From Halichondria panicea (taxonomy: Eukaryota > Porifera > Demospongiae > Suberitida > Halichondriidae), in assembly GCF_963675165.1 (NCBI RefSeq), contig NC_087379.1, positions 4,729,442-4,793,441 of the forward strand: a stretch of 64,000 bases of DNA, in the 5' to 3' direction. The translations under genes and the position numbers were made by a program. The notes below the pieces were generated by a model. That model worked only from the letters and a program-made list of their open reading frames with translations, did not search any database and was not told where the DNA came from. Of this stretch, positions 1-64,000 are shown piece after piece (positions within the stretch are counted from its first letter, which is position 1; the number at the start of each line of letters is the position of its first letter).

Positions 1-665
1 ATATTATTAGCAAGTAATTCTGCATAACGATATACTCGTAGAATTATACCCGATACTGCGACACAAGTTGTTAAATGGAATTTAATAGCATATTAAATGG
101 GGTTAACAACAAGGAGCAGGCCGCAATGACGTCACTCATCTCAACGCATGTGCACTAAAGTTGAAGCCTCGTGGCAGTCTCAGAACTATTAGCAGTCACT
201 TTGTGAGCATATCAGATGTCCATCATTCATTCCCCTCCTCATTCCCACCCCTTGTACTTATAATTATGCTTAGTTCTTTTAGTTCATTCCCCTCCTCATT
301 CCCACCCCTTGTACTTATAATTATGCTTAGTTCTTTTAGTTCTTTTTGTATCTCCAGTGTCGGTCAGTTTGCACCCTGTCTGGCACTGTGACAAGAGCAT
401 ATCATGTGCATGGGCACCAGATTGAGTAATAGGTTACTGTGGTAAAATACCATTTTAAAGAAAACAAGATCTGGCTAAAATATAACCCCCGAAAGGCTGA
501 GGGGTTAATCCCCTAGGCGGGGATGCCCATTCAGATGAACAATGCTCTTGAACCCCAACCAATATCATTATGCTATTGGTTTGCATATAATATTATTAGC
601 AAGTAATTCTGCATAACGATATACTCGTAGAATTATACCCGATACTGCGACACAAGTTGTTAAAT
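1..665. repeat. Direct repeat pair flanking about 510 bp, with an internal tandem duplication
   Basis: The first ~76 bases of the window recur almost exactly at 590-665 in the same orientation. The interval between them contains a tandem duplication of ~57 bp (about 229-285 and 286-342) that carries the words CCCCTCCTCATTCCCACCCC and TTGTACTTATAATTATG. No gene is apparent here. The left copy touches the window edge, so the full repeat length is unknown. Confidence 0.8.
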
Positions 666-805
666 ACGTGTAATTATAATAATACCGTAAGTGTTCCAAT
701 TATAGAACCAGCCTCGGTTAGGACACCCTCTTTTATAACGCCCATAATTATACTACCATAATTATTATTTTGACTGGTTAGAAGACTTCAGAATCAGATC
801 ACACA

Positions 806-2380
806 ATGTCTTTTTCAGTAATGAGACTGGCTTTTTGCTTTCTCTTCAGTACCCTGATTTTGTCTGACTATTCAGTCTATTGTAAAGTAAACCAGCAAGA
901 CACACAGTCAAAAAAGAAGATTCAGACTGATGTAGTTATTGTAGGAGCTGGATATGCTGGTCTCACAGTTGCAAGAAAGCTCAGCCAAATGAATTTCACC
1001 GTACATGTGCTGGAGGCTAGGAATGCAACTGGTGGCAGAACAAAGAATTTCTGCTTGAAGAATATGAAACCAGATATTGAGAGTGACTACGTTGTCGAAC
1101 TTGGTGGTCAATGGCTTGCCAATAAAACTGTGCAACCTCATTCATGGGAGTTGATAGTTGAAGAATTGGGGTTTAAGTTGTTTGATGCTAGTTACACACC
1201 GTCTGACTCCCGCTCTAGTGTTGTGTATGTATCTAATGGCCAGTATAATTTCACAACATTGATTGATGCGTTTCATAAACTACCACAGGATGTGCAAGCT
1301 GAGCTGGCTAAAGCTTGGGCTCTCTTGGACAGTATGGCTGCAAAAATAGACTTGGTTTCTCCATATTTGTCTCCTGAAGCTAGAAAATGGGATAGTCAAA
1401 CGTTTACCTCTTGGATAAACAACACCGTTCAGTTGGAGGAGTCTCGAAATGCCCTCCAAATTCTCAGCACGTCAATAATCGCTCAAAGCGCTGATGTCGT
1501 ATCATTTCTTCATATGCTTTTCTACATACGTGCTTCCAAAGGAATGACCAACCTTGTTGCGAGCGAACAACAATACCGTGTTGTTGGAGGAACACAAGCT
1601 CCAACTTTCAAAATGGCACAGGAGTTGGGCAGTGATCATGTTCTCCTGTCTACTCCAGTCCGTAGGATAACTCAAAATAGTAATGATGGTTGTGCGATAG
1701 GTTCTGTGGTAGTGGAAGCTTCTGAAGGTGAAGTAGTTGTTGAAGCGAGGTATGCTGTAGTAACTGGAGCACCTTCAGTATCTGGTAAGGGAATTCGATT
1801 TATTCCTCCACTCCCGTTTGAAAAGAGTCAACTTTTCCAACAAATGCCGATGGGAAATTCTGTCAAGGGAACACTGGTTTATCCAACTCCTTTCTGGCGC
1901 AAAAATGGTTTTACTGGGACACTTTTTGCATCAACACCATTTTTTGGAGATCCCAAAAATATTCTTCTCAGCAACTGCTTTGATAACACACCATATGCTG
2001 GAACTCCTGGTGTTTTGTTTTGCTTTCTTGAGGGCGCTACCTCTCTACAAATGATGCGCTTAACACATGAGGAACGTGTTGAAGTGTTAGGAAATTGGTT
2101 TGCCAAGACTTTTGGCCCTGAGGCCAATGATCCTCTGATGCTCCTTGATTACAACTGGGAGGCTCAGCCGTTCATTGGAGGCGCATATTCCTCCTACCTC
2201 CCCCCCGGGGCGTGGACGCAGCATGGGCATGCTTTAAGAAAACCTTTCCAGCAGATTTATTGGGCTGGTGCTGAGTATGCTCAAGATGGGTTTGGGTACA
2301 TCAATGGAGCCATACAATCAGGAAAATTCACAGCGAATCAGATTGCGGAGCAGTACAGACAATGTATGAAGCAAAAGTAG
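806..2380 (+). CDS. Secreted flavin-containing amine oxidase (monoamine/polyamine oxidase family)
   Basis: This is a single uninterrupted 524-residue reading frame. A hydrophobic signal peptide covers about residues 5-25. It is followed by a Rossmann FAD-binding motif (VVIVGAGYAG, residues ~43-52) and the family motif EARNATGGRT (~70-79). Near the C-terminus, QPFIGGAYSSYLPPG (~455-470) and YWAGAEYAQDGFGYINGA (~483-500) match the substrate and FAD C-terminal region of monoamine oxidases. In animal MAO-A/B the first of these blocks is SGGCY, where the Cys binds FAD covalently. Here that Cys is Ala, so FAD is probably bound non-covalently, as in bacterial and fungal relatives. The neighbouring Tyr and the Tyr of GFGYING, which form the aromatic cage in MAO, are kept. 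Several N-x-S/T sites suit a secreted or lumenal protein. The expected reaction is oxidative deamination of an amine with release of aldehyde, ammonia and H2O2; the substrate is unknown. The lack of introns is unlike most neighbouring genes. The length is normal for the family. Confidence 0.9.
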   Translation: MSFSVMRLAFCFLFSTLILSDYSVYCKVNQQDTQSKKKIQTDVVIVGAGYAGLTVARKLSQMNFTVHVLEARNATGGRTKNFCLKNMKPDIESDYVVELGGQWLANKTVQPHSWELIVEELGFKLFDASYTPSDSRSSVVYVSNGQYNFTTLIDAFHKLPQDVQAELAKAWALLDSMAAKIDLVSPYLSPEARKWDSQTFTSWINNTVQLEESRNALQILSTSIIAQSADVVSFLHMLFYIRASKGMTNLVASEQQYRVVGGTQAPTFKMAQELGSDHVLLSTPVRRITQNSNDGCAIGSVVVEASEGEVVVEARYAVVTGAPSVSGKGIRFIPPLPFEKSQLFQQMPMGNSVKGTLVYPTPFWRKNGFTGTLFASTPFFGDPKNILLSNCFDNTPYAGTPGVLFCFLEGATSLQMMRLTHEERVEVLGNWFAKTFGPEANDPLMLLDYNWEAQPFIGGAYSSYLPPGAWTQHGHALRKPFQQIYWAGAEYAQDGFGYINGAIQSGKFTANQIAEQYRQCMKQK

Positions 2381-2429
2381 ATGGTTGTATTTAGAACTAT
2401 ACGTACTGGCTATAGTGGAGTGTGCCTGT

Positions 2430-2435
2430 ATTAAA
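2430..2435 (+). promoter_or_regulatory. Polyadenylation signal ATTAAA
   Basis: ATTAAA lies 50 bases after the stop of the amine oxidase. It is the common variant of AATAAA and is well placed for that gene. Confidence 0.5.
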
Positions 2436-3326
2436 GTCTGTATTAGACACATCTATTGCATGCATGATTCTATTGCATGCATGCTTTTTTGTGGGATCCG
2501 TATAAGATCATTCGCATATATAGAGAGAAGCACATGCACTTGAGGATTGAGTAGATTCAATTGGAACTCTGCATGAGCATAAATCATATAGATTAAGAAC
2601 AGATTATTTACAGAACACATGCAAACTGAAAGAGAGCTATTATAGTAACTTACTAAACAATCTGGGAGGGAACGTGCTATCAACTTGTGAATGTTGCATG
2701 ATATTGGATTCTGTGGCAGATTGGACAGTATCATGAATGCGATTATCCTTTGAAGTTCTGCTGAGCTGTTCAATTAGGACACTTAAAAAAACACCAGTAC
2801 AGCATGTAGGACTGAGTAGTATCTATTGGTAGACCCTCTGGACTATCTTGGTTAGTCGACCAGCCGATATATTATCGTCTGGCAAATTACATATTAGCTA
2901 CTTGTGCAGCGGTCTAGTTTGTTTGCATTGATAAGTGCATTGTTTGCATTGATAAGTGGGTGCAGGTGGAGGACGGATGTGTGAAACCACATAATCAAAA
3001 ATCTATATAGAGTGCAGCTGTGCGGTTTCACAACTTACTACTCAGCCACTTAGAACGCCACAATATTTGTGGCGCGGTCAGCACAACTCTGACCTAGTTG
3101 GGCGGAGCCCGACCGTCCCTGACGGGAGGTCGGGGGACACGCTTATAGTTACCTTAGGTATATAGGATTTGTACTTGTGTGTTATGTAATACTACTTGGA
3201 GCATCATGAATATAAATTATAATCATTTTAAGTGGGTGTTAAACGCGATATGCACCGCACACTGGCTGGCACTGAACAACATGACTGTGCTACTAAATTA
3301 AAATAAAGTACTGAGCAAGAAACTGA
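2436..3326. other. Intergenic, no gene seen
   Basis: This AT-rich spacer holds short direct repeats such as TTTGCATTGATAAGTG (twice near 2925-2957) and a GC-rich patch at 3090-3140 containing GACCGTCCCTGACGGGAGGTC, a short hairpin. Open frames here are short and carry no recognisable domain. Confidence 0.6.
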
Positions 3327-3573
3327 ATGGCCCAAGTGCTACAATGTTTTGGATGTGGGGATGAGCTATCAAGGCCTGGTGACAGGAGAGCTCTTGATGC
3401 TCCAGCTGGAAAGGAAGTGTTGGACCTGTGGACAATGCCACTGGAGAATGAGGAAGAACAGATGTGTGCTGATGTCGACATTAACAGTATTGTAAATGGC
3501 AGTGATAAAAACAGATTGCCCAAAATGTGCAGGAAATGTTTCGGTAGATATAGCAGCTTTCTTGAAGCACAGG
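3327..3573 (+). CDS. Possible first exon of a protein with a four-cysteine zinc-binding module
   Basis: The frame starts MAQVLQCFGCGDELSRPGDR and reaches MCRKCFGRYSSFLEAQ. The paired CFGC and CRKC motifs could bind one zinc ion. A good splice donor (CAG|GTAATA) follows at about 3573, after which the open frame soon ends, so this looks like an N-terminal exon. I did not find the following exon. The downstream DNA holds a RecQ-like relic on the opposite strand. I do not recognise the family. It could be a first exon of a transposon or gene-family protein. Confidence 0.35.
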
Positions 3574-4719
3574 TAATAATGAAAATAAAAATTGTAATTA
3601 GCTGAAAGAAGTAACAAATAACCTAAGTCTTAGGTCACACTGTCCACATAAACATGCATGACTTAGAACAAATATCACAGCACAAGCAATTGAAACCGAG
3701 ATCAACATGTTTGTAATTGTCGGAAAAGACTATCCCTTCTACAATCTGTAGTGTTTGAAGCATATTCTTTAATCTCATTATCAACTTAATGGTAAATTCT
3801 TGCCTTCAAAAGGGTTACACGTGATGGTTTACCATCTCGACCTGCTCTACCAGTCTCTTGTACATAGCTACTGATATCATCTGGCAGGCCAACATGAATG
3901 ATTTGCCGAATGTTGGGACAATCAACACCCATGCCAAATGCCATAGTAGCTACAACAATGCGAAGATTGCCATCACCCTTAAATAAACGAATGATTTCAG
4001 ATTTATGGGCTGGATCAGTGACACTTGTAAACATGTCCACGAGGCGAAATTCAGGAAGATCGGGTGCATCATCAGGATTTGTGAATACAGCTCCAAGGTA
4101 ATCCTTAAAGAAGAGGTACATGTCACCACACACTCCAAAAGAACGTCTATATATGATTGTTTTGGGAAACTTGTTTCTCTCGATTACCAATTTCTGGGCC
4201 AAGTTTTGGAATGTCTCTGGTATACTTTTGAACAATCCAACAGCATAAATCAAATTTGGGATTACTGGGACTCTCGTAATGACAAATGGGTTTCTTAGGC
4301 CAACAATACGAGAAATGAATGAAATGTCACTTCGGGTAGCTGTTGCTGTTAGTGCCATCACATGAGCTGATGTTGGAATGAGGCTGCGCACTTCTCCAAT
4401 TCTCACAGCATTTGCCTGAAAGTCTCACCCCTGCAATAATATTAATATTATTGGTACACATGTTAATAGAAAACGATGAGTCAAATACATACCATTTCTT
4501 CACACAATGAGCTTCATCGATTATCAAAGCCTTGAGTCTATTAGCATACACATCTCCCCCCAGAAGCCTTCTCCAATGCTTCTTGCTGATGATCATTTCA
4601 GGTGTAAAGAATACTAGCTGGTACTTTCCGTGGAAGATCGCATCCATTGTAGCTGCATCAGACATCTCGCCCGAGACATATGTGCTAGAGATGCCTTTAG
4701 AACAATAGATGGCTACCTA

Positions 4720-7288
4720 TAACCCTTTCCTTGCCATTCGTGAAATCTGGAACAGGAGCGTCTTTAGGTCGATCAATTAGTGTGGATCCGGCCTCACCAC
4801 GCCTCCAAGTCATTCTATTAGTCTAGATCCGGCTAGCAATTCTAGCTGGGACTCCCAGTTCTAGCTCCTTTTGTTTAGCGTGTCAGAGACTGGGAGAAGA
4901 TGATTGGCACTCCCTGGCTCCTTTGGATGTACAGCTGTCCAGATCCCTAGAACATACCCTCCATTCTGACGAGTTATCAGTGCATAGGGTGCTTACTAGA
5001 TTCTTGCCAGCCAGTACAGTTCAAGCTACACACAGCACCGCTCAACTATTCTCTACCCCATTATCTAGCTAAATCTGGTCCAACTAGACAGCAGACACAG
5101 CTAGTTAATTCAGTAAAGCCAGGGGTAGCCCTACTTCTACGGTTGTTCAGTACCCACGGTAACAATTCCTCTGGGCTGGGCTAACTAGTTGAGCCACGCC
5201 TCCCAATTCTCAAGGCTAGGTACATGTCTCTGTCTAGCTGCTTCTTCAGCTTCTTGCTCAGTTTTGTGGCTTAGAGAAAGGCCAGCTACTCAGGGGGAAG
5301 AGTCCAGATGAAAGTCTGGCAGCCAGGTGACGTCCAAACGGTCAGTTATTCTTTCCACCAACTTTTTAATCTAGTCTAGTCCTGCTTGCACTGCTACTAC
5401 TGCTGCTGCCTACTGCTGCTACTCTTCCTAGCTAGTCAAAGGTTTCTTTTTTTTTTTTTTTTTTTTTTATAACTACATATGCACAAAGAGACATCAAAGC
5501 TTACATCAAAGGACACAGATTTTTAGCCTACTTGACTGATAAGGCGGTTACCTAGACTACAGTTTGTTTGTCAGGGAGGAGCTCACATACAACTTCATCT
5601 AATTCATCATAACGATTCCTTACCCATTGTTGTAATTTCTACAACAGATTGCCAAGGAAAGAGATACCGTATAGCGCGAAATTTTCGAGGCACTTATATT
5701 TCGTGGATTAGCCTCTAAAAGCTATTTCGTTGCACAATGTTCGCGGAATGACTGCTTACCGGAAGCCACGCCTTTAAATCTATGCATGCTATAGCAGGTA
5801 ATTCAATTTTCGTGGACTTAATTTTCGTGTAGGATTCTAACCCACGAAATCCGCGAAAATTAAGCCCCTCGAAAATTTCGCGCTATACGGTATTAGAGAT
5901 GTCAGACCGGAAGTAGTGCGTGGGCGTATTTTCGTACAGTAATTCAATGGTAAAAAACGGGACCAGAAAGTGAGTGAACAAGAAGGGCTTTCCGCAAGCC
6001 CTGGAAGAGTCTAGCAAACAACAGCTGTTCCCAGGGGTAAAAAATAGCGTAGAATTTGATTTTTATAACAGTTTTTTATGATTTTAGTATTTGATGCTTG
6101 TTTTGTGTGTGATTTTTTCTCAAAGGTGATCATCATTTTGGCAACCAAACATGAAAATGAACAAAAACACAAGTGAGCATGTCTTTCATCTCTAACTCTC
6201 TCCAGATTATGCAAAAAGTTGCTACAATAAGCTTTTATTTCTTGCGGAATCACATATTGCATGGATAGATGGGTGGAGCTGAGAATAGAAATGCAGTAAA
6301 ATCAAGCCAAGTGTACCAATAGCTGTATTTATTTCTTAGAAGTTCTTAGAAGTTACTGAAAGTAATTATTGAAGCAATCTGAAAGCCTCTGTTGAAAAGA
6401 AACAAGAAAGATTGGAGAGAATTCCAGGGACAACAATGTAATCTACCAAAACTATTAAATTGCAAGAACTGATTCAATTTGCACACAAAAAAGACAAGAG
6501 TAATCTACTGTATTAATTAGAAGCTGTCAACAGAGTTGTATCATAGATTTATAGTTGTATGGCCTTAAATCTACATCACACTAAAAACGAATTATTTAGA
6601 CCAAATGAAATTGACAGAAAAATTGCTTATAAAGATCAAGAAACAGATACAAGCGTAAGGTGGACATTGATGAGAGTTCTGAAACATGATACAATATACT
6701 GTACGAAAGAAAAGATAGCATAGTTACTTTAAATCCAAAAGAACTCTCTGAAGCAGGAGACATCATACTATTATAGGGACATCATAAAGATATACATTAC
6801 AGAAACATTATAAACTTCATAATAGATATCAAATGGTTACAATGTTAACTCCTGAGTCCTGAGTGTCCATTTCATACTTTTTTAAAAGAGAATAGACCAA
6901 GCGGTTCAGCAGATATGCTAACTTTAAGATCATTTCCGGTATTAACAACAAATTTCATAAGTCCCGCCCAAGTACATTAAAATGCGGTAAATTTTTGTAT
7001 GAATTTTTCCCTGACTAGTGTTCTTCAAAACTCTGTATCTCTGCATTCGCTGGACCAAATCCAGTGCAGTAAAGTTTTTCTGGTTTGCCTAGAGTGTTCA
7101 AAAGAGATAGTAATACATAGGAGTTAGAAATAGCAAAAATGAAAATCGGTCTGACATCGCTACCTATATATAGAATAAAAGCATTCAGCTTAGAATGATC
7201 TAGTTACGTGTAAACAGCTCATATGCACATGTACGTATAATTATATGTATGTTCTATCTAGCCTTACATACCTGATCATGATGATGGC
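4720..7288. other. Large intron or insertion region inside the helicase relic
   Basis: This region holds a T-run at 5450-5468, a TA-flanked MITE (5667-5890) and otherwise AT-rich sequence. The 4740-5440 stretch is less AT-rich than its surroundings, but no domain could be read in any frame. Confidence 0.5.
5667..5890. mobile_element. CCGTATAGCGCG-ended MITE with TA duplication
   Basis: Both ends carry the inverted repeat CCGTATAGCGCGAAATTTTC, and the element is flanked by TA on each side. This fits a non-autonomous Tc1/mariner-type element. Related copies in the window begin at 25679, 28757, 31716, 49196 and 55834. Confidence 0.85.
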
Positions 7289-7380
7289 TAGCCTCGATCC
7301 CAGGCCGATCCTTCTCTAATTGAACGCTAGGTCGCCTCCTAGCGTTCAATTAGAGACGGATCGGCCTGGGATCGAGGCTA
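7289..7380. mobile_element. Palindromic Mutator-like MITE with perfect 9-bp target duplication
   Basis: The 92-bp element begins TAGCCTCGATCCCAGGCCGA and ends with the reverse complement. GATGATGGC flanks it at 7280-7288 and 7381-7389. The 9-bp duplication is typical of Mutator-like elements. It sits next to the helicase P-loop exon. Confidence 0.85.
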
Positions 7381-7669
7381 GATGATGGCCAGTAGAGGAG
7401 TGACTACTACTACAATAGAATGACCTCTCTCCTTCTCCAATATTATTTTTATCAAATGCTGCAGGCAAACAAGCATTGCAAAGACTCTTTCCAAATCCAG
7501 TAGGCAATACAGCAAAGACTCTCTGCCTCTCAGAAAAGAAGTGACTACTTCCAAGCTCGTTAGCAGCTAGCTTCTGTGACAGCTTGTGTAACTTTCTCCA
7601 TTTGCTCAAGGCAGCTCCGCCCAGCTAACGTTGCATGGCTGCACACCCACCAGCTAAGTGGGTGTTAAC

Positions 7670-8417
7670 TAGCCTCGATTCCAAGCCGCTTGAACAAGGC
7701 GGCCTGGTATACCTTGTATGCGCATGCGCGAAATAATTGACAACAATTTCATCATACAAATTGTAAAAAACCGGACAAAGTTACAAAAGGGAATAATACG
7801 TATGACAATGTGACCACAATGGCAGCTTTCAAAGACACTAATCAAAGTAGAATTATGCTGCAGCAGTGTTGCTTCTTCTAGCTCTGTTTATCAGTTTAAG
7901 AAAGCCTCCCAGACAGCTAGAGCTGCCAGCTAGGAAGAGTGGTGGACTCTTTAATACATCAGTAGATCTTGAGTGAATAACTTCCTGAGTGTCGAGTTAA
8001 AGCTTATTAAAAGCTTTCAGGAGTAATCATTAGCTTCTTTATCTTCAGCAATGACTTCTTGTCGAACATAAAGGCAAGATTTAGTAGCAGAACACTTGCT
8101 TGGTCTATATTACCACAGCCTCATCAGGGGACCCACAGGAACACATCATGCCTTTCCTATAACATCTGTAGCCTTACAGTGTAGGGTGTCGTTAAGTAGA
8201 GACTTGGCTTGATACAATAAAGGGCGTAAGAACTCAGTCATCTTTGCACAATACTTCTATGTAACGGACTGTAAAATCAGAATACAAATAGTATACGGTT
8301 TATTTTACTGACAGTATCCACAAATACACGGATTACCCCCTTTTTGGGGTAATGTACACGCATGCGCATACAAGGTATACCAGGCCGCCTTATTCAAGCG
8401 GCCTGGAATCGAGGCTA
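7670..8417. mobile_element. 748-bp non-autonomous Mutator-like element with ~60-bp TIRs
   Basis: It begins TAGCCTCGATTCCAAGCCGC, and the TIR continues through TATACCTTGTATGCGCATGCG. The right end is the near-perfect reverse complement. GGTGTTAAC flanks it on both sides (7661-7669 and 8418-8426). No transposase frame is present inside. Confidence 0.9.
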
Positions 8418-8580
8418 GGTGTTAACCAACCACTTGCAATACTGCAATCTGATTGGGCTGCACTCCTCAGTGCAGCAGTACAAATCCTATATAAGCGTGT
8501 CACCCGCCCCCCCCCCCCCCCCGTTGGGAACGGGTGCCGGGCTCCGCCCAGCTAGGCCAGACCCTTTTCAAGGTCTGGGT

Positions 8581-8637
8581 TAGCCTCGAATCCACGCCGA
8601 TTACAATACGTATTTTAATCAGCGTGGATTTGAGGCT
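8581..8637. mobile_element. Short palindromic MITE of the TAGCCTCGA family
   Basis: This is a ~57-bp near-palindrome starting TAGCCTCGAATCCACGCCGA, with a degraded right end (TTTGAGGCT). The flanks GGTCTGGGT and GGTCTGGTC resemble a decayed 9-bp duplication. Confidence 0.65.
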
Positions 8638-8679
8638 CGGTCTGGTCCGCGAGACTAACATGTATATCTTGGTAGCCAT

Positions 8680-9763
8680 TAGCCTCGATCCCAGGCCGAG
8701 TTTTCGCTTTTATAACGGTTAGGCGAACAACTGGGCCTGGTACTAGTTGTCTGCGCATGCGTCAGTCGTTCCTGACGAATGGATATTCTCGTTCACTTTC
8801 GTGACATTTATATTCGTGTACTATCGTGTACTAGAAGTCAGTTCCCGTTTTATCATTATTGGAATCTATTGGAATGGCTCTTAGCTGAAGCTTCTCTCTT
8901 CTCTGAAGCTTATTCTGAAGACTGAACAACAAGGGAAGAGGTATAAAGCTTTGTCAAGCTTGTTAAGGTCAGATATTTTTGTGTGGGCCCTATGGCTATG
9001 CTATCAAGTCTTGTTCATGTTTGGCAAGATCTACCGGTACGTAGGTAGACTATAGTTTCATCATTAATATGGTGGATCAAGTGAAGAGTGTGAGCTAGAG
9101 AACTTGGTGCTGCCATCATCAGCTCGTCGACAATGACACTATAACCGAGAAATTTAATATGTATAGATCTACACGTATTTAGAATGTCTACTTCTCTGTA
9201 CAGGAGCAATGGCTAATATCCAGCTATCCCAACAGTGCTCCTCTTGGCTATACTAATGGACGAGACTGGACAGTTTAAGGTAAGGGTTTAACCGTGTTTG
9301 GTTTCTTTAATATTGTCCTATACTTACAGGACTGGAGTATAACCTGCTCGTTCGAGCGTTGCTGGGTAGCTCAGAGGCATCAAGAGAATCTACGTTTTCT
9401 CAAGCAAAGTTTAACTGAGTTACGAGTTGGGGCCTAGAATCAGAGAAGTCCAGCAGCCTGCTAAATCGTTGAAACGTAATTTGAAGACATCTTGAAGTTG
9501 CCCTGGGTCACTGTAATCGTGCTGCAGCACAACTGGCAACTCCCCAGGCCCTTGTGAAGCAGCTCCCTATGTGCATATTTTGTGTGTACTCACTCTGTGC
9601 ATTTTCTGTGTACAAATTTCGATTATTGATTTATTAAATATTAATAATTTTTTGCCAACCACAAATACAATGAAAATTTGACGCATGCGCAGACAACTAG
9701 TACCAGGCCTAGTTGTTCGCCTAACCGTTATAAAAGCGAAAACTCGGCCTGGGATCGAGGCTA
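8680..9763. mobile_element. 1.08-kb non-autonomous Mutator-like element with ~84-bp TIRs
   Basis: The left TIR runs from TAGCCTCGATCCCAGGCCGA to TAGTTGTCTGCGCATGCGTC. The right TIR (about 9684-9763) is its reverse complement, with small gaps. GGTAGCCAT precedes the element. A very similar GGTAGCCCAT follows the adjacent small element at 9768-9847, suggesting the two form one composite insertion. No coding frame was recognised inside. Confidence 0.8.
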
Positions 9764-9767
9764 CCAT

Positions 9768-9847
9768 TAGCCTCGATCCCAGGCCGAGTTTTCTAGTTGT
9801 TCGCCTAACCGTTATAAAAGCGAAAACTCGGCCTGGGATCGAGGCTA
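9768..9847. mobile_element. Small MITE abutting the 8680-9763 element
   Basis: It starts TAGCCTCGATCCCAGGCCGA and ends with its complement. Only CCAT separates it from the preceding element, so it is probably an internally deleted copy joined to its neighbour. Confidence 0.7.
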
Positions 9848-10059
9848 GGTAGCCCATAGGTATCTATGGGTAGCCATAGAATATCTATGCCACTTCATTG
9901 AGGGCGGCGATAAAATCAAGCTAATTTGGTGGTTGGGCTCAGATGCAACTAAAGTGATGGAACTCAGAGGAATCACTGATTGCTGTGTATATCGATTTCT
10001 CTGGATGGAACTGTTCCAGATTGTGCGATTGACCTGGAAAGGGTTAAGCTATAGGGCGT

Positions 10060-12713
10060 AAGCGCCCAAAATGATCAGCCCAACCCCGTTCACACGGAAG
10101 CATCTACGTCTGTCTCTCCTAGGGAGTCTACTCAGCTTGATAATTCAGAACATACTGACCCCAATCCAGGTACGCCACCTGAAGCTAGTCAGCAGGACTG
10201 ACCATCAGCAAATTGCCAATTCAACCTTATAAATGTGCGCAGTCTTGTGAACAAATTAGTCAATTTTCAATCGTTTATTTACTCATCCCTTCCTGACATT
10301 ATTGGTGTTACCGAGACCTGGCTGAACGATTCAATTATGAATAACGAAATATTGCCGTATGATTATTCCATCTATCGTAAGGACAGGGGGACTAGAGGAG
10401 GCGGAGTTCTACTTGCAATTCATAACTCAATTCCAACTAAGCTCATTGCCTCCCCCTCCAATCTAGAACTAATCGCCGTCGAATTAATCCAAATGAAATG
10501 TACTGTATGACTGTACTGTTTATCTTCCCCCTAATGTGGATCTTGATATTTTTACCAACACTCTATCATTTCTCATTCAATTGGCCAGGGAGTGTAATAT
10601 CTTAATCATTGGAGACTTTAATCGCCCAGACATAAATTGGTCTCTACTCTCAGGTTCCACTATCATGTCTAATCTTTTCTGTGATTTTGTTTTCGATTGT
10701 GACCTCACCCAGTTAGTCACTGTGCCTACCCATAATAGGGGAAACTGTATTGATTTATAGTCCTGTCATCAACTCCAGAAGCCGTTGGCTTGTTGAGTGT
10801 CTCCCCCAATGCACTATTATGTTCAGATCATTACCTAATCTCATTTCAGTTCTCAGCCAATGCCAGGCCAACTACTCCTGTTGCTAAGTGCCGCTATGTT
10901 CTTGACTATTCGAAACTAGACTATGAATGCTTGATGGTCTATTTGCTTAACTATGATTTCTCTTTGTGTATGAATTGTACGGATGTTGAGGCAGTTTGGT
11001 GTAATCTCCAATCGATCATTAACAATGCTATAAGTCAATTCGCACCTCTGGTCAAGCTTAAGGCAAACAAGAATTATCCAAAGTGGTACAATTATACCAC
11101 AAGGCATCTTATTCACCGTGTCCGCTCGTCCAGGAAGAAGGCCAGGCTTAATGGGTCTGTGTCAAACATATCTAAACTGGAGACTAACGAAAAAGAACTG
11201 TGTGATCATATGGAAATCTCAAAGTCAATATATGAAGCACAACTTGTTGAGGAGTTTGCCCACAATAACAGCAACAAAATCTACAAATACTATTCTGCAC
11301 AACAACAGCCTACCTGTAGCAATGCATCTTAATTCTCACACTGCCACATCTGATGCAGATAAAGCTTCTCTCTTTAATGAGTATTTCGAATCCGTCTACT
11401 CCAAGCCCACTTCTAATGCCTCCCATACCCACACTCTCTGTTCAGGAACCTCTGTTCTGAATAATATTGCCCTCTCAGATACTAAAGTATACACAGCCCT
11501 CTCAAGTTTGGATCCCTTCAAAGCCTCAGGAACTGACTGTATAGGTCCTAGGATACTAAAAACATGTTCCCTTGCTCTTTACCCAGTGGTAGATCATCTG
11601 TTTAAAATGAGCCTGGCTAGCTGCAAGCTCCCAAAGGAGTGGAAATTACACTGTATTATCCCAATATTTAAGTCTGGGGACAAAAGCCTTATTTCAAACT
11701 ACAGACTGATCTCCCTTCTATGCTCGATCTCTAAAGTTCTTGAAAGGATTGTGTATGATAAGGTGTTTGGGTTCATTGGCCAATCAATATCGAAATCTCA
11801 ATATGGATTCCTGAGAGACCACTCATGTCTGCAACAATTATTGTCTTTTTTGTCATGCGTTGAAAAGTCCCTAGAAAGTAGATGCCAGCACGACACGATA
11901 TATCTTGATTTCCAAAAAGCTTTTGATAGAGTACCCCATAAGGAACTTCTCTTCAAACTCCATGATCTGGGGATTACCGGCGCACTATGGAGATGGTTTA
12001 AAGAATACCTTACTTCTAGATGGCAAATGGTATCTATCAATGGTCACCACTCAACTCTCCTACCGGTATCTTCTGGAGTTCCGCAAGGAAGCATCCTTGG
12101 GCCTATGCTTTTCCTGGTTTATATCAATGATCTTCCTCTTTGGATTAACTTCTCTAATATTCATATCTTTGCAGATGATACCAAATGCTCTCATCAGATT
12201 AAATCAACCTCAGATACAATTGAACTACAATCGGACCTTGATATGCTGAATGATTGGAGCAACAAATGGAACCTCTCTTTTAATTCTCAAAAATGTGTGT
12301 TGTTGAAATTCTATAAAAACCCCTCACTCTTTATGAACTCATCTTACTTCCTTTCGGGGAGGCAGATCTCACCAAAGGAGAGTCACAGAGACCTGGGGAT
12401 AATACTGCAACAGGATCTGGGCTGGCACAAGCATTATGACAGCATTTCTGCTAAGGCATACAGACAACTAGGTTTACTCCGCCGTACTTTCTCATCTTCC
12501 AACTCAGTATATACCAAGAAGAAGCTATACCTGTCACTGGTTCGCTCACAGCTGTTGTATTGCTCACAACTTTGAAGACCAATGCTAGTCAAAGATACTG
12601 AAGCTCTGGAGCGTATTCAGAAGAGAGCAACAAAGTTTATCCTAGGCAACTCTGATGGTGACTACAAGGAAAGACTAGTGAAGTTAAAGTTACTTCCTCT
12701 GATGTACTCCTTC
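10060..12713 (+). mobile_element. Non-LTR retrotransposon (LINE), 5' and central part, frameshifted
   Basis: Successive frames encode an apurinic-type endonuclease and a reverse transcriptase. The endonuclease covers 10212-10760 with INVRSLVNK, IIGVTETWL and IIGDFN, broken near 10505. Reverse transcriptase spans about 11330-12575. It contains ISNYRLISLLCSISKVLERI, YLDFQKAFDRVPH, SSGVPQGSILGPMLF and the catalytic FADD box (IFADDTK). A further fragment to 12707 includes ALERIQKRATKFILG. The jockey/CR1-like style is inferred from these blocks. Frameshifts at about 10505, 10760 and 11330 and a stop at 12573 make this copy dead. Its sequence is interrupted exactly at 12713 and resumes at 21212. 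Confidence 0.88.
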
Positions 12714-12739
12714 TATGGAAAGGTATTAGAGTCAAAATT

Positions 12740-12994
12740 CCCAGCCTGTTTGTCCCAGTAAATGTCCCGGTGTTTGTCCCAGTAAACGTCCCGGTAAAGG
12801 TCCCGGTACACGTCCCGGTACGCCCTTTTCCTGTGGGCAAGGTCGACCAGCCTCCCAAATTTGGGGTGTGGTTGTCACAGCCCAGCAATTACTGCTGCAT
12901 CCGATCCAGTTTTGTGCCCCGGCAAGTGTCCCGGTATGTGTCCCGGTAAGTGTCCCAGTATGTGCACCAGTAAGTGTCCCGGTATGTGTCCCGG
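12740..12994. repeat. 12-bp minisatellite in the outer element's left terminal region
   Basis: Units such as GGTAAATGTCCC and GGTATGTGTCCC repeat with a 12-bp period on both sides of a ~90-bp unique core (CAGCCTCCCAAATTTGGGG and neighbours). The reverse complement occurs at 20918-21180. Confidence 0.9.
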
Positions 12995-13029
12995 TATGTG
13001 ACCCGGCTATGGAAGGGTATTAGAGTCAA

Positions 13030-13350
13030 AATTCCCAGCCTTTTTGTCCCAGTAAATGTCCCGGTGTTTGTCCCAGTAAACGTCCCGGTAAATGTCCCAG
13101 TACGTGTCCCGGTACGCCTTTTTCCTGTGGGCGAGGTCGACCAGCCTCCCAAATTTGAGGTGTGGTCGTCACAGCCCAGCAATTACTGTTGCATCCGCTC
13201 CAGTTTCTTGCCCCGGCAAGTGTCCCGGTATGTGTCCCGGCAAGTGTCCCGGTATGTGTCCCGGCAAGTGCCCCGGCATGTGTCCCGGCAAGTGCCCCGG
13301 CATGTGTCCCGGCAAGTGCCCCGGCAAGTGTCCCAGTACAGTATTGCCAT
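13030..13350. repeat. Left terminal minisatellite of the inner transposon
   Basis: Two 12-bp-period arrays (GGTAAATGTCCC-like outside, GGCAAGTGTCCC/GGCATGTGTCCC-like inside) flank a unique core at about 13115-13205. The inverted counterpart is at about 19868-20140. Frames through this array are open only because the period is a multiple of three. Confidence 0.9.
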
Positions 13351-13426
13351 GAATAAATGCGGCGCAATCCCACGTGTGATTTTTGGGAGTGGTCACTAGG
13401 TGCTCTTTATTAAAAATCTAAAAGCA

Positions 13427-14937
13427 ATGATGGCAAGAAGAAGTAGCAGGCGCCCTTCAACTTACAACGTTCAGTCTATTCTTGAAAGAGTTAGTTTAGT
13501 GATTAGTGATGTTCTGGCAGCTGTCAGGGATTCCTCTGTGGAGGAACAGTCACATGGTTTACACTTGCGTTTGTCTGAAGCTCAAAGACAAATTGAACCT
13601 CTGTCTGAGGTGATTGGATCACACATACACCAAGAAATTACAAGTTCTTTGTCTGAAATGTTATCTATTCTATCGAGGCTCAGAGACAGCAGAAACTACC
13701 CGTACAGATCAAGTACTGTACGTGAAGGTATGTTGTAGTAAACGTATGACCACGTGTACATGTTAATAAAATTATGATTCCCTTGTTAATACTGTGTACT
13801 GTACTATTTGTAGGACAGAGGGGCAGGCCTTCAGTCGTCATATCTCGTCACCAGCTGGAAACTTTACTTGGGTTAAACTTCACTGTTCCCCAAATGGCCG
13901 AGCTGTTAGGAGTATCTGTTTCAACTTTGACAAGAAGATTACGTAACTACGGACTAAGTGTAAGGCAGATGTACTCGGACATCACTGATACACAGCTGAA
14001 TGAACTAGTGTCGAGGATAAACCATCAATTTCCAAGTGCTGGGTACAGAATCGGCTCAAGTTTGCTCCAAGGTATGGGACACAGAGTCCCTGAACGACGA
14101 GTCAGGGAGTCTATGCGACTTGTCGACCCAATATCAGTGGCGTACAGGCACAGTAGACGAGGTACTGTTGATCGACGCAGGTACAATGTACCATATCCTA
14201 ATGCTATGTGGCATGTGGATGGAAACATGAGTTTGATACGCTGGGGGTTTGTAGTGCATGGTGCAGTGGATGGTTACAGTCGACTCATTACCTACCTACA
14301 TTGCTCTACAAACAACTATGCAGAAACTGTTTTCAGTCAATTTATAACAGCTGGAGAACGATTTGGTTTCCCATCAAGAACGAGATCAGATATGGGTGGA
14401 GAGAATGTAGATTTAGCACACTTTATGGTATTGTTAAGAGGTGAAGGTCGTGGAAGTCATCTTACTGGTCGATCTATTCACAACCAAAGAATTGAACGCT
14501 TATGGCGAGATGTATTTGCAGATAGTTTGAGTTTGTTCTACCATCTTTTCTATTTTATGGAAAGCAGAGGAATACTAGACTGTGAAAACCCCGAACATTT
14601 GAATGCTTTACATTATGTGTATACACCTCGTATCAACGACAGCTTGCAAATGTTTTCTTCTGCTTGGAATATTCATCCTATAAGAACAGAACGAAATTTA
14701 ACTCCAATGCAATTGTGGGTGACTGGAATGATGCAGAATTTTGGCTCTAATCATTTACCAATTCGTGAACTGTTGAGTCATGAATCTAATGAGCTTAATG
14801 ACAGCACAGCATCTGAAAGTGAAAGTGAGAGTGAAGACTATTCACATAATTTGCATTCCACTGTTGATCCACTACAACATAGTGATGCCTGGGGTGTAGA
14901 TTTGTATGTTGATGCACTGTCCGTTCTGTCTAGCTAG
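13427..14937 (+). CDS. Integrase-core (DDE) transposase of the inner transposon
   Basis: There are two exons, 13427-13727 and 13814-14937 (donor GAAG|GTATGT, acceptor TTGTAG|GACAG), giving about 474 residues. Exon 1 (100 residues, MMARRSSRRP start) is helical with no known domain. Exon 2 opens with a helix-turn-helix region (MAELLGVSVSTLTRRLRNYG, residues ~128-147), as in IS3-type transposases. The integrase fold follows. Its acidic triad is visible as WHVDG (Asp ~236), RSDMGGEN (Asp ~293) and NQRIERLWRD (Glu ~328). The last two are 35 residues apart, the classic DD35E spacing. A serine/glutamate-rich acidic tail follows (ASESESESED). The frame is intact, so the enzyme may be functional. It should cut and join the TATGGAAGGG ends. 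It is convergent with the HECT-like gene at 16220-19757. Confidence 0.88.
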
Positions 14938-16219
14938 TTGATAAACATTTTGATGTTCAAGTCAATAATTATGTTAGTATAATTATGCTTAATATGTCAG
15001 TATGCTTCTTTAATCATCATTATGAACATAAGAGTGCCATGGGTAATGGATGGGCCATGATTGTTGCTAGACCATGCTTGCGCATGCGCACCGAAGCATA
15101 ATTACTGTTATGAAAAACACATAATTATGCCTCGAGGCGTAGCCGCACGAGGGATACGGTAAAGCTGACTGTGTGTGTGTCTGTCTGTGTGTGTGTGTGT
15201 GTGTATTCCAGCTATAACTGCTCAACGGTTGCAATGCGACGAAAACTAACAGCTTCTATAGGCTTCTAGCCACGTTCTCTTGGATTTTGATTCGTGGATT
15301 AGCAAACTAAAGCTTCTTTCTCGAGTTATGGCTAGTTTGACTCACATTGAAGGCTGTTGCAGTCTCTTCAGAATCTTTCATAGCATCATCTGTCCGCACA
15401 AACTTTCTATTCAACATATGAGTTAGCCTTGCACTAAAGCGCTAGCTTTTTGTTAGCTACAAGACTCAGAAAATACCTGTTAAAACAGCTAGCTAGCAGT
15501 AGCCATTTGTGAAATTGATCTCTTTGGACACACCCTTTAATTATTCCTATGGATGTAATGCGCATGCGCGCTCATTCCCCAGATCCAGATCCTCCTGGCA
15601 GAATCACATTTTTCTTGAGGGCCTGGTAAGCCACAAAACACTACTATAGATAACAATATGCATGTACACAAGTCTTTTCTTCTTAAATATTATAATTATA
15701 CACTGCATGAACTACAGATCCAATTTTCTTCTTTCTTGAGGTCCTGGTATTAAAGCCACATAATACAACAATAGATGCATGTAATAAGTCTTTTCTTCTC
15801 AGTGACTTTATATAGATAAGCTAACTTTATGAAATAATTATGCACTTCCGCTTATAATTAATTGAAAACAAAATCTTCTTCTTTGTTGCTTCCTAGATCC
15901 TTGAGGTCCTGGTATAAGCAGCCACAAAACACAACAATGATACCATAATTATACAATTGCAAGTCAGTTTTAGACAGATTATTTTATACACTTTTTCCTC
16001 TTCTATACTTTCTCTTCTATACTTTTGAGCGAAAGCAAATCATGGCGAGAGGCATTAGCACAGCGCCAGCTTGAACACTAGTTATAACATGAATGAACAT
16101 GTTCTGAAAAACACATGAAATGAACAGGTAGATGAATGAAATGAACAGGTAGATGAATGAGCATATATATATATATATACATTGTAAGAGCATGGCAATG
16201 GCAACATGTCAATAATTAG
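14938..16219. other. Spacer between the two convergent transposon genes
   Basis: This non-coding stretch includes a GT microsatellite (about 15170-15205) inside a dispersed repeat (about 15040-15500) shared with 32190-32720 and, inverted, 36430-36720 and 44906-45450. It also has three diverged copies of a ~130-bp unit around TCTTGAGGTCCTGGTA (15600-15920) and an AT dinucleotide run near 16162. No gene seen. Confidence 0.6.
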
Positions 16220-19200
16220 TTACATGGCATCAAAGAACCAAGAAGCTGTGTTATTCAGGAGAGAGGAAAATTCGTTGGAAAATGTAGCATACGACTCATA
16301 TGTGACAGGCAGATGAAGCACAGTTGAGCAAGTGTTTGACGTAGGCCTACGAGAAAAACCTGTGAGCTGGTTGAAATTGACTAGGATTTTCTTGTGAGAA
16401 CACACAGAAAAACCTGTAACGAAGCTAAGAAAATGGGCAAGCATTTCAGGGGCAAGGGAATTAATGAAACGTCGAAGAAAATCAAAAGTTGCATCTTCTC
16501 GTAAGTTGGTAATGGTAGGCTCCTCAATCATCGCCAAAACACGAGGGACAGACGGCTGAAGAGCATCATACAAATGATCGACAACTTGTGGACTAAATCT
16601 CTTCCACACACTGGGGTGTGCATCCAACATTCCTCGTCTGATCTCACACAAAGCGTAGAAGGGCTTTGTTACAAGTACATGCCAAGCAGCTTGCTTAAGC
16701 AAAGAATTCAAAGTATCGACAGTAGGAATAGCAAAAACATTGAACCTACTTAACATAGGGGTTATAACGGTTTTCAGAGCCTCTTCGTTTGGAGCTTTTA
16801 CTGCTTGCACTTCGAACGGGTCAATAAATCTTGAAAAAGACTTCCGGAGCTCTTCATCACAAATCACACTCTGTCCACAAATTATGATCTTTACTGAAAC
16901 AATGGACAGATTAATCGGGAAATATCCAGTCATAACGTATCCATGAGAAATAAATCTCCCAATATGGTAGAAGGTCGACTGGTTATTTGGCAGTACTTGA
17001 GGCACATGGTCCAGGGCACCATCCATTAAAGCGCCATATTCGGTCCAAAAGCAGTTGCATAGCTCTCGTCTTAATCCACCACCGTCAACGCCACGCTCCA
17101 TCAAAAACTTCACCTTCAATTCCATGTTGTGGAGGTTGGGATGACTGGAATACGCATTGATTACACTACTAACGACTTCGTGGCGATGTGTGTGCAGAAA
17201 GTGCACTCCATTGTCTAGTAAATGCGATCTCACACTTGCTCGTTGTTCATCAACGTTAGACAATCGACTGAAATGTACATACATGTAAAACAGCTATTAT
17301 GGAAAATGTAATAGCCTTGCCTGTTGGTAGTGTCAACGTCAGTTAAATCAATCACCACACTTCCCATCTCCACCTCAACCTCCTACATAGAAGAAGATGA
17401 TTTTTATTATTGGAAATATACTGAGTATATAATTTTTTATATACCCACATTTACTGGTGAATCTGCTCGCAGAAAAACAACACTCTCTAACCTCTCTCTA
17501 TCTGTTTGAGTCAAGGGAGGGGTGGTAGGTAACTGGTTCAACTTCAACTTCAGTAACCTACACGTACAGAGCACAATAAAAAAAATTTGGCAAAGGCTAA
17601 TCGTGATCATACTCTGTTTTCGCCAATGAGAACTATGAATGCCGAAAGTCCCAGCTGTGAGATGGGTCCAGTACCAGTAGTGGGAAGTTCAGTCGGAACA
17701 GGACCATCGCTGACAAGAACCCGAAATTGACGGGGATTGATTGATTCATGCGAACCAACAAAGGAGCGGATAGCCTAGTTTAAAAAAATCACAAAAAAGC
17801 ATCAGGAAATTAATTTTAGGTGTGACGAGATACATGCACACAAAATTATTCACTACACTTACATTAATTGGATCAGACAATAAAAATTGCCTAGAATTTC
17901 TAGATCCATCAGGAAATCTGATTCTCGTGTGTAACACTCCCATCGTGCCAGGAGGAGGCTCAGCTGGAACTCTGTCCGCCAGATCTCTGCGAATTCTCCG
18001 ATGCCACTATACACATGTGTACATGTACATAATTTTAAACAAATTTTAAACAACCACAATCATATTATGCATACCTCAACCACTCGTCTTTGTCTTTCAA
18101 CAGACACCACTTGCTCAATTTTCTGATCCATTTCATCATCCTCAGTCATTTGACGGGATATCAACCTCTGTCGATCCTAAAAATTAATAATAATAATCAC
18201 ACACACAAAACACAGAATGAATACCTTTTCACGGTCAACACGCAAGCTAATGTCATAGGCCTGATCTTGCTCAGCAATTATTTCTCTGGACTGCAATTAT
18301 TAATTTTCATGAAAACTAACCGTAACACAATAATTTACATTAGTCACTAAGTAACGAACACATCCAGAAACTCACAACCATCAAAGATTCTCTCTCCTGA
18401 GAAGGCGACCGCGATTGTTCCTCTTCTGTGTCCATTTCTCCTGTATCCATTTGCTCATAAAGGTGATCTAATCGCAAGAAATTAATCTAGTTAACAGTAA
18501 TAGAGTATGTAATAGTTACTGCACCATAATTATAATCAGCCAGACTTCCTCTCACACCAGAAGAAGGCTCGGTGGCACTTCCACTTGCACTGGGAGGAGG
18601 CTCGGTCACACTTCCTCTCACACTGGGAGGAGGCTCAGTGGCAGTCTCACTGAGAGGCTCGACGGCACTTCCTCTCACACTGGGAGGAGGCTCGGTGGCA
18701 GTCTCACTGAGAGGCTCGACGGCACTTCCTCTCATACCACTTCCTCTCACACTGAGAGGAGGCTCGGTGGCAGTCTCACTGAGAGCACTTCCTCTCACAC
18801 CACTTCCTCTCACACTGGGAGGAGGCTCAGTGGCAGTCTCACTGAGAGGCTCGGTGGCACTTTCAGTGCACACATACATATGGTCTGTAATTTCAGACAT
18901 CCTAAGGCTTCTATTACATTTGTAGCAATCACGTCTGCTGGCTGGTGTGTAGGCCTATATTGTGAGTACAATATCCATAACTTTATAATAAAAACAAAAA
19001 CCACAGAATGAGATTGATGTACAGTAAATCATACCTGAAGTTGTGATACACGTACTCCCACTAGAGTAGACAACGGGCGAATATATAAACGACCTTTTCT
19101 GCCCACAGCTTCCTTCAGCATTTTTACGGTGAAATATGGTTTGAAAGGTCTCACGGACTCCATCTCGGGAGAATAACTGGTATCATTTACGTGTAGGGGA

Positions 19201-19757
19201 ACAATCACTTTGTTACCAAGGCCGGCTGCTCTACAAAACTGGTAGGGGATACCAGCCATCATTGGATACAGGCACAGTATCAAGAAATGTAGCTCTTCAG
19301 CATTAACAAAGTCTAATTCCAGTGGGTCCTCATCTCTCGTAAACCATAACGTTCCAAGGCCATCTCGACAAAGGTAGTCTAGCTCAATTTTACTTGGTAC
19401 TTGATGTGTTGATGGTCCAGCTAGGCAACATGGTACAATTTTCCAGCATCCTGGAGCTTTCCTTTGCTTAGGAGCTCGAGCAGAATTCGATCGTCCCAAA
19501 AAAGGAAATCTGTCACTAAGCTCCCTGGGTCGACTTGAGTTACCTACAACACTTAAACCCCTTCTCACTGCCACATTCAATCTGTCTGAGGCAGATGACA
19601 GTCCGCTTGAAGGAAATCTTTTAGATCTAGCAGGTTCTGCAATGAAATCGTCATCCGATGAATCAGTAGCAGTAGCAGTAGTAGCACCTTCTGCAATTGA
19701 TTGTAGAAGTCTAGAAGAGGCGAGACGCTTTCTTTTGGGTTTATTCAAACTCAGCAT
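16220..19757 (-). CDS. Transposon-borne UBX / SIM-like / HECT-like ubiquitin ligase protein
   Basis: Ten exons are read on the minus strand: 19757-19035, 18954-18525, 18467-18376, 18290-18225, 18176-18075, 18006-17863, 17774-17614, 17557-17534, 17382-17321 and 17267-16220. Phases match throughout and give about 950 residues. The N-terminal exon is basic and Ser-rich, then folded. Exon 2 has tandem ETATEPPPSVRGS-like repeats. Exons 4-5 read REIIAEQDQAYDISLRVDRE, very like the helix before the UBX domain in FAF1/FAF2 proteins. Exons 6-7 form a UBX domain (VLHTRIRFPDGSRNSRQFLL ... LGLSAFIVLIGE, residues ~485-573). Exon 9 carries VVIDLTDVD, a canonical SUMO-interaction motif. Exon 10 is a HECT-like domain ending SNTCSTVLHLP, which keeps the catalytic-type Cys (~915). 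Tentative points are the GC donor after exon 9, the weak donor of exon 2 and the 24-nt exon 8. It may act in ubiquitin/SUMO control of transposition or host factors; that is inference. Confidence 0.8.
18570..18865. repeat. Coding minisatellite in exon 2 of the UBX/HECT-like gene
   Basis: Imperfect tandem units containing CTCTCACACTGGGAGGAGGC and GTGGCAGTCTCACTGAGAGG encode the TATEPPPSVRGS / EPLSE repeats on the minus strand. Unit lengths are multiples of three, so the frame is kept. Confidence 0.85.
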
Positions 19758-19867
19758 CCTACATGTAAACACAATTTATTCTTTATCTATAAGCTGCCAC
19801 GAGGCAATCACTTCAGTGCGCATGCGCAGCGCAATATTATAAATCAGTGCTGTGTTATTCTGGGAAG

Positions 19868-20140
19868 TGCCATTTGCCGGGGCACATACCGGAACACTTG
19901 CCGGGACACATACCGGGACACTTGCCGGGGCACTTGCCGGGACACATACCGGGACACTTGCCGGGGCAAGAAACTGGAGCGGATGCAACAGTAATTGCTG
20001 GGCTGTGACGACCACACCTCAAATTTGGGAGGCTGGTCGACCTCGCCCACAGGAAAAAGGCGTACCGGGACATGTACTGGGACGTTTACCGGGACATTTA
20101 CCGGGACAAACACTGGGACAAATACTGGGACAAAAGCTGG
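19868..20140. repeat. Right terminal minisatellite of the inner transposon
   Basis: This is the inverted counterpart of 13030-13350: GGGACACTTGCC-type 12-bp units, a unique core with CAGTAATTGCTGGGCTGTG, then GGGACATTTACC-type units up to the TIR end at 20167. Confidence 0.9.
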
Positions 20141-20269
20141 GAATTTTGACTCTAATACCCTTCCATACCCGGCATGTGTCCCGGCACATGTCCCAGTACC
20201 AGAATAAAAATTGCGACAAGTTAACTCATGGAATGCGCATGCGCAATGGAAGTGAATGCCTCGTGCCAT

Positions 20270-20445
20270 AAAAGAGAGCCTTGTGGAGGCTAAGAAGATA
20301 CGAAGAACCTAGCCTTGTGAGGCTACAAAAATGCAGCCTTGTGAGGGGCTAAGAAGACAAAGACTTGTGAGGCTAAGAAAACACTAAGAACCTAGCCATG
20401 TGAGGCTACAAAAATGCAGCCTTGTGAGGGGCTAAGAAGACCCAA
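20270..20445. repeat. Tandem repeat around GCCTTGTGAGG
   Basis: Repeated units built from CTAGCCTTGTGAGGCTAC, AAAATGCAGCCTTGTGAGGG and GCTAAGAAGAC occur at least twice in full, inside the outer element's internal region. No coding sense was found. Confidence 0.8.
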
Positions 20446-20917
20446 ACTTCTGATTTGATTTTACACATAAACTTATGACTGTTGTTTATGTTTTGTCTCA
20501 AGAGGATCGAGGGTTGTAGTGAGGCAGCTGCCTATTATACAAGACCACTCCCTTTTTAGTCATGTAAAACGGATAATTATACACAAAATATGAAGCCAGT
20601 GTTAAATTTAAAGTTAATAGATTGGAGTACAAAGGAGTATGAAACAGCACTTGAAATGGGTGGTATTAAAGTTGTTCTACTTGGTGTTCCTCTTCATAGA
20701 AGTTACTCCAGGACTTGCTGCACTAATCTATGTGTATAGATGTACGTCAGTGTCTTCACTTCTACTGTACTGTCACATACATCATACTGTACTGTCATGC
20801 ACATACATCAAGACACTAATTATTATAAATTATATAATGCACACTAGGCTAATCACTCCCTAAACTCTAAAGTGTATTGCCTCGAATAAATACCGCATGA
20901 AGTTTTGCGTTTTATTC
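20446..20917. other. Internal DNA of the outer non-autonomous element
   Basis: No gene is seen. It contains a short direct repeat around CATACATCATACTGTACTGTC (20775-20805) and AT-rich sequence. Confidence 0.5.
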
Positions 20918-21180
20918 ACTGGGACACATACCGGGACACTTACTGGGACACATACCGGGACACTTACTGGGACACATACCGGGACACTTACTGGGACACA
21001 TACCAGGACACTTTCTGGGGCAAAGAACTGAAGCAGATGCAGCAGTAATTGCTGGGCTGTGACGACCACACCCTAAATTTGGGAGGCTGGGTCGACCTCG
21101 CCCACAGAAAAAAGGCATTACCGGGACGTGTGCCGGGACATTTACCGGGACAAACACCGGGACATTTACTGGGACAAAAG
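20918..21180. repeat. Right terminal minisatellite of the outer element
   Basis: Four GGGACACATACC / GGGACACTTACT pairs precede the unique core and a second 12-bp array. It is the inverted counterpart of 12740-12994. Confidence 0.9.
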
Positions 21181-21211
21181 CTGGGAATTTTGACTCTAAT
21201 ACCCTTCCATA

Positions 21212-21729
21212 TCCTTCGAGCTGGCAGAAATAATGTTCTTTGTTAACTCATTTAAAAACAAAACTAATCGCTTCTGCATTACTGATTTCGTCTCAATATC
21301 CTGTTCTAACACAAGGTCATCTGACAAGCTCACCCTCCGACACACCAGATCAAGCCACAATCAACACCGTCATTTCTATTTTAACCGTCTGCCCAGACTG
21401 TGGAACTGCCTACCGGCCATTGATATGTCACTATCATCTCAATGCATAAAGACACTGATCAAGCAATTTCTATGGTCCCACTTTGTAACTCATTTCGACC
21501 CCTACAACATATGTTCCTTTCATTTTCTCTGTCCCTGCAGTAGATGCTCCACAATGCATATGATTAGTGTTCATTTGTGAATCGCTTGTTCTCTATAATC
21601 TTTCTCACACGGCAATCTGACTAGTTTCAGATTAGCCTTCAGCTGTCCACTCACTATATTGTCCTGTTTTTTTTTTGTAATCACCTGTATGTATGCTGAG
21701 AAACCATAATTATTATTATTATTATTATA
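21212..21729 (+). mobile_element. 3' end of the interrupted LINE with (ATT)n tail
   Basis: The translation resumes exactly where the LINE stopped at 12713 (ELAEIMFFVNSFKN). It reaches the C-terminal block FNRLPRLWNCLPAIDMSL ... CPCSRC, typical of jockey/CR1-like ORF2 ends. The element finishes in a short ATT microsatellite at about 21715-21728, a usual LINE tail. Confidence 0.85.
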
Positions 21730-21833
21730 AAACAGGACATGAAAGTACACTTGTTTCAACAGATTAATTGTCAAAGATCGTTCACGTGTAAATCTAAAAT
21801 CAACTATCACGGTGTTCATGATTTAGGGCCCCC

Positions 21834-21891
21834 TAGCCTCGAATCCAGGCCGATTAAAATACGTATTTTAATCGGCGTGGTCTCGAGGCTA
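21834..21891. mobile_element. Palindromic MITE, TAGCCTCGA family
   Basis: A 58-bp near-palindrome (TAGCCTCGAATCCAGGCCGA ... TCTCGAGGCTA) centred on AATACGTATT. It is flanked by AGGGCCCCC on both sides if the last A is shared. Confidence 0.75.
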
Positions 21892-22363
21892 GGGCCCCCT
21901 TAGAGTATGGGTCAATAATAGAGCTCAGCATCAAGAACCTGACTGTCAGTCTCACAGCAATCAGTGATTCTAGGAAATCGATGTACACAGCAATCAGTGA
22001 TGCCATGCAGGTATATATATAATCGATGCGCCTGCAATAAGTGATTCCTAGAAATCGATCTGCAGTGATCTCAGGAATTTGACATTCCAGCCTCGATCCT
22101 CTGGCCTCCTGTGTACAGTCTATTGGAGTTGCATACTTTTCCTAATGAACTCTTGGCCATAACCATGCATGCATTCATAATTATACATTGATGTTCTAAT
22201 CACAATAATCAGTTGTACCCTTTTATATGGTACGCTAAATTTCCAAGTCACTCATTAATACTAAATCTAGCAGCTGCCTAATTGTTTACTAAAAAAAGTT
22301 AATACTAAAACTTAATCTAGCAGCTGCCTAATCGCTTGTCTACAGTGCTGTTCTTGCTTCTTT
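21892..22363. other. Intergenic, no gene seen
   Basis: Short recurring words are present: CAGCAATCAGTGAT near 21956 and 21993, and ATCTAGCAGCTGCCTAAT near 22266 and 22314. No domain was seen in any frame. Confidence 0.5.
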
Positions 22364-22365
22364 TA

Positions 22366-23086
22366 GTTGTTTGAACACTTCGGGAAACTATTGTTCAATT
22401 TAACGCTCACACATGGACTACTTCCAAGTAAGTCAATCATCAGTGTGATTGGAGCAGTCGTTCCAGATGTAGCTATAGGGATGTTAATGGGGATGGGGAT
22501 TGCCAACCAACTTGGTTTACACGATGCACCAGCAAACACTTCGACACAAAATTGTTTTGTTGCTGCATGAGGAAACATTAAATTCTATTATACATGTGCA
22601 CTTCACATACCGCATTGCTTACATGCATGCATAACAAAAAGTTCACTTACTTTCATCAACACAAACATCAATGTCAGCCTGGACTGTGCCTGTTGGAACT
22701 TCGACTTTCACTTGTGTGCAGCCTGACGATATTCCACAGTTGATCGTAACCTTTAGAGTGTTTGCAGGAACCCAGAATAGTGATGCCTGCAGAACACTGT
22801 TTACAATTTGTCCAGGATTACCACAATCCTCGATAGTTACGGGGCCGGAATTTTGAGCAATGCTTGCTCTATCCCTTCCTCTAGGGATAGCAATTGATTC
22901 TTTGGCTTCATTGGACAAATCTTCTGCAAGAGCTTGCATTATCAGTGCTTGGGCTAGGGCTTCATTGTTGTTTCCGCTCCTCTGAATCACCTTCGCTACA
23001 TCCATCATAGATGATGCAGGTAATCCATTCACCATTTCTTGAGAGCATAAAATTATTGACACCAGGAGGAAAGCAATTATCTTCAT
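22366..23086 (-). CDS. Small secreted cysteine-containing protein, family not recognised
   Basis: Two exons (23086 to about 22648, and about 22591-22366; donor GAAA|GTAAGT, acceptor CATGCAG) give roughly 220 residues ending FPKCSNN. A clear signal peptide opens the protein (MKIIAFLLVSIILCSQEMVNG). A helical Ala-rich stretch and a basic PRGRDR site follow and may be a cleaved propeptide. The remainder has about eight cysteines (EDCGN, INCGISSGC, DVC, QFC, GASCKP, SPC, KC) and a small-residue segment PIATSGTTAPITLMIDLL. This suits a disulphide-stabilised secreted product, but I recognise no family. A TATATAAA box lies about 75 bases upstream of the ATG. Confidence 0.65.
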
Positions 23087-23162
23087 TCTTGCTGTGCTGT
23101 TGATACGAATTGGTTCTTTGGTTGTTCACGAGCTGCATATACTGCTCTCTGTTTTCAGTTCA

Positions 23163-23170
23163 TTTATATA
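23163..23170 (-). promoter_or_regulatory. TATA box of the small secreted protein gene
   Basis: Reads TATATAAA on the minus strand, about 77 bases before the start codon. The position is plausible; activity is inferred. Confidence 0.45.
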
Positions 23171-25678
23171 CAGCCTGTTGCCCTTGGTGTACATGCAGTG
23201 TGCATCATTATTTCAAAGGTTTAAACAGGATATGCATATACACATTTCAGTGATCGTAATAAATTTTTCCAGAAAGTGTTGACCTATAACAGGTATAGCA
23301 CATTCCAATGGTGAGAGTGTTGACCTACATTCCAATGGTGAGACGATATTACTTAATGACTTAGTGGAAATATTGGTTTAGCAAACACATGCAGCGTGCA
23401 TCAGGTGGTCTCAGTAATCTGAGACTACGCAATGATGATGAACGCCTACACAGATAGTTATGTAAGCAGACTATAGCTGTAAATTCATGCAATGCCATAC
23501 GCATGCGTGCATGCATGCTCAATATAAAAGTGTGTATGTTCATTTGATGTATTCTGCAGGTATATACTGAGCATGCAGGTTCACCAGCCGAGGACTTTGC
23601 TCTCTCATTTCTGGTGTGCCTGTAAGACACAACAAGATTAACATTTCTTGCTCTAACCCCTACACAGAAAGTTATGTAAACAGAAGGGATCACAACACCT
23701 GCATTGCTTGGAATGAGGTCTGCCCATACTGGGCCATGACATACAATGTCTTGCAATTAATTATACTGAGCTCAACATGCAGGACTTTGCTTTTATTTCT
23801 GGTGTCACTGTGCTTGGACTGCATGGTATAGGACACCACATGATTAACATCTCTTGCAGGCTTCTTAGATCTAATAAATATGCTCTTAAAAGGAAATGTT
23901 AGCAATTAGGGGCCACAGCATGATTAAGATAAAAAAAACAATCATGCATGCACCAGGACTTTGCTCTCTCACTGCCTGTATAAGACACCACAAGATTAAC
24001 ATTTCTTGCAGCAACGTTTAAATTATATGGGTCTCACTGATTACAAAAAGCAAGTGAATGAAAGGAGCCTTGTATATACAGTGAAGGTGTAAAATATTTA
24101 ACACTGCACCGTATACAGCATGGAATAGAATGTATTATACGTTGTACGTTGAACAGCTCGGATGTCTCCAATGATGGACAAAGAACAACACATTCTTCAA
24201 CATGAAATTGCAGTGAGGTGAATCAATGCATCATGCATGTATAATAGCATGCATGCACTAGCTGTTCATGCATGCATGGAGTTGTTGGCGAATTACAGTT
24301 TTGGCATCAATACATTAATGACTTAGTGGAAGTGGTTTTACGAACATACAGGTGGCCTAGGCAGAGTAATCTGAGACAAATGGATTAATAACTCCTATAC
24401 ACAGAAAATTATGTAAACAGAAGGGATCACAACACCTGCATTGCTGGGAATGATACTGGGCCATATAATTATTAGAAATATAATTATTGAGAACTTTGCT
24501 CTCATTTCTGGTGTGCCTGTATGGAGCAGGCCCCTCGGGCATTATGTCATCCAGTGCAATATTTGGCAATAACTAACTTGTTGCCCAATAACGTCAAACT
24601 CTTCTGATTGGTCAAATTTTTCTCTATAAATTTGAATGACATGTAGTTTTGCTGAATTCCATATAGTAAATAATTAGTTTTGCTTCCGACAACTGGGAAG
24701 TAGCCGGCCTATAAAACGGACCAATTGAGTTATTGGGTGGGATGGTGAATGTAAGTAAAAATAAGATTTCATCCACTGCATTTACACACAATACAACATG
24801 CCACATATTGCACTGCTATATACATGGTTGCTATAATTATGGTAGTGATGCAACATGCCATATACAGAGCACTGGGTTGCTTTGATCTGCCCACTCACTG
24901 GGCAACAAATGGAGTTGTGGGCGGAATTACGCACTGGTTCATCTTCATCTTTTTCAGATTTCACAGATTTCACCCTCTATAACCTGTGTGACACGTAACA
25001 ACAGATCCACAGTATAGAACAGCTCTATATAATGGGAACCCCAGTTAAATGTTGTAGTCAAGCAGGTTCACAATGATTTAGTCTAGGATGATGTAAAAAA
25101 AGCATGACTGTCTGCATGGTATTTATGGGCTGAGGATTCTAGCTTGAATTTCATTAACGCTAATACATTAATGACGTGCATGTGGAAGTCAGTATTGGTT
25201 TTGCGAACATGTGGGCATGCAGAGTAACAGTAATCTGACACCAATGATGCACATAATTATTATTAAGATTAACGCCTATATACACAATAAACAGAAGGAT
25301 CACAACATCTGGGAATCAGGCCATATACAGTGTCATTAACTAAAAATCCATACATGCATGCTTTAACAAGAATCTATGTCATTGAATGATGTGTGCATGT
25401 GTTCATTTGAACTGAGCATGCATGTATTCCAGGTATACACTGACATGAGCTCAACACGACTTTGTTCTCATTTCTGGTGTGCCTGAACTGCAGGCTTCTT
25501 ATATAATTTTATGTTTTGAAAAGGAAATGTTAGCATGCATTGCCGCATGATTAAAAAGAACTTTATGTCAATTAATGCACTAGTAAAGGTGTACAACTGC
25601 CACTGCACAGTAGACATTGATTTTATTTCCAATGTTGAACTTAAATTGCAGTGAAGTGAATGCATCATGCATGTTTTA

Positions 25679-25804
25679 CCGTATATATAGCGCGAAATTT
25701 TCATGGGGCTTAATTTTCGCTGTTTTTGCAATCCTTACACGGAAATTGTTCCTAACTGCGAAATGCTTTTAGAGGCCATTCCTCGAAAATTTCGCGCTAT
25801 ATGG
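25679..25804. mobile_element. Deleted CCGTATA-ended MITE
   Basis: The family ends (GCGCGAAATTTTC and its complement) are present, but the element is only ~126 bp, so the centre is deleted. TA lies on the right side. Confidence 0.75.
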
Positions 25805-25877
25805 TATTTGACAGTATATATACACTGTTCATGGAATTGTGGGCGGATTAACAGTTTCAGCACTGCATGGTTCACCT

Positions 25878-25964
25878 TAGCCTCGATCCCAGGCCGAGTT
25901 TTCGCTTTTATAACGGTTAGGCAAACCATTATAAAAGCGAAAACTCGGCCTGGGATCGAGGCTA
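25878..25964. mobile_element. Palindromic Mutator-like MITE with perfect 9-bp duplication
   Basis: TAGCCTCGATCCCAGGCCGA ... complement, 87 bp. GGTTCACCT flanks it at 25869-25877 and 25965-25973. The internal TTTTATAACGGTTAGG is shared with the 8680-9763 element, of which this is a deletion form. Confidence 0.88.
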
Positions 25965-26323
25965 GGTTCACCTGAAATACACAATTTCACCCTTTCTAAA
26001 ACCTGTGTGGACACGCAACCACAGTATATAGAACAGCTATAAAACAGCTCTATATATATATACCTGCATGGGTGTAGGATTCTATTCAGGAGATTAATTG
26101 TTTGAGGGGGAAGAAGAATTAGTAAGGGGTGTGGGGGGGGTCTTCCCTTGGAAAAACCTTAGCAGACTGGGGGAAGCTATATACACTGTTTGGGTTTGGA
26201 AGGCGAAGTGTTTGGGGGAGAAGTTTCTCCCCTGCTCCCCCCTCCCCCCACTGCATGGATAGAACTCTGCTGCTGGGTACCCCAGTTGTTGCAGTGAAGC
26301 ACTGGCCCGCGGCCAGTCCCTTA

Positions 26324-26518
26324 CCGTATAGCGGGTAAGTTTCGTGGGGTAAAAAATTCGTTCAACTCGAGTATTCGTGAGTAAAAATTTCGTTTAGTCT
26401 TGTGGCTGCACGGCATTCCTATGTTCGATAAGCCACGCCTACGTTAAAATTTCGTGGAGGTCAGCCTGCCCACGAAAATAACGAATATTTTACCCCACGA
26501 AAATTACCCGCTATACGG
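26324..26518. mobile_element. CCGTATAGCGGG-ended MITE with TA duplication, confirmed by an empty site
   Basis: The inverted ends CCGTATAGCGGGTAA are flanked by TA. The paralogous segments at about 27391 and 29567 read GTCCCTTATATAGGTAAGGC without the insert, which shows the precise integration point. Confidence 0.88.
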
Positions 26519-26547
26519 TATATAGGTAAGGCATGACTGTCTTAGAT

Positions 26548-26892
26548 TGGCGTGGCCCGCCTTCAAAAAGGGAGACGGGTTGCAGCCCTATCTAGCATTT
26601 CGTTCTGCTGCATCGTGTACTAACTATGAATATCATTAATATTAGCCGTGCTTCTAACCACAAAGCTCAGCTTGCTGCAGAGAGGGGAAGGGCTGGGAAG
26701 CCAACAAAAATGCATTACGTAAGGGTTATACAATCTGATTGGTGCATATGCATTCCTGAATGCAAACTGCTTACGTAATGTAGGCAGTCTGCAATCTGAT
26801 TGGTGCTGCATGTTTTTCTGCAGCAAGAACGAATGCTAGATCTAGATAGGGCTGCAACCCGGCTCCCTTTTTGGAGGCGGGCCACGCCCATC
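26548..26892. mobile_element. MITE with AGAT(T/G)GGCGTGGCCCGCC ends and 9-bp duplication
   Basis: Inverted ends of ~45 bp (GGCGTGGCCCGCC, then a GGGTTGCAGCCCTATCTAG block) border ~340 bp. TGACTGTCT is repeated on both sides. The uninterrupted paralogues near 27405 and 29585 read CATGACTGTCTGG. Confidence 0.8.
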
Positions 26893-27072
26893 TATGACTG
26901 TCTGGTGTATTTATGGGCTGAGGACTCTTTAAGTTCATTACCTTTATCGCTAACATAATGATTTAGTGGGAGTATATTGGTTTTGCGAACACATGCAGGT
27001 GGACCTAGGATGAGTAATCAGTAATCTGAGATCAATGATGCACATATTGAATGATCGCCTATATACACCATG

Positions 27073-27238
27073 CAGTGGCGTAGGAAACAATTTCTCAATG
27101 GGGAGCCGGGGCTCTGGCTTTTTTAATGGACAAAAAAGTATGGCTATCTACATAGTTAGCTTAATAAGTCATCTCTACTTAATATGCTAAAAAGATGGGT
27201 GGGCTCCAGCCCCCGAAACCCCCCTTGCTACGCCACTG
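27073..27238. mobile_element. Small TIR element with CAGTGGCGTAG ends
   Basis: Starts CAGTGGCGTAG and ends CTACGCCACTG, 166 bp, with no coding content. A target duplication could not be fixed. Confidence 0.7.
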
Positions 27239-27876
27239 TACAGAGTAAGTTTTATGTAGGGATCAAAACACCTGAATTATACTGAGAAAGAGGTCTGCCC
27301 ATACAGCGTCTTGTAATCAACTAGAAATCCATGCAATGCGACGTGCTGTCAATCACGTTAGAATCTATACATGTGTGTTTGTTCAACTGAGCCAGTCCCT
27401 TATATAGGTAAGGCATGACTGTCTGGTGTATTTATGGGCTGGGGACTCTTTAAGTTCACTGCCTTTATCGCTAACATAATGAATTTTAGTGGAAGTATAT
27501 ATTGGTTTTGCGAACGCATGCACATTCTTTAACATGAAATTGCAGTGAGGTGAATCAATGCATCATGCATGTATAATAGCATGCACTAGCTGTTCATGCA
27601 TGCATGGAGTTGTTGGCGAATTACAGTTTTGGCATCAATACATTAATGACTTAGTGGAAGTGGTTTTACGAACATGCAGGTGGCCTAGGCAGAGTATAAT
27701 CAGTAATCTGAGACCAATGGATTAATAACTCCTACACAGAAAATTATGTAAACAGAAGGGATCACAACACCTGCATTGCTGGGAATGATACTGGGCCATA
27801 ATTATAATTATTAGAAATAATTATAATTATTGAGGACTTTGCTCTCATTTCTGGTGTGCCTGTATCAAGTTTTATG

Positions 27877-29427
27877 CACTGTTAGAACTGGGGTGTAATT
27901 TTACACCCAATTATGGGTACTGCATACGCTTTAAAAACTCTACCCCTGGGGTGTAAACTGGAGCAGTTAGTTTACACCCATACAAGAGTAAACTATACCC
28001 CCAAAGAGTGTATACTACTCATCCAGGGTACTTTTTTTTCACATGCAGATATAGGTTATGAACAACTTAAAAATGTTAACAGTGACATTAATTTTAAGTG
28101 AAAAGTGACAACAGTTACTATAAACAAAACAACTATAAACAAAACAACAGTTAGAAGGAAAGACAAAATATTGTACAGTGACAATACAAAGGAAATTGAT
28201 TGTTTACGGAACAGGTCTTCTTGGTGTAACATACTGCCATGGAACTTGTAGTTAAATGAGCATTTTCGACAACAATCAACTCAGGTATAGCAAGACCGAT
28301 CACTCTTGACGATGAAGCGCCCACCTAGGCATGTGGAAAGTTCATATCATGTTATTGAAAACTATTTTCACAACATACTCACCTTGTCACTGTACCACTT
28401 CATAGGTAGTAGGGTCGCCTGGTTCCGGCCAGATTGCTTTATTCTTTCTCACATTGACATGTATACTTGCCAGTTAGTATTTACTGTAGGAAAAAGGTGG
28501 ACTTAGAAAGTAGAAGTGACCAGTGTTTACCTAATTATAGATAACTAGTTATCTGTCTGTTCCTTACCTGTCATAGAAGTACATTGTAACATCATCCACT
28601 TCATGTAATGCAGTGAACAAATCCTGTCTTGTCTCTTGTCTTTGTTCTTGTCTTTTGGAGCAGCACATGGTTTCACAGCTAATAAATCTACTGAGCATGC
28701 GCAACTAAATTCAGCCACGCCCACCACTTCAATAGCTAGCTGCAAACTTGTGCATACCGTATAGCGCGAAATTTTCGAGGCACTTATATTTCGTGGATTG
28801 GCCTCTAAAAACCATTTCGTTGCACAATGTTCGCGGAATAGCTGCTTACCGGAAGCCACGCCTTTAAATCTTTGCATGATAGCAGGTAATTCTAATTAAA
28901 GAACACTTTTTGTGGACTTAATTTTCGTGTAGAATTCTAACCCACGAAATCCACGAAAATTAAGCCCCTCGAAAATTTCGCGCTATACGGTATCTTTCAA
29001 CTAGCTTTGTAACAATGCCTTGAGATTTTTCCTTTACAAAAATACTCCAGGTGGATCTTTCGTACACCAGATGTATATACTGTAGACTTTTGGGGGGTAC
29101 TTGCTGAAGCACAGCTACACAGTTCATTGAATGTGATGAGTCTGCTTCTAGCAGTGCTATAGCACTGCTTTTACAAGAGGAAACTAACAGCATAAAGTAT
29201 AGAAAGCATAATATTATGTCCAGGTGATGAAAGACACCGACCAGAAACTAAAATGCACTGGTCAGGAAATATTGCTACAGATTACACTCTTGTGGGATTA
29301 ATTACACCCATGTTCACTATTTTACACCCCAGGGTTCACCATTTTACACCAGTACCAGATTTACACCCTATAATGGGCTGTTGTTTACACCCCTCCTTGC
29401 ATTTTTTACGCCCCAGTTTTAACAGTG
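27877..29427. mobile_element. 1.55-kb TIR element with CACTGTTA ends
   Basis: The left end CACTGTTAGAACTGGGGTGTAA and right end TTACGCCCCAGTTTTAACAGTG are inverted repeats. Many TTTACACCC words lie inside both ends. A CCGTATA MITE (28757-28990) is nested within. The host segment resumes as TGTAGGTATCAAAACACCTG, matching 27255. No transposase frame is visible. Confidence 0.75.
28757..28990. mobile_element. CCGTATAGCGCG-ended MITE with TA duplication
   Basis: About 234 bp, very similar to 5667-5890, flanked by TA on both sides and nested in the CACTGTTA element. Confidence 0.85.
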
Positions 29428-30829
29428 TGTAGGTATCAAAACACCTGAATTATACTGAGAAAGAGGTTTGCCCATACAGCGTCTTGTAATTAACTAGAAA
29501 TCCATGCAATGCGACGTGCTGTCAATCACGTTAGAATCTATACATGTGTGTTTGTTCAACTGAGCCAGTCCCTTATATATAGGTAAGGCATGACTGTCTG
29601 GTGCATGTATTTATGGGCTGGGGACTCTTTAAGTTCATTGCCTTTATCGCTAACATAATGAATTTTAGTGGAAGTATATATTGGTTTTTTGCGAACGCAT
29701 GCACATTCTTCAACATGAAATCGCAGTGAGGTGAATCAATGCATCATGCATGTATAATAGCATGCACTAGCTGTTCATGCATGCATGGAGTTGTTGGCGA
29801 ATTACAGTTTTGGCATCAATACATTAATGACTTAGTGGAAGTGGTTTTACGAACATGCAGGTGGCCTAGGCAGAGTATAATCAGTAATCTGAGACCAATG
29901 GATTAATAACTCCTACACAGAAAATTCTGTAAACAGAAGGGATCACAACACCTGCATTGCTGGGAATGATATACTGGGCCATAATTATAATTATTAGAAA
30001 TATAATTATTGAGGACTTTGCTCTCATTTCTGGTGTGCCTGTATCACTATGGAGCAGGCCCCTCGGGCATTATGTCATCCAGTGCAATATTTGGCATATT
30101 TTGCAATAACTAACTTGTTGCCCAATGACGTCAAACTCTTCTGATTGGTCAATTTTTTTCTATAAATTTGAATGACATGTAGTTTTGCTGAATTCCATAG
30201 CAAATAATTAGTTTTGCTTCCGACAACTGGGAAGTAGCCGGCCTATAAAACAGACCAATTGAGTTATTGGGTGGGATGGTGAATGTAAGTAAAAAATAAG
30301 ATTTCATCCACTGCATTTACACACAATACAACATGCCACATAATTATTGCACTGCTATAATTATATAATTATGGTAGTGATGCAACATGCCATATACAGA
30401 GATAAGGATGAGTAATCAGTATAATCTGAGATCAATGGTGCACATATTAAATGATCGCCTATATACACAGTAAACAGAAGTGGATCACAACACCTGAATT
30501 ACTGGGAAAGAGGTCTGCCAACAGCGTCTTGTAATTAACTAGCAATGCGACATGCTGTCAATCACATTAGAATCTATACATGTGTGTTCATATGAATTAA
30601 CTGAGCAAGTTTCCATGCAGGTATACTGAGCTCACAGGACTATGCTCCCATTCTGTAGCAAGATTAACAAAGGATACACACATTCGGTATAGTAGACGTT
30701 TATTGTGCTGAGCCCTAGTTCACTATAGACCACAAAAAAAGAATTCATAAAATGATGTCTACATTTACCACTGCATCGTACAGCACGGAATTGAATTTAG
30801 CAGCTCGGATGTTCTTTTCCAATGCATTG

Positions 30830-31650
30830 CTTCCTACAGTTCCAAGGTTCCTAGGTTCCTACTGTTCCATGGTTCCAAGCGTTCCAAGGTTCCTACTGTT
30901 TCATGGTTCTTATACTGTTCCATGGTTCCATGGTTCCAAGGTTCCTACTGTTCTATGGTTCCTACTGTTCCATGGTTCCATGCATGGTTCCAAGGTTCCT
31001 ACTGTTCCATGGTTCCTACTGTTCCATGGTTCCAAGCGTTCCAAGGTTCCTACTGTTTCATGGTTCTTATACTGTTCCATGGTTCCTACTGTTCTATGGT
31101 TCCTACTGTTCCATGGTTCCAAGCGTTTCAAGGTTCCTACTGTTCCATATCGTTCCTACTGGTACCAGCGTTCCATTGTTCTCTTCGTTCCACTGTTCCC
31201 TTACTTTCTTTAAACAGTATAGGAGTCACGGAATGCTTGGAACAGTAGGAACCACATAGGAACCATGGAAGGCTTGGAACTATAGAACAGTAGGAACCAC
31301 ATGGAACGCTTGGAACTATAGAACAGTAGGAACCATGGAACGCTTGGAACTATGGAACAGTAGGAACCATGGAACAGTAATAATCATGGAACGCTTGGAA
31401 CTATGGAACAGCGAACCATGGAACAGTAAGAACCATGGAACAGTAAGAATCATGGAACGCTTGGAACCACGGAACACTTGGAACCGTGGGAACTATATGG
31501 AACAGTCCATGCATGGGAACCATGGAACACTTGGTACTATAGGTGGAACAGTAGGAACCATGGAACGCTTATAGAACCATGGAATAGTATATGGGAACCG
31601 TGGAACAGTAGGAAGCTTGGAACTATAGAATAGTAGGAATTATAGAACAG
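30830..31650. repeat. Palindromic minisatellite (inverted arrays of GGTTCCTACTGTTCCAT)
   Basis: From 30830 to about 31150, units such as GGTTCCTACTGTTCCATGG repeat. From about 31220 to 31650 the reverse complement (CCATGGAACAGTAGGAACC) repeats. A ~70-bp unlike centre separates them. The arms total about 400 bp each and could form a large hairpin. The frames open through it are repeat artefacts. Confidence 0.9.
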
Positions 31651-31715
31651 TATCCTATATAGTATAATTATAGTAGGAATGCTAACTCAGCATATTTCGT
31701 GGGGTTAATGAAGTA

Positions 31716-31922
31716 CCTTATAGCGCGGAATTTTCGAGGCACTTACATTTCGTGGAAGGGGCCCTAAAAGCATTTCGTTGCACAATGTTCGTGGATATGA
31801 ATGATTGCTTATACCGGAAGCACGTTATAGCAAATTAAAGAAGTGGACTTAATTTTCGTGTAGGATTGCTAACCCACGAAATCAGGGAAAATTAAGCCCC
31901 TCGAAAATTTCGCGCTATACGG
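31716..31922. mobile_element. Diverged CCGTATA-family MITE
   Basis: Left end CCTTATAGCGCGGAATTTTC, right end AAAATTTCGCGCTATACGG, flanked by TA. Confidence 0.8.
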
Positions 31923-32189
31923 TATAAAAAAAGGCTGTTATTCAACAAATTTATTAACAAATTAAAGTTTTATACCCTCTATATACGGTACGTTGTTCGT
32001 GGAGTTTTGGACGAATATACATACGGTTATTATAATAGCTCTCTCGGTTACTGGATGCATGTTAACAAGCTATATATAGTATAGTCAGAGTTCCTTCCCT
32101 CTGCATGTATAATTATATAGGTTCAATTCCCCTCTCATATTATATGCTCCCACTTTTGTTTAAGACAAACCAAATGCCTTTGAATGATA

Positions 32190-32260
32190 GCAATATTTTT
32201 ATGCCTCGGTGTGCATGCATGCGCATGCAAGCGAGGTGTACGGTATATAGTGTATGTGTG

Positions 32261-32331
<71 letters not shown>

Positions 32332-32720
32332 TAGCTGCTCAGGATCAATGAAGTGCAAGTAAGAGTTTCTATATAGGCTTCTATAGACATGTTTTCTTGG
32401 ATTTGCAAAATAATAATGCTTGGTTCTCGAGTCATGCCTACTTGGAATGCCATTGCAACCTTTTCAGAAGAGTGCGTAGGCAAGCAAAACTTGTCCATTG
32501 AGTGTTGCTATACACTACTTAGTAAAACTTTAGCTCTGCACTAGAACGCTATATAGCTATAGGGATGTATGGAATATATATTGCACTGAAGCACGTTGGC
32601 GTAATTTATTGGTAGCTGCAAGCTGGAGTGATTAGAGAGCTGCAAAACTCTATACTGATGGAGAAGCCATTAATGTTAGACTTTTGGCATCCTTTTTAGT
32701 AACAATCACGGCATGGTAAC
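32190..32720. repeat. Dispersed repeat with (GT)n core
   Basis: Contains a long GT run (about 32262-32329), followed by CTGCTCAGGATCAATGAAGT and TCTTGGATTTGCAAAATAATAATGCTTGG. Related copies are at about 15040-15500 (+), and inverted at 36430-36720, 43210-43440 and 44906-45450. Confidence 0.75.
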
Positions 32721-32852
32721 AGGTTGATAATTTCCCACTCTTTGAGTTTCCCTGTGATTCTGCCTGCATGCATGCAGCAAAATTAATGCACAAATTTCAT
32801 CATGATATCATGCATAGTGTGTATTAGCTATAGCTATAATTATAATAGTTAG

Positions 32853-33315
32853 CAGGGTTTCATCTAGTGGGGGGGGGGGGGGCGGGGGGGAAGCTTCCCC
32901 CCCAACAGAGAGGGGAAAATAGGAAGAAATAGGGAGAGAGGGAGTTTGAGTACTGAGTTGAGACCCAACATTATCTATAGATCGACACGGTCTTTTGCTA
33001 CACGTACATGTAGCTTTGCTAGAGGATGATTGGTCATCATCTAGTCTTACCACAAATCTATCCATTGCTAATTAGAAGATGTGGTTTCTAGTGTTCTATA
33101 TACACTATACATTATCAATTACAAACCAGCATAGTTACCAAGTTACATGGAGTTGCCTGTCATTGCACATTGCTAAGAGTACATTGCTAGCCACCAACAA
33201 CAAACAATATGGGGGGGTGACCGGAAGTGGGAGTGGCCTCAAATTTTTCGAGCTCGTGCGCGCAGTTCAATTTCAAACTTCCCCCCCAAAACTTAAAATC
33301 CTAGATGAAACCCTG
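32853..33315. mobile_element. TIR element with CAGGGTTTCATCTAG ends and 5-bp duplication
   Basis: The inverted ends CAGGGTTTCATCTAG border 463 bp that include G and C homopolymers. GTTAG flanks both sides. The interior has no convincing gene. Confidence 0.8.
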
Positions 33316-33320
33316 GTTAG

Positions 33321-33858
33321 CTTTATCTTATGTATAGGTTTAGCCAAGGACGTATAAGTCTTCTCTTATATATACGCGCCCTTGGTTTAGCACATCTACT
33401 GAGGCCCGTGGTGCTTTCATACAATTTGTAAACATCACCCACCAGTTTGAGGAATTGTCACAAAATCATTATAATTATAGTAAAATAGTTAACCATCATG
33501 TTTTATATACAATGTTATTCCCATGGGTCAAGAAAATTTAACCTATGTGTGTGTGTGTGTGGACACAAAAAAGAGCTGTTTGAGTGAACTAGACACTTTC
33601 GTGGACAGCTTTAACTGACAACGAGACAGTGATTGAAAAATAATAGTTAAAACTTATAGGCGATCTTCGAAGGTGACAAAAAACACTATTTTCTAATCGT
33701 TGCTTTATGGATTCACGATCAGAACATAATGTTAAGGTTATTACGGTAAAAAGTTAGCGTGTCCGTTATGTCAAAGCACGGGGTCAATGCTCTACTGAGC
33801 ATCTTGTTAAATTTAATGTACATTGTAAACGATGCAAAACACACATTGATAGTAAAAA
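33321..33858. other. Intergenic, no gene seen
   Basis: AT-rich sequence with a short GT run at 33545-33561. It leads into the 3' end of the EFHD2-like gene. Confidence 0.5.
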
Positions 33859-33864
33859 TTTATT
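33859..33864 (-). promoter_or_regulatory. Polyadenylation signal AATAAA of the EFHD2-like gene
   Basis: Reads AATAAA on the minus strand, 43 bases after the stop codon. Confidence 0.6.
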
Positions 33865-33906
33865 CCTATGAAAGCTATATAAACTTGTGTTGAGTTTTGA
33901 ACTCAA

Positions 33907-36900
33907 TTACTTCCACATGGATGCCTTATCTTTGAATGCTTTCTTTCTTTCCGCAGCTTCTTCCCCCTCTTTCTTTTTCTTCTCCTGTTCCTCTCGGATC
34001 TCAGCCTCAAATTTCGCTCCCTTTGATTGCTGTGTTCATTTGTGTGTGGGGGAATGGGGTGGTTATTTGTATCCATAATTTATGGTGCACAATACATGCA
34101 GGTACACGTACGTACATGACATTGTGTTCATCTCGTCAAAATTATTATGTGTTGATTCAGCAGATCGATCCAGAAACAACGTATTCATCTAAAAATATGC
34201 CCCCTTCGTATTTAAGCCTCCCCTCTAGCTACAGTCTAAAAGCAGGAATGTATTGCATACGTATAGGTATCTCATACGCTCCCCCCAACTCCATATTATA
34301 TGGCAGGTTCGATCTAGCTGGACAAGCAAACAGTCAGCTAGCTAGTAGCTAGATATCTACAGTATAGTTAGTGTTCCAGTTATACTAAACTGTGTGCGAG
34401 CAGTTAAGGGGGGAGGCATGTTTTCGTTACGAATTTAAGCCCCCCGATTTTGAAGCAAGAGTTCTATACATAACGGGGGGGGGCGTTCTTTCGGGCGAGT
34501 ATATTATAAAGGACTCGTCGATACTTCCGGTAGTTTGAAGGGCTATAATCCTCAAAAATATAATCCACAAAATGTTTATTTGAGCAATATAAATTATATA
34601 TATACGCGAACCTTGGAAATGTTGGCGTTGTACTGTACGGTAGTTAGGCTCCTTATACACGTACGATTTGAGAACCATGCATACATTTGTATTGCATGCT
34701 AAAAATTAATATTTGGCGGATTTCATTTTCACACTACCAGAAATATACAACGATTCCAAATTTCGAGGCGAGTCGTTTTTGAGGAAACTTATGCTCCTCA
34801 ACATTCGGCACTATACGGTATTATGCATGATCAATACATACCTCGTTAATCCTGGACTCAAAAAAGCTCTTAGCCCCACCCACTCCTTCAGAGGAGACGT
34901 CACAGACTGCTGCTATCTTCTTGAGCCCCTCTATCTCCAGAGTACCGTCTCGGGCGTACTTGAAGATGAGCATAAACTGTCGTGTAGAAATTGCACTTGA
35001 TCTATACAACACTCAATAAATTATCTGATGCAACCCCCACCCCGCCCACTAGGCTAATCCAGCAACATGTGTAACTTGAGAGATGCATTCCGTACATTCT
35101 AAGGGGCATTTAAAATGTCGATTAGCACAAAAAGTTTTTCCTGGGGTCATATGCCAGCTAAAAGTACCTTTGGTGCCTTTTCATTATTACATTTCTGGTT
35201 TATGAAACCTCTGAACTGACTATCCTGACCCACACGCACCCTTAACACGTACCTCCCTAAAGCTGATCTCGCCGTCATTGTCCTCGTCCACCTCCTTGAT
35301 CATAGTCTTAAGTCCGAGGTGAGTCTGTGGCTCCCCCAGTTTCTCCATCATCCTTTTCAGCTCCATCAGGTCAATAAATCCGCTTTTGTCCTCGTCATAC
35401 CTATAGTTGGTGATGTTTGAATAGTCTGAGAACATAGACTATAGTACTGAATAAAAATTCACAAGCACACGAGTGCTTTATTTGTCAATGGAAACAAGCT
35501 CAGAAGTGTGATGGCTAGAAATGTCTTGAGCATACATACTACTATAATTAACTAGAGCACTAAAGTGCAAACCCTCGGCTGGTGACATGATTATATAAAA
35601 GAAACCAGAGGATCGGTGCATGTAATATGTATATGTATGTCTAGCACAGCAACTCAGGAGTAATAAAACCACTCATGAGACATACTGAGAATAGAGTTTT
35701 AGTGGTAGGCCTACATGAGACCATGAGACATGCACTGTGGACTAAGATCACAGCAAAGAAGCCTAGAGTCTTAGAGAAGTATGGCTCCTTGGTGCTATAG
35801 GATCCAGACTCAAGCAAAGAAGCTAACAAACCAGTCACAATTCTAGCTTTCTACTTTAGTGACCCTGTTCCATTGTTCTCGGTACAGGATCACTTCAACT
35901 GTAAATACGTAGGGTACCTCGAATAAAGGCCGCGTGTAGTTAGCTAGCTGCCAACGTGCAGTTCAAGCTTCTTAGTTTTTGCTCGCTTTATTTGACAACG
36001 AGGCTTCAACATCGAAATCTGCCACTATTAAAACTAATAACTTGTTGTATGAAGGCTATCCATGTTGTAAACGCAGTGCTGTGGCATCCAGGTAAGCAGA
36101 CTCACTCATTACAAACAGACAAACAAACTAACAGACTACTATACCCGTGGCCGCCCCGGGTAACAAAGGAGAAGTTCACACAGTACAGATTTACAATTCT
36201 TTTCTGGTTCCTGCATAACTAGCTATGGCGCTCTAGTGCAAGGCTAGGCTTTGGAATGGCCTACCTTCGATAGATACTTCACTCTCAAGCAAAACTATCA
36301 AGAAACAAATCAAGGAATTCCTGTGGCTGCAATTTAGGCTAAATTTTGACTCTGATAGTCCCTGCTCGTTTCACTTCAAATGTCCCTGCAACAAGTGCCC
36401 AGTTTAAACTAACTAAGTAGTGGATTGAATAGAAACTTTGTGCGAGCTATGCACGATTAAACTAGCCAAAACTCGAGAAACAGCTTATTAAAATAGCTAC
36501 ATTCGGGTTTATAGGAGGTAGTACTATAGAGTGGAGTTACGATCTTTCTAGTGTATATTCTAATTCATGAGTCAAAACCCAAGAAAATGTGGCTAGAGGC
36601 CTGTTTATAGTTAATAGCTGTACTCGCATTACAACTATTGAGCAGTTACAACTGGAATACACACGCAGTCAGCATTCCTGGTGAAGCAACGCCTCAAGGC
36701 ATAACCAGCTGCTATCCTTATCGCATTTATAGTGATCACAAAGGTAGTAAAACCATATGTGCAAAAACATTTCTTCTCTATATTACATCGAATTAATTAG
36801 TCTACTACATCACTCCTAATGCATAATCGTACTTTAGCGTTAGATTACTGTACAGATCCAGTAGTAATAATGACACAGTTTTGACATCAGCACCACTAGT

Positions 36901-37399
36901 TCACGGTAACAATCACATACACAACAGCAGTGAATGCCAAACGATACTAAACATGGGCGGGTTCGGTACAGAATGCAATCGATGCCACTAAACATTCCAA
37001 GCTACACAGTCAGGTATAGGAAACTTTATCACACATAATAATCATAAATGGACAAGTTTATATTGCACTGCACACAAGCCATTGAATCTATAGGAAACTT
37101 TCTCACACATAATAAATGGTATATATTGCACACAAGCCATTGAATCTATAGGAAACATGTAACAATACTCACATGTAAACAATTGTTACGTTTATGTCTC
37201 TGCGTGCTAGTTGAGCCCTAGCGTTTCAAGCCCTGGGGCTAACTTACTTTAGAAACGTTTTCCTGTACTCTTTGATCTCTTGAATAGAGAACTCCTTAAA
37301 CTCAGCATACACAGACTGTGAGACCTTAGCAGGCATGACATCACCGTCGTTGCGTTGCTGTTGTCTGGACAACTTCTGCGACAGCTCAGAGTCAGCCAT
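33907..37399 (-). CDS. EFHD2: EF-hand domain protein D1/D2 (swiprosin) homologue
   Basis: Four exons with matching phases (37399-37248, 35400-35253, 34976-34842, 34029-33907) give 185 residues. The N-terminus MADSELSQKLSRQQQ and YAEFKEFSIQEIKEY match the swiprosin start. Two canonical EF-hand loops follow: DEDKSGFIDLME (~51-62) and DEDNDGEISFRE (~87-98), each with acidic ligands at positions 1, 3 and 12. EGVGGAKSFFESRINE and a Lys/Glu-rich coiled-coil tail (EEQEKKKKEGEEAAERKKAF) are also typical of EFHD1/2. Known family members are Ca2+-binding, actin-associated cytoplasmic proteins (EFHD2) or mitochondrial ones (EFHD1). No mitochondrial leader is obvious here. It is shorter than human EFHD2 because the long acidic/Ala-rich N-terminal region is missing. 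The 1.8-kb first intron holds a LINE relic. The gene shares a ~300-bp 5' region with the FOXRED1-like gene. Confidence 0.92.
36236..36410 (+). mobile_element. 5'-truncated LINE 3' fragment
   Basis: The translation reads RLWNGLPSIDTSLSSKTIK and CSFHFKCPCNKC, homologous to the C-terminal block of the LINE at 21212-21729. It lies in the first intron of the EFHD2-like gene, in the opposite orientation. Confidence 0.75.
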
Positions 37400-37701
37400 T
37401 CTTTAAATCTATAGACACAGAGAAATTGAGTTTAGAGCTAGCTTTTAGTAGCTAGCTTTCTAACTATCTCAGTGGATAGAATAAGCACACTCTCAGATAT
37501 GCCTTAGTTAAAGTGATATAGCTAACCTCCAGAAAGTAGTTAGCAGCTTCTGATCTCAACAGAATGGTTTCAGTCGACCAGCTCAGGTTTCAGCCAAGCT
37601 CTCTGTTGTTTTCTTTGTGTGGGAGGGGCTGGGTGTGTACAGTTTCCTGTAAATAAGACCCACCCACAAGCTTACCATGAAGCCGCCATGAAAGAGTCCT
37701 G
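37400..37701. promoter_or_regulatory. Putative bidirectional promoter between EFHD2-like and FOXRED1-like genes
   Basis: The start codons of the two divergent genes are 302 bases apart. The interval must contain both 5' leaders and promoters, since nothing else lies between them. A GGGAGGGGCTGGGTGTG patch (37620-37636) is a possible GC/CACC-type site. No clear TATA was seen for either gene. Confidence 0.5.
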
Positions 37702-40700
37702 ATGAATTTGGTCCTCAAGAAAGCAATTAGGTTGATTGTTTGTGGCGTCCCTGGGCGGCAATGCAGCTACTCCACGAGATCCAGAGGCTATGAGGTGGTG
37801 ATAGGAGGTGGTGGGATCATGGGTTGCTCAAGTGCTCTCTTTCTAGCTCAGAGGGTGCAACCATCATCCATCTGTATTGTGGAGAGAGACCCAAAGGTTA
37901 GTGTGGAGGTCTATACGCATGCAAGGGTAGGACAAGGTTGTATGTACTGTGCAGTCCAATAGGGTGTCCGTAGATTGAGGCGTATTTATGAATTAATTAA
38001 GTGGTAGATCTAGACATAATTATATAGATCTAATCAGGAATCCAAATCATAAGCCATAGCTGAGGGTCTAGTACTTTAGGCAAATTCTCGTAATGGCGAA
38101 ATCCTCGTAGTACAGTGGTGCTAGCGGACTCTGTACTCTAGACGTACTAGATTAAAAATAGTGAATGTAAATTGGATTCTTCCTCACTTATTAATGTAAC
38201 TGTATAGTTAACTTTTTTCTATGCAGTACCAACAAGCTTCCACCCCCCTCTCTGTGGGTTCCATACGACAGCAATTCTCCATCCCAGCCAACATACAGCT
38301 GTCAATGTACTCGAGTGAATTCATTCGGAACATTGCCACCCACCTTCAAGTTGATGACAACGACCCACCAGATGTGCAGTTCATCCCTGGTAGCTATGTG
38401 TTCCTGGCAACAGCTGAGGGTGAAGATGGCCTGAGGGATAATTTTAAGGTCCAGAAAGACCAGGGTGCAGCTGTTGAGTTAATGAATCCTCACCAGCTCA
38501 AAGAGAAGTATCCATGGATCAACACTGAGGGAATCGTCTTGGCTTGTAGAGGTAAAAATTGTGAAAAAGATTCCTTTGAACTTAATATACTGTATACAAT
38601 AGTGAGAAAATTTCTCCCGGTGCAAATTTCCGCGTTTTTCTAGGGCAGATTAAATTAAAACGGAGAAACGTTTACACATACAAAGCTTGTTAGTGGGTGT
38701 GGTTTCCTGGCATTGAACGCGAATATTACAACCGCAAACATTTTTTCTGAGGGTTCTCGAGCCATGAAACCTGCACCAGAAAAGTTCTCACTATACAGTA
38801 TCTACTCTGCTTATCTAGATGAGCTCCCAATATCATGGTTCTACATCTTAGTCTATTTAAGTTATTAAACTTACTGACAATGATGGAAAATTTGTACATT
38901 TGAGCCATCAGACGCATGCAGATTATTTATTCCTTATTAAAACTCTCCAACAGGTGTGAGGAATGAAGGCTGGTTTGACCCTTGGCTTCTTCTCAGTGCT
39001 TTTAAGAAGAAGGTTCTTTCCATGGGCGTGCACTACGTCACAGGAGAACTGTCTGCAGTTGCCGTGGAAGACAAAAGAGTTTCCAGTGTGGAGGTATGTA
39101 GGTGCTTAAAGTATGGCTATACCCTTAGTGATAGTGGGAATTGTTTTTATTACCGCAGGCCAAAATTAAGATTCTTAACCTATTGCTGTGGGTGGGGCTA
39201 CCTTTACAGTTTATTGGCTTCTATGAATTGCTTTTGGCTAATGAAAGCACCGCGGATGCTCATGCCTCAGTGGAGGCGCCAAAGCTTATGACATAAAGCT
39301 AGTAGCTATTTAATACACATATCATGTACAATTATTGCTAAAAAGGATGCCAAAATTTAAAGTTTAAAGTGGCTACCGTATTTATTCGATACATGTACTG
39401 TACATCGATACATTTACATAAACAAGGGAGGTTGAAAATTATTTGAATTAAGTGCTTGTGTCTCATATTTAGAGAGTCGCATCTAATTGGAGGTAGGACG
39501 AGGTTACTCTACTAGCCTCGATTACAGGCCTCTCAAAATACATTGTTTTGGAATCAAGGCTAGGTGGCTACATTTTTACTTCTAATTAGGACACCATAAT
39601 AAAGTAAACGCAGCAGTCCCTAATTTTAGAGGTCAGAAAATTGTCTAATTGGAGAATCACTTTAAAAAATTACTCTTTCAAGAAGTAGTTCAGATCTAAT
39701 TACTATACAATCATATATCAGCACTCTCTGGAAAATTTTTGCTAAGGTTGCAATGGCATTCCAATTAGTAATAAGCACAACTCTGTGACATAGCCAGGAT
39801 TTTTGGAAATTTTGGTTGAGACGTACTCTCTTAGATTGATGCTAGTGCAATCTGGAGAGTCCATTGTTATAATTATTTGTACAATGATAAGTACCGTATT
39901 TACTTGATTAAACGCTCGGGCATTTATTTCCTAGCAGCATCTGTAGAAGGGGCGTTTAAACGAGATGGGCGCTTATTCGAAACGGGCGTTTATTGTTTTG
40001 TCTACTTCAAAATTTTGCTCATCAGCAGTTATTATGCTCTTTTTGGCTGCTGCCACAGCTCTCAGCTTCAATTAAGTCGTAGGAGTGGTGTTTCTCCCTC
40101 TGTGTCCTCTGCCATCATAAATAGTTACTATTTATTCTATGCTGCCCTTGTTTCAGCTGGTTCCACGTGCTAATTCAGCTCCACCCACAGTGCCACGCCC
40201 CATACATGGGCGATTATTTAAGAGGGGCGTTTATTGACAAAGACAGCTTTACCATTGGCGTTTAAACGAGATGGGCGTTTAATCAAGTAAATACGGTATG
40301 TACTTTGTTAATGAGCAATTACATAATTATTGTACAACAAATTAAGTGGAGTAAACTAATAATACGACTGATCAGCAAAAAATAATTGTAGGCAACGAGG
40401 GTGATGGAGCAAACTCGTGTGTAACTTCTTGCACTGGAATTTGAACTGTTGGCATCCCTCATGCATTCAGCACCAAGACTCCCAGCTATGCAGCAATGTA
40501 ACATAACTAGAATTCACGTACATGATTGTATAGTTATCAGCAGAGAGTAGTACAGTACACCCTCGCTATTCCGGCTCTCTGAAGTATGGCCACCTCGATA
40601 TACCGGCCATTTGGTTTTTGGCACGGATTGCTAGCTAGATGTTTACTGCACACAAAATTAGTCATTAGATTCGAGGTAAGGTCGTTTTTTAGCCGCAGCT

Positions 40701-43700
40701 ATTTCTGAAATACAGCCACCTCGCTATTCCAACCAAGCTGCACTGTCCCAAGGGTGACCGGATTAATTAACGAGAGTCTATACTGTAGCTGTAGTGTACC
40801 ATAATTATAGGCTCACCTTGACCTTGTTTGTCTCTTGGTGCATGGTATAGTCTGACAAAAAGGTATCTACAGATTACAGAAGGGCGATTGGCTTAGTATT
40901 AAACTATCCATAGAATTATCTTTTTAAGTGTGAGGCTCTAGTCATGCACAATAGACCTTACGTGGCCCTATAAAGCCATATGATCCTCCAGATCATGGCA
41001 ACGATATAATTGGTCCACCCTTGCAATAAACGGTCCCCCCCCTGAGAAAATGAGAGTCAGGGGCGTAGGGAGGGGCAGGGCTTTGGGGGCTGGAGCCCCC
41101 CCTTCCTCTGCAAAAACCACACTAAGAGCCCCACCTTCTCTGATGACTGTCTTCAGCCTGGGAATTACTGGTATAGATTAGTGGCAGACACACAGCATGT
41201 CCAAGAGCTAGCTCTATCCGACTAGAAAAACATTTGCAATGTGAAAAATTGCTAGGATTGGCCAGGGGAACCACAAAAAAGCGTGGGAACAAGAAATCAG
41301 ACGAGAGCATAACTCCAATCCGTTACAACGTCAATCACATGTATACTGGTAGTTTTCCCATGTTTTCCCAGCCAATATGCCACGCAATTTTTACTGGTGG
41401 AGTGATGACCAATCCCTATATATATTTATTATACATCCATTTTAGAATGTGGGGCACATAATCATGATGATTTGTGATGAATTGATGTTCCTAATACATG
41501 CAGTGTTGAGCACAGGTACACACAGTCCATCCATGCGTAGTAACATGCACGGACCGTACTGGTGAATGATGTGGTGGATGGAAGCTGATAGGTGGATCTG
41601 GAACACAGTTTATTATTTAATAATATTATACTATGTATTGTACATGTTCATGACGTTGTAACGGATTGGAGTTATGCTCTCGTCTGATTTCTTGTTCCCA
41701 CGCTTTTTTGTGGTTCCCCTGGCCAATCCTAGCAATTTTTCACATTGCAAATGTTTTTCTAGTCGGATTCCCTTTCTTTTTCAGTACAGTTTACGTATCA
41801 TGACATGCATAAGTGGAACGTCAAGAGGCAGTACAAGAAGAGAAGACAGGACTAATCAGATATCTTCTCGAATATCTCTGGACTAATAATTAGAGTAATA
41901 ATTTATTGCTTGATAATTATGTTGAATTTGCGAATCAGTATTAAATGACAGCCATTTTAAGAGCATGATATCTAGCCAGTGCATATAGCATGCCTGTCAG
42001 AGAAAGGGAGCTAGAGCTGAACAGTGTGAAGAAAAGGAACACCTCAGGCTCTGGAAAAGCACTGCTGCACTGATTTTAGGCGCACGGTTTATTAGCCACG
42101 CCTATCTATATTATTATTGGCCACAACGCAATTGCTGAGTCATTAAAGATGGCGGAATTGTCTAGGTAAGAGAAATAGAGACTGAGAGGTCATCTGCCTC
42201 GTGGAAGCAATCGCAAATCTGAAGAAGCGCTTTGTAATCCAGGTTGTAGTCGTTTGGAAACCCTGTGCAGAATGTCCTGGAGATGGCTGTACTTGGAGTA
42301 AATGCTGGGCAAGAAACTTACTTACTTACTTACTCACTTACTTACTTACTTAGTCAGTCAGACAAAGAGCGGTGAAACGTCGAAATAGTGCAATTTTTAA
42401 AATGAAAATATTCATTCATTAAAATGTTTATGGATTATGAAATGAGAGATACAAAGAGAGAAAAGGCTAAATAAACTATCTGTTCAGCCAGTTTCTTGAT
42501 GTGGCCTTTCCCTGCAGAGATAGAACAGTTTGAACATGAGTCAAAATAATTGAAATATTGCTAAACACGGGCAAACCCACTGCCAATCCTATGTAAAACC
42601 TACTGGTTTTACTAATACTATACTAGTAACTTTGATTCTTCAGTGTAACTATTAAAGCTAGCTAGCTATTAGTAGTATAGCTAAATTTAGCATGCACCAT
42701 TTAATTCGGAAGCAGGTGTGCTATTTCTTGCACATGCGTAATGCACTGTGCAACTGATCAATAATCTACCACAGAGGTTGATTGAGAGCAGCAACTATGT
42801 CACAGAAACATTATTTCTCAAGCGTGAGTCAAGGCCAAGATCTAGTGCCAACTTGCCAAGCTCTAGTGCCAACTTGCCAAGCTCTAGTACTGCCAGCCTG
42901 AGTACTGATGAAGAGCCAGCAAAGTAACTGATCAGCTACATTATCATATACATTGTACATGTAGTTAGCACTGTAAATATTAGCATATTGTTTCATGCAT
43001 ATTAATTGTTATTACAAGTACAACAAAATTGTAACATCATAAATCATTACAAGTACAACCAGACACTCCTGGTACAATAACTATTCCCGGAAATGAGTCA
43101 TTAATTAGCAGGTGTGGTTTCCGGTCTCCGCGCCAAGTGGAAGGTGCTTCACACCCTTTCAGCTCAGCCCCCCCTTCCTTAAATTCCTGCCTACGCCCCT
43201 GAGAGTAGGCTGCTTGCATGCACATCAATAAATCTTACGTGGCCCCACCCACATTTCTTTGCAAACATTATATATGCCTACGCTACTACAACTTGAGAAC
43301 GAAGCACTACTTTGAAAGTCTTACTTGCACTTCAATACTCATTGAGCAGCTATAGATAGCAGTCTAGACAGACACATACGCTACACAAACGCACCGTACC
43401 GTCTATCTCGCTTGCGCACGTCAAGGCATAACTACAAATATGTTTGGATAAGTGGATTGATACAGTAAAACGGACTTCTATACAGGTCACTACTGAAAAT
43501 GGCAACAAAGAACACATAGGATGTGATCATTTCGTCAATGCTGGTGGACCCTGGGCTTCTCAACTGGCTTTGATGGCTGGAATTGGAGACCCCACTCACT
43601 CTAACAAAGTCATGCGTGCCCCCCTCCCAGTGAAACCACGGCGACGGTGTGTGTTTGTCATAAAATGCCCGGATCTCATCACTGAAGAATTCCCTATGCT

Positions 43701-45740
43701 TATTAATATTGATGGCACGTATTTACGAAAGGAAGGAGTACAAAACACTTTCATATGTGGAGTGAGGACCCCTGAGGTGTGCACATGATAATAAAATAAT
43801 TTCGTACTAGGAAAAGGGTCCGAATGCTAGAATTGTAGTTTGTTCTATCTTCTTTATAGCCCCAGAACATAATTATGCAGGAGCCATAAATTATATCTGA
43901 GACTCCAGGCTTCTCAGTAATTCGACTGACAGTACAGTTGGTTTATATCAGCTTTATGCACTTTATGTACATGCATGTAATTGAAAATAAAGATGTACAC
44001 ATACGTAGAATTTCCACACCGTGTGTAGTGTTTCCCCCAGATGAGGTGCACGTACATTATTTTTCTTGCAGCACCTGGATCACGATGACCTTGAGTTAGA
44101 AGTGGACTATTCACTGTTTGACGAGTATGCGTGGCCTAGTATTGCACACAGGGTACCGGCATTTGAATCTTTGAAGGTGACAGTCAACATACTTTGTGTG
44201 CTTGTACATTGTATGTAATACAGTGAGTTGAGCCCCTATCTTTGGGAGTAGACCTTCCTTGTCCATATCAGTAAAAAATTGTCCCCATTTATGAGGTTAA
44301 AAATGATGATTACCATTTATATGCAAAAGGGTTCGAGAAGCCTCTTTTGTATAGGATCAGCCTGTGCAGTTACTAATTAATTAGCAAGCGATCGTATTTG
44401 TATAATCAGGAGCACATTACAGTCTTGGGAATCGCATCTCATGCAAATTTGCAAAGCATGACCTCATATGCAAAACCGCTAAGTGGGTGATGATCATCAG
44501 CGTGCGTGAGCTGACGGTGCACTTTTACCAAGCATAGGTCAATAAAAATGAAAATCTACAGCTAGCTAGTTAACTATAGGCCTGGTAGTAAGCTCTCTCT
44601 TCTAAGAACTCCAGTAAGACTCCTAGTATGTGTTAGTCTAGGTCTAGCAAACTTTCTCTTTACATGGATATGCTCCTCTTTTAGAATTTTCTGTACCTCA
44701 CCAATGACAGTCTCTTCCATGATGTATACCAACATCCATCAAAGACCTAGCTATTCCCTTTAGCTCTTTTTGGCTCAACCTAGCTCTCCTGCTGCTGCAC
44801 TACACAAAATCCGTTCATAATGATAATCACATGCAGGCTGACTGCGGTCTGATTTCCACACCCATGTAGAGTTAAATGCTCCTTCTGTAATGTGCTCCTG
44901 GTATAATGAAAGCACCGTGGGTGCTGATGCCTCGGTGGAGCTACATAACATAAAGCATAATTATAGCTTTTATATACACATGATGAACATTTTTGCATTA
45001 ATTTTGCTACATGCATTCTCAAAGAGTGGGTAATGATCAACCATGATTGTTGTTAAACAATCGATGCCAAAAGTTTAAATCTAAAACTAATGGCTGCATC
45101 AGCAGGCCTTTCAGCTTTCTTCTCACTCTTGCAGCTATACCAATAGCTAGCTAGCGTTCTAATGCAGAGCTATAACTACTAAGTAGAGTAGCAACACTCG
45201 GTAAACAAGTTTGGCTATGTGCTCTTCTGAAAAGGCTGCAATGGCATTCCAAGTAAGAACGAAGCATTATTTTTCAAATCCATGAATTAAAATCCAAGAA
45301 AATATATGACTAGAAGCCTATAGAAACTCTTACTTGCACTTCATTAATCCTTGAGCAGCTGTAGCAGTCTACACAAACACACACACAGACACAGACACAA
45401 ACACACTACCGTATACCTCACTTGCGCATGTACACCGAGGCATAATAATTGATAATTGATAGAGCCTCTCTTTGTCTGTTTGCAGTTGCAAAGTGCTTGG
45501 GCTGGTTACTATGATTACAACACTCTGGATCAAAACGCAATTATCGGGAGGCACCCTGTCATTAATAACTTGGTATTTGCCAATGGCTTTAGTGGCCATG
45601 GCATACAACAGTCACCAGCTGTAGGTAGAGCAGTTAGCGAGATTGTTTTAGATGGTTGTTCGCACTCTATTGATCTCAGTAGATTTTCCTTTGAAAGAGT
45701 TGTGAATGGTCAGCCATACAAAGAAAAAAACATTGTGTAA
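37702..45740 (+). CDS. FOXRED1: FOXRED1 homologue, mitochondrial FAD-dependent oxidoreductase (complex I assembly)
   Basis: Six exons (37702-37896, 38227-38551, 38954-39093, about 43453-43776, 44072-44176, 45486-45740) splice in frame to about 447 residues. The first ~28 residues are Arg/Lys-rich and amphipathic, consistent with a mitochondrial leader. VVIGGGGIMG (~31-40) is the FAD-binding Rossmann motif of the DAO superfamily. ASTPLSVGSIRQQFSIPANI, YPWINTEGI, NEGWFDP, NAGGPWASQLALMAG, RVPAFESLK, SAWAGYYDYNTLDQN and FSGHGIQQSP follow FOXRED1 closely in order. In mammals this protein is needed for assembly of respiratory complex I. The length is near the human 486. The acceptor of exon 4 (GGATAAG|TGG) is weak, so a further small exon may be missing. 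Intron 3 (4.4 kb) and intron 2 are loaded with transposons. Confidence 0.93.
38590..38798. mobile_element. CTGTATA-ended MITE with TA duplication
   Basis: The left CTGTATACAATAGTGAGAA and right TTCTCACTATACAG ends are inverted repeats flanked by TA, in FOXRED1 intron 2. About 209 bp. Confidence 0.7.
39513..39562. mobile_element. Short palindromic MITE, TAGCCTCGA family
   Basis: TAGCCTCGATTACAGGCC ... AATCAAGGCTA, 50 bp, decayed, without a clear target duplication. It lies in FOXRED1 intron 3. Confidence 0.6.
39894..40296. mobile_element. CCGTATTTACTTGATT-ended MITE with TA duplication
   Basis: The inverted ends CCGTATTTACTTGATTAAAC border ~400 bp, flanked by TA. The outer six bases match the CCGTATA family. 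It lies in FOXRED1 intron 3. Confidence 0.85.
40553..40800. mobile_element. Pogo/Tigger-like MITE remnant
   Basis: ACAGTACACCCTCGCTATTCCGG near the start and CCACCTCGCTATTCCAACC inside resemble the CCTCG-TATTCCGG ends of pogo/Tigger elements. The right boundary is unclear. Confidence 0.5.
41058..43201. mobile_element. 2.14-kb TIR element with CAGGGGCGTAGG ends
   Basis: Starts CAGGGGCGTAGG and ends CCTACGCCCCTG, flanked by AGAGT on both sides. It contains a perfect 118-bp inverted repeat, a CTTA microsatellite (about 42319-42352) and a small ATG exon-like start with donor at 42149-42166 (GATGGCGGAATTGTCTAG|GTAAG). No transposase was recognised. It lies in FOXRED1 intron 3. Confidence 0.8.
41216..41768. 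repeat. Perfect 118-bp inverted repeat with 317-bp spacer
   Basis: 41216-41333 is the exact reverse complement of 41651-41768. The arm begins ATCCGACTAGAAAAACATTT and ends CGTTACAACGTCA. The spacer is unrelated AT-rich sequence. Confidence 0.9.
44906..45450. repeat. Inverted copy of the dispersed (GT)n-containing repeat
   Basis: Shares AAAGCACCGTGGGTGCTGAT with 39243, and TTGAGCAGCTGTAGCAGTCT followed by a CA run with the 32190-32720 copy (reverse). It ends about 35 bases before FOXRED1 exon 6. Confidence 0.65.
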
Positions 45741-46347
45741 GAGAGATTTTTTTATACATATTCTTACGCCAAACTTCATTCAGATGTGTCTTTAATTTTT
45801 GTGTGTAATTTTCACCCTAACGGTTTGAATTGGGAATGGAAGTAGTTGAACAATGCTGAGTGGACATAATTAAAGGATTTCGAATGCGAGGCTCTCGATA
45901 ATTGTGACATCATTATAGATCGCAAACGAAACACACGCAAAGAGCTATAGTGATGATACACACTGTATCCTTGCTGTTTACGTGACGTGCTATACACAAT
46001 ATATCCCTTTGATGATTTCACTTCCTAGCTAAGTCGCAATTTGCTGCACTAATTATAACAGAAACCTCTTCCATCCACTCATTCAGCTGCATGTGGGTTC
46101 CAACTTAGAGTCCTCGACCATAATGTTATAGAGCTTTGCTTGCATGTCTGTCTCCTGCATGCCTTATATATATTATGCATGTACAAACCTTCTCACCCAA
46201 AAATTGACCTCCCAACTAGGTACATCTACGGCTTACATATTAGTACTATGACACTTTCAGCTTTTATGAATAGTATTTATAATCATGCATGCTTCCAGTA
46301 ATTGTTTGATCAACAAATGTGAATATTGCTACAGACTGAATAAAATG

Positions 46348-48114
46348 TTAGTCCTCTAGCTTTTCAAATTGTGCATAAAATCCTCTGAACGATCCTGGGG
46401 AAGACACCTCCAGAATCACAGTCAAGATACTTCCTATCCCTGGGACTATGTGATCGGTACACTTCTCTCCACACATCTTCTCAATCAATTGACCCTCACT
46501 TCTAAATCCATCGTACACCGCAACAGAATTAGACGAGCATTGCTCACTGTTGGGAATATCAAAATACTTGAAACAAACTTGGGCAGAACCGAAGGTAATC
46601 CAAGTGCATGAAATTGTACCAGTGATAGCGCCTGAGGGAAGATTAGCAGGTCCGAAACGTTGACCCATCGGCATGACTCCACCGCAAGCAAAGTTTCCTT
46701 GAGGGTTGGATAGTAAAACAGGGCAATTCGGAGTGGGTGGTGGTAGTGTAGTTGGGGCAATGGTGGTTGGAGGTGTAGGGGCTCTAGTAGTTGGCCTGGT
46801 GGTGGGTAGGGGAGTGGTTGGATCTGGTGATGTCGTGGCTACTGTAGTTGGCCTGGTGGTAGGTAGGGGAGTGGTTGGACCTGGTGATGTCGTGGCTACT
46901 GTAGTTGGCCTGGTGGTAGGCGGGGGAGTGCTTGGACAAACTATCGTGTACTCAATCCTGAATCCCGTACGTTTTGGTCCATGATATGGTCCAGCAAAGA
47001 AGTATAGTGTGGTATTGCCAGTTGCAGTGATGAGAGAAGGTCTACCAAGATCACAAATGGTGTGAATTAAGCCGGTAGTATCGTGGATCTTCAAATAATC
47101 TTTGGGACAGTTTTCAGTTGTTTTTCCAGCTATCCCAAAAGCTAAATCATCAAATGTGAGGCGAACATTGCATCCTGGAGAAGGAACTTGGATGTTCCAT
47201 TCACAGTTAAAATTTAAGGGATAGGTCGTGGGCCAGGCAGGTGTTTGGAAGCTTCCAGAGGCACCTGTGAAAAGACTTGGCCCACATATAGTAGCAGGTG
47301 TGGGGGGCTGTGTGGTCGGTGTTGTCATGGAAATTGTGGTCGTTCTGGTTGTGGGTGGAGGGACAGTAGTTGGAGTAGTAGGGGGAGCAACAGTTGGTGG
47401 GGCTGTATATGAAGTAATGTATTAGATCATAATTATAAAAGGATAGAAATGGTTTTTCTAAGGCATCTGTATAGCTTGTCTTATGTGTATAAAAATAATT
47501 TCTGCGAAACACGAACGAATGATCAAATGTGGGATCTCATTTGTTTACCGCCAACATATGCTAAACAGATCATTGTATAACTTATGTGTTCCCTCTATCC
47601 CACACACACCCACACTCATATGCATGGGAAATTGTATACTAGTGCCCACATGATCTGAAAACATGTACATATTTAGTAATGTCCCTAGCTTACATAGTAA
47701 TGAAAAATACTTGTGGTGACTTACCAGTAGGTGTTATTGTGCAGCTCAGACCATCTGCTTGTAGATAGTAGCCAGAATAATTATATTACATTTGCATATA
47801 TAAGAGCCTCCAGTGTTGTCACAAATATGATCACATCCTCCATTATCGTATGCACACTCATTGAAATCTGCACGAAAACAAGTGTTTGTGTACATAATCA
47901 TGACACTCACATATGCATGTGTTGAGGTAGGCAATTCGAGTTAAATGCTATTATTATAGCCTCTGAGAACATTGGAGCTGCATTATTGACTTACCAAAGC
48001 AAGTACTTGCTGCTGGAGAGTGATAGTATCCATTTTTACATTCACAGCGGTACGATCCATCAAGATTTGTGCATGTGTGACATCTGTTTGATTGGCCACG
48101 ACACTCATTGACGT
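46348..48114 (-). pseudogene. Duplicated 3' half of astacin gene A (EGF-EGF-CUB-CUB), frameshifted
   Basis: Three exons copy the last three exons of gene A in order: EGF (48114-47995), EGF (about 47869-47725) and the terminal double-CUB exon with Thr/Pro linkers (about 47401-46348). The nucleotide match extends into introns and about 240 bases past the stop. The first EGF and the double-CUB exon are open. The second EGF exon has an 8-base insertion (AATAATTATATTAC in place of GATTAC on the + strand, near 47775) that destroys its frame after ICKCN. No astacin, signal peptide or first CUB exists for this copy. It could still serve as an alternative 3' end of gene A that skips the broken exon, but a dead partial duplicate is more likely. 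Confidence 0.8.
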
Positions 48115-49195
48115 CTGTAGTCAATGATGCACATGCATGGTAGGTTAATTATACATGCATAAGCATTATATAACTATAGAGAATTATGACTACAGTGCAT
48201 CCAGTCTAGAGAGTAGAATACAAAAATAGATGAGTAGTTGTACTTAAATGTATCTGAAGATTTAAACATTTCTAAGAAATTGTGCTGATACCATTGTATA
48301 TAGGTAAAAGAATAAGCTACAACATGATTCAAAAATATTTCCCCAAAAGTTGTTGTAGTGGGAAATAATTTTAGATGGGGGTGATCGTAAAAAAAATTTG
48401 CGTAACATCAATTATCTCCGGAACTAAAGTATTTCTGGAAAAATTTTTCTTATCAAAAGTCAGACAATTTATTCAAGCTTACTCCGTTAGACCTTAGCCG
48501 TAAGATTTTATTCAAATCTCTCCCTAACCGAAACGGCACTAAAAACTAGCACGGAAGATGTGTAGATATTTAAGTAACATTGAATCTTTCTTAAGATAGC
48601 CAAACTATCTATAGATGGTGTGACAAAGTTCCAAACCTTAGCCGGAAACCGTTGGCCTTTTCTCTCCCTAACCGATTACCCACTATAACAATTGGGTACT
48701 GTTTTATTAATCACCACAAACCCACTACCTTATGTTGTCATGGAAACAATTTTGGATATGTTGTAGCTTATTCATTCGCCTACACAATGGTATCAGCAGA
48801 TTTTCTTTAAAATGTTCCAATCATAAGATATTTACATTTAAGTATACAACTACTCACACATTTTTAGTATTCTACTCTTTAGACTGGATGCCTTCTCCTT
48901 TTTAAAGTATCTATGCATGTTTTTATAATACAGTCATTATGCATTACCTAATTTGGAGAACACAGCAGTTTAGCATACCTAGAACTATACTGAAATCTGA
49001 AAGGTGAACACCGCTCATCTGATTTTAAATCTATTTGTTGAGCATAGGTCTTCTCGTCTCCTCCATCCTCTGCCTGATCGATGCCACCTCTTTCACGTTC
49101 ATTATTGCTGATCTTGCCAAAATGAAACCATGTGTTAATTTGTGCATGTGCTAATTATTGCAGTTTATAATTATGATGTCAAAACTAATTATATA

Positions 49196-49414
49196 CCGTA
49201 TAGCGCGAAATTTTCGTGGAATGGACTCTAAAAGCATTTCCTTAAGCACTAGAATGACTGCTTACTAGAAGCCACGCCTTTAAATCTTTGCCGCGGCACG
49301 TTATAGCAGATAATTCTAATTAAAGAACAATTTTCGTGGACTTTATTTTCGTGTAGGATTGCTATCCCACGAAATCAGCGAAAATAAGCACCTCGAAAAT
49401 TTTGCATTATACAG
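49196..49414. mobile_element. CCGTATA-family MITE, shared with the duplicated segment
   Basis: CCGTATAGCGCGAAATTTTC left end, decayed right end (TTTTGCATTATACAG), flanked by TA. The copy at 55834-56048 sits at the homologous position of the segmental duplicate. Confidence 0.8.
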
Positions 49415-49755
49415 TAGTACATATAGGGTCACCAAATACTGAATCGAAATGACTTCAAGGCTAAGTAACTATATCCAGCATTGAATCAAAATAAGGATAA
49501 TGACGCCCTTGATCCCTCATCCGGAAGTGAATCAGTGTGCCGAGAACTATTATCTGATGTGTTTTGAGTCTGTTCAATTGCAATTTCACACTTCCATGTA
49601 GCCTCCTCACAAGGTGCTCTGACAGGTATATAGATTTATTGCTTTTCTTTTTACAAATGAGCAGTTGTAAACATTATACAAGGTGTTCGTACATGCAGTT
49701 CACAGACTCCTATACTGTGGAAATTGTACGTCAGTTTGAAACCAGTTCTGCTGCA

Positions 49756-49886
49756 TAATCTCATGAATCAGCCTGCCTTGGAGAGTTGGAGAGACTCTCC
49801 AAGGTCGGCTGATTCATGAGATTACGCCTGCCTTGGAGAGTTAATTGGAGATACTCTCCAAGGCCGGCTGATTCATGAGACTACAT
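49756..49886. repeat. Hairpin element around CTGCCTTGGAGAGT
   Basis: TAATCTCATGAATCAGCC ... GGCTGATTCATGAGATTA forms a ~68-bp near-perfect hairpin (49756-49823), followed by a second partial copy of the same stem to about 49886. Probably a tiny foldback MITE with tandem growth. Confidence 0.75.
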
Positions 49887-51023
49887 GGATGGAAACTCAC
49901 GGCAGTCGTGTGGAGGGACAAAACAAAAGGCACGGTTTTTTTCCAGGTATGGTTTCCTTCACTAAATCAATCGGACGTCCTTTGAGACTGTTGTCCTCCA
50001 AGCAAAAAATTAATTCGTGTTGTTCCACAAACATAGCTATGACAATGAATGCTGTGAAACGAATAAACCATTCCGGTCAATAGCCAGTTGGTAGATTGGC
50101 ATTTACCACTTCGGTTTGTACGTTACTTAGAAGTGTAGGTATAGTGAGACTAGAGGAAACTACGGTAGTAGGACGAGAGGTGCATGGGTCTAGTGATGTT
50201 GTCGTGGCAACTGTAGTTGGCCTGGTGATGGATGGGGGAGTAGTTGGACGTGGTGTTGTCGTGGCTACTGCACATGAAGTTGGTCTAGTGTTGGGTGAAG
50301 GAGTGTATGATCATACTGCATGTCATATGTACTCAAGTCCCTTATACACAGAGGTCCATTCACGAGTTGGTGTCTCGTAATAATCCTTGTTTCTGACAAC
50401 ACAGTCATAATAGCTACTGTGTTGAGCTTTATCTTGGTGAAGAGGGATTCTAGACAGGCTAGACAAATTATCTAGAGACAGGCTCCTAGCTATAGGCAAC
50501 AAATAGTTACATAGTTGTTACAGACAAATTGACTTCACGGTGTATAACCAGATCGAGAAACAAAAACATCAACTGGCAGGCAAAGTGAAGTGAGGCAAAA
50601 AGGTGAATACATGCATGAACGGAGGCCCAGAAGCTCGCACAACAACAAATTAAAGGGAGATGGGGAGCATTACAATTAAAAAAGAAAAAGTATGATAATA
50701 TTTATCCCTATTGAGTATCTATGATGATATCAACGTCATCAAATTAATTATAAAAAATAATTATAAGGTACTTAGTCTACTAACATAGTCCTCGACCATA
50801 ATTTTACAGAGCTTTGCTTGCATGTCTGTCTCCTGCATGCCTTATATATTTATGCATGTACAAACCTTCTCACCCAAAAATTGAGCTCCCAACTAGAAAC
50901 ATATTAGTACTATGACACTTTCAGTTAATTATTATAGGTAATCATGCATACTTTCAGTAATAATAATAATTGTTTGATCAACAAAAAATTAATGTGAATA
51001 TTGCAATGACAGAATACAGACTT

Positions 51024-54000
51024 TTAGTCCACTAGCTTTTCAAATTGTGCATAAAATCCTCTGAATGATCCTGGGGAAGACACCTCCAGAATCACAGTCA
51101 AGATACTTCCTATCCCTGGGACTATGTGATCGGTACACTTCTCTCCACACATCTTCTCAATCAATTGACCCTCACTTCCAAATCCATCGTACACCGCAAC
51201 AGAATTAAACGAGCATTGCTCACTGTTGGGAATATCAAAATACTTGAAACGAACTTGGGCAGAACCGAAGGTAATCCAAGTGCATGAAATTGTACCAGTG
51301 ATAGGGCCTGAGGGAAGATTAGCAGGTCCGAAACGTTGACCCATCGGCATGAATCCACCGCAAGCAAAGTTTCCTTGAGGGTTGGATAGTAAAACAGGGC
51401 AATTTGGAGTGGGTGGTGGTAGTGTAGTTGGGGCAATGGTGGTTGGAGGTGTAGGGGGTCTAGTAGTTGGCCTGGTGGTGGGTAGGGGAGTGGTTGGGTC
51501 TGGTGATGTCGTGGCTACTGTAGTTGGCCTGGTGGTAGGTAGGGGAGTGGTTGGACAGACTATCGTGTACTCAATCCTGAATCCCGTACGTTTTGGTCCA
51601 TGATATGGTCCAGCAAAGAAGTATAGTCTGGTATTGCCAATTGCAGTGATGAGAGAAGGTCTACCAAGATCACAAATGGTGTGAATTAAGCCGGTAGTAT
51701 CATGGATCTTCAAATAATCTTTGGGACAGTTTTCAGTTGTTTTTCCAGCTATCCCAAAAGCTAAATCATCAAATGTGAGGCGAACATTGCATCCTGGAGA
51801 AGGAACTTGGATGTTCCATTCACAGTTAAAATTTAAGGGGTAGGTCGTGGGCCAGGCAGGTGTTTGGAAGCTTCCAGAGGCACCTGTGAAAAGACTTGGC
51901 CCACATATACTAGCAGGTGTGGGGGGCTGTGTGGTCGGTGTTGTCGTGGAAATTGTGGTCGTTCTGGTTGTGGGTGGAGGGACAGTAGTTGGAGTAGTAG
52001 GGGGAGCAACAGTTGGTGGGGCTGTATATGAAGTAATGTATTAGATCATAATTATAAAAGAATAGAAATGATTTTTCTAAGGCATCTGTATATAGCTGGT
52101 CTTATGTGTATAAAAATAATTTCTGCGAAACATGAACGAATGATCAAATGTGGGATCTCATTTGTTTACTGCCAACATATGCTAAACAGATCATTCTATA
52201 ACTTATGTGTTCTCTCTTTCCAACACACACCCACACTCATATGCATGGGAAATTGTTTTAGTGCCCACACGATCTGAAAACATGTACATATTTAGTAATG
52301 TCCCTAGCTCACATAGTAATGAAAAATACTTGTGGTGACTTACCAGTAGGTGGTGTTGTTGTGCAGCTCAGACCATCTGCTTGTAGGTAGTAGCCAGGAT
52401 TACATTTGCATATATAAGAGCCTCCAGTGTTGTCACAAATATGATCACATCCTCCATTATCGTATGCACACTCATTGAAATCTGCACGAAAACAAGTGTT
52501 TGTGTACATGATGATGACAATCACAGTTAGTGTTTATGCATGTGTTGAGGTAGGCTATTCGAGTTAAATGCTATTATTATAGCCTCTGAAAACATTAGAG
52601 CTGCATTATTCACTTACCAAAGCAAGTACTTGCTGCTGGAGAGTGATAGTATCCATTTTTACATTCACAGCGGTACAATCCGTCAAGATTTGTGCATGTG
52701 TGACATCTGTTTGATTGGCCACCACACTCATTGATGTCTGTAGTCAATTATGCACATGCATGGTAGGTTAAAATAATGTATACATCATAACTATAGAGAG
52801 TATAATTATGACCATGCAGGTAGGGATGCGGCGATTATGCGAGCATAATTTTGAGAATAATGAGTAGCTTGGAGCATTAGGAATTATGCGGGAATAAACG
52901 GTAGAGTGGGTGGAATAATTATGCCACGTGGCTAGCATTCTAAATAAAGCACAATTACTATTGTTATTGTACTCTAGCTCTGATCTGATCTCTGGGCTAG
53001 ACTGCAGCTAGCTAGCTAGCTAGCCTTACCGGTAAAGACAGACCATAGACAGTATAGTAGTACTTTATATGGAATCTGAAGAAAATCAAGAGATTACTGA
53101 ACCTACTGAAGCCAATTCCAGTTCCAACAAGTAGAGACATATCGATGTTGGATCAACTCAAGGCACTTCGTTTGGTGATCAGCAAGACAATGCTCTTCAG
53201 GACTATGTACATTATTATATCATTATGTAGAGACTTCCTTGTGTTGCAATTTATCAAAAGATGATTTTTATATGAAGAATAATGATTTTTTTATGAGAAT
53301 AATGGGCTAAATCACTGAGAATAATAGGCTATAGCTTGGGAATTGGAGAATAGAATAATCGGTAAAATTTGGAGCATAATAGCCTCAAGCCTACATGCAG
53401 GCCAGTCTAAATAATTATTGTGGTTTCGAATTCTGATTGTAGAATGCACTTCACTCCGTGCTATAGGATGGTAAATTTATGTTCTACATATCTACATACA
53501 GTCAAATTGTGTAAACCGCTAGCCAATTAAAGTACCTACCAATTGTTGAGAAGTCCACCTGAAGTCCCCGCGGTGTACCAGGTCCTGTGTTGCTACTATC
53601 AGTGTGGTAGTAGACAGTTGCTGTATTGTCATACACATAGTTTGAGGTGTATATCTGGCTAGAGCTGCAAAATTTGCCATCTCTAGCATTTCTTGAAAGA
53701 TATTCACCATCCTCAGGGTTTATAGATCGTCCAGTAAATACTTGGACATAGTCTTTAATGCACCCAGCACTGTAATTGGAGAGTGTATTTGATAAGAACA
53801 AAACGAGTAACTATCCATTCTAGAAGAACTGAAACACTAGATTGTAGCAAACCACAAACATCCATTAAGTGGGTATAATATGTCTGCTATGTCAATCAAA
53901 AGTAAAGAGCATACAGACAATGGAATTTATGAGTGTATATTATACACAGTAACGATTAATAGTTTTCTGGCAGCGAAGTTACCTCTGCTCTAGGCGGAGT

Positions 54001-55367
54001 CCTGGAAAACTCAGGCGAACTCTGTATCCTTCAGGCACCCGAATCACCCATGCACACCTCTGATTCACAATATGGTTGGGATAACTCGGCGAGTAGAATG
54101 TTCCACTTTTACTTTCCATGACTCCACCGCATGTGATTCCGTCCGGAAGGGTCAGGGCTTTAGTACTTTGTGGGTAGGTGCTAATCGGGGGCCTTGTAGA
54201 ACCTAATATGAGTATACAAATATTACACTCACTAGTACTATATGCAGGCAGGACACTCACCACATCGATAAAGGGCATTTGCTTTAAGGATATCCAAAGG
54301 GCTTAGTTCTTGTGCAGAGCCGAACACAATTCCTTCGTCTTTCGCTACAATAGTCGGATTGCTACGGGACTTTGCAAACGAAGTACCAGTGTAGTGCATA
54401 ATGCTGGCATAGTCATAGCCATAACCTAATGTAAGTGTTTGACCAGGTCTAGCTTTCACAAAATTGCCTGCTTGTCCATTACGGATGTTATTTGTGATTA
54501 CGTTTACGTACTGGTCGCGGTCATGCCGAGTGTGCTCATGATAAAATCCTATTGCATGTCCTATCTCATGAATAGCTGTTCTCAAATACACACATCCCGG
54601 ACCCAGAGAGACACCTTGAGGTTGATAATTGCGATGCAGACGTCCAACATAAGAATAGCACCTAGATACATGTAAATAAAATGGTGTTATGAACATGCAG
54701 TTCGTCTTTCAACATTCAAATTATCATAAACACAATTCTATAATGAGACAAACTTACCCATCTCCTGAAAGGATATAGATGAAGTAGCGTTCTGTTGTGC
54801 GAGGAAAAAATCGAAGACAAGTTCTGTCTTCCCAGTGCCTCATTGCCTGCAGGATTACTTCCCTATCATTTTCTGAATGTTAAGAAAGAACAGCTGTGTG
54901 AGCTTTTGTTAGACACAAAGCAAACTAATCAAATTAATACATCTTTAGAGACACCCCATTTGTAATCTAAGTCGCGTATGGTAACTACCAGTCTATCACA
55001 TATCATCTTGCTCTTACCACTAAAGTCAGGAGAAATGGTGTATGGTACTTGTGCATTCGGCCATAGAGCGCTGGAATAACGTATCGCATTTCTCCTAGTT
55101 CTTGTCTGATCTGTGGACTGATTCTTGCCGTGAGGAACTTCGATGAATGCCATGTCTCCAATGTGCTTTATCATGGCTGCAAATTAATTTTATAGATACT
55201 GTACCATAACATTGGTACAACAACAAACCTGCTTTGGCTGAAGGGTCTGAGAAATGTCCATTAAACTCATCTTTGACCTCTTCTACATTCTTGTCTGTTG
55301 ATTTCTCATGAGTGGAAGATGCCAGGTGAAATATGAGCAGAAGAGTTATGAAGATTTGCTGTAGCAT
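51024..55367 (-). CDS. Secreted astacin metalloprotease with CUB and EGF domains (gene A)
   Basis: Nine exons (55367-55229, 55176-55018, 54872-54759, 54661-54261, 54202-53983, 53769-53540, 52737-52618, 52481-52345, 52021-51024) give about 840 residues. A signal peptide (MLQQIFITLLLIFHLASS) and short propeptide end at the furin-like RTRR. The mature start NAIRYSSALWP is typical of astacins. The catalytic domain has HEIGHAIGFYHEH (three zinc-binding His and the catalytic Glu) and the Met-turn SIMHY, so it should be active. A CUB domain split over two exons, two EGF modules (second: [16 protein letters not shown]), a Thr/Pro-rich mucin-like linker, a CUB, another linker and a final CUB follow. 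This layout resembles BP10/SpAN and tolloid-type proteases, which process extracellular proteins. A TATAAAA box lies 67 bases upstream. The gene sits in a tandem cluster with a damaged paralogue and a partial copy. Confidence 0.9.
52821..53393. mobile_element. hAT-like MITE with 8-bp target duplication, in intron 6 of gene A
   Basis: Ends TAGGGATGCGGCGATTATGC and, inverted, TAGGCTTGAGGCTATTATGC. CATGCAGG flanks at 52813-52820 and 53394-53401. A short frame MESEENQEITEPTEANSS may be the remnant of a transposase N-terminus. Confidence 0.8.
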
Positions 55368-55433
55368 TCTGTTTGTCTGTAGTGAGTTAGTAGTTCAGCT
55401 TTCTGGTTATTGGTTGACTACTAACCTGAGTTA

Positions 55434-55440
55434 TTTTATA
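55434..55440 (-). promoter_or_regulatory. TATA box of astacin gene A
   Basis: TATAAAA on the minus strand, 67 bases before the ATG. Confidence 0.55.
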
Positions 55441-55833
55441 GGATGGTAATCCTGGTATTGGAAGTTTGTGGTTTCTAAGTTTCCTGCTGCCCACGCAGTC
55501 TTGAGATCTGACACTGGTGACCTTAGACACAGGAAGAGTTGCTATGAAACTACACTAACATGATAATAGCCGTCTCCTTTTTAAGTATCTATGCATGTTT
55601 TGTCATTATGCATTACCTAATTTGGAGAGCACAGCGGTTTAGCATACCTTAAATCTGAAAGGTGAACACTACTCCGATTTTAGCTGAGCATAGGTCTATT
55701 AGGTTTTTCTCGTCTCCTCCCCTGCCTGATGCCACCTCTTTCACGCAGTATTGCTGATCTTGCCAAAATGAAGCCATGTGTTAATTTGTGCATGTGTATA
55801 AATTATATGCTGTTTATGATGTCAAAACTAATA

Positions 55834-56048
55834 CTGTATAGCGCGAAATTTTCGAGGCACTTCCTCTACATTGCACACAATTTTCGTAGAATGACTGCTT
55901 ACCAGAAGCCACGCCTTTAATCTCTTTGTACGTTATGCCAGATAAAAGAATAATTTTCGTGGACTGTATTTTCATGTAGGATTGCTAACCCACAAAATCA
56001 GCGAAAATTAAGCGCCTCGAAAATTTCGCGCTATAGCTACGTATACGG
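55834..56048. mobile_element. CCGTATA-family MITE, orthologous to the copy at 49196
   Basis: CTGTATAGCGCGAAATTTTC left end and GCGCTATAGCTACGTATACGG right end, with a short insertion near the right end. TA flanks both sides. Confidence 0.78.
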
Positions 56049-56101
56049 TAGTACATAGGGTCACCAAAATAATGAAATGACTTGCTACGTAACACTGTAT
56101 C

Positions 56102-56154
56102 TAGCCTCAAATCCAGGCCGATTAAAATACATATACGGCCTGGTTTCGAGGCTA
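56102..56154. mobile_element. Palindromic MITE, TAGCCTCGA family
   Basis: TAGCCTCAAATCCAGGCCGA ... GGTTTCGAGGCTA, 53 bp. It is absent from the duplicated segment at about 49460, so it inserted after that duplication (or was lost from the other copy). Confidence 0.75.
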
Positions 56155-58199
56155 CACGTACATCCAGCAAAATAAGGATAATGACGCCCTCGACCCCTCA
56201 TCCTGTTTTAACAGGAATTGGATCAGTGTGCCGAGAACTATTGTGACCATTCATCAGTTGTGTTAATTCAATTGCAATTTCACACTTCCATGCTGCTTTG
56301 ACAAATTTATAGGTAGATTTACTGCTGTGACGCGAATAAACCATTCCCGTCAATATCTTTTAGGCCAATTAGGAGATTGGTATACCACTTTGGTTTGTAC
56401 GTTACGATTACTTGGAAGTGGAGGTGTAGTGAGAGGAAGGTACGGTAGTAGGACGAGAGGTGCATGGGTCTAGTGGTTGGATGTGGTGTTGTCGTGGCAA
56501 CTGTAGTTTGCCAGGTGATGGATGGGGGAGTAGATGGACGTGGTGTTGTCGTGGCTACTGTAGTTGGTATAGTTTTGGGTGAGTGAGTGTATGGTCAGAC
56601 TGCATGTCATATGTACTCAATCCTGAATCCCTTACACAGAAGTCCACGAGTTGGTGTCTCGTATTAATCGTATTGTTTCTGACAAATATAATATAAAACA
56701 CAGTCATAGTTACTGTGTTAAGCTCTTATCTAGGTGAAGAGGAATTCTAGACAGGCTAGACAAATTAGCTAACAGGCTCCTAGCTATAGGCAAAAAAATA
56801 GCGGTTACAGCATATTAGTTGTTACAGTCAAATTGACTTCACAGTGTAAACTTAACCAAATTCTTAGATCGAGAAACAAAAACATCAACTGACAGGCAAA
56901 GTGAAGTGAGGCAAAAAGGTGAATACATGCATGGAACGGAGCCCCAGAGGCTCACACAACAACAAATTAAATGGAGATGGAGCATTACAATGAGAATTGT
57001 TAAAAGAAAAGAGTATGATATCAACATCATCACATCAAATTAATTATGGTTTAATTATACTTCGTCTACATAATTTATTAATACATGTGCATTGAGCAAA
57101 TGAACATATACTGTCTATAAAGCCCAGCCACACACATTGAACAACAAAACATGCTGTCTGGTTATGTTGGTGATTTAGTTTTTAGCCAATGTAATAATGA
57201 ACACGCTATGATTCACAGCAAAATATATGGCTTTCAGTGATTAGAATAAAGTGACGATCAAAATATATTATGTGAAATAATTATGATTTATATAAATGTT
57301 GGTTTATCACTTAAATTTGTTTAAATTGTGCATAGAATCCTCTGAACGATCCTGGGGAAGACACCCGCAGAGTCACGGTCATGATATTTCCTGTCCCTGT
57401 GACTGTGTACTCGCCACACTTCTCTCCACACATCTTCTCAATCAATGGAGAATTTGAACCAGTTCCAAATCCATTGTGCACCGAAACAGAATTAGACGAA
57501 CATTGCCTACTGCTGGGAATATCAAAATAATTGAACACGACTTGGAATGGTCCAACACCGAAAATTATCCAATTGCATTCAGGATTTGTGGTGCCAAGGA
57601 AAGGGCCAAAGGGCAGATTAGTAGGTCCGAAATTTTGACCTATCTGGAAGAATCCACCACAACCAAACGTTCCTTGAGGGTTGAATGGTAAAACAGGGCA
57701 ATTCGGAGTGGGTGGTGGTAGCGTAGTGGGGGCGAGGGTGGTTGGAGGTGTAGGGGGTCTAGTAGTTGGCCTGGTGGTGGGCGGGGGAGTGGTTGGATCT
57801 GGTGATGTCGTGGCTACTGTAGTTGGCCTGGTGATGGGCGAGGGAGTGGTTGGACAGACTATCCTATACTCAATCCTGAATCCCGTACGTTTTGGTCCAT
57901 GAGATGGTTCAGCAAAGAAGTATAGTCTGGTATTGCCAGTTGTAGTGATGGGAAAAGGTCTACCAAGGTCACAAATGGTGCGAATCAAGCGGCCGTTATT
58001 ATTGTAGATCTTCAAATAATCTTTGGAACAGTTTTCAGTTGTTTTTCCAGCTATTCCAAAGATTGAATGGAATGTGAGGCGAACATTGCAACCTGGAGAA
58101 GGCACTTGGATGTTCCATTCACAGTCAAAATTGAAAGGGTAAGTCGCAGGCCAAGAAGGAGTTTGTAAGCTTCCAAAATCACCTGTTAAACTTCCACCG

Positions 58200-58390
58200 C
58201 ATAGGGAAGGAGGAGATGTGGTAGGACGGGTGGTGGGGGGTGTAGTAGGACGGGGGGTAGGGTGTGTAGTAGGACGGGGGGTGGGGCGTGTAGTAGGACG
58301 GGGGTGGGACGTGTAGTAGGACGGGGGGTGGGGCGTGTAGTAGGACGGGAGGTGGGGCGTGTAGTAGGACGTGGTGTAGTTATAGTGGGA
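58200..58390. repeat. Coding 24-bp minisatellite in the gene B linker
   Basis: Units like GTAGTAGGACGGGGGGTGGG (+ strand) encode PTPRPTTR-type repeats on the minus strand. One unit is 23 bp, which breaks the frame. Confidence 0.85.
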
Positions 58391-60284
58391 GGGGGTGTCA
58401 CAGGACATGATGACGGCAATTGTGGTGCAATTGGCAATGAAGGGTTAGCTGCAATAGAAAAAAATCAGGTAATTTATTGCTATACAGCTACGCTCTGCTA
58501 AAGCTGTTGATGATATGGAACTTTACAGGCACAAAGCAACTTACATTGTCTAGGTCCACAGCTTTTGCCATCTGATTGTAGGTACTGACCAAATGGACAC
58601 TGACATCTGTAAGAGCCACCCATGTTGACACATTTGTATTCACACCCTCCATTCTGGTAGGCACATTCGTTTATATCTGAATACAAGTGTGGAAGACAAA
58701 TTAATGATAACGTGGTCTTTGTTGAATAGCACACTAACTGAAGATCATTTGTAAAACATATTTACACGTACCGTAGCAGGTTGTCGCAGCTTTTGAAAAA
58801 TAGTAACCTTTATTACAACTGCACTCAAATGAACCCTGAGTATTTTTACAGTTGTCACATCTGGCACTTTGACATTCATCCTCATCTGTGCACATAGAAA
58901 AATAATTACCACACGTTTTACGTTAATTGATTGTAGGAGTCTAGCTAACTTATCAGTTTCTAAGCAAATTCAAGCCTGCCTGCATCCTAACTCTTACCTA
59001 AACAGGTGATTTTAATTTGAAGTCCAGTGCTTCCCCCAGAACTGTCAGTTTGATAAAAGACGGTAATAGTGTTGGTACTTGCAAAGAATCTTGTTCAACT
59101 GTATCGATTTCCGCAGATCCTCCATCGGTGAGACCACCATATCTAATAATATCCTGATTCTCCAAGCTCGAACCAAAATAGAGTTGAGCATAATCTTTAG
59201 TACAACCAGAGCTGGAAAAAAAAACATATCAGCTCAGCTAGTACATAGTTTTCATAAATTATTCGATTTTCAATACCTTGATTCTAAGTTCATTGACGGA
59301 AATTCGATTTGAGGAAGGAAACCACTGGGACATTGAAACACAAAGGCACACTCTTGATTTGGGAGGTGAGATGGGTACCCAGGGGATCGTACTGTTCTCA
59401 TCTCACCACCACTCAGAACCTCCACTGTTCCACAGCGGCTGAGGCTGGGGTTCACAGGAGGTAAGGCCGGTGGAACAACAGTGTTCGGAGGAGAAAGTGG
59501 GCAAGCTGGAAAATGACAATACAAAAATAAGCTATAAGTCACTGTAATCTGTCCTGATTGACTTACGGCAGTTGTAGAGCTTGTTTGCCTTTAATATGTC
59601 CAGAGGACTCAGTTCCTCAGCCTCTCCAATTGGGATGTTAGGTTGTTTGGTTTGTATGGTTTCACTTCGTCCATCTCTTGAGAATGCTCTGCTAGAGTAG
59701 TGCATGATCTGGCATAGTCATAGCCTAGTCCAAGGGTGTTTCCAGAGCTTATTCCAAACGCTCCAGTGATGCCAGGAAAAACATTATTTTGCAGGATAGT
59801 CACATATTCATCCCTGTCACCACGACTATGCTCATGGTAGAATCCAATTGCATGGCCAAGCTCGTGGACTGCAGTAGAAAATCGGACACAGTTGGGACCA
59901 AGAAACAATGGTTGAGGTCGTATTCTTGTCCGTCCTAGGTAAGATCGACAGCTGCAAGTAGAGTGAGCTTTGTGATTTTAATGATTCATGCACGGGATAA
60001 TACAATAGGAAATATTTATATGGCATGCACTTACTCTCCAGGTGAACTAGTCACTATTCGAATGGAGTAGGTATCAGAGCCTCTAGGGCGAAAACGAATG
60101 CAAGTGTTCTCTTCCCAATGACGCATTGCTTGCAGTATGATCCTCCTCTCCTGAGCTGCATGCACAGTTCGAAACAGATAAACGAATTGCTCGAAGTATA
60201 ACTATACTCACCATCAAACTCGGGTGCTATCTCGTAAGGGATAATCCCACCAGGTCATAGGTTTGACACTGCATTTCTTTTGTT

Positions 60285-61306
60285 CCGGTGTCATAAAATT
60301 TTGGGCCCCCCCGGGCCTAGAATGTTAACAGTTTAGGCCCCCCAGGGGGTTAAAACTGTTAACATTCTAGGCCCCCCACTGTGAGATTAGGCCCCCCTCT
60401 TCTGCTATCCTTTTCTGCACGATAGAACGAAGTCAAAGAGATATAATAATATGGTAAGGTTAGCTCTATTAGTTGACAAAGCATCAAAGAGACTGCATGC
60501 ATGCAAAGACTCTGTATCAAAGTAGCAAAAATGTTTGCAATATTATTCTATCATGGAATTCAAAGTGAAGGAAGATTTACCTTTCAAGTTACTCATGCTT
60601 TACCTATAAGAGTTAAATGCTTTGATGCAGCTCTGCAATGTTGGATCTGCCTGTAAGACAATCGATGTTGTTACATAGCTATCGCCATATTTGCAACTTT
60701 GTGCTTACTTTCTCAGCCAAATTTCAGGACAAAAAAGTATAAACGCACACAATTTCAGTGCAAAGACAACAATTCATATCTTCCTCCATGTTTTCCTATA
60801 CATAGAAGATGTAAATTGTTGTGTGGATGCTCCAATAGCATCACTGGCTCAGCTCTCAAGTAATGTGGAATCATAAATAGAAGTCAAGAGAGAAACTGTT
60901 GTATCATGGTGGAATCACAATAGCAGTTTCCTTTCGGGACAAGGGTAATCTTGGACAGTCCTGACCAATTCGGGACAGTTAGCACCTATGTGTTTCGTGC
61001 TGCGTGAGGCCTGATTCATAGAATGACATGGTGCAGTGTGATGGCTGTGAGACCAGTGGTATACTACTGTACATGCATGAAATGTGTGTGTGTGAGGAGA
61101 GCTGCATTCAGTAACTGGCACTGCATAGACTGTGAAGACCATAGAAGACTGTATTGGTGTATTTTGAGAATGCACTGTCACATAATGTTACCGCTGTTGC
61201 ACTGTTAATGGGGGGCCTAAAATTTTAAGAGGGGGCCTAAAATGTTAAAATTCTAGGCCCGGGGGGGGCCCAATCTCATGGGGGGCCTAAAATTTTATGA
61301 CACCGG
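60285..61306. mobile_element. TIR element with CCGGTGTCATAAAATTTT ends, inserted in gene B exon 2
   Basis: The inverted ends CCGGTGTCATAAAATTTT(G/A)GG border 1.02 kb, with internal GGCCTAGAATGTTAAC inverted repeats. A degenerate PHD-like finger can be read at about 61019-61140 (MVQCDGCE in one frame, NWHCIDCED in another). Exon 2 of gene B continues on both sides. Confidence 0.85.
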
Positions 61307-61844
61307 TACTGTTCACTGTTTTCTTGCTCCATTGAAGAGTCATTGACTTCGAACATCATGCCTTCAATTTCTTCGGTGTTCACAGTAAAACATTCATGAC
61401 AAACAAATTTGACAATAATATTTATGGGGCCAAATATAAGAGCCAGGAATACTGATTCATAATTCAGAAGCTCTATCCTGATTCTATAGCCTTGGTATAA
61501 GAATCAGGTTCATGGAATGCCGTGCACATGCAGTGGAAATCTATGCTATTGCCTCACCATAATGTTTTTCGGTGACATGCTCCCCATTGGCATTGTATGA
61601 AAATCCAAAGACTCCTTTAGCTTGACTTTGAGGTTGGTTGAGGCTATGCAGCTCAGTAGGGGCATCATCTGTGAGCTGGCTGCTGTGGTCACTAATGGTA
61701 GGTAAAGCATTTGCTGCAAGCAAGAGTGCAGCTGTGAATGCAGTGAAAACTGCAAGTTGTTTCATGGCAGGTTATGGCGGTTATTAGTATAATTGCACAA
61801 CTTTGTAGTTTTCTTTTCTGAGAGTTATCACTGCTTAGTGCAAG

Positions 61845-61852
61845 TTTTTATA
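61845..61852 (-). promoter_or_regulatory. TATA box of gene B
   Basis: TATAAAAA on the minus strand, about 80 bases before the ATG at 61765. Confidence 0.5.
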
Positions 61853-63330
61853 GGGAGCAAGCTTCCGGAGTTACAGGGGTTGTAAATAATTATTAAACCC
61901 CCCCCAGATTGGTGACCCCCCAGTATAGGAAGTGAAGAAAGTGTTTTAGGGCTTTGGGGGTGAAGCCATAGGCCTATAACAATTCTTGGATTGTAGGTGT
62001 CTTGCCAGAATATCTAGACCTATATTATAACTAGTCCAAACTCTACTACTCAGCATGAGACACTCGTTATTGTGCATGCCCTTAAACCGCTAATCAATTA
62101 AGCCATGGTCTGTTGGGTGCACGTTTTGAAGAGACTATAGGTTGCAAGTAGTCTAGTACCACCGATTAAAAGTGGCAGGTTTGGAGCTATAATTATATAC
62201 TATAGCTACACTGAAACGGATTTATTTACTGTGTTGAGGAGATGGGGGAGCAGCTTCATCGCCTTTATAATATCCCCCTCTCAGGACCATGCATGGTTGA
62301 TCTTTGTCTGGTGCCTTGATCAGCTTTAGATGTACGAATTGGCATTCGATAATAACAAGGCATCCACAATGCACGAAATCACGATTGACAGCCTGGAATG
62401 TTACTGTTTGATCTATCTCACTTCCATGTATGAGAAAATGATCAGATCATGAAGTTGCATCTACATGTATGGTTGTGCCATTGATTGGGTTGCAATATAA
62501 ATTATAAATGCACTAATAAGACGTTCTAAGATTATGTAAATTATAGCTGTTGACATATCGAATTAATTTGGACAAATTAAATCACATGCATGGTCAACAA
62601 AAGTAGCACTACAATAAAATGAGTCATATTAGTTATATCTAGCTATTGCCCAATAAAGCAAACCTGTGCAATTGTTATTGTGGGAACACGTATCACACTT
62701 CTTCAATGACCATTGAGAAGGCAATCAGGCATAACCTTATACAGGCATCAATAGACTCTTGTTTTACAAAGTCGTAACTGATGTCAGCACACACCTATAC
62801 CAGACCCACTGCTTGAATATGTCAACTTGTATTCAGTTGTGACAAATACTTAACCTCCTACTTTGTTCTCGAATAAAACACAGTGCCTATTGAGGTCACG
62901 TAGCATCACGTTGTGGTAAGTTAATCTTTATAATTATGACTTGTCAGTACCAATGTGTAGGTGGACACTACAGTACAATTATTATAACTAGGAGCATGCA
63001 GAGCATGTTTGGGGCGAGCGAGCAATTTTGTATTTGTTGTACAGTCATTTGGTACAATGTGGTAATTTTAAGTTATATGAAATGAACAGTGATTGTGAAT
63101 AACCGAGTAGTCCATGTAGATACGACTTTCCTGTGCCAGCTGTATACCCGGCCGTGACAATTATTCTGTCAGAGTGGTGTAGGGCTGTTGTCTTTGACTG
63201 TGCATGGTGTAACATGAAGTTGACTTACTAAGAGTGAAACATCTATGAGTGAAAGTTCAGCACGAAAGAGCTGGCTGTACAAACTAAGCAAGGAGATATT
63301 ATCACTTTTTGCTGGACCCAAATTACAAGG
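61853..63330. other. Intergenic, no gene seen
   Basis: AT-rich with a C-run near 61900. Frames are short and none shows a domain or good splice-linked exons. Confidence 0.5.
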
Positions 63331-63640
63331 CTATAGTATACTGTCAGTGTATAAACAATCCTTAAAGCTACTCTTGACCTGTTGTAAGCGTGCCTGTGTG
63401 GCCTCAGAAGTTTCCATCTGAGCTGCTCTGACCTGTCCTAGTGACTGGCCTCGATCTCTGTTTTGTCCTGTTGAGCTAGCAGGTTTATTATCACAAAAAC
63501 ACAAGACTTGGAAGTGAAACATGGCAAGTATGCTGCTGTGACCTCCTGCAGGCGTGCCTGTGTGATCTTAGGCTCAGAAGGTCCCCATCTGAGCTGCTCT
63601 GACCTGCTGTAGGCGTGCTTGTAGCCTCTGTGTCTTGTCT
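63331..63640 (-). CDS. Possible terminal exon(s) with coiled-coil repeats, gene continuing beyond the window
   Basis: On the minus strand, LGQVRAAQMETSEATQARLQQ followed by VKSSFKDCLYTDSIL ends at a stop near 63331. A related unit upstream (about 63545-63625) encodes ITQARLQEVTAA and LQARLQQVRAAQMG in partly different frames. The two ~85-bp DNA units are clearly repeats of each other. This could be the 3' end of a gene starting beyond 64000, or a decayed repeat. Low confidence. Confidence 0.3.
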
Positions 63641-63746
63641 GAGCCTTCGTTCCTGAGTGTAGCTAGCTCTTGTGCCCATGCACAGCTTCACGTAAAAGTT
63701 GGTAAAGGGTCACGAGTACAAAAAACAAATATCGTGCCGGTCCATG

Positions 63747-63771
63747 ACACACACACACACACACACACACA
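63747..63771. repeat. (CA)n microsatellite
   Basis: About 12 CA repeats; no function apparent. Confidence 0.9.
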
Positions 63772-64000
63772 GACAAAATTGCAACGTTCATCACTAGGAA
63801 GGGACTCGCTTCGCTCGCCCCAATTATACAGACACAAAAACATGGTCTGGTTCACACTATGGTTCGGAGGAGTGCCTATAGTGGTCCATTAATTATGTTA
63901 ATACTAAATCAACAGTGAAACATAACATGCATACTGGGTGTGCATGTTCATTTTGAGACACATGCATGCATGCAGAACACCATGGATGCTACATACTCAC

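Follow-up and report, generated by a model that had tools for sequence, protein, structure and literature searches.

Eukaryotic transposons of the IS3EU superfamily have TA..TA termini and usually 6-bp target site duplications, according to the accessible text of PMC10045372, and the rust-fungus families have TAYGG..CCRTA ends with TIRs over 30 bp, according to that of PMC12730594. The locus that we analysed, in a 64-kb stretch of DNA (hereafter the window), resembles IS3EU/GingerRoot elements by its 6-bp duplications, its TA..TA termini, its integrase-like DDE transposase and the opposite-strand position of its second gene. Unlike the TET-carrying IS3EU of fungi, where the available part of PMC12730594 describes an alpha-kinase on the opposite strand and TET/JBP between, the second gene is here of UBX-HECT type. 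An enzyme gene beside a transposase also recalls the accessory proteins of Kolobok (nucleases, RecQ helicase, KolX), none of which, among those named in the accessible part of PMC9587614, is a ubiquitin ligase. HECT or ubiquitin does not occur in the main text, as available, of the IS3EU papers PMC10045372, PMC12730594 and PMC9587614, and no transposon with a HECT-UBX gene was found in the titles and abstract openings searched.

The nearest relatives of the second gene product are of two kinds. It is like FAF1/FAF2 (UBXD8) in having a helix EQDxAYxxSL followed by a UBX, and unlike them in that a Pfam scan gives no UAS match, the FcisP touch-turn is absent and a HECT ligase comes after the UBX. 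It is like HECT E3 ligases (AREL1, TOM1, HUWE1, UBE3C) by a catalytic-type Cys in a TCxxxLxLP context and by the matching of both lobes (AREL1, TOM1, HUWE1), and unlike those known in being divergent, the whole protein barely exceeding the Pfam cut-off, and borne by a transposon. For FAF1/FAF2, the accessible texts of PMC13356908, PMC12965308 and PMC9377798 report that the helix which precedes the UBX serves as a brace for UT3, a domain of UFD1, and that helix plus UBX is enough for stimulation, UBX alone not. V507 and K508 of FAF1 were mutated together (PMC12965308, in the part available).

The transposon and its transposase

The element covers 7160 bp, from 13008 to 20167 (no strand assigned, as for the other repeats and duplications below), with termini TATGG..CCATA, hence the TA..TA of IS3EU/GingerRoot. 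Its flanking 6-mers are CCCGGC on both sides (left copy 13002..13007, right copy 20168..20173), a perfect target duplication of the 6 bp expected for that group. The inverted ends are identical in 227 of 236 aligned columns (ungapped arms: 261 nt, 93% complementary) and are followed by 12/24-bp GTCCCGG-type repeats. As far as termini can tell, the element agrees with the IS3EU superfamily; it is called IS3EU-like here by its termini, 6-bp duplications and DDE transposase.

This element sits inside another of the same type, whose left part (12714..13007) and right part (20174..21211) are split by the inner insertion, and whose own target duplication TCCTTC (12708-12713 and 21212-21217) is again a perfect 6 bp; the outer element is apparently non-autonomous. 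Because two successive insertions each left a perfect 6-bp duplication, the limits of the mobile unit are fixed. By inspection, the interval 12708-21217 appears as a nested IS3EU-like insertion pair within non-LTR retrotransposon-like sequence (frames 11034-12575 and about 21200-21580). When the outer flanks are joined they form one open frame, whose product by inspection resembles a non-LTR retrotransposon protein in its C-terminal part; this retrotransposon-like frame is already interrupted by a stop at 12575. Rfam gave no match over the whole 64-kb window.

The transposase is encoded on the plus strand by two exons that join without a stop. Exon 2 (13814..14937) holds an HTH-like region and the rva_4 integrase core, matched in Pfam at 3.6e-85, with the DDE triad in WHVDG, RSDMGG and NQRIERLW; the D, D and E are unchanged in all four aligned proteins, so that the triad of IS3EU/GingerRoot is present. 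Exon 1 (13427..13727) is inferred: it was placed by the ATG at 13427, the donor GTATGTTG and the phase, which agrees with exon 2, not by homology. Together with the gene described below, this makes the element a predicted eukaryotic cut-and-paste DNA transposon with two genes on opposite strands.

The accessory gene

The gene model runs on the minus strand from 19757 down to 16220: ten exons, whose phases agree, are read through without a stop to give a predicted protein of 975 aa. The nine introns measure 48-88 bp, eight being GT-AG and one GC-AG. Exon 1 (19035..19757, residues 1-241) has a basic N-terminus (KPKRKR) and gave no profile or PDB match. Exon 2 (18525..18954) encodes proline-rich tandem repeats (18540-18870; unit lengths include 33, 57 and 63 bp) as well as a CCHC-like finger at residues 251-270, and more than one donor site is possible for it. 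After an acidic linker in exon 3 (18376..18467), the FAF-like helix SREIIAEQDQAYDISLRVDREK (416-437) occupies exon 4 (18225..18290) and its remainder exon 5 (18075..18176); the UBX starts in exon 6 (17863..18006) and ends in exon 7 (17613..17774), where the place of the touch-turn is without Phe-Pro (LVSDGPVPTELP). Exon 8 (17449..17547) is a linker, exon 9 (17321..17382) encodes the SUMO-interaction-like pattern VVIDLTD (615-621) and has the GC donor, and exon 10 (16220..17267) encodes both lobes of the HECT with Cys940, the stop codon being at 16220-16222.

Joins 1/2, 2/3, 3/4, 7/8, 8/9 and 9/10 have phase and splice signals as their basis, and codon statistics favour the frame weakly and not in every exon. 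Structure predictions (pLDDT 35.6 for exon 10 and 34.5 for exon 1) were too poor for use. Two proposals of the sequence-only reading are thus upheld: the ten-exon phase-consistent frame runs uninterrupted through the 975-aa predicted protein, and the gene lies within a mobile element, between matched ends and target duplications.

A second locus with the same gene pair

For one symbiont bin, whose label Poecilosclerida names a sponge order, the 301 genomes of the bin's own order were searched with rva_4 and 72 had a match; the strong ones were those of this bin (1.3e-80) and of G162 (6.7e-76), the next best reaching 6.7e-10. A scan of genome contigs confirmed four loci. Three of them, L001-L003, are short contigs of the Poecilosclerida-labelled bin and are presumably sponge DNA; L004, a match of 20 residues (3e-5) on a contig apparently bacterial by inspection, was set aside. 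The informative locus is L030, an 8233-bp contig of the prokaryote genome G162 that stops inside the HECT gene, so that the ends of the element are not visible; its introns and genes suggest stray animal DNA within a prokaryote bin. Prokaryote bins with eukaryote-type transposon contigs (L001-L003, L030), probably host DNA, offer animal mobile elements by accident.

On L030 an rva_4 transposase lies tail-to-tail with a HECT frame 30% identical to that of the window (1.4e-42). We read the accessory gene there as eleven exons, by a manual phase-consistent choice with the 5' end missing, and the spliced accessory proteins of the window and L030 match by blastp at 4.7e-45. Upstream of the HECT, on the same strand, is the helix TRQIIKEQNELFEESLKIDKLK. 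The best match of the window helix exon in the whole contig falls at this place (tblastn 1.6e-4, 22 residues), none of 2000 shuffles scores as well as the comparison of the two helices, and the two helix exons share their end point in codon and phase (0). The next large exons, which end with FLLSDPIN within the UBX in the window and with LSVTSPAK on L030, were taken as corresponding. In the phase-keeping reading, the intron that precedes the HECT exon starts with a GC donor both in the window (17321) and on L030 (1794).

The UBX is less clearly shared. Directly compared, the window and L030 UBX segments show no likeness (1382 of 2000 local and 534 of 2000 global shuffles score as well), a Pfam scan of the L030 protein gives no UBX match, and a PDB search with its helix-UBX does not retrieve FAF1 (best: HMGB1 at 0.45, treated as chance). 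The L030 UBX-like segment nevertheless compares with the first half of the FAF1 UBX better than any of 2000 shuffles. No homology was found between the N-terminal parts of the window and L030 proteins.

The fusion, looked for beside integrase-core transposases as the sequence-only reading had proposed, is found again in that the transposase-HECT pair and the helix recur on L030. This gene pair and helix being present in both, helix and HECT would therefore be inherited cargo of this type of element, and the helix-HECT pairing next to the transposase is, from these comparisons, common to two long-diverged loci. Other searches were blank or narrow. The HECT profile (A2) matched only G162 among the 237 genomes of its family and the 369 of its class, G162 being counted in both. 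No HECT family was found in G001 and G002, but the HECT control matched 0 of 14 genomes, so that this blank is uninformative; no UBX family was found in G001, nor any match there to the window HECT exon, exon 1 or whole protein. Among the viral contigs scanned for relatives of the transposase or the HECT, none was confirmed.

The FAF-like helix and the UBX

The helix core EQDQAYDISLRVDREK, residues 422-437, lies in exon 4, and its pattern EQDxAYxxSLxxDRxK occurred in 0 of 20,000 shuffles of the accessory protein. Searched against solved structures, residues 416-573 match FAF1 at 1.4e-5 over the helix and the first half of the UBX. The FAF-like helix of the sequence-only reading is well supported by these two results. 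The window UBX alone finds no structure up to E 10; therefore the helix supplies much of the FAF1 score. Compared alone with FAF1, the window helix is equalled by 0 of 2000 (local) or 1 of 2000 (global) shuffles, and the L030 helix, more weakly, by 36 (local) or 98 (global) of 2000.

The UBX profile matches the 975-aa protein at 6.4e-7 (29.9 bits, Pfam cut-off 21) over residues 498-538, i.e. profile positions 9-49, 41 residues against 41, across the exon 6/7 junction. The proposed UBX is so far confirmed for its first half, and not for the second, for which the Pfam profile search of the protein gave no match. The FcisP touch-turn of the UBX is FAF1's grip on p97. We placed this turn in the window and L030 by the FAF1 residues that we take to form it: in the window it falls in residues 539-573, where there is no Phe-Pro, and the one Phe-Pro of the L030 UBX-like segment (CFPF) stands, in an alignment made by eye, just before a strand and not in the turn. 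Recruitment of p97 through the UBX, as the sequence-only reading stated it, did not hold up on this point.

By manual placing from the FAF1 alignment, the stretch with V507, K508 and S518 of FAF1 (VKREQDEAYRLS) corresponds to IIAEQDQAYDIS in the window and IIKEQNELFEES in L030; V507 falls on window Ile419, K508 on Ile420 and S518 on Ser430. The Ser is kept in the window and L030, and V507 and K508 are both Ile in each. Within the helix-UBX segment, the helix is the better-conserved part. Because the touch-turn is absent and the helix kept, we find a link of the accessory protein to UFD1 easier to credit than the usual UBX contact with p97.

The HECT domain

The whole accessory protein matches the HECT profile at 2.7e-5 (24.4 bits, Pfam cut-off 23.9) and exon 10 alone at 2.1e-6 (28.1 bits), so that the UBX and HECT scores both pass the Pfam cut-offs. 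Against solved structures exon 10 alone gave weak matches, an acyl-CoA hydrolase at 0.011 then the HECT ligase TOM1 at 0.024; the hydrolase (0.011) and a TRPM7 kinase (0.27) were treated as chance. A two-row profile built from the window and L030 HECT exons reached AREL1 at 1.6e-9, TOM1 at 1.3e-7 and HUWE1 at 1.5e-5, each in two stretches corresponding to both lobes. In the AREL1 alignment Cys940 of NTCSTVLHL falls in the column of the HTC cysteine (TAHTC), and its equivalent is kept in L030. The HECT call of the sequence-only reading, above the Pfam cut-off and strengthened by the AREL1 match, was right, and so was its remark on the retained Cys. Some HECT ligases need a Phe four residues from the end; this Phe is not conserved, the window protein ending in FDAM and that of L030 in MDAI. 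We conclude that the accessory gene encodes a predicted HECT ubiquitin ligase behind a FAF1/FAF2-type helix-UBX.

The SUMO-like motif and the finger

VVIDLTD, residues 615-621, is present as the sequence-only reading had noted. As a SUMO-interaction motif it convinces less: the pattern is short, a VIDLT-like pattern occurs in 333 of 20,000 shuffles, and its place is not conserved in L030, where the candidate SUMO-type pattern is a different one, VVVSSSSSDEE, located ahead of the helix. The motif is thus weak evidence for SUMO binding, and the extraction of SUMOylated complexes, suggested in the sequence-only reading, would be speculative.

The exon 2 finger, C251-C270, fits C-x2-C-x11-H-x3-C, which is the spacing of the UBZ ubiquitin-binding finger; C-x2-C-x(9-13)-H-x3-C occurs in 5 of 20,000 shuffles. 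It has no significant match (best Pfam 0.046, best PDB 0.36, the latter to Sgf73 and treated as chance), and no such CCHC finger was seen in L030.

Possible function of the accessory protein

We consider it very probable that the locus is a two-gene IS3EU-like transposon made of a DDE transposase and an opposite-strand helix-UBX-HECT accessory ligase. What the ligase does is more speculative. The HECT domain would ubiquitylate a protein bound by its N-terminal part or by the transposase complex; the helix would position UFD1, so that the ubiquitylated product might pass at once to p97-UFD1-NPL4, which would pull the client apart. The likeliest client could be a very stable protein-DNA complex of the element's life cycle, such as the strand-transfer complex, or a host silencing complex on its DNA. 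A remodelled strand-transfer complex would compare with the MuA transpososome, which ClpX remodels. Ubiquitylation of a partner and its handing over to p97-UFD1-NPL4 is the mechanism that we favour, as a tentative proposal, possible at best. The fuller version, a transposon-encoded ubiquitylate-and-extract device in which the HECT tags and a captured FAF helix-UBX strut docks the client on p97-UFD1-NPL4, dismantling transpososome or silencing complex as the ubiquitin counterpart of ClpX on MuA, is rather unlikely. For element identity and mechanism together, we would give our explanation an even chance.

Among the alternatives, the accessory protein could be a counter-silencing factor, the ligase marking host silencing or SUMO-dependent chromatin proteins and so keeping the element transcribed. 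TET/JBP genes in fungal transposons, IS3EU included, are proposed to aid the escape from methylation silencing (PMC12730594, in its accessible part), and SUMO-motif-like patterns exist in both the window and L030 proteins; the shortness of the motif and its non-conserved place speak against, and we regard this role as conceivable and doubtful. We have similar doubts about a passenger gene or decayed adaptor, i.e. an old FAF-like helix-UBX fusion where the HECT acts alone and the UBX is off p97. This would agree with a touch-turn seen in neither protein and with an L030 UBX unrecognised by Pfam. On the other hand the helix is kept while the HECT parts are only ~30% identical, which suggests selection on the helix.

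The gene itself could also be misread, as two genes or as exons joined by chance, all the more as joins 7/8, 8/9 and 9/10 come from phase and splice signals, exon 9 has a GC donor and the codon signal is weak. But on L030, with manually chosen exons, helix, UBX-like segment and HECT follow each other in this order on a single strand, and the helix exon and first UBX exon end there at matching places, which makes a wrong model improbable. HECT and UBX genes are common in hosts, so that an ordinary host gene could adjoin the transposase by chance. However, the ends that enclose this gene match, the target duplication at them is perfect, the whole has inserted into another element, and on L030 such a gene again adjoins a transposase of this type; a coincidence is very hard to believe.

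Under the transposon reading with an accessory ligase, a ubiquitin ligase with a p97-adaptor segment would be a further kind of cargo, beside the alpha-kinase and TET/JBP of fungal IS3EU. If the mechanism were true, it would suggest concretely how a eukaryotic transposon could free DNA of protein complexes, its own or the host's. The element would also be a natural test of how much of FAF1/FAF2 is minimally needed; the conserved helix is the part shown in two 2026 papers to position UFD1. The annotation 'G2/M phase-specific E3 ubiquitin-protein ligase-like' is given to large numbers of genes in many animal genomes. In Cottus, unclassified repeats match G2E3, a ubiquitin ligase (PMC5638112, in the text available), and from this match repeat libraries may already contain ubiquitin-ligase cargo of a related sort that has escaped notice.

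Elsewhere in the window

At 3786-4716 minus-strand frames look, by inspection, like a RecQ-type DNA helicase, apparently in pieces. The stretch 30719-31259 is repetitive, with three plus-strand frames open (FHGSKVPT-type units). From 46348 to 59977, CUB-like and astacin-like frames are repeated on the minus strand, an arrangement that, by inspection, resembles a tandem gene family.
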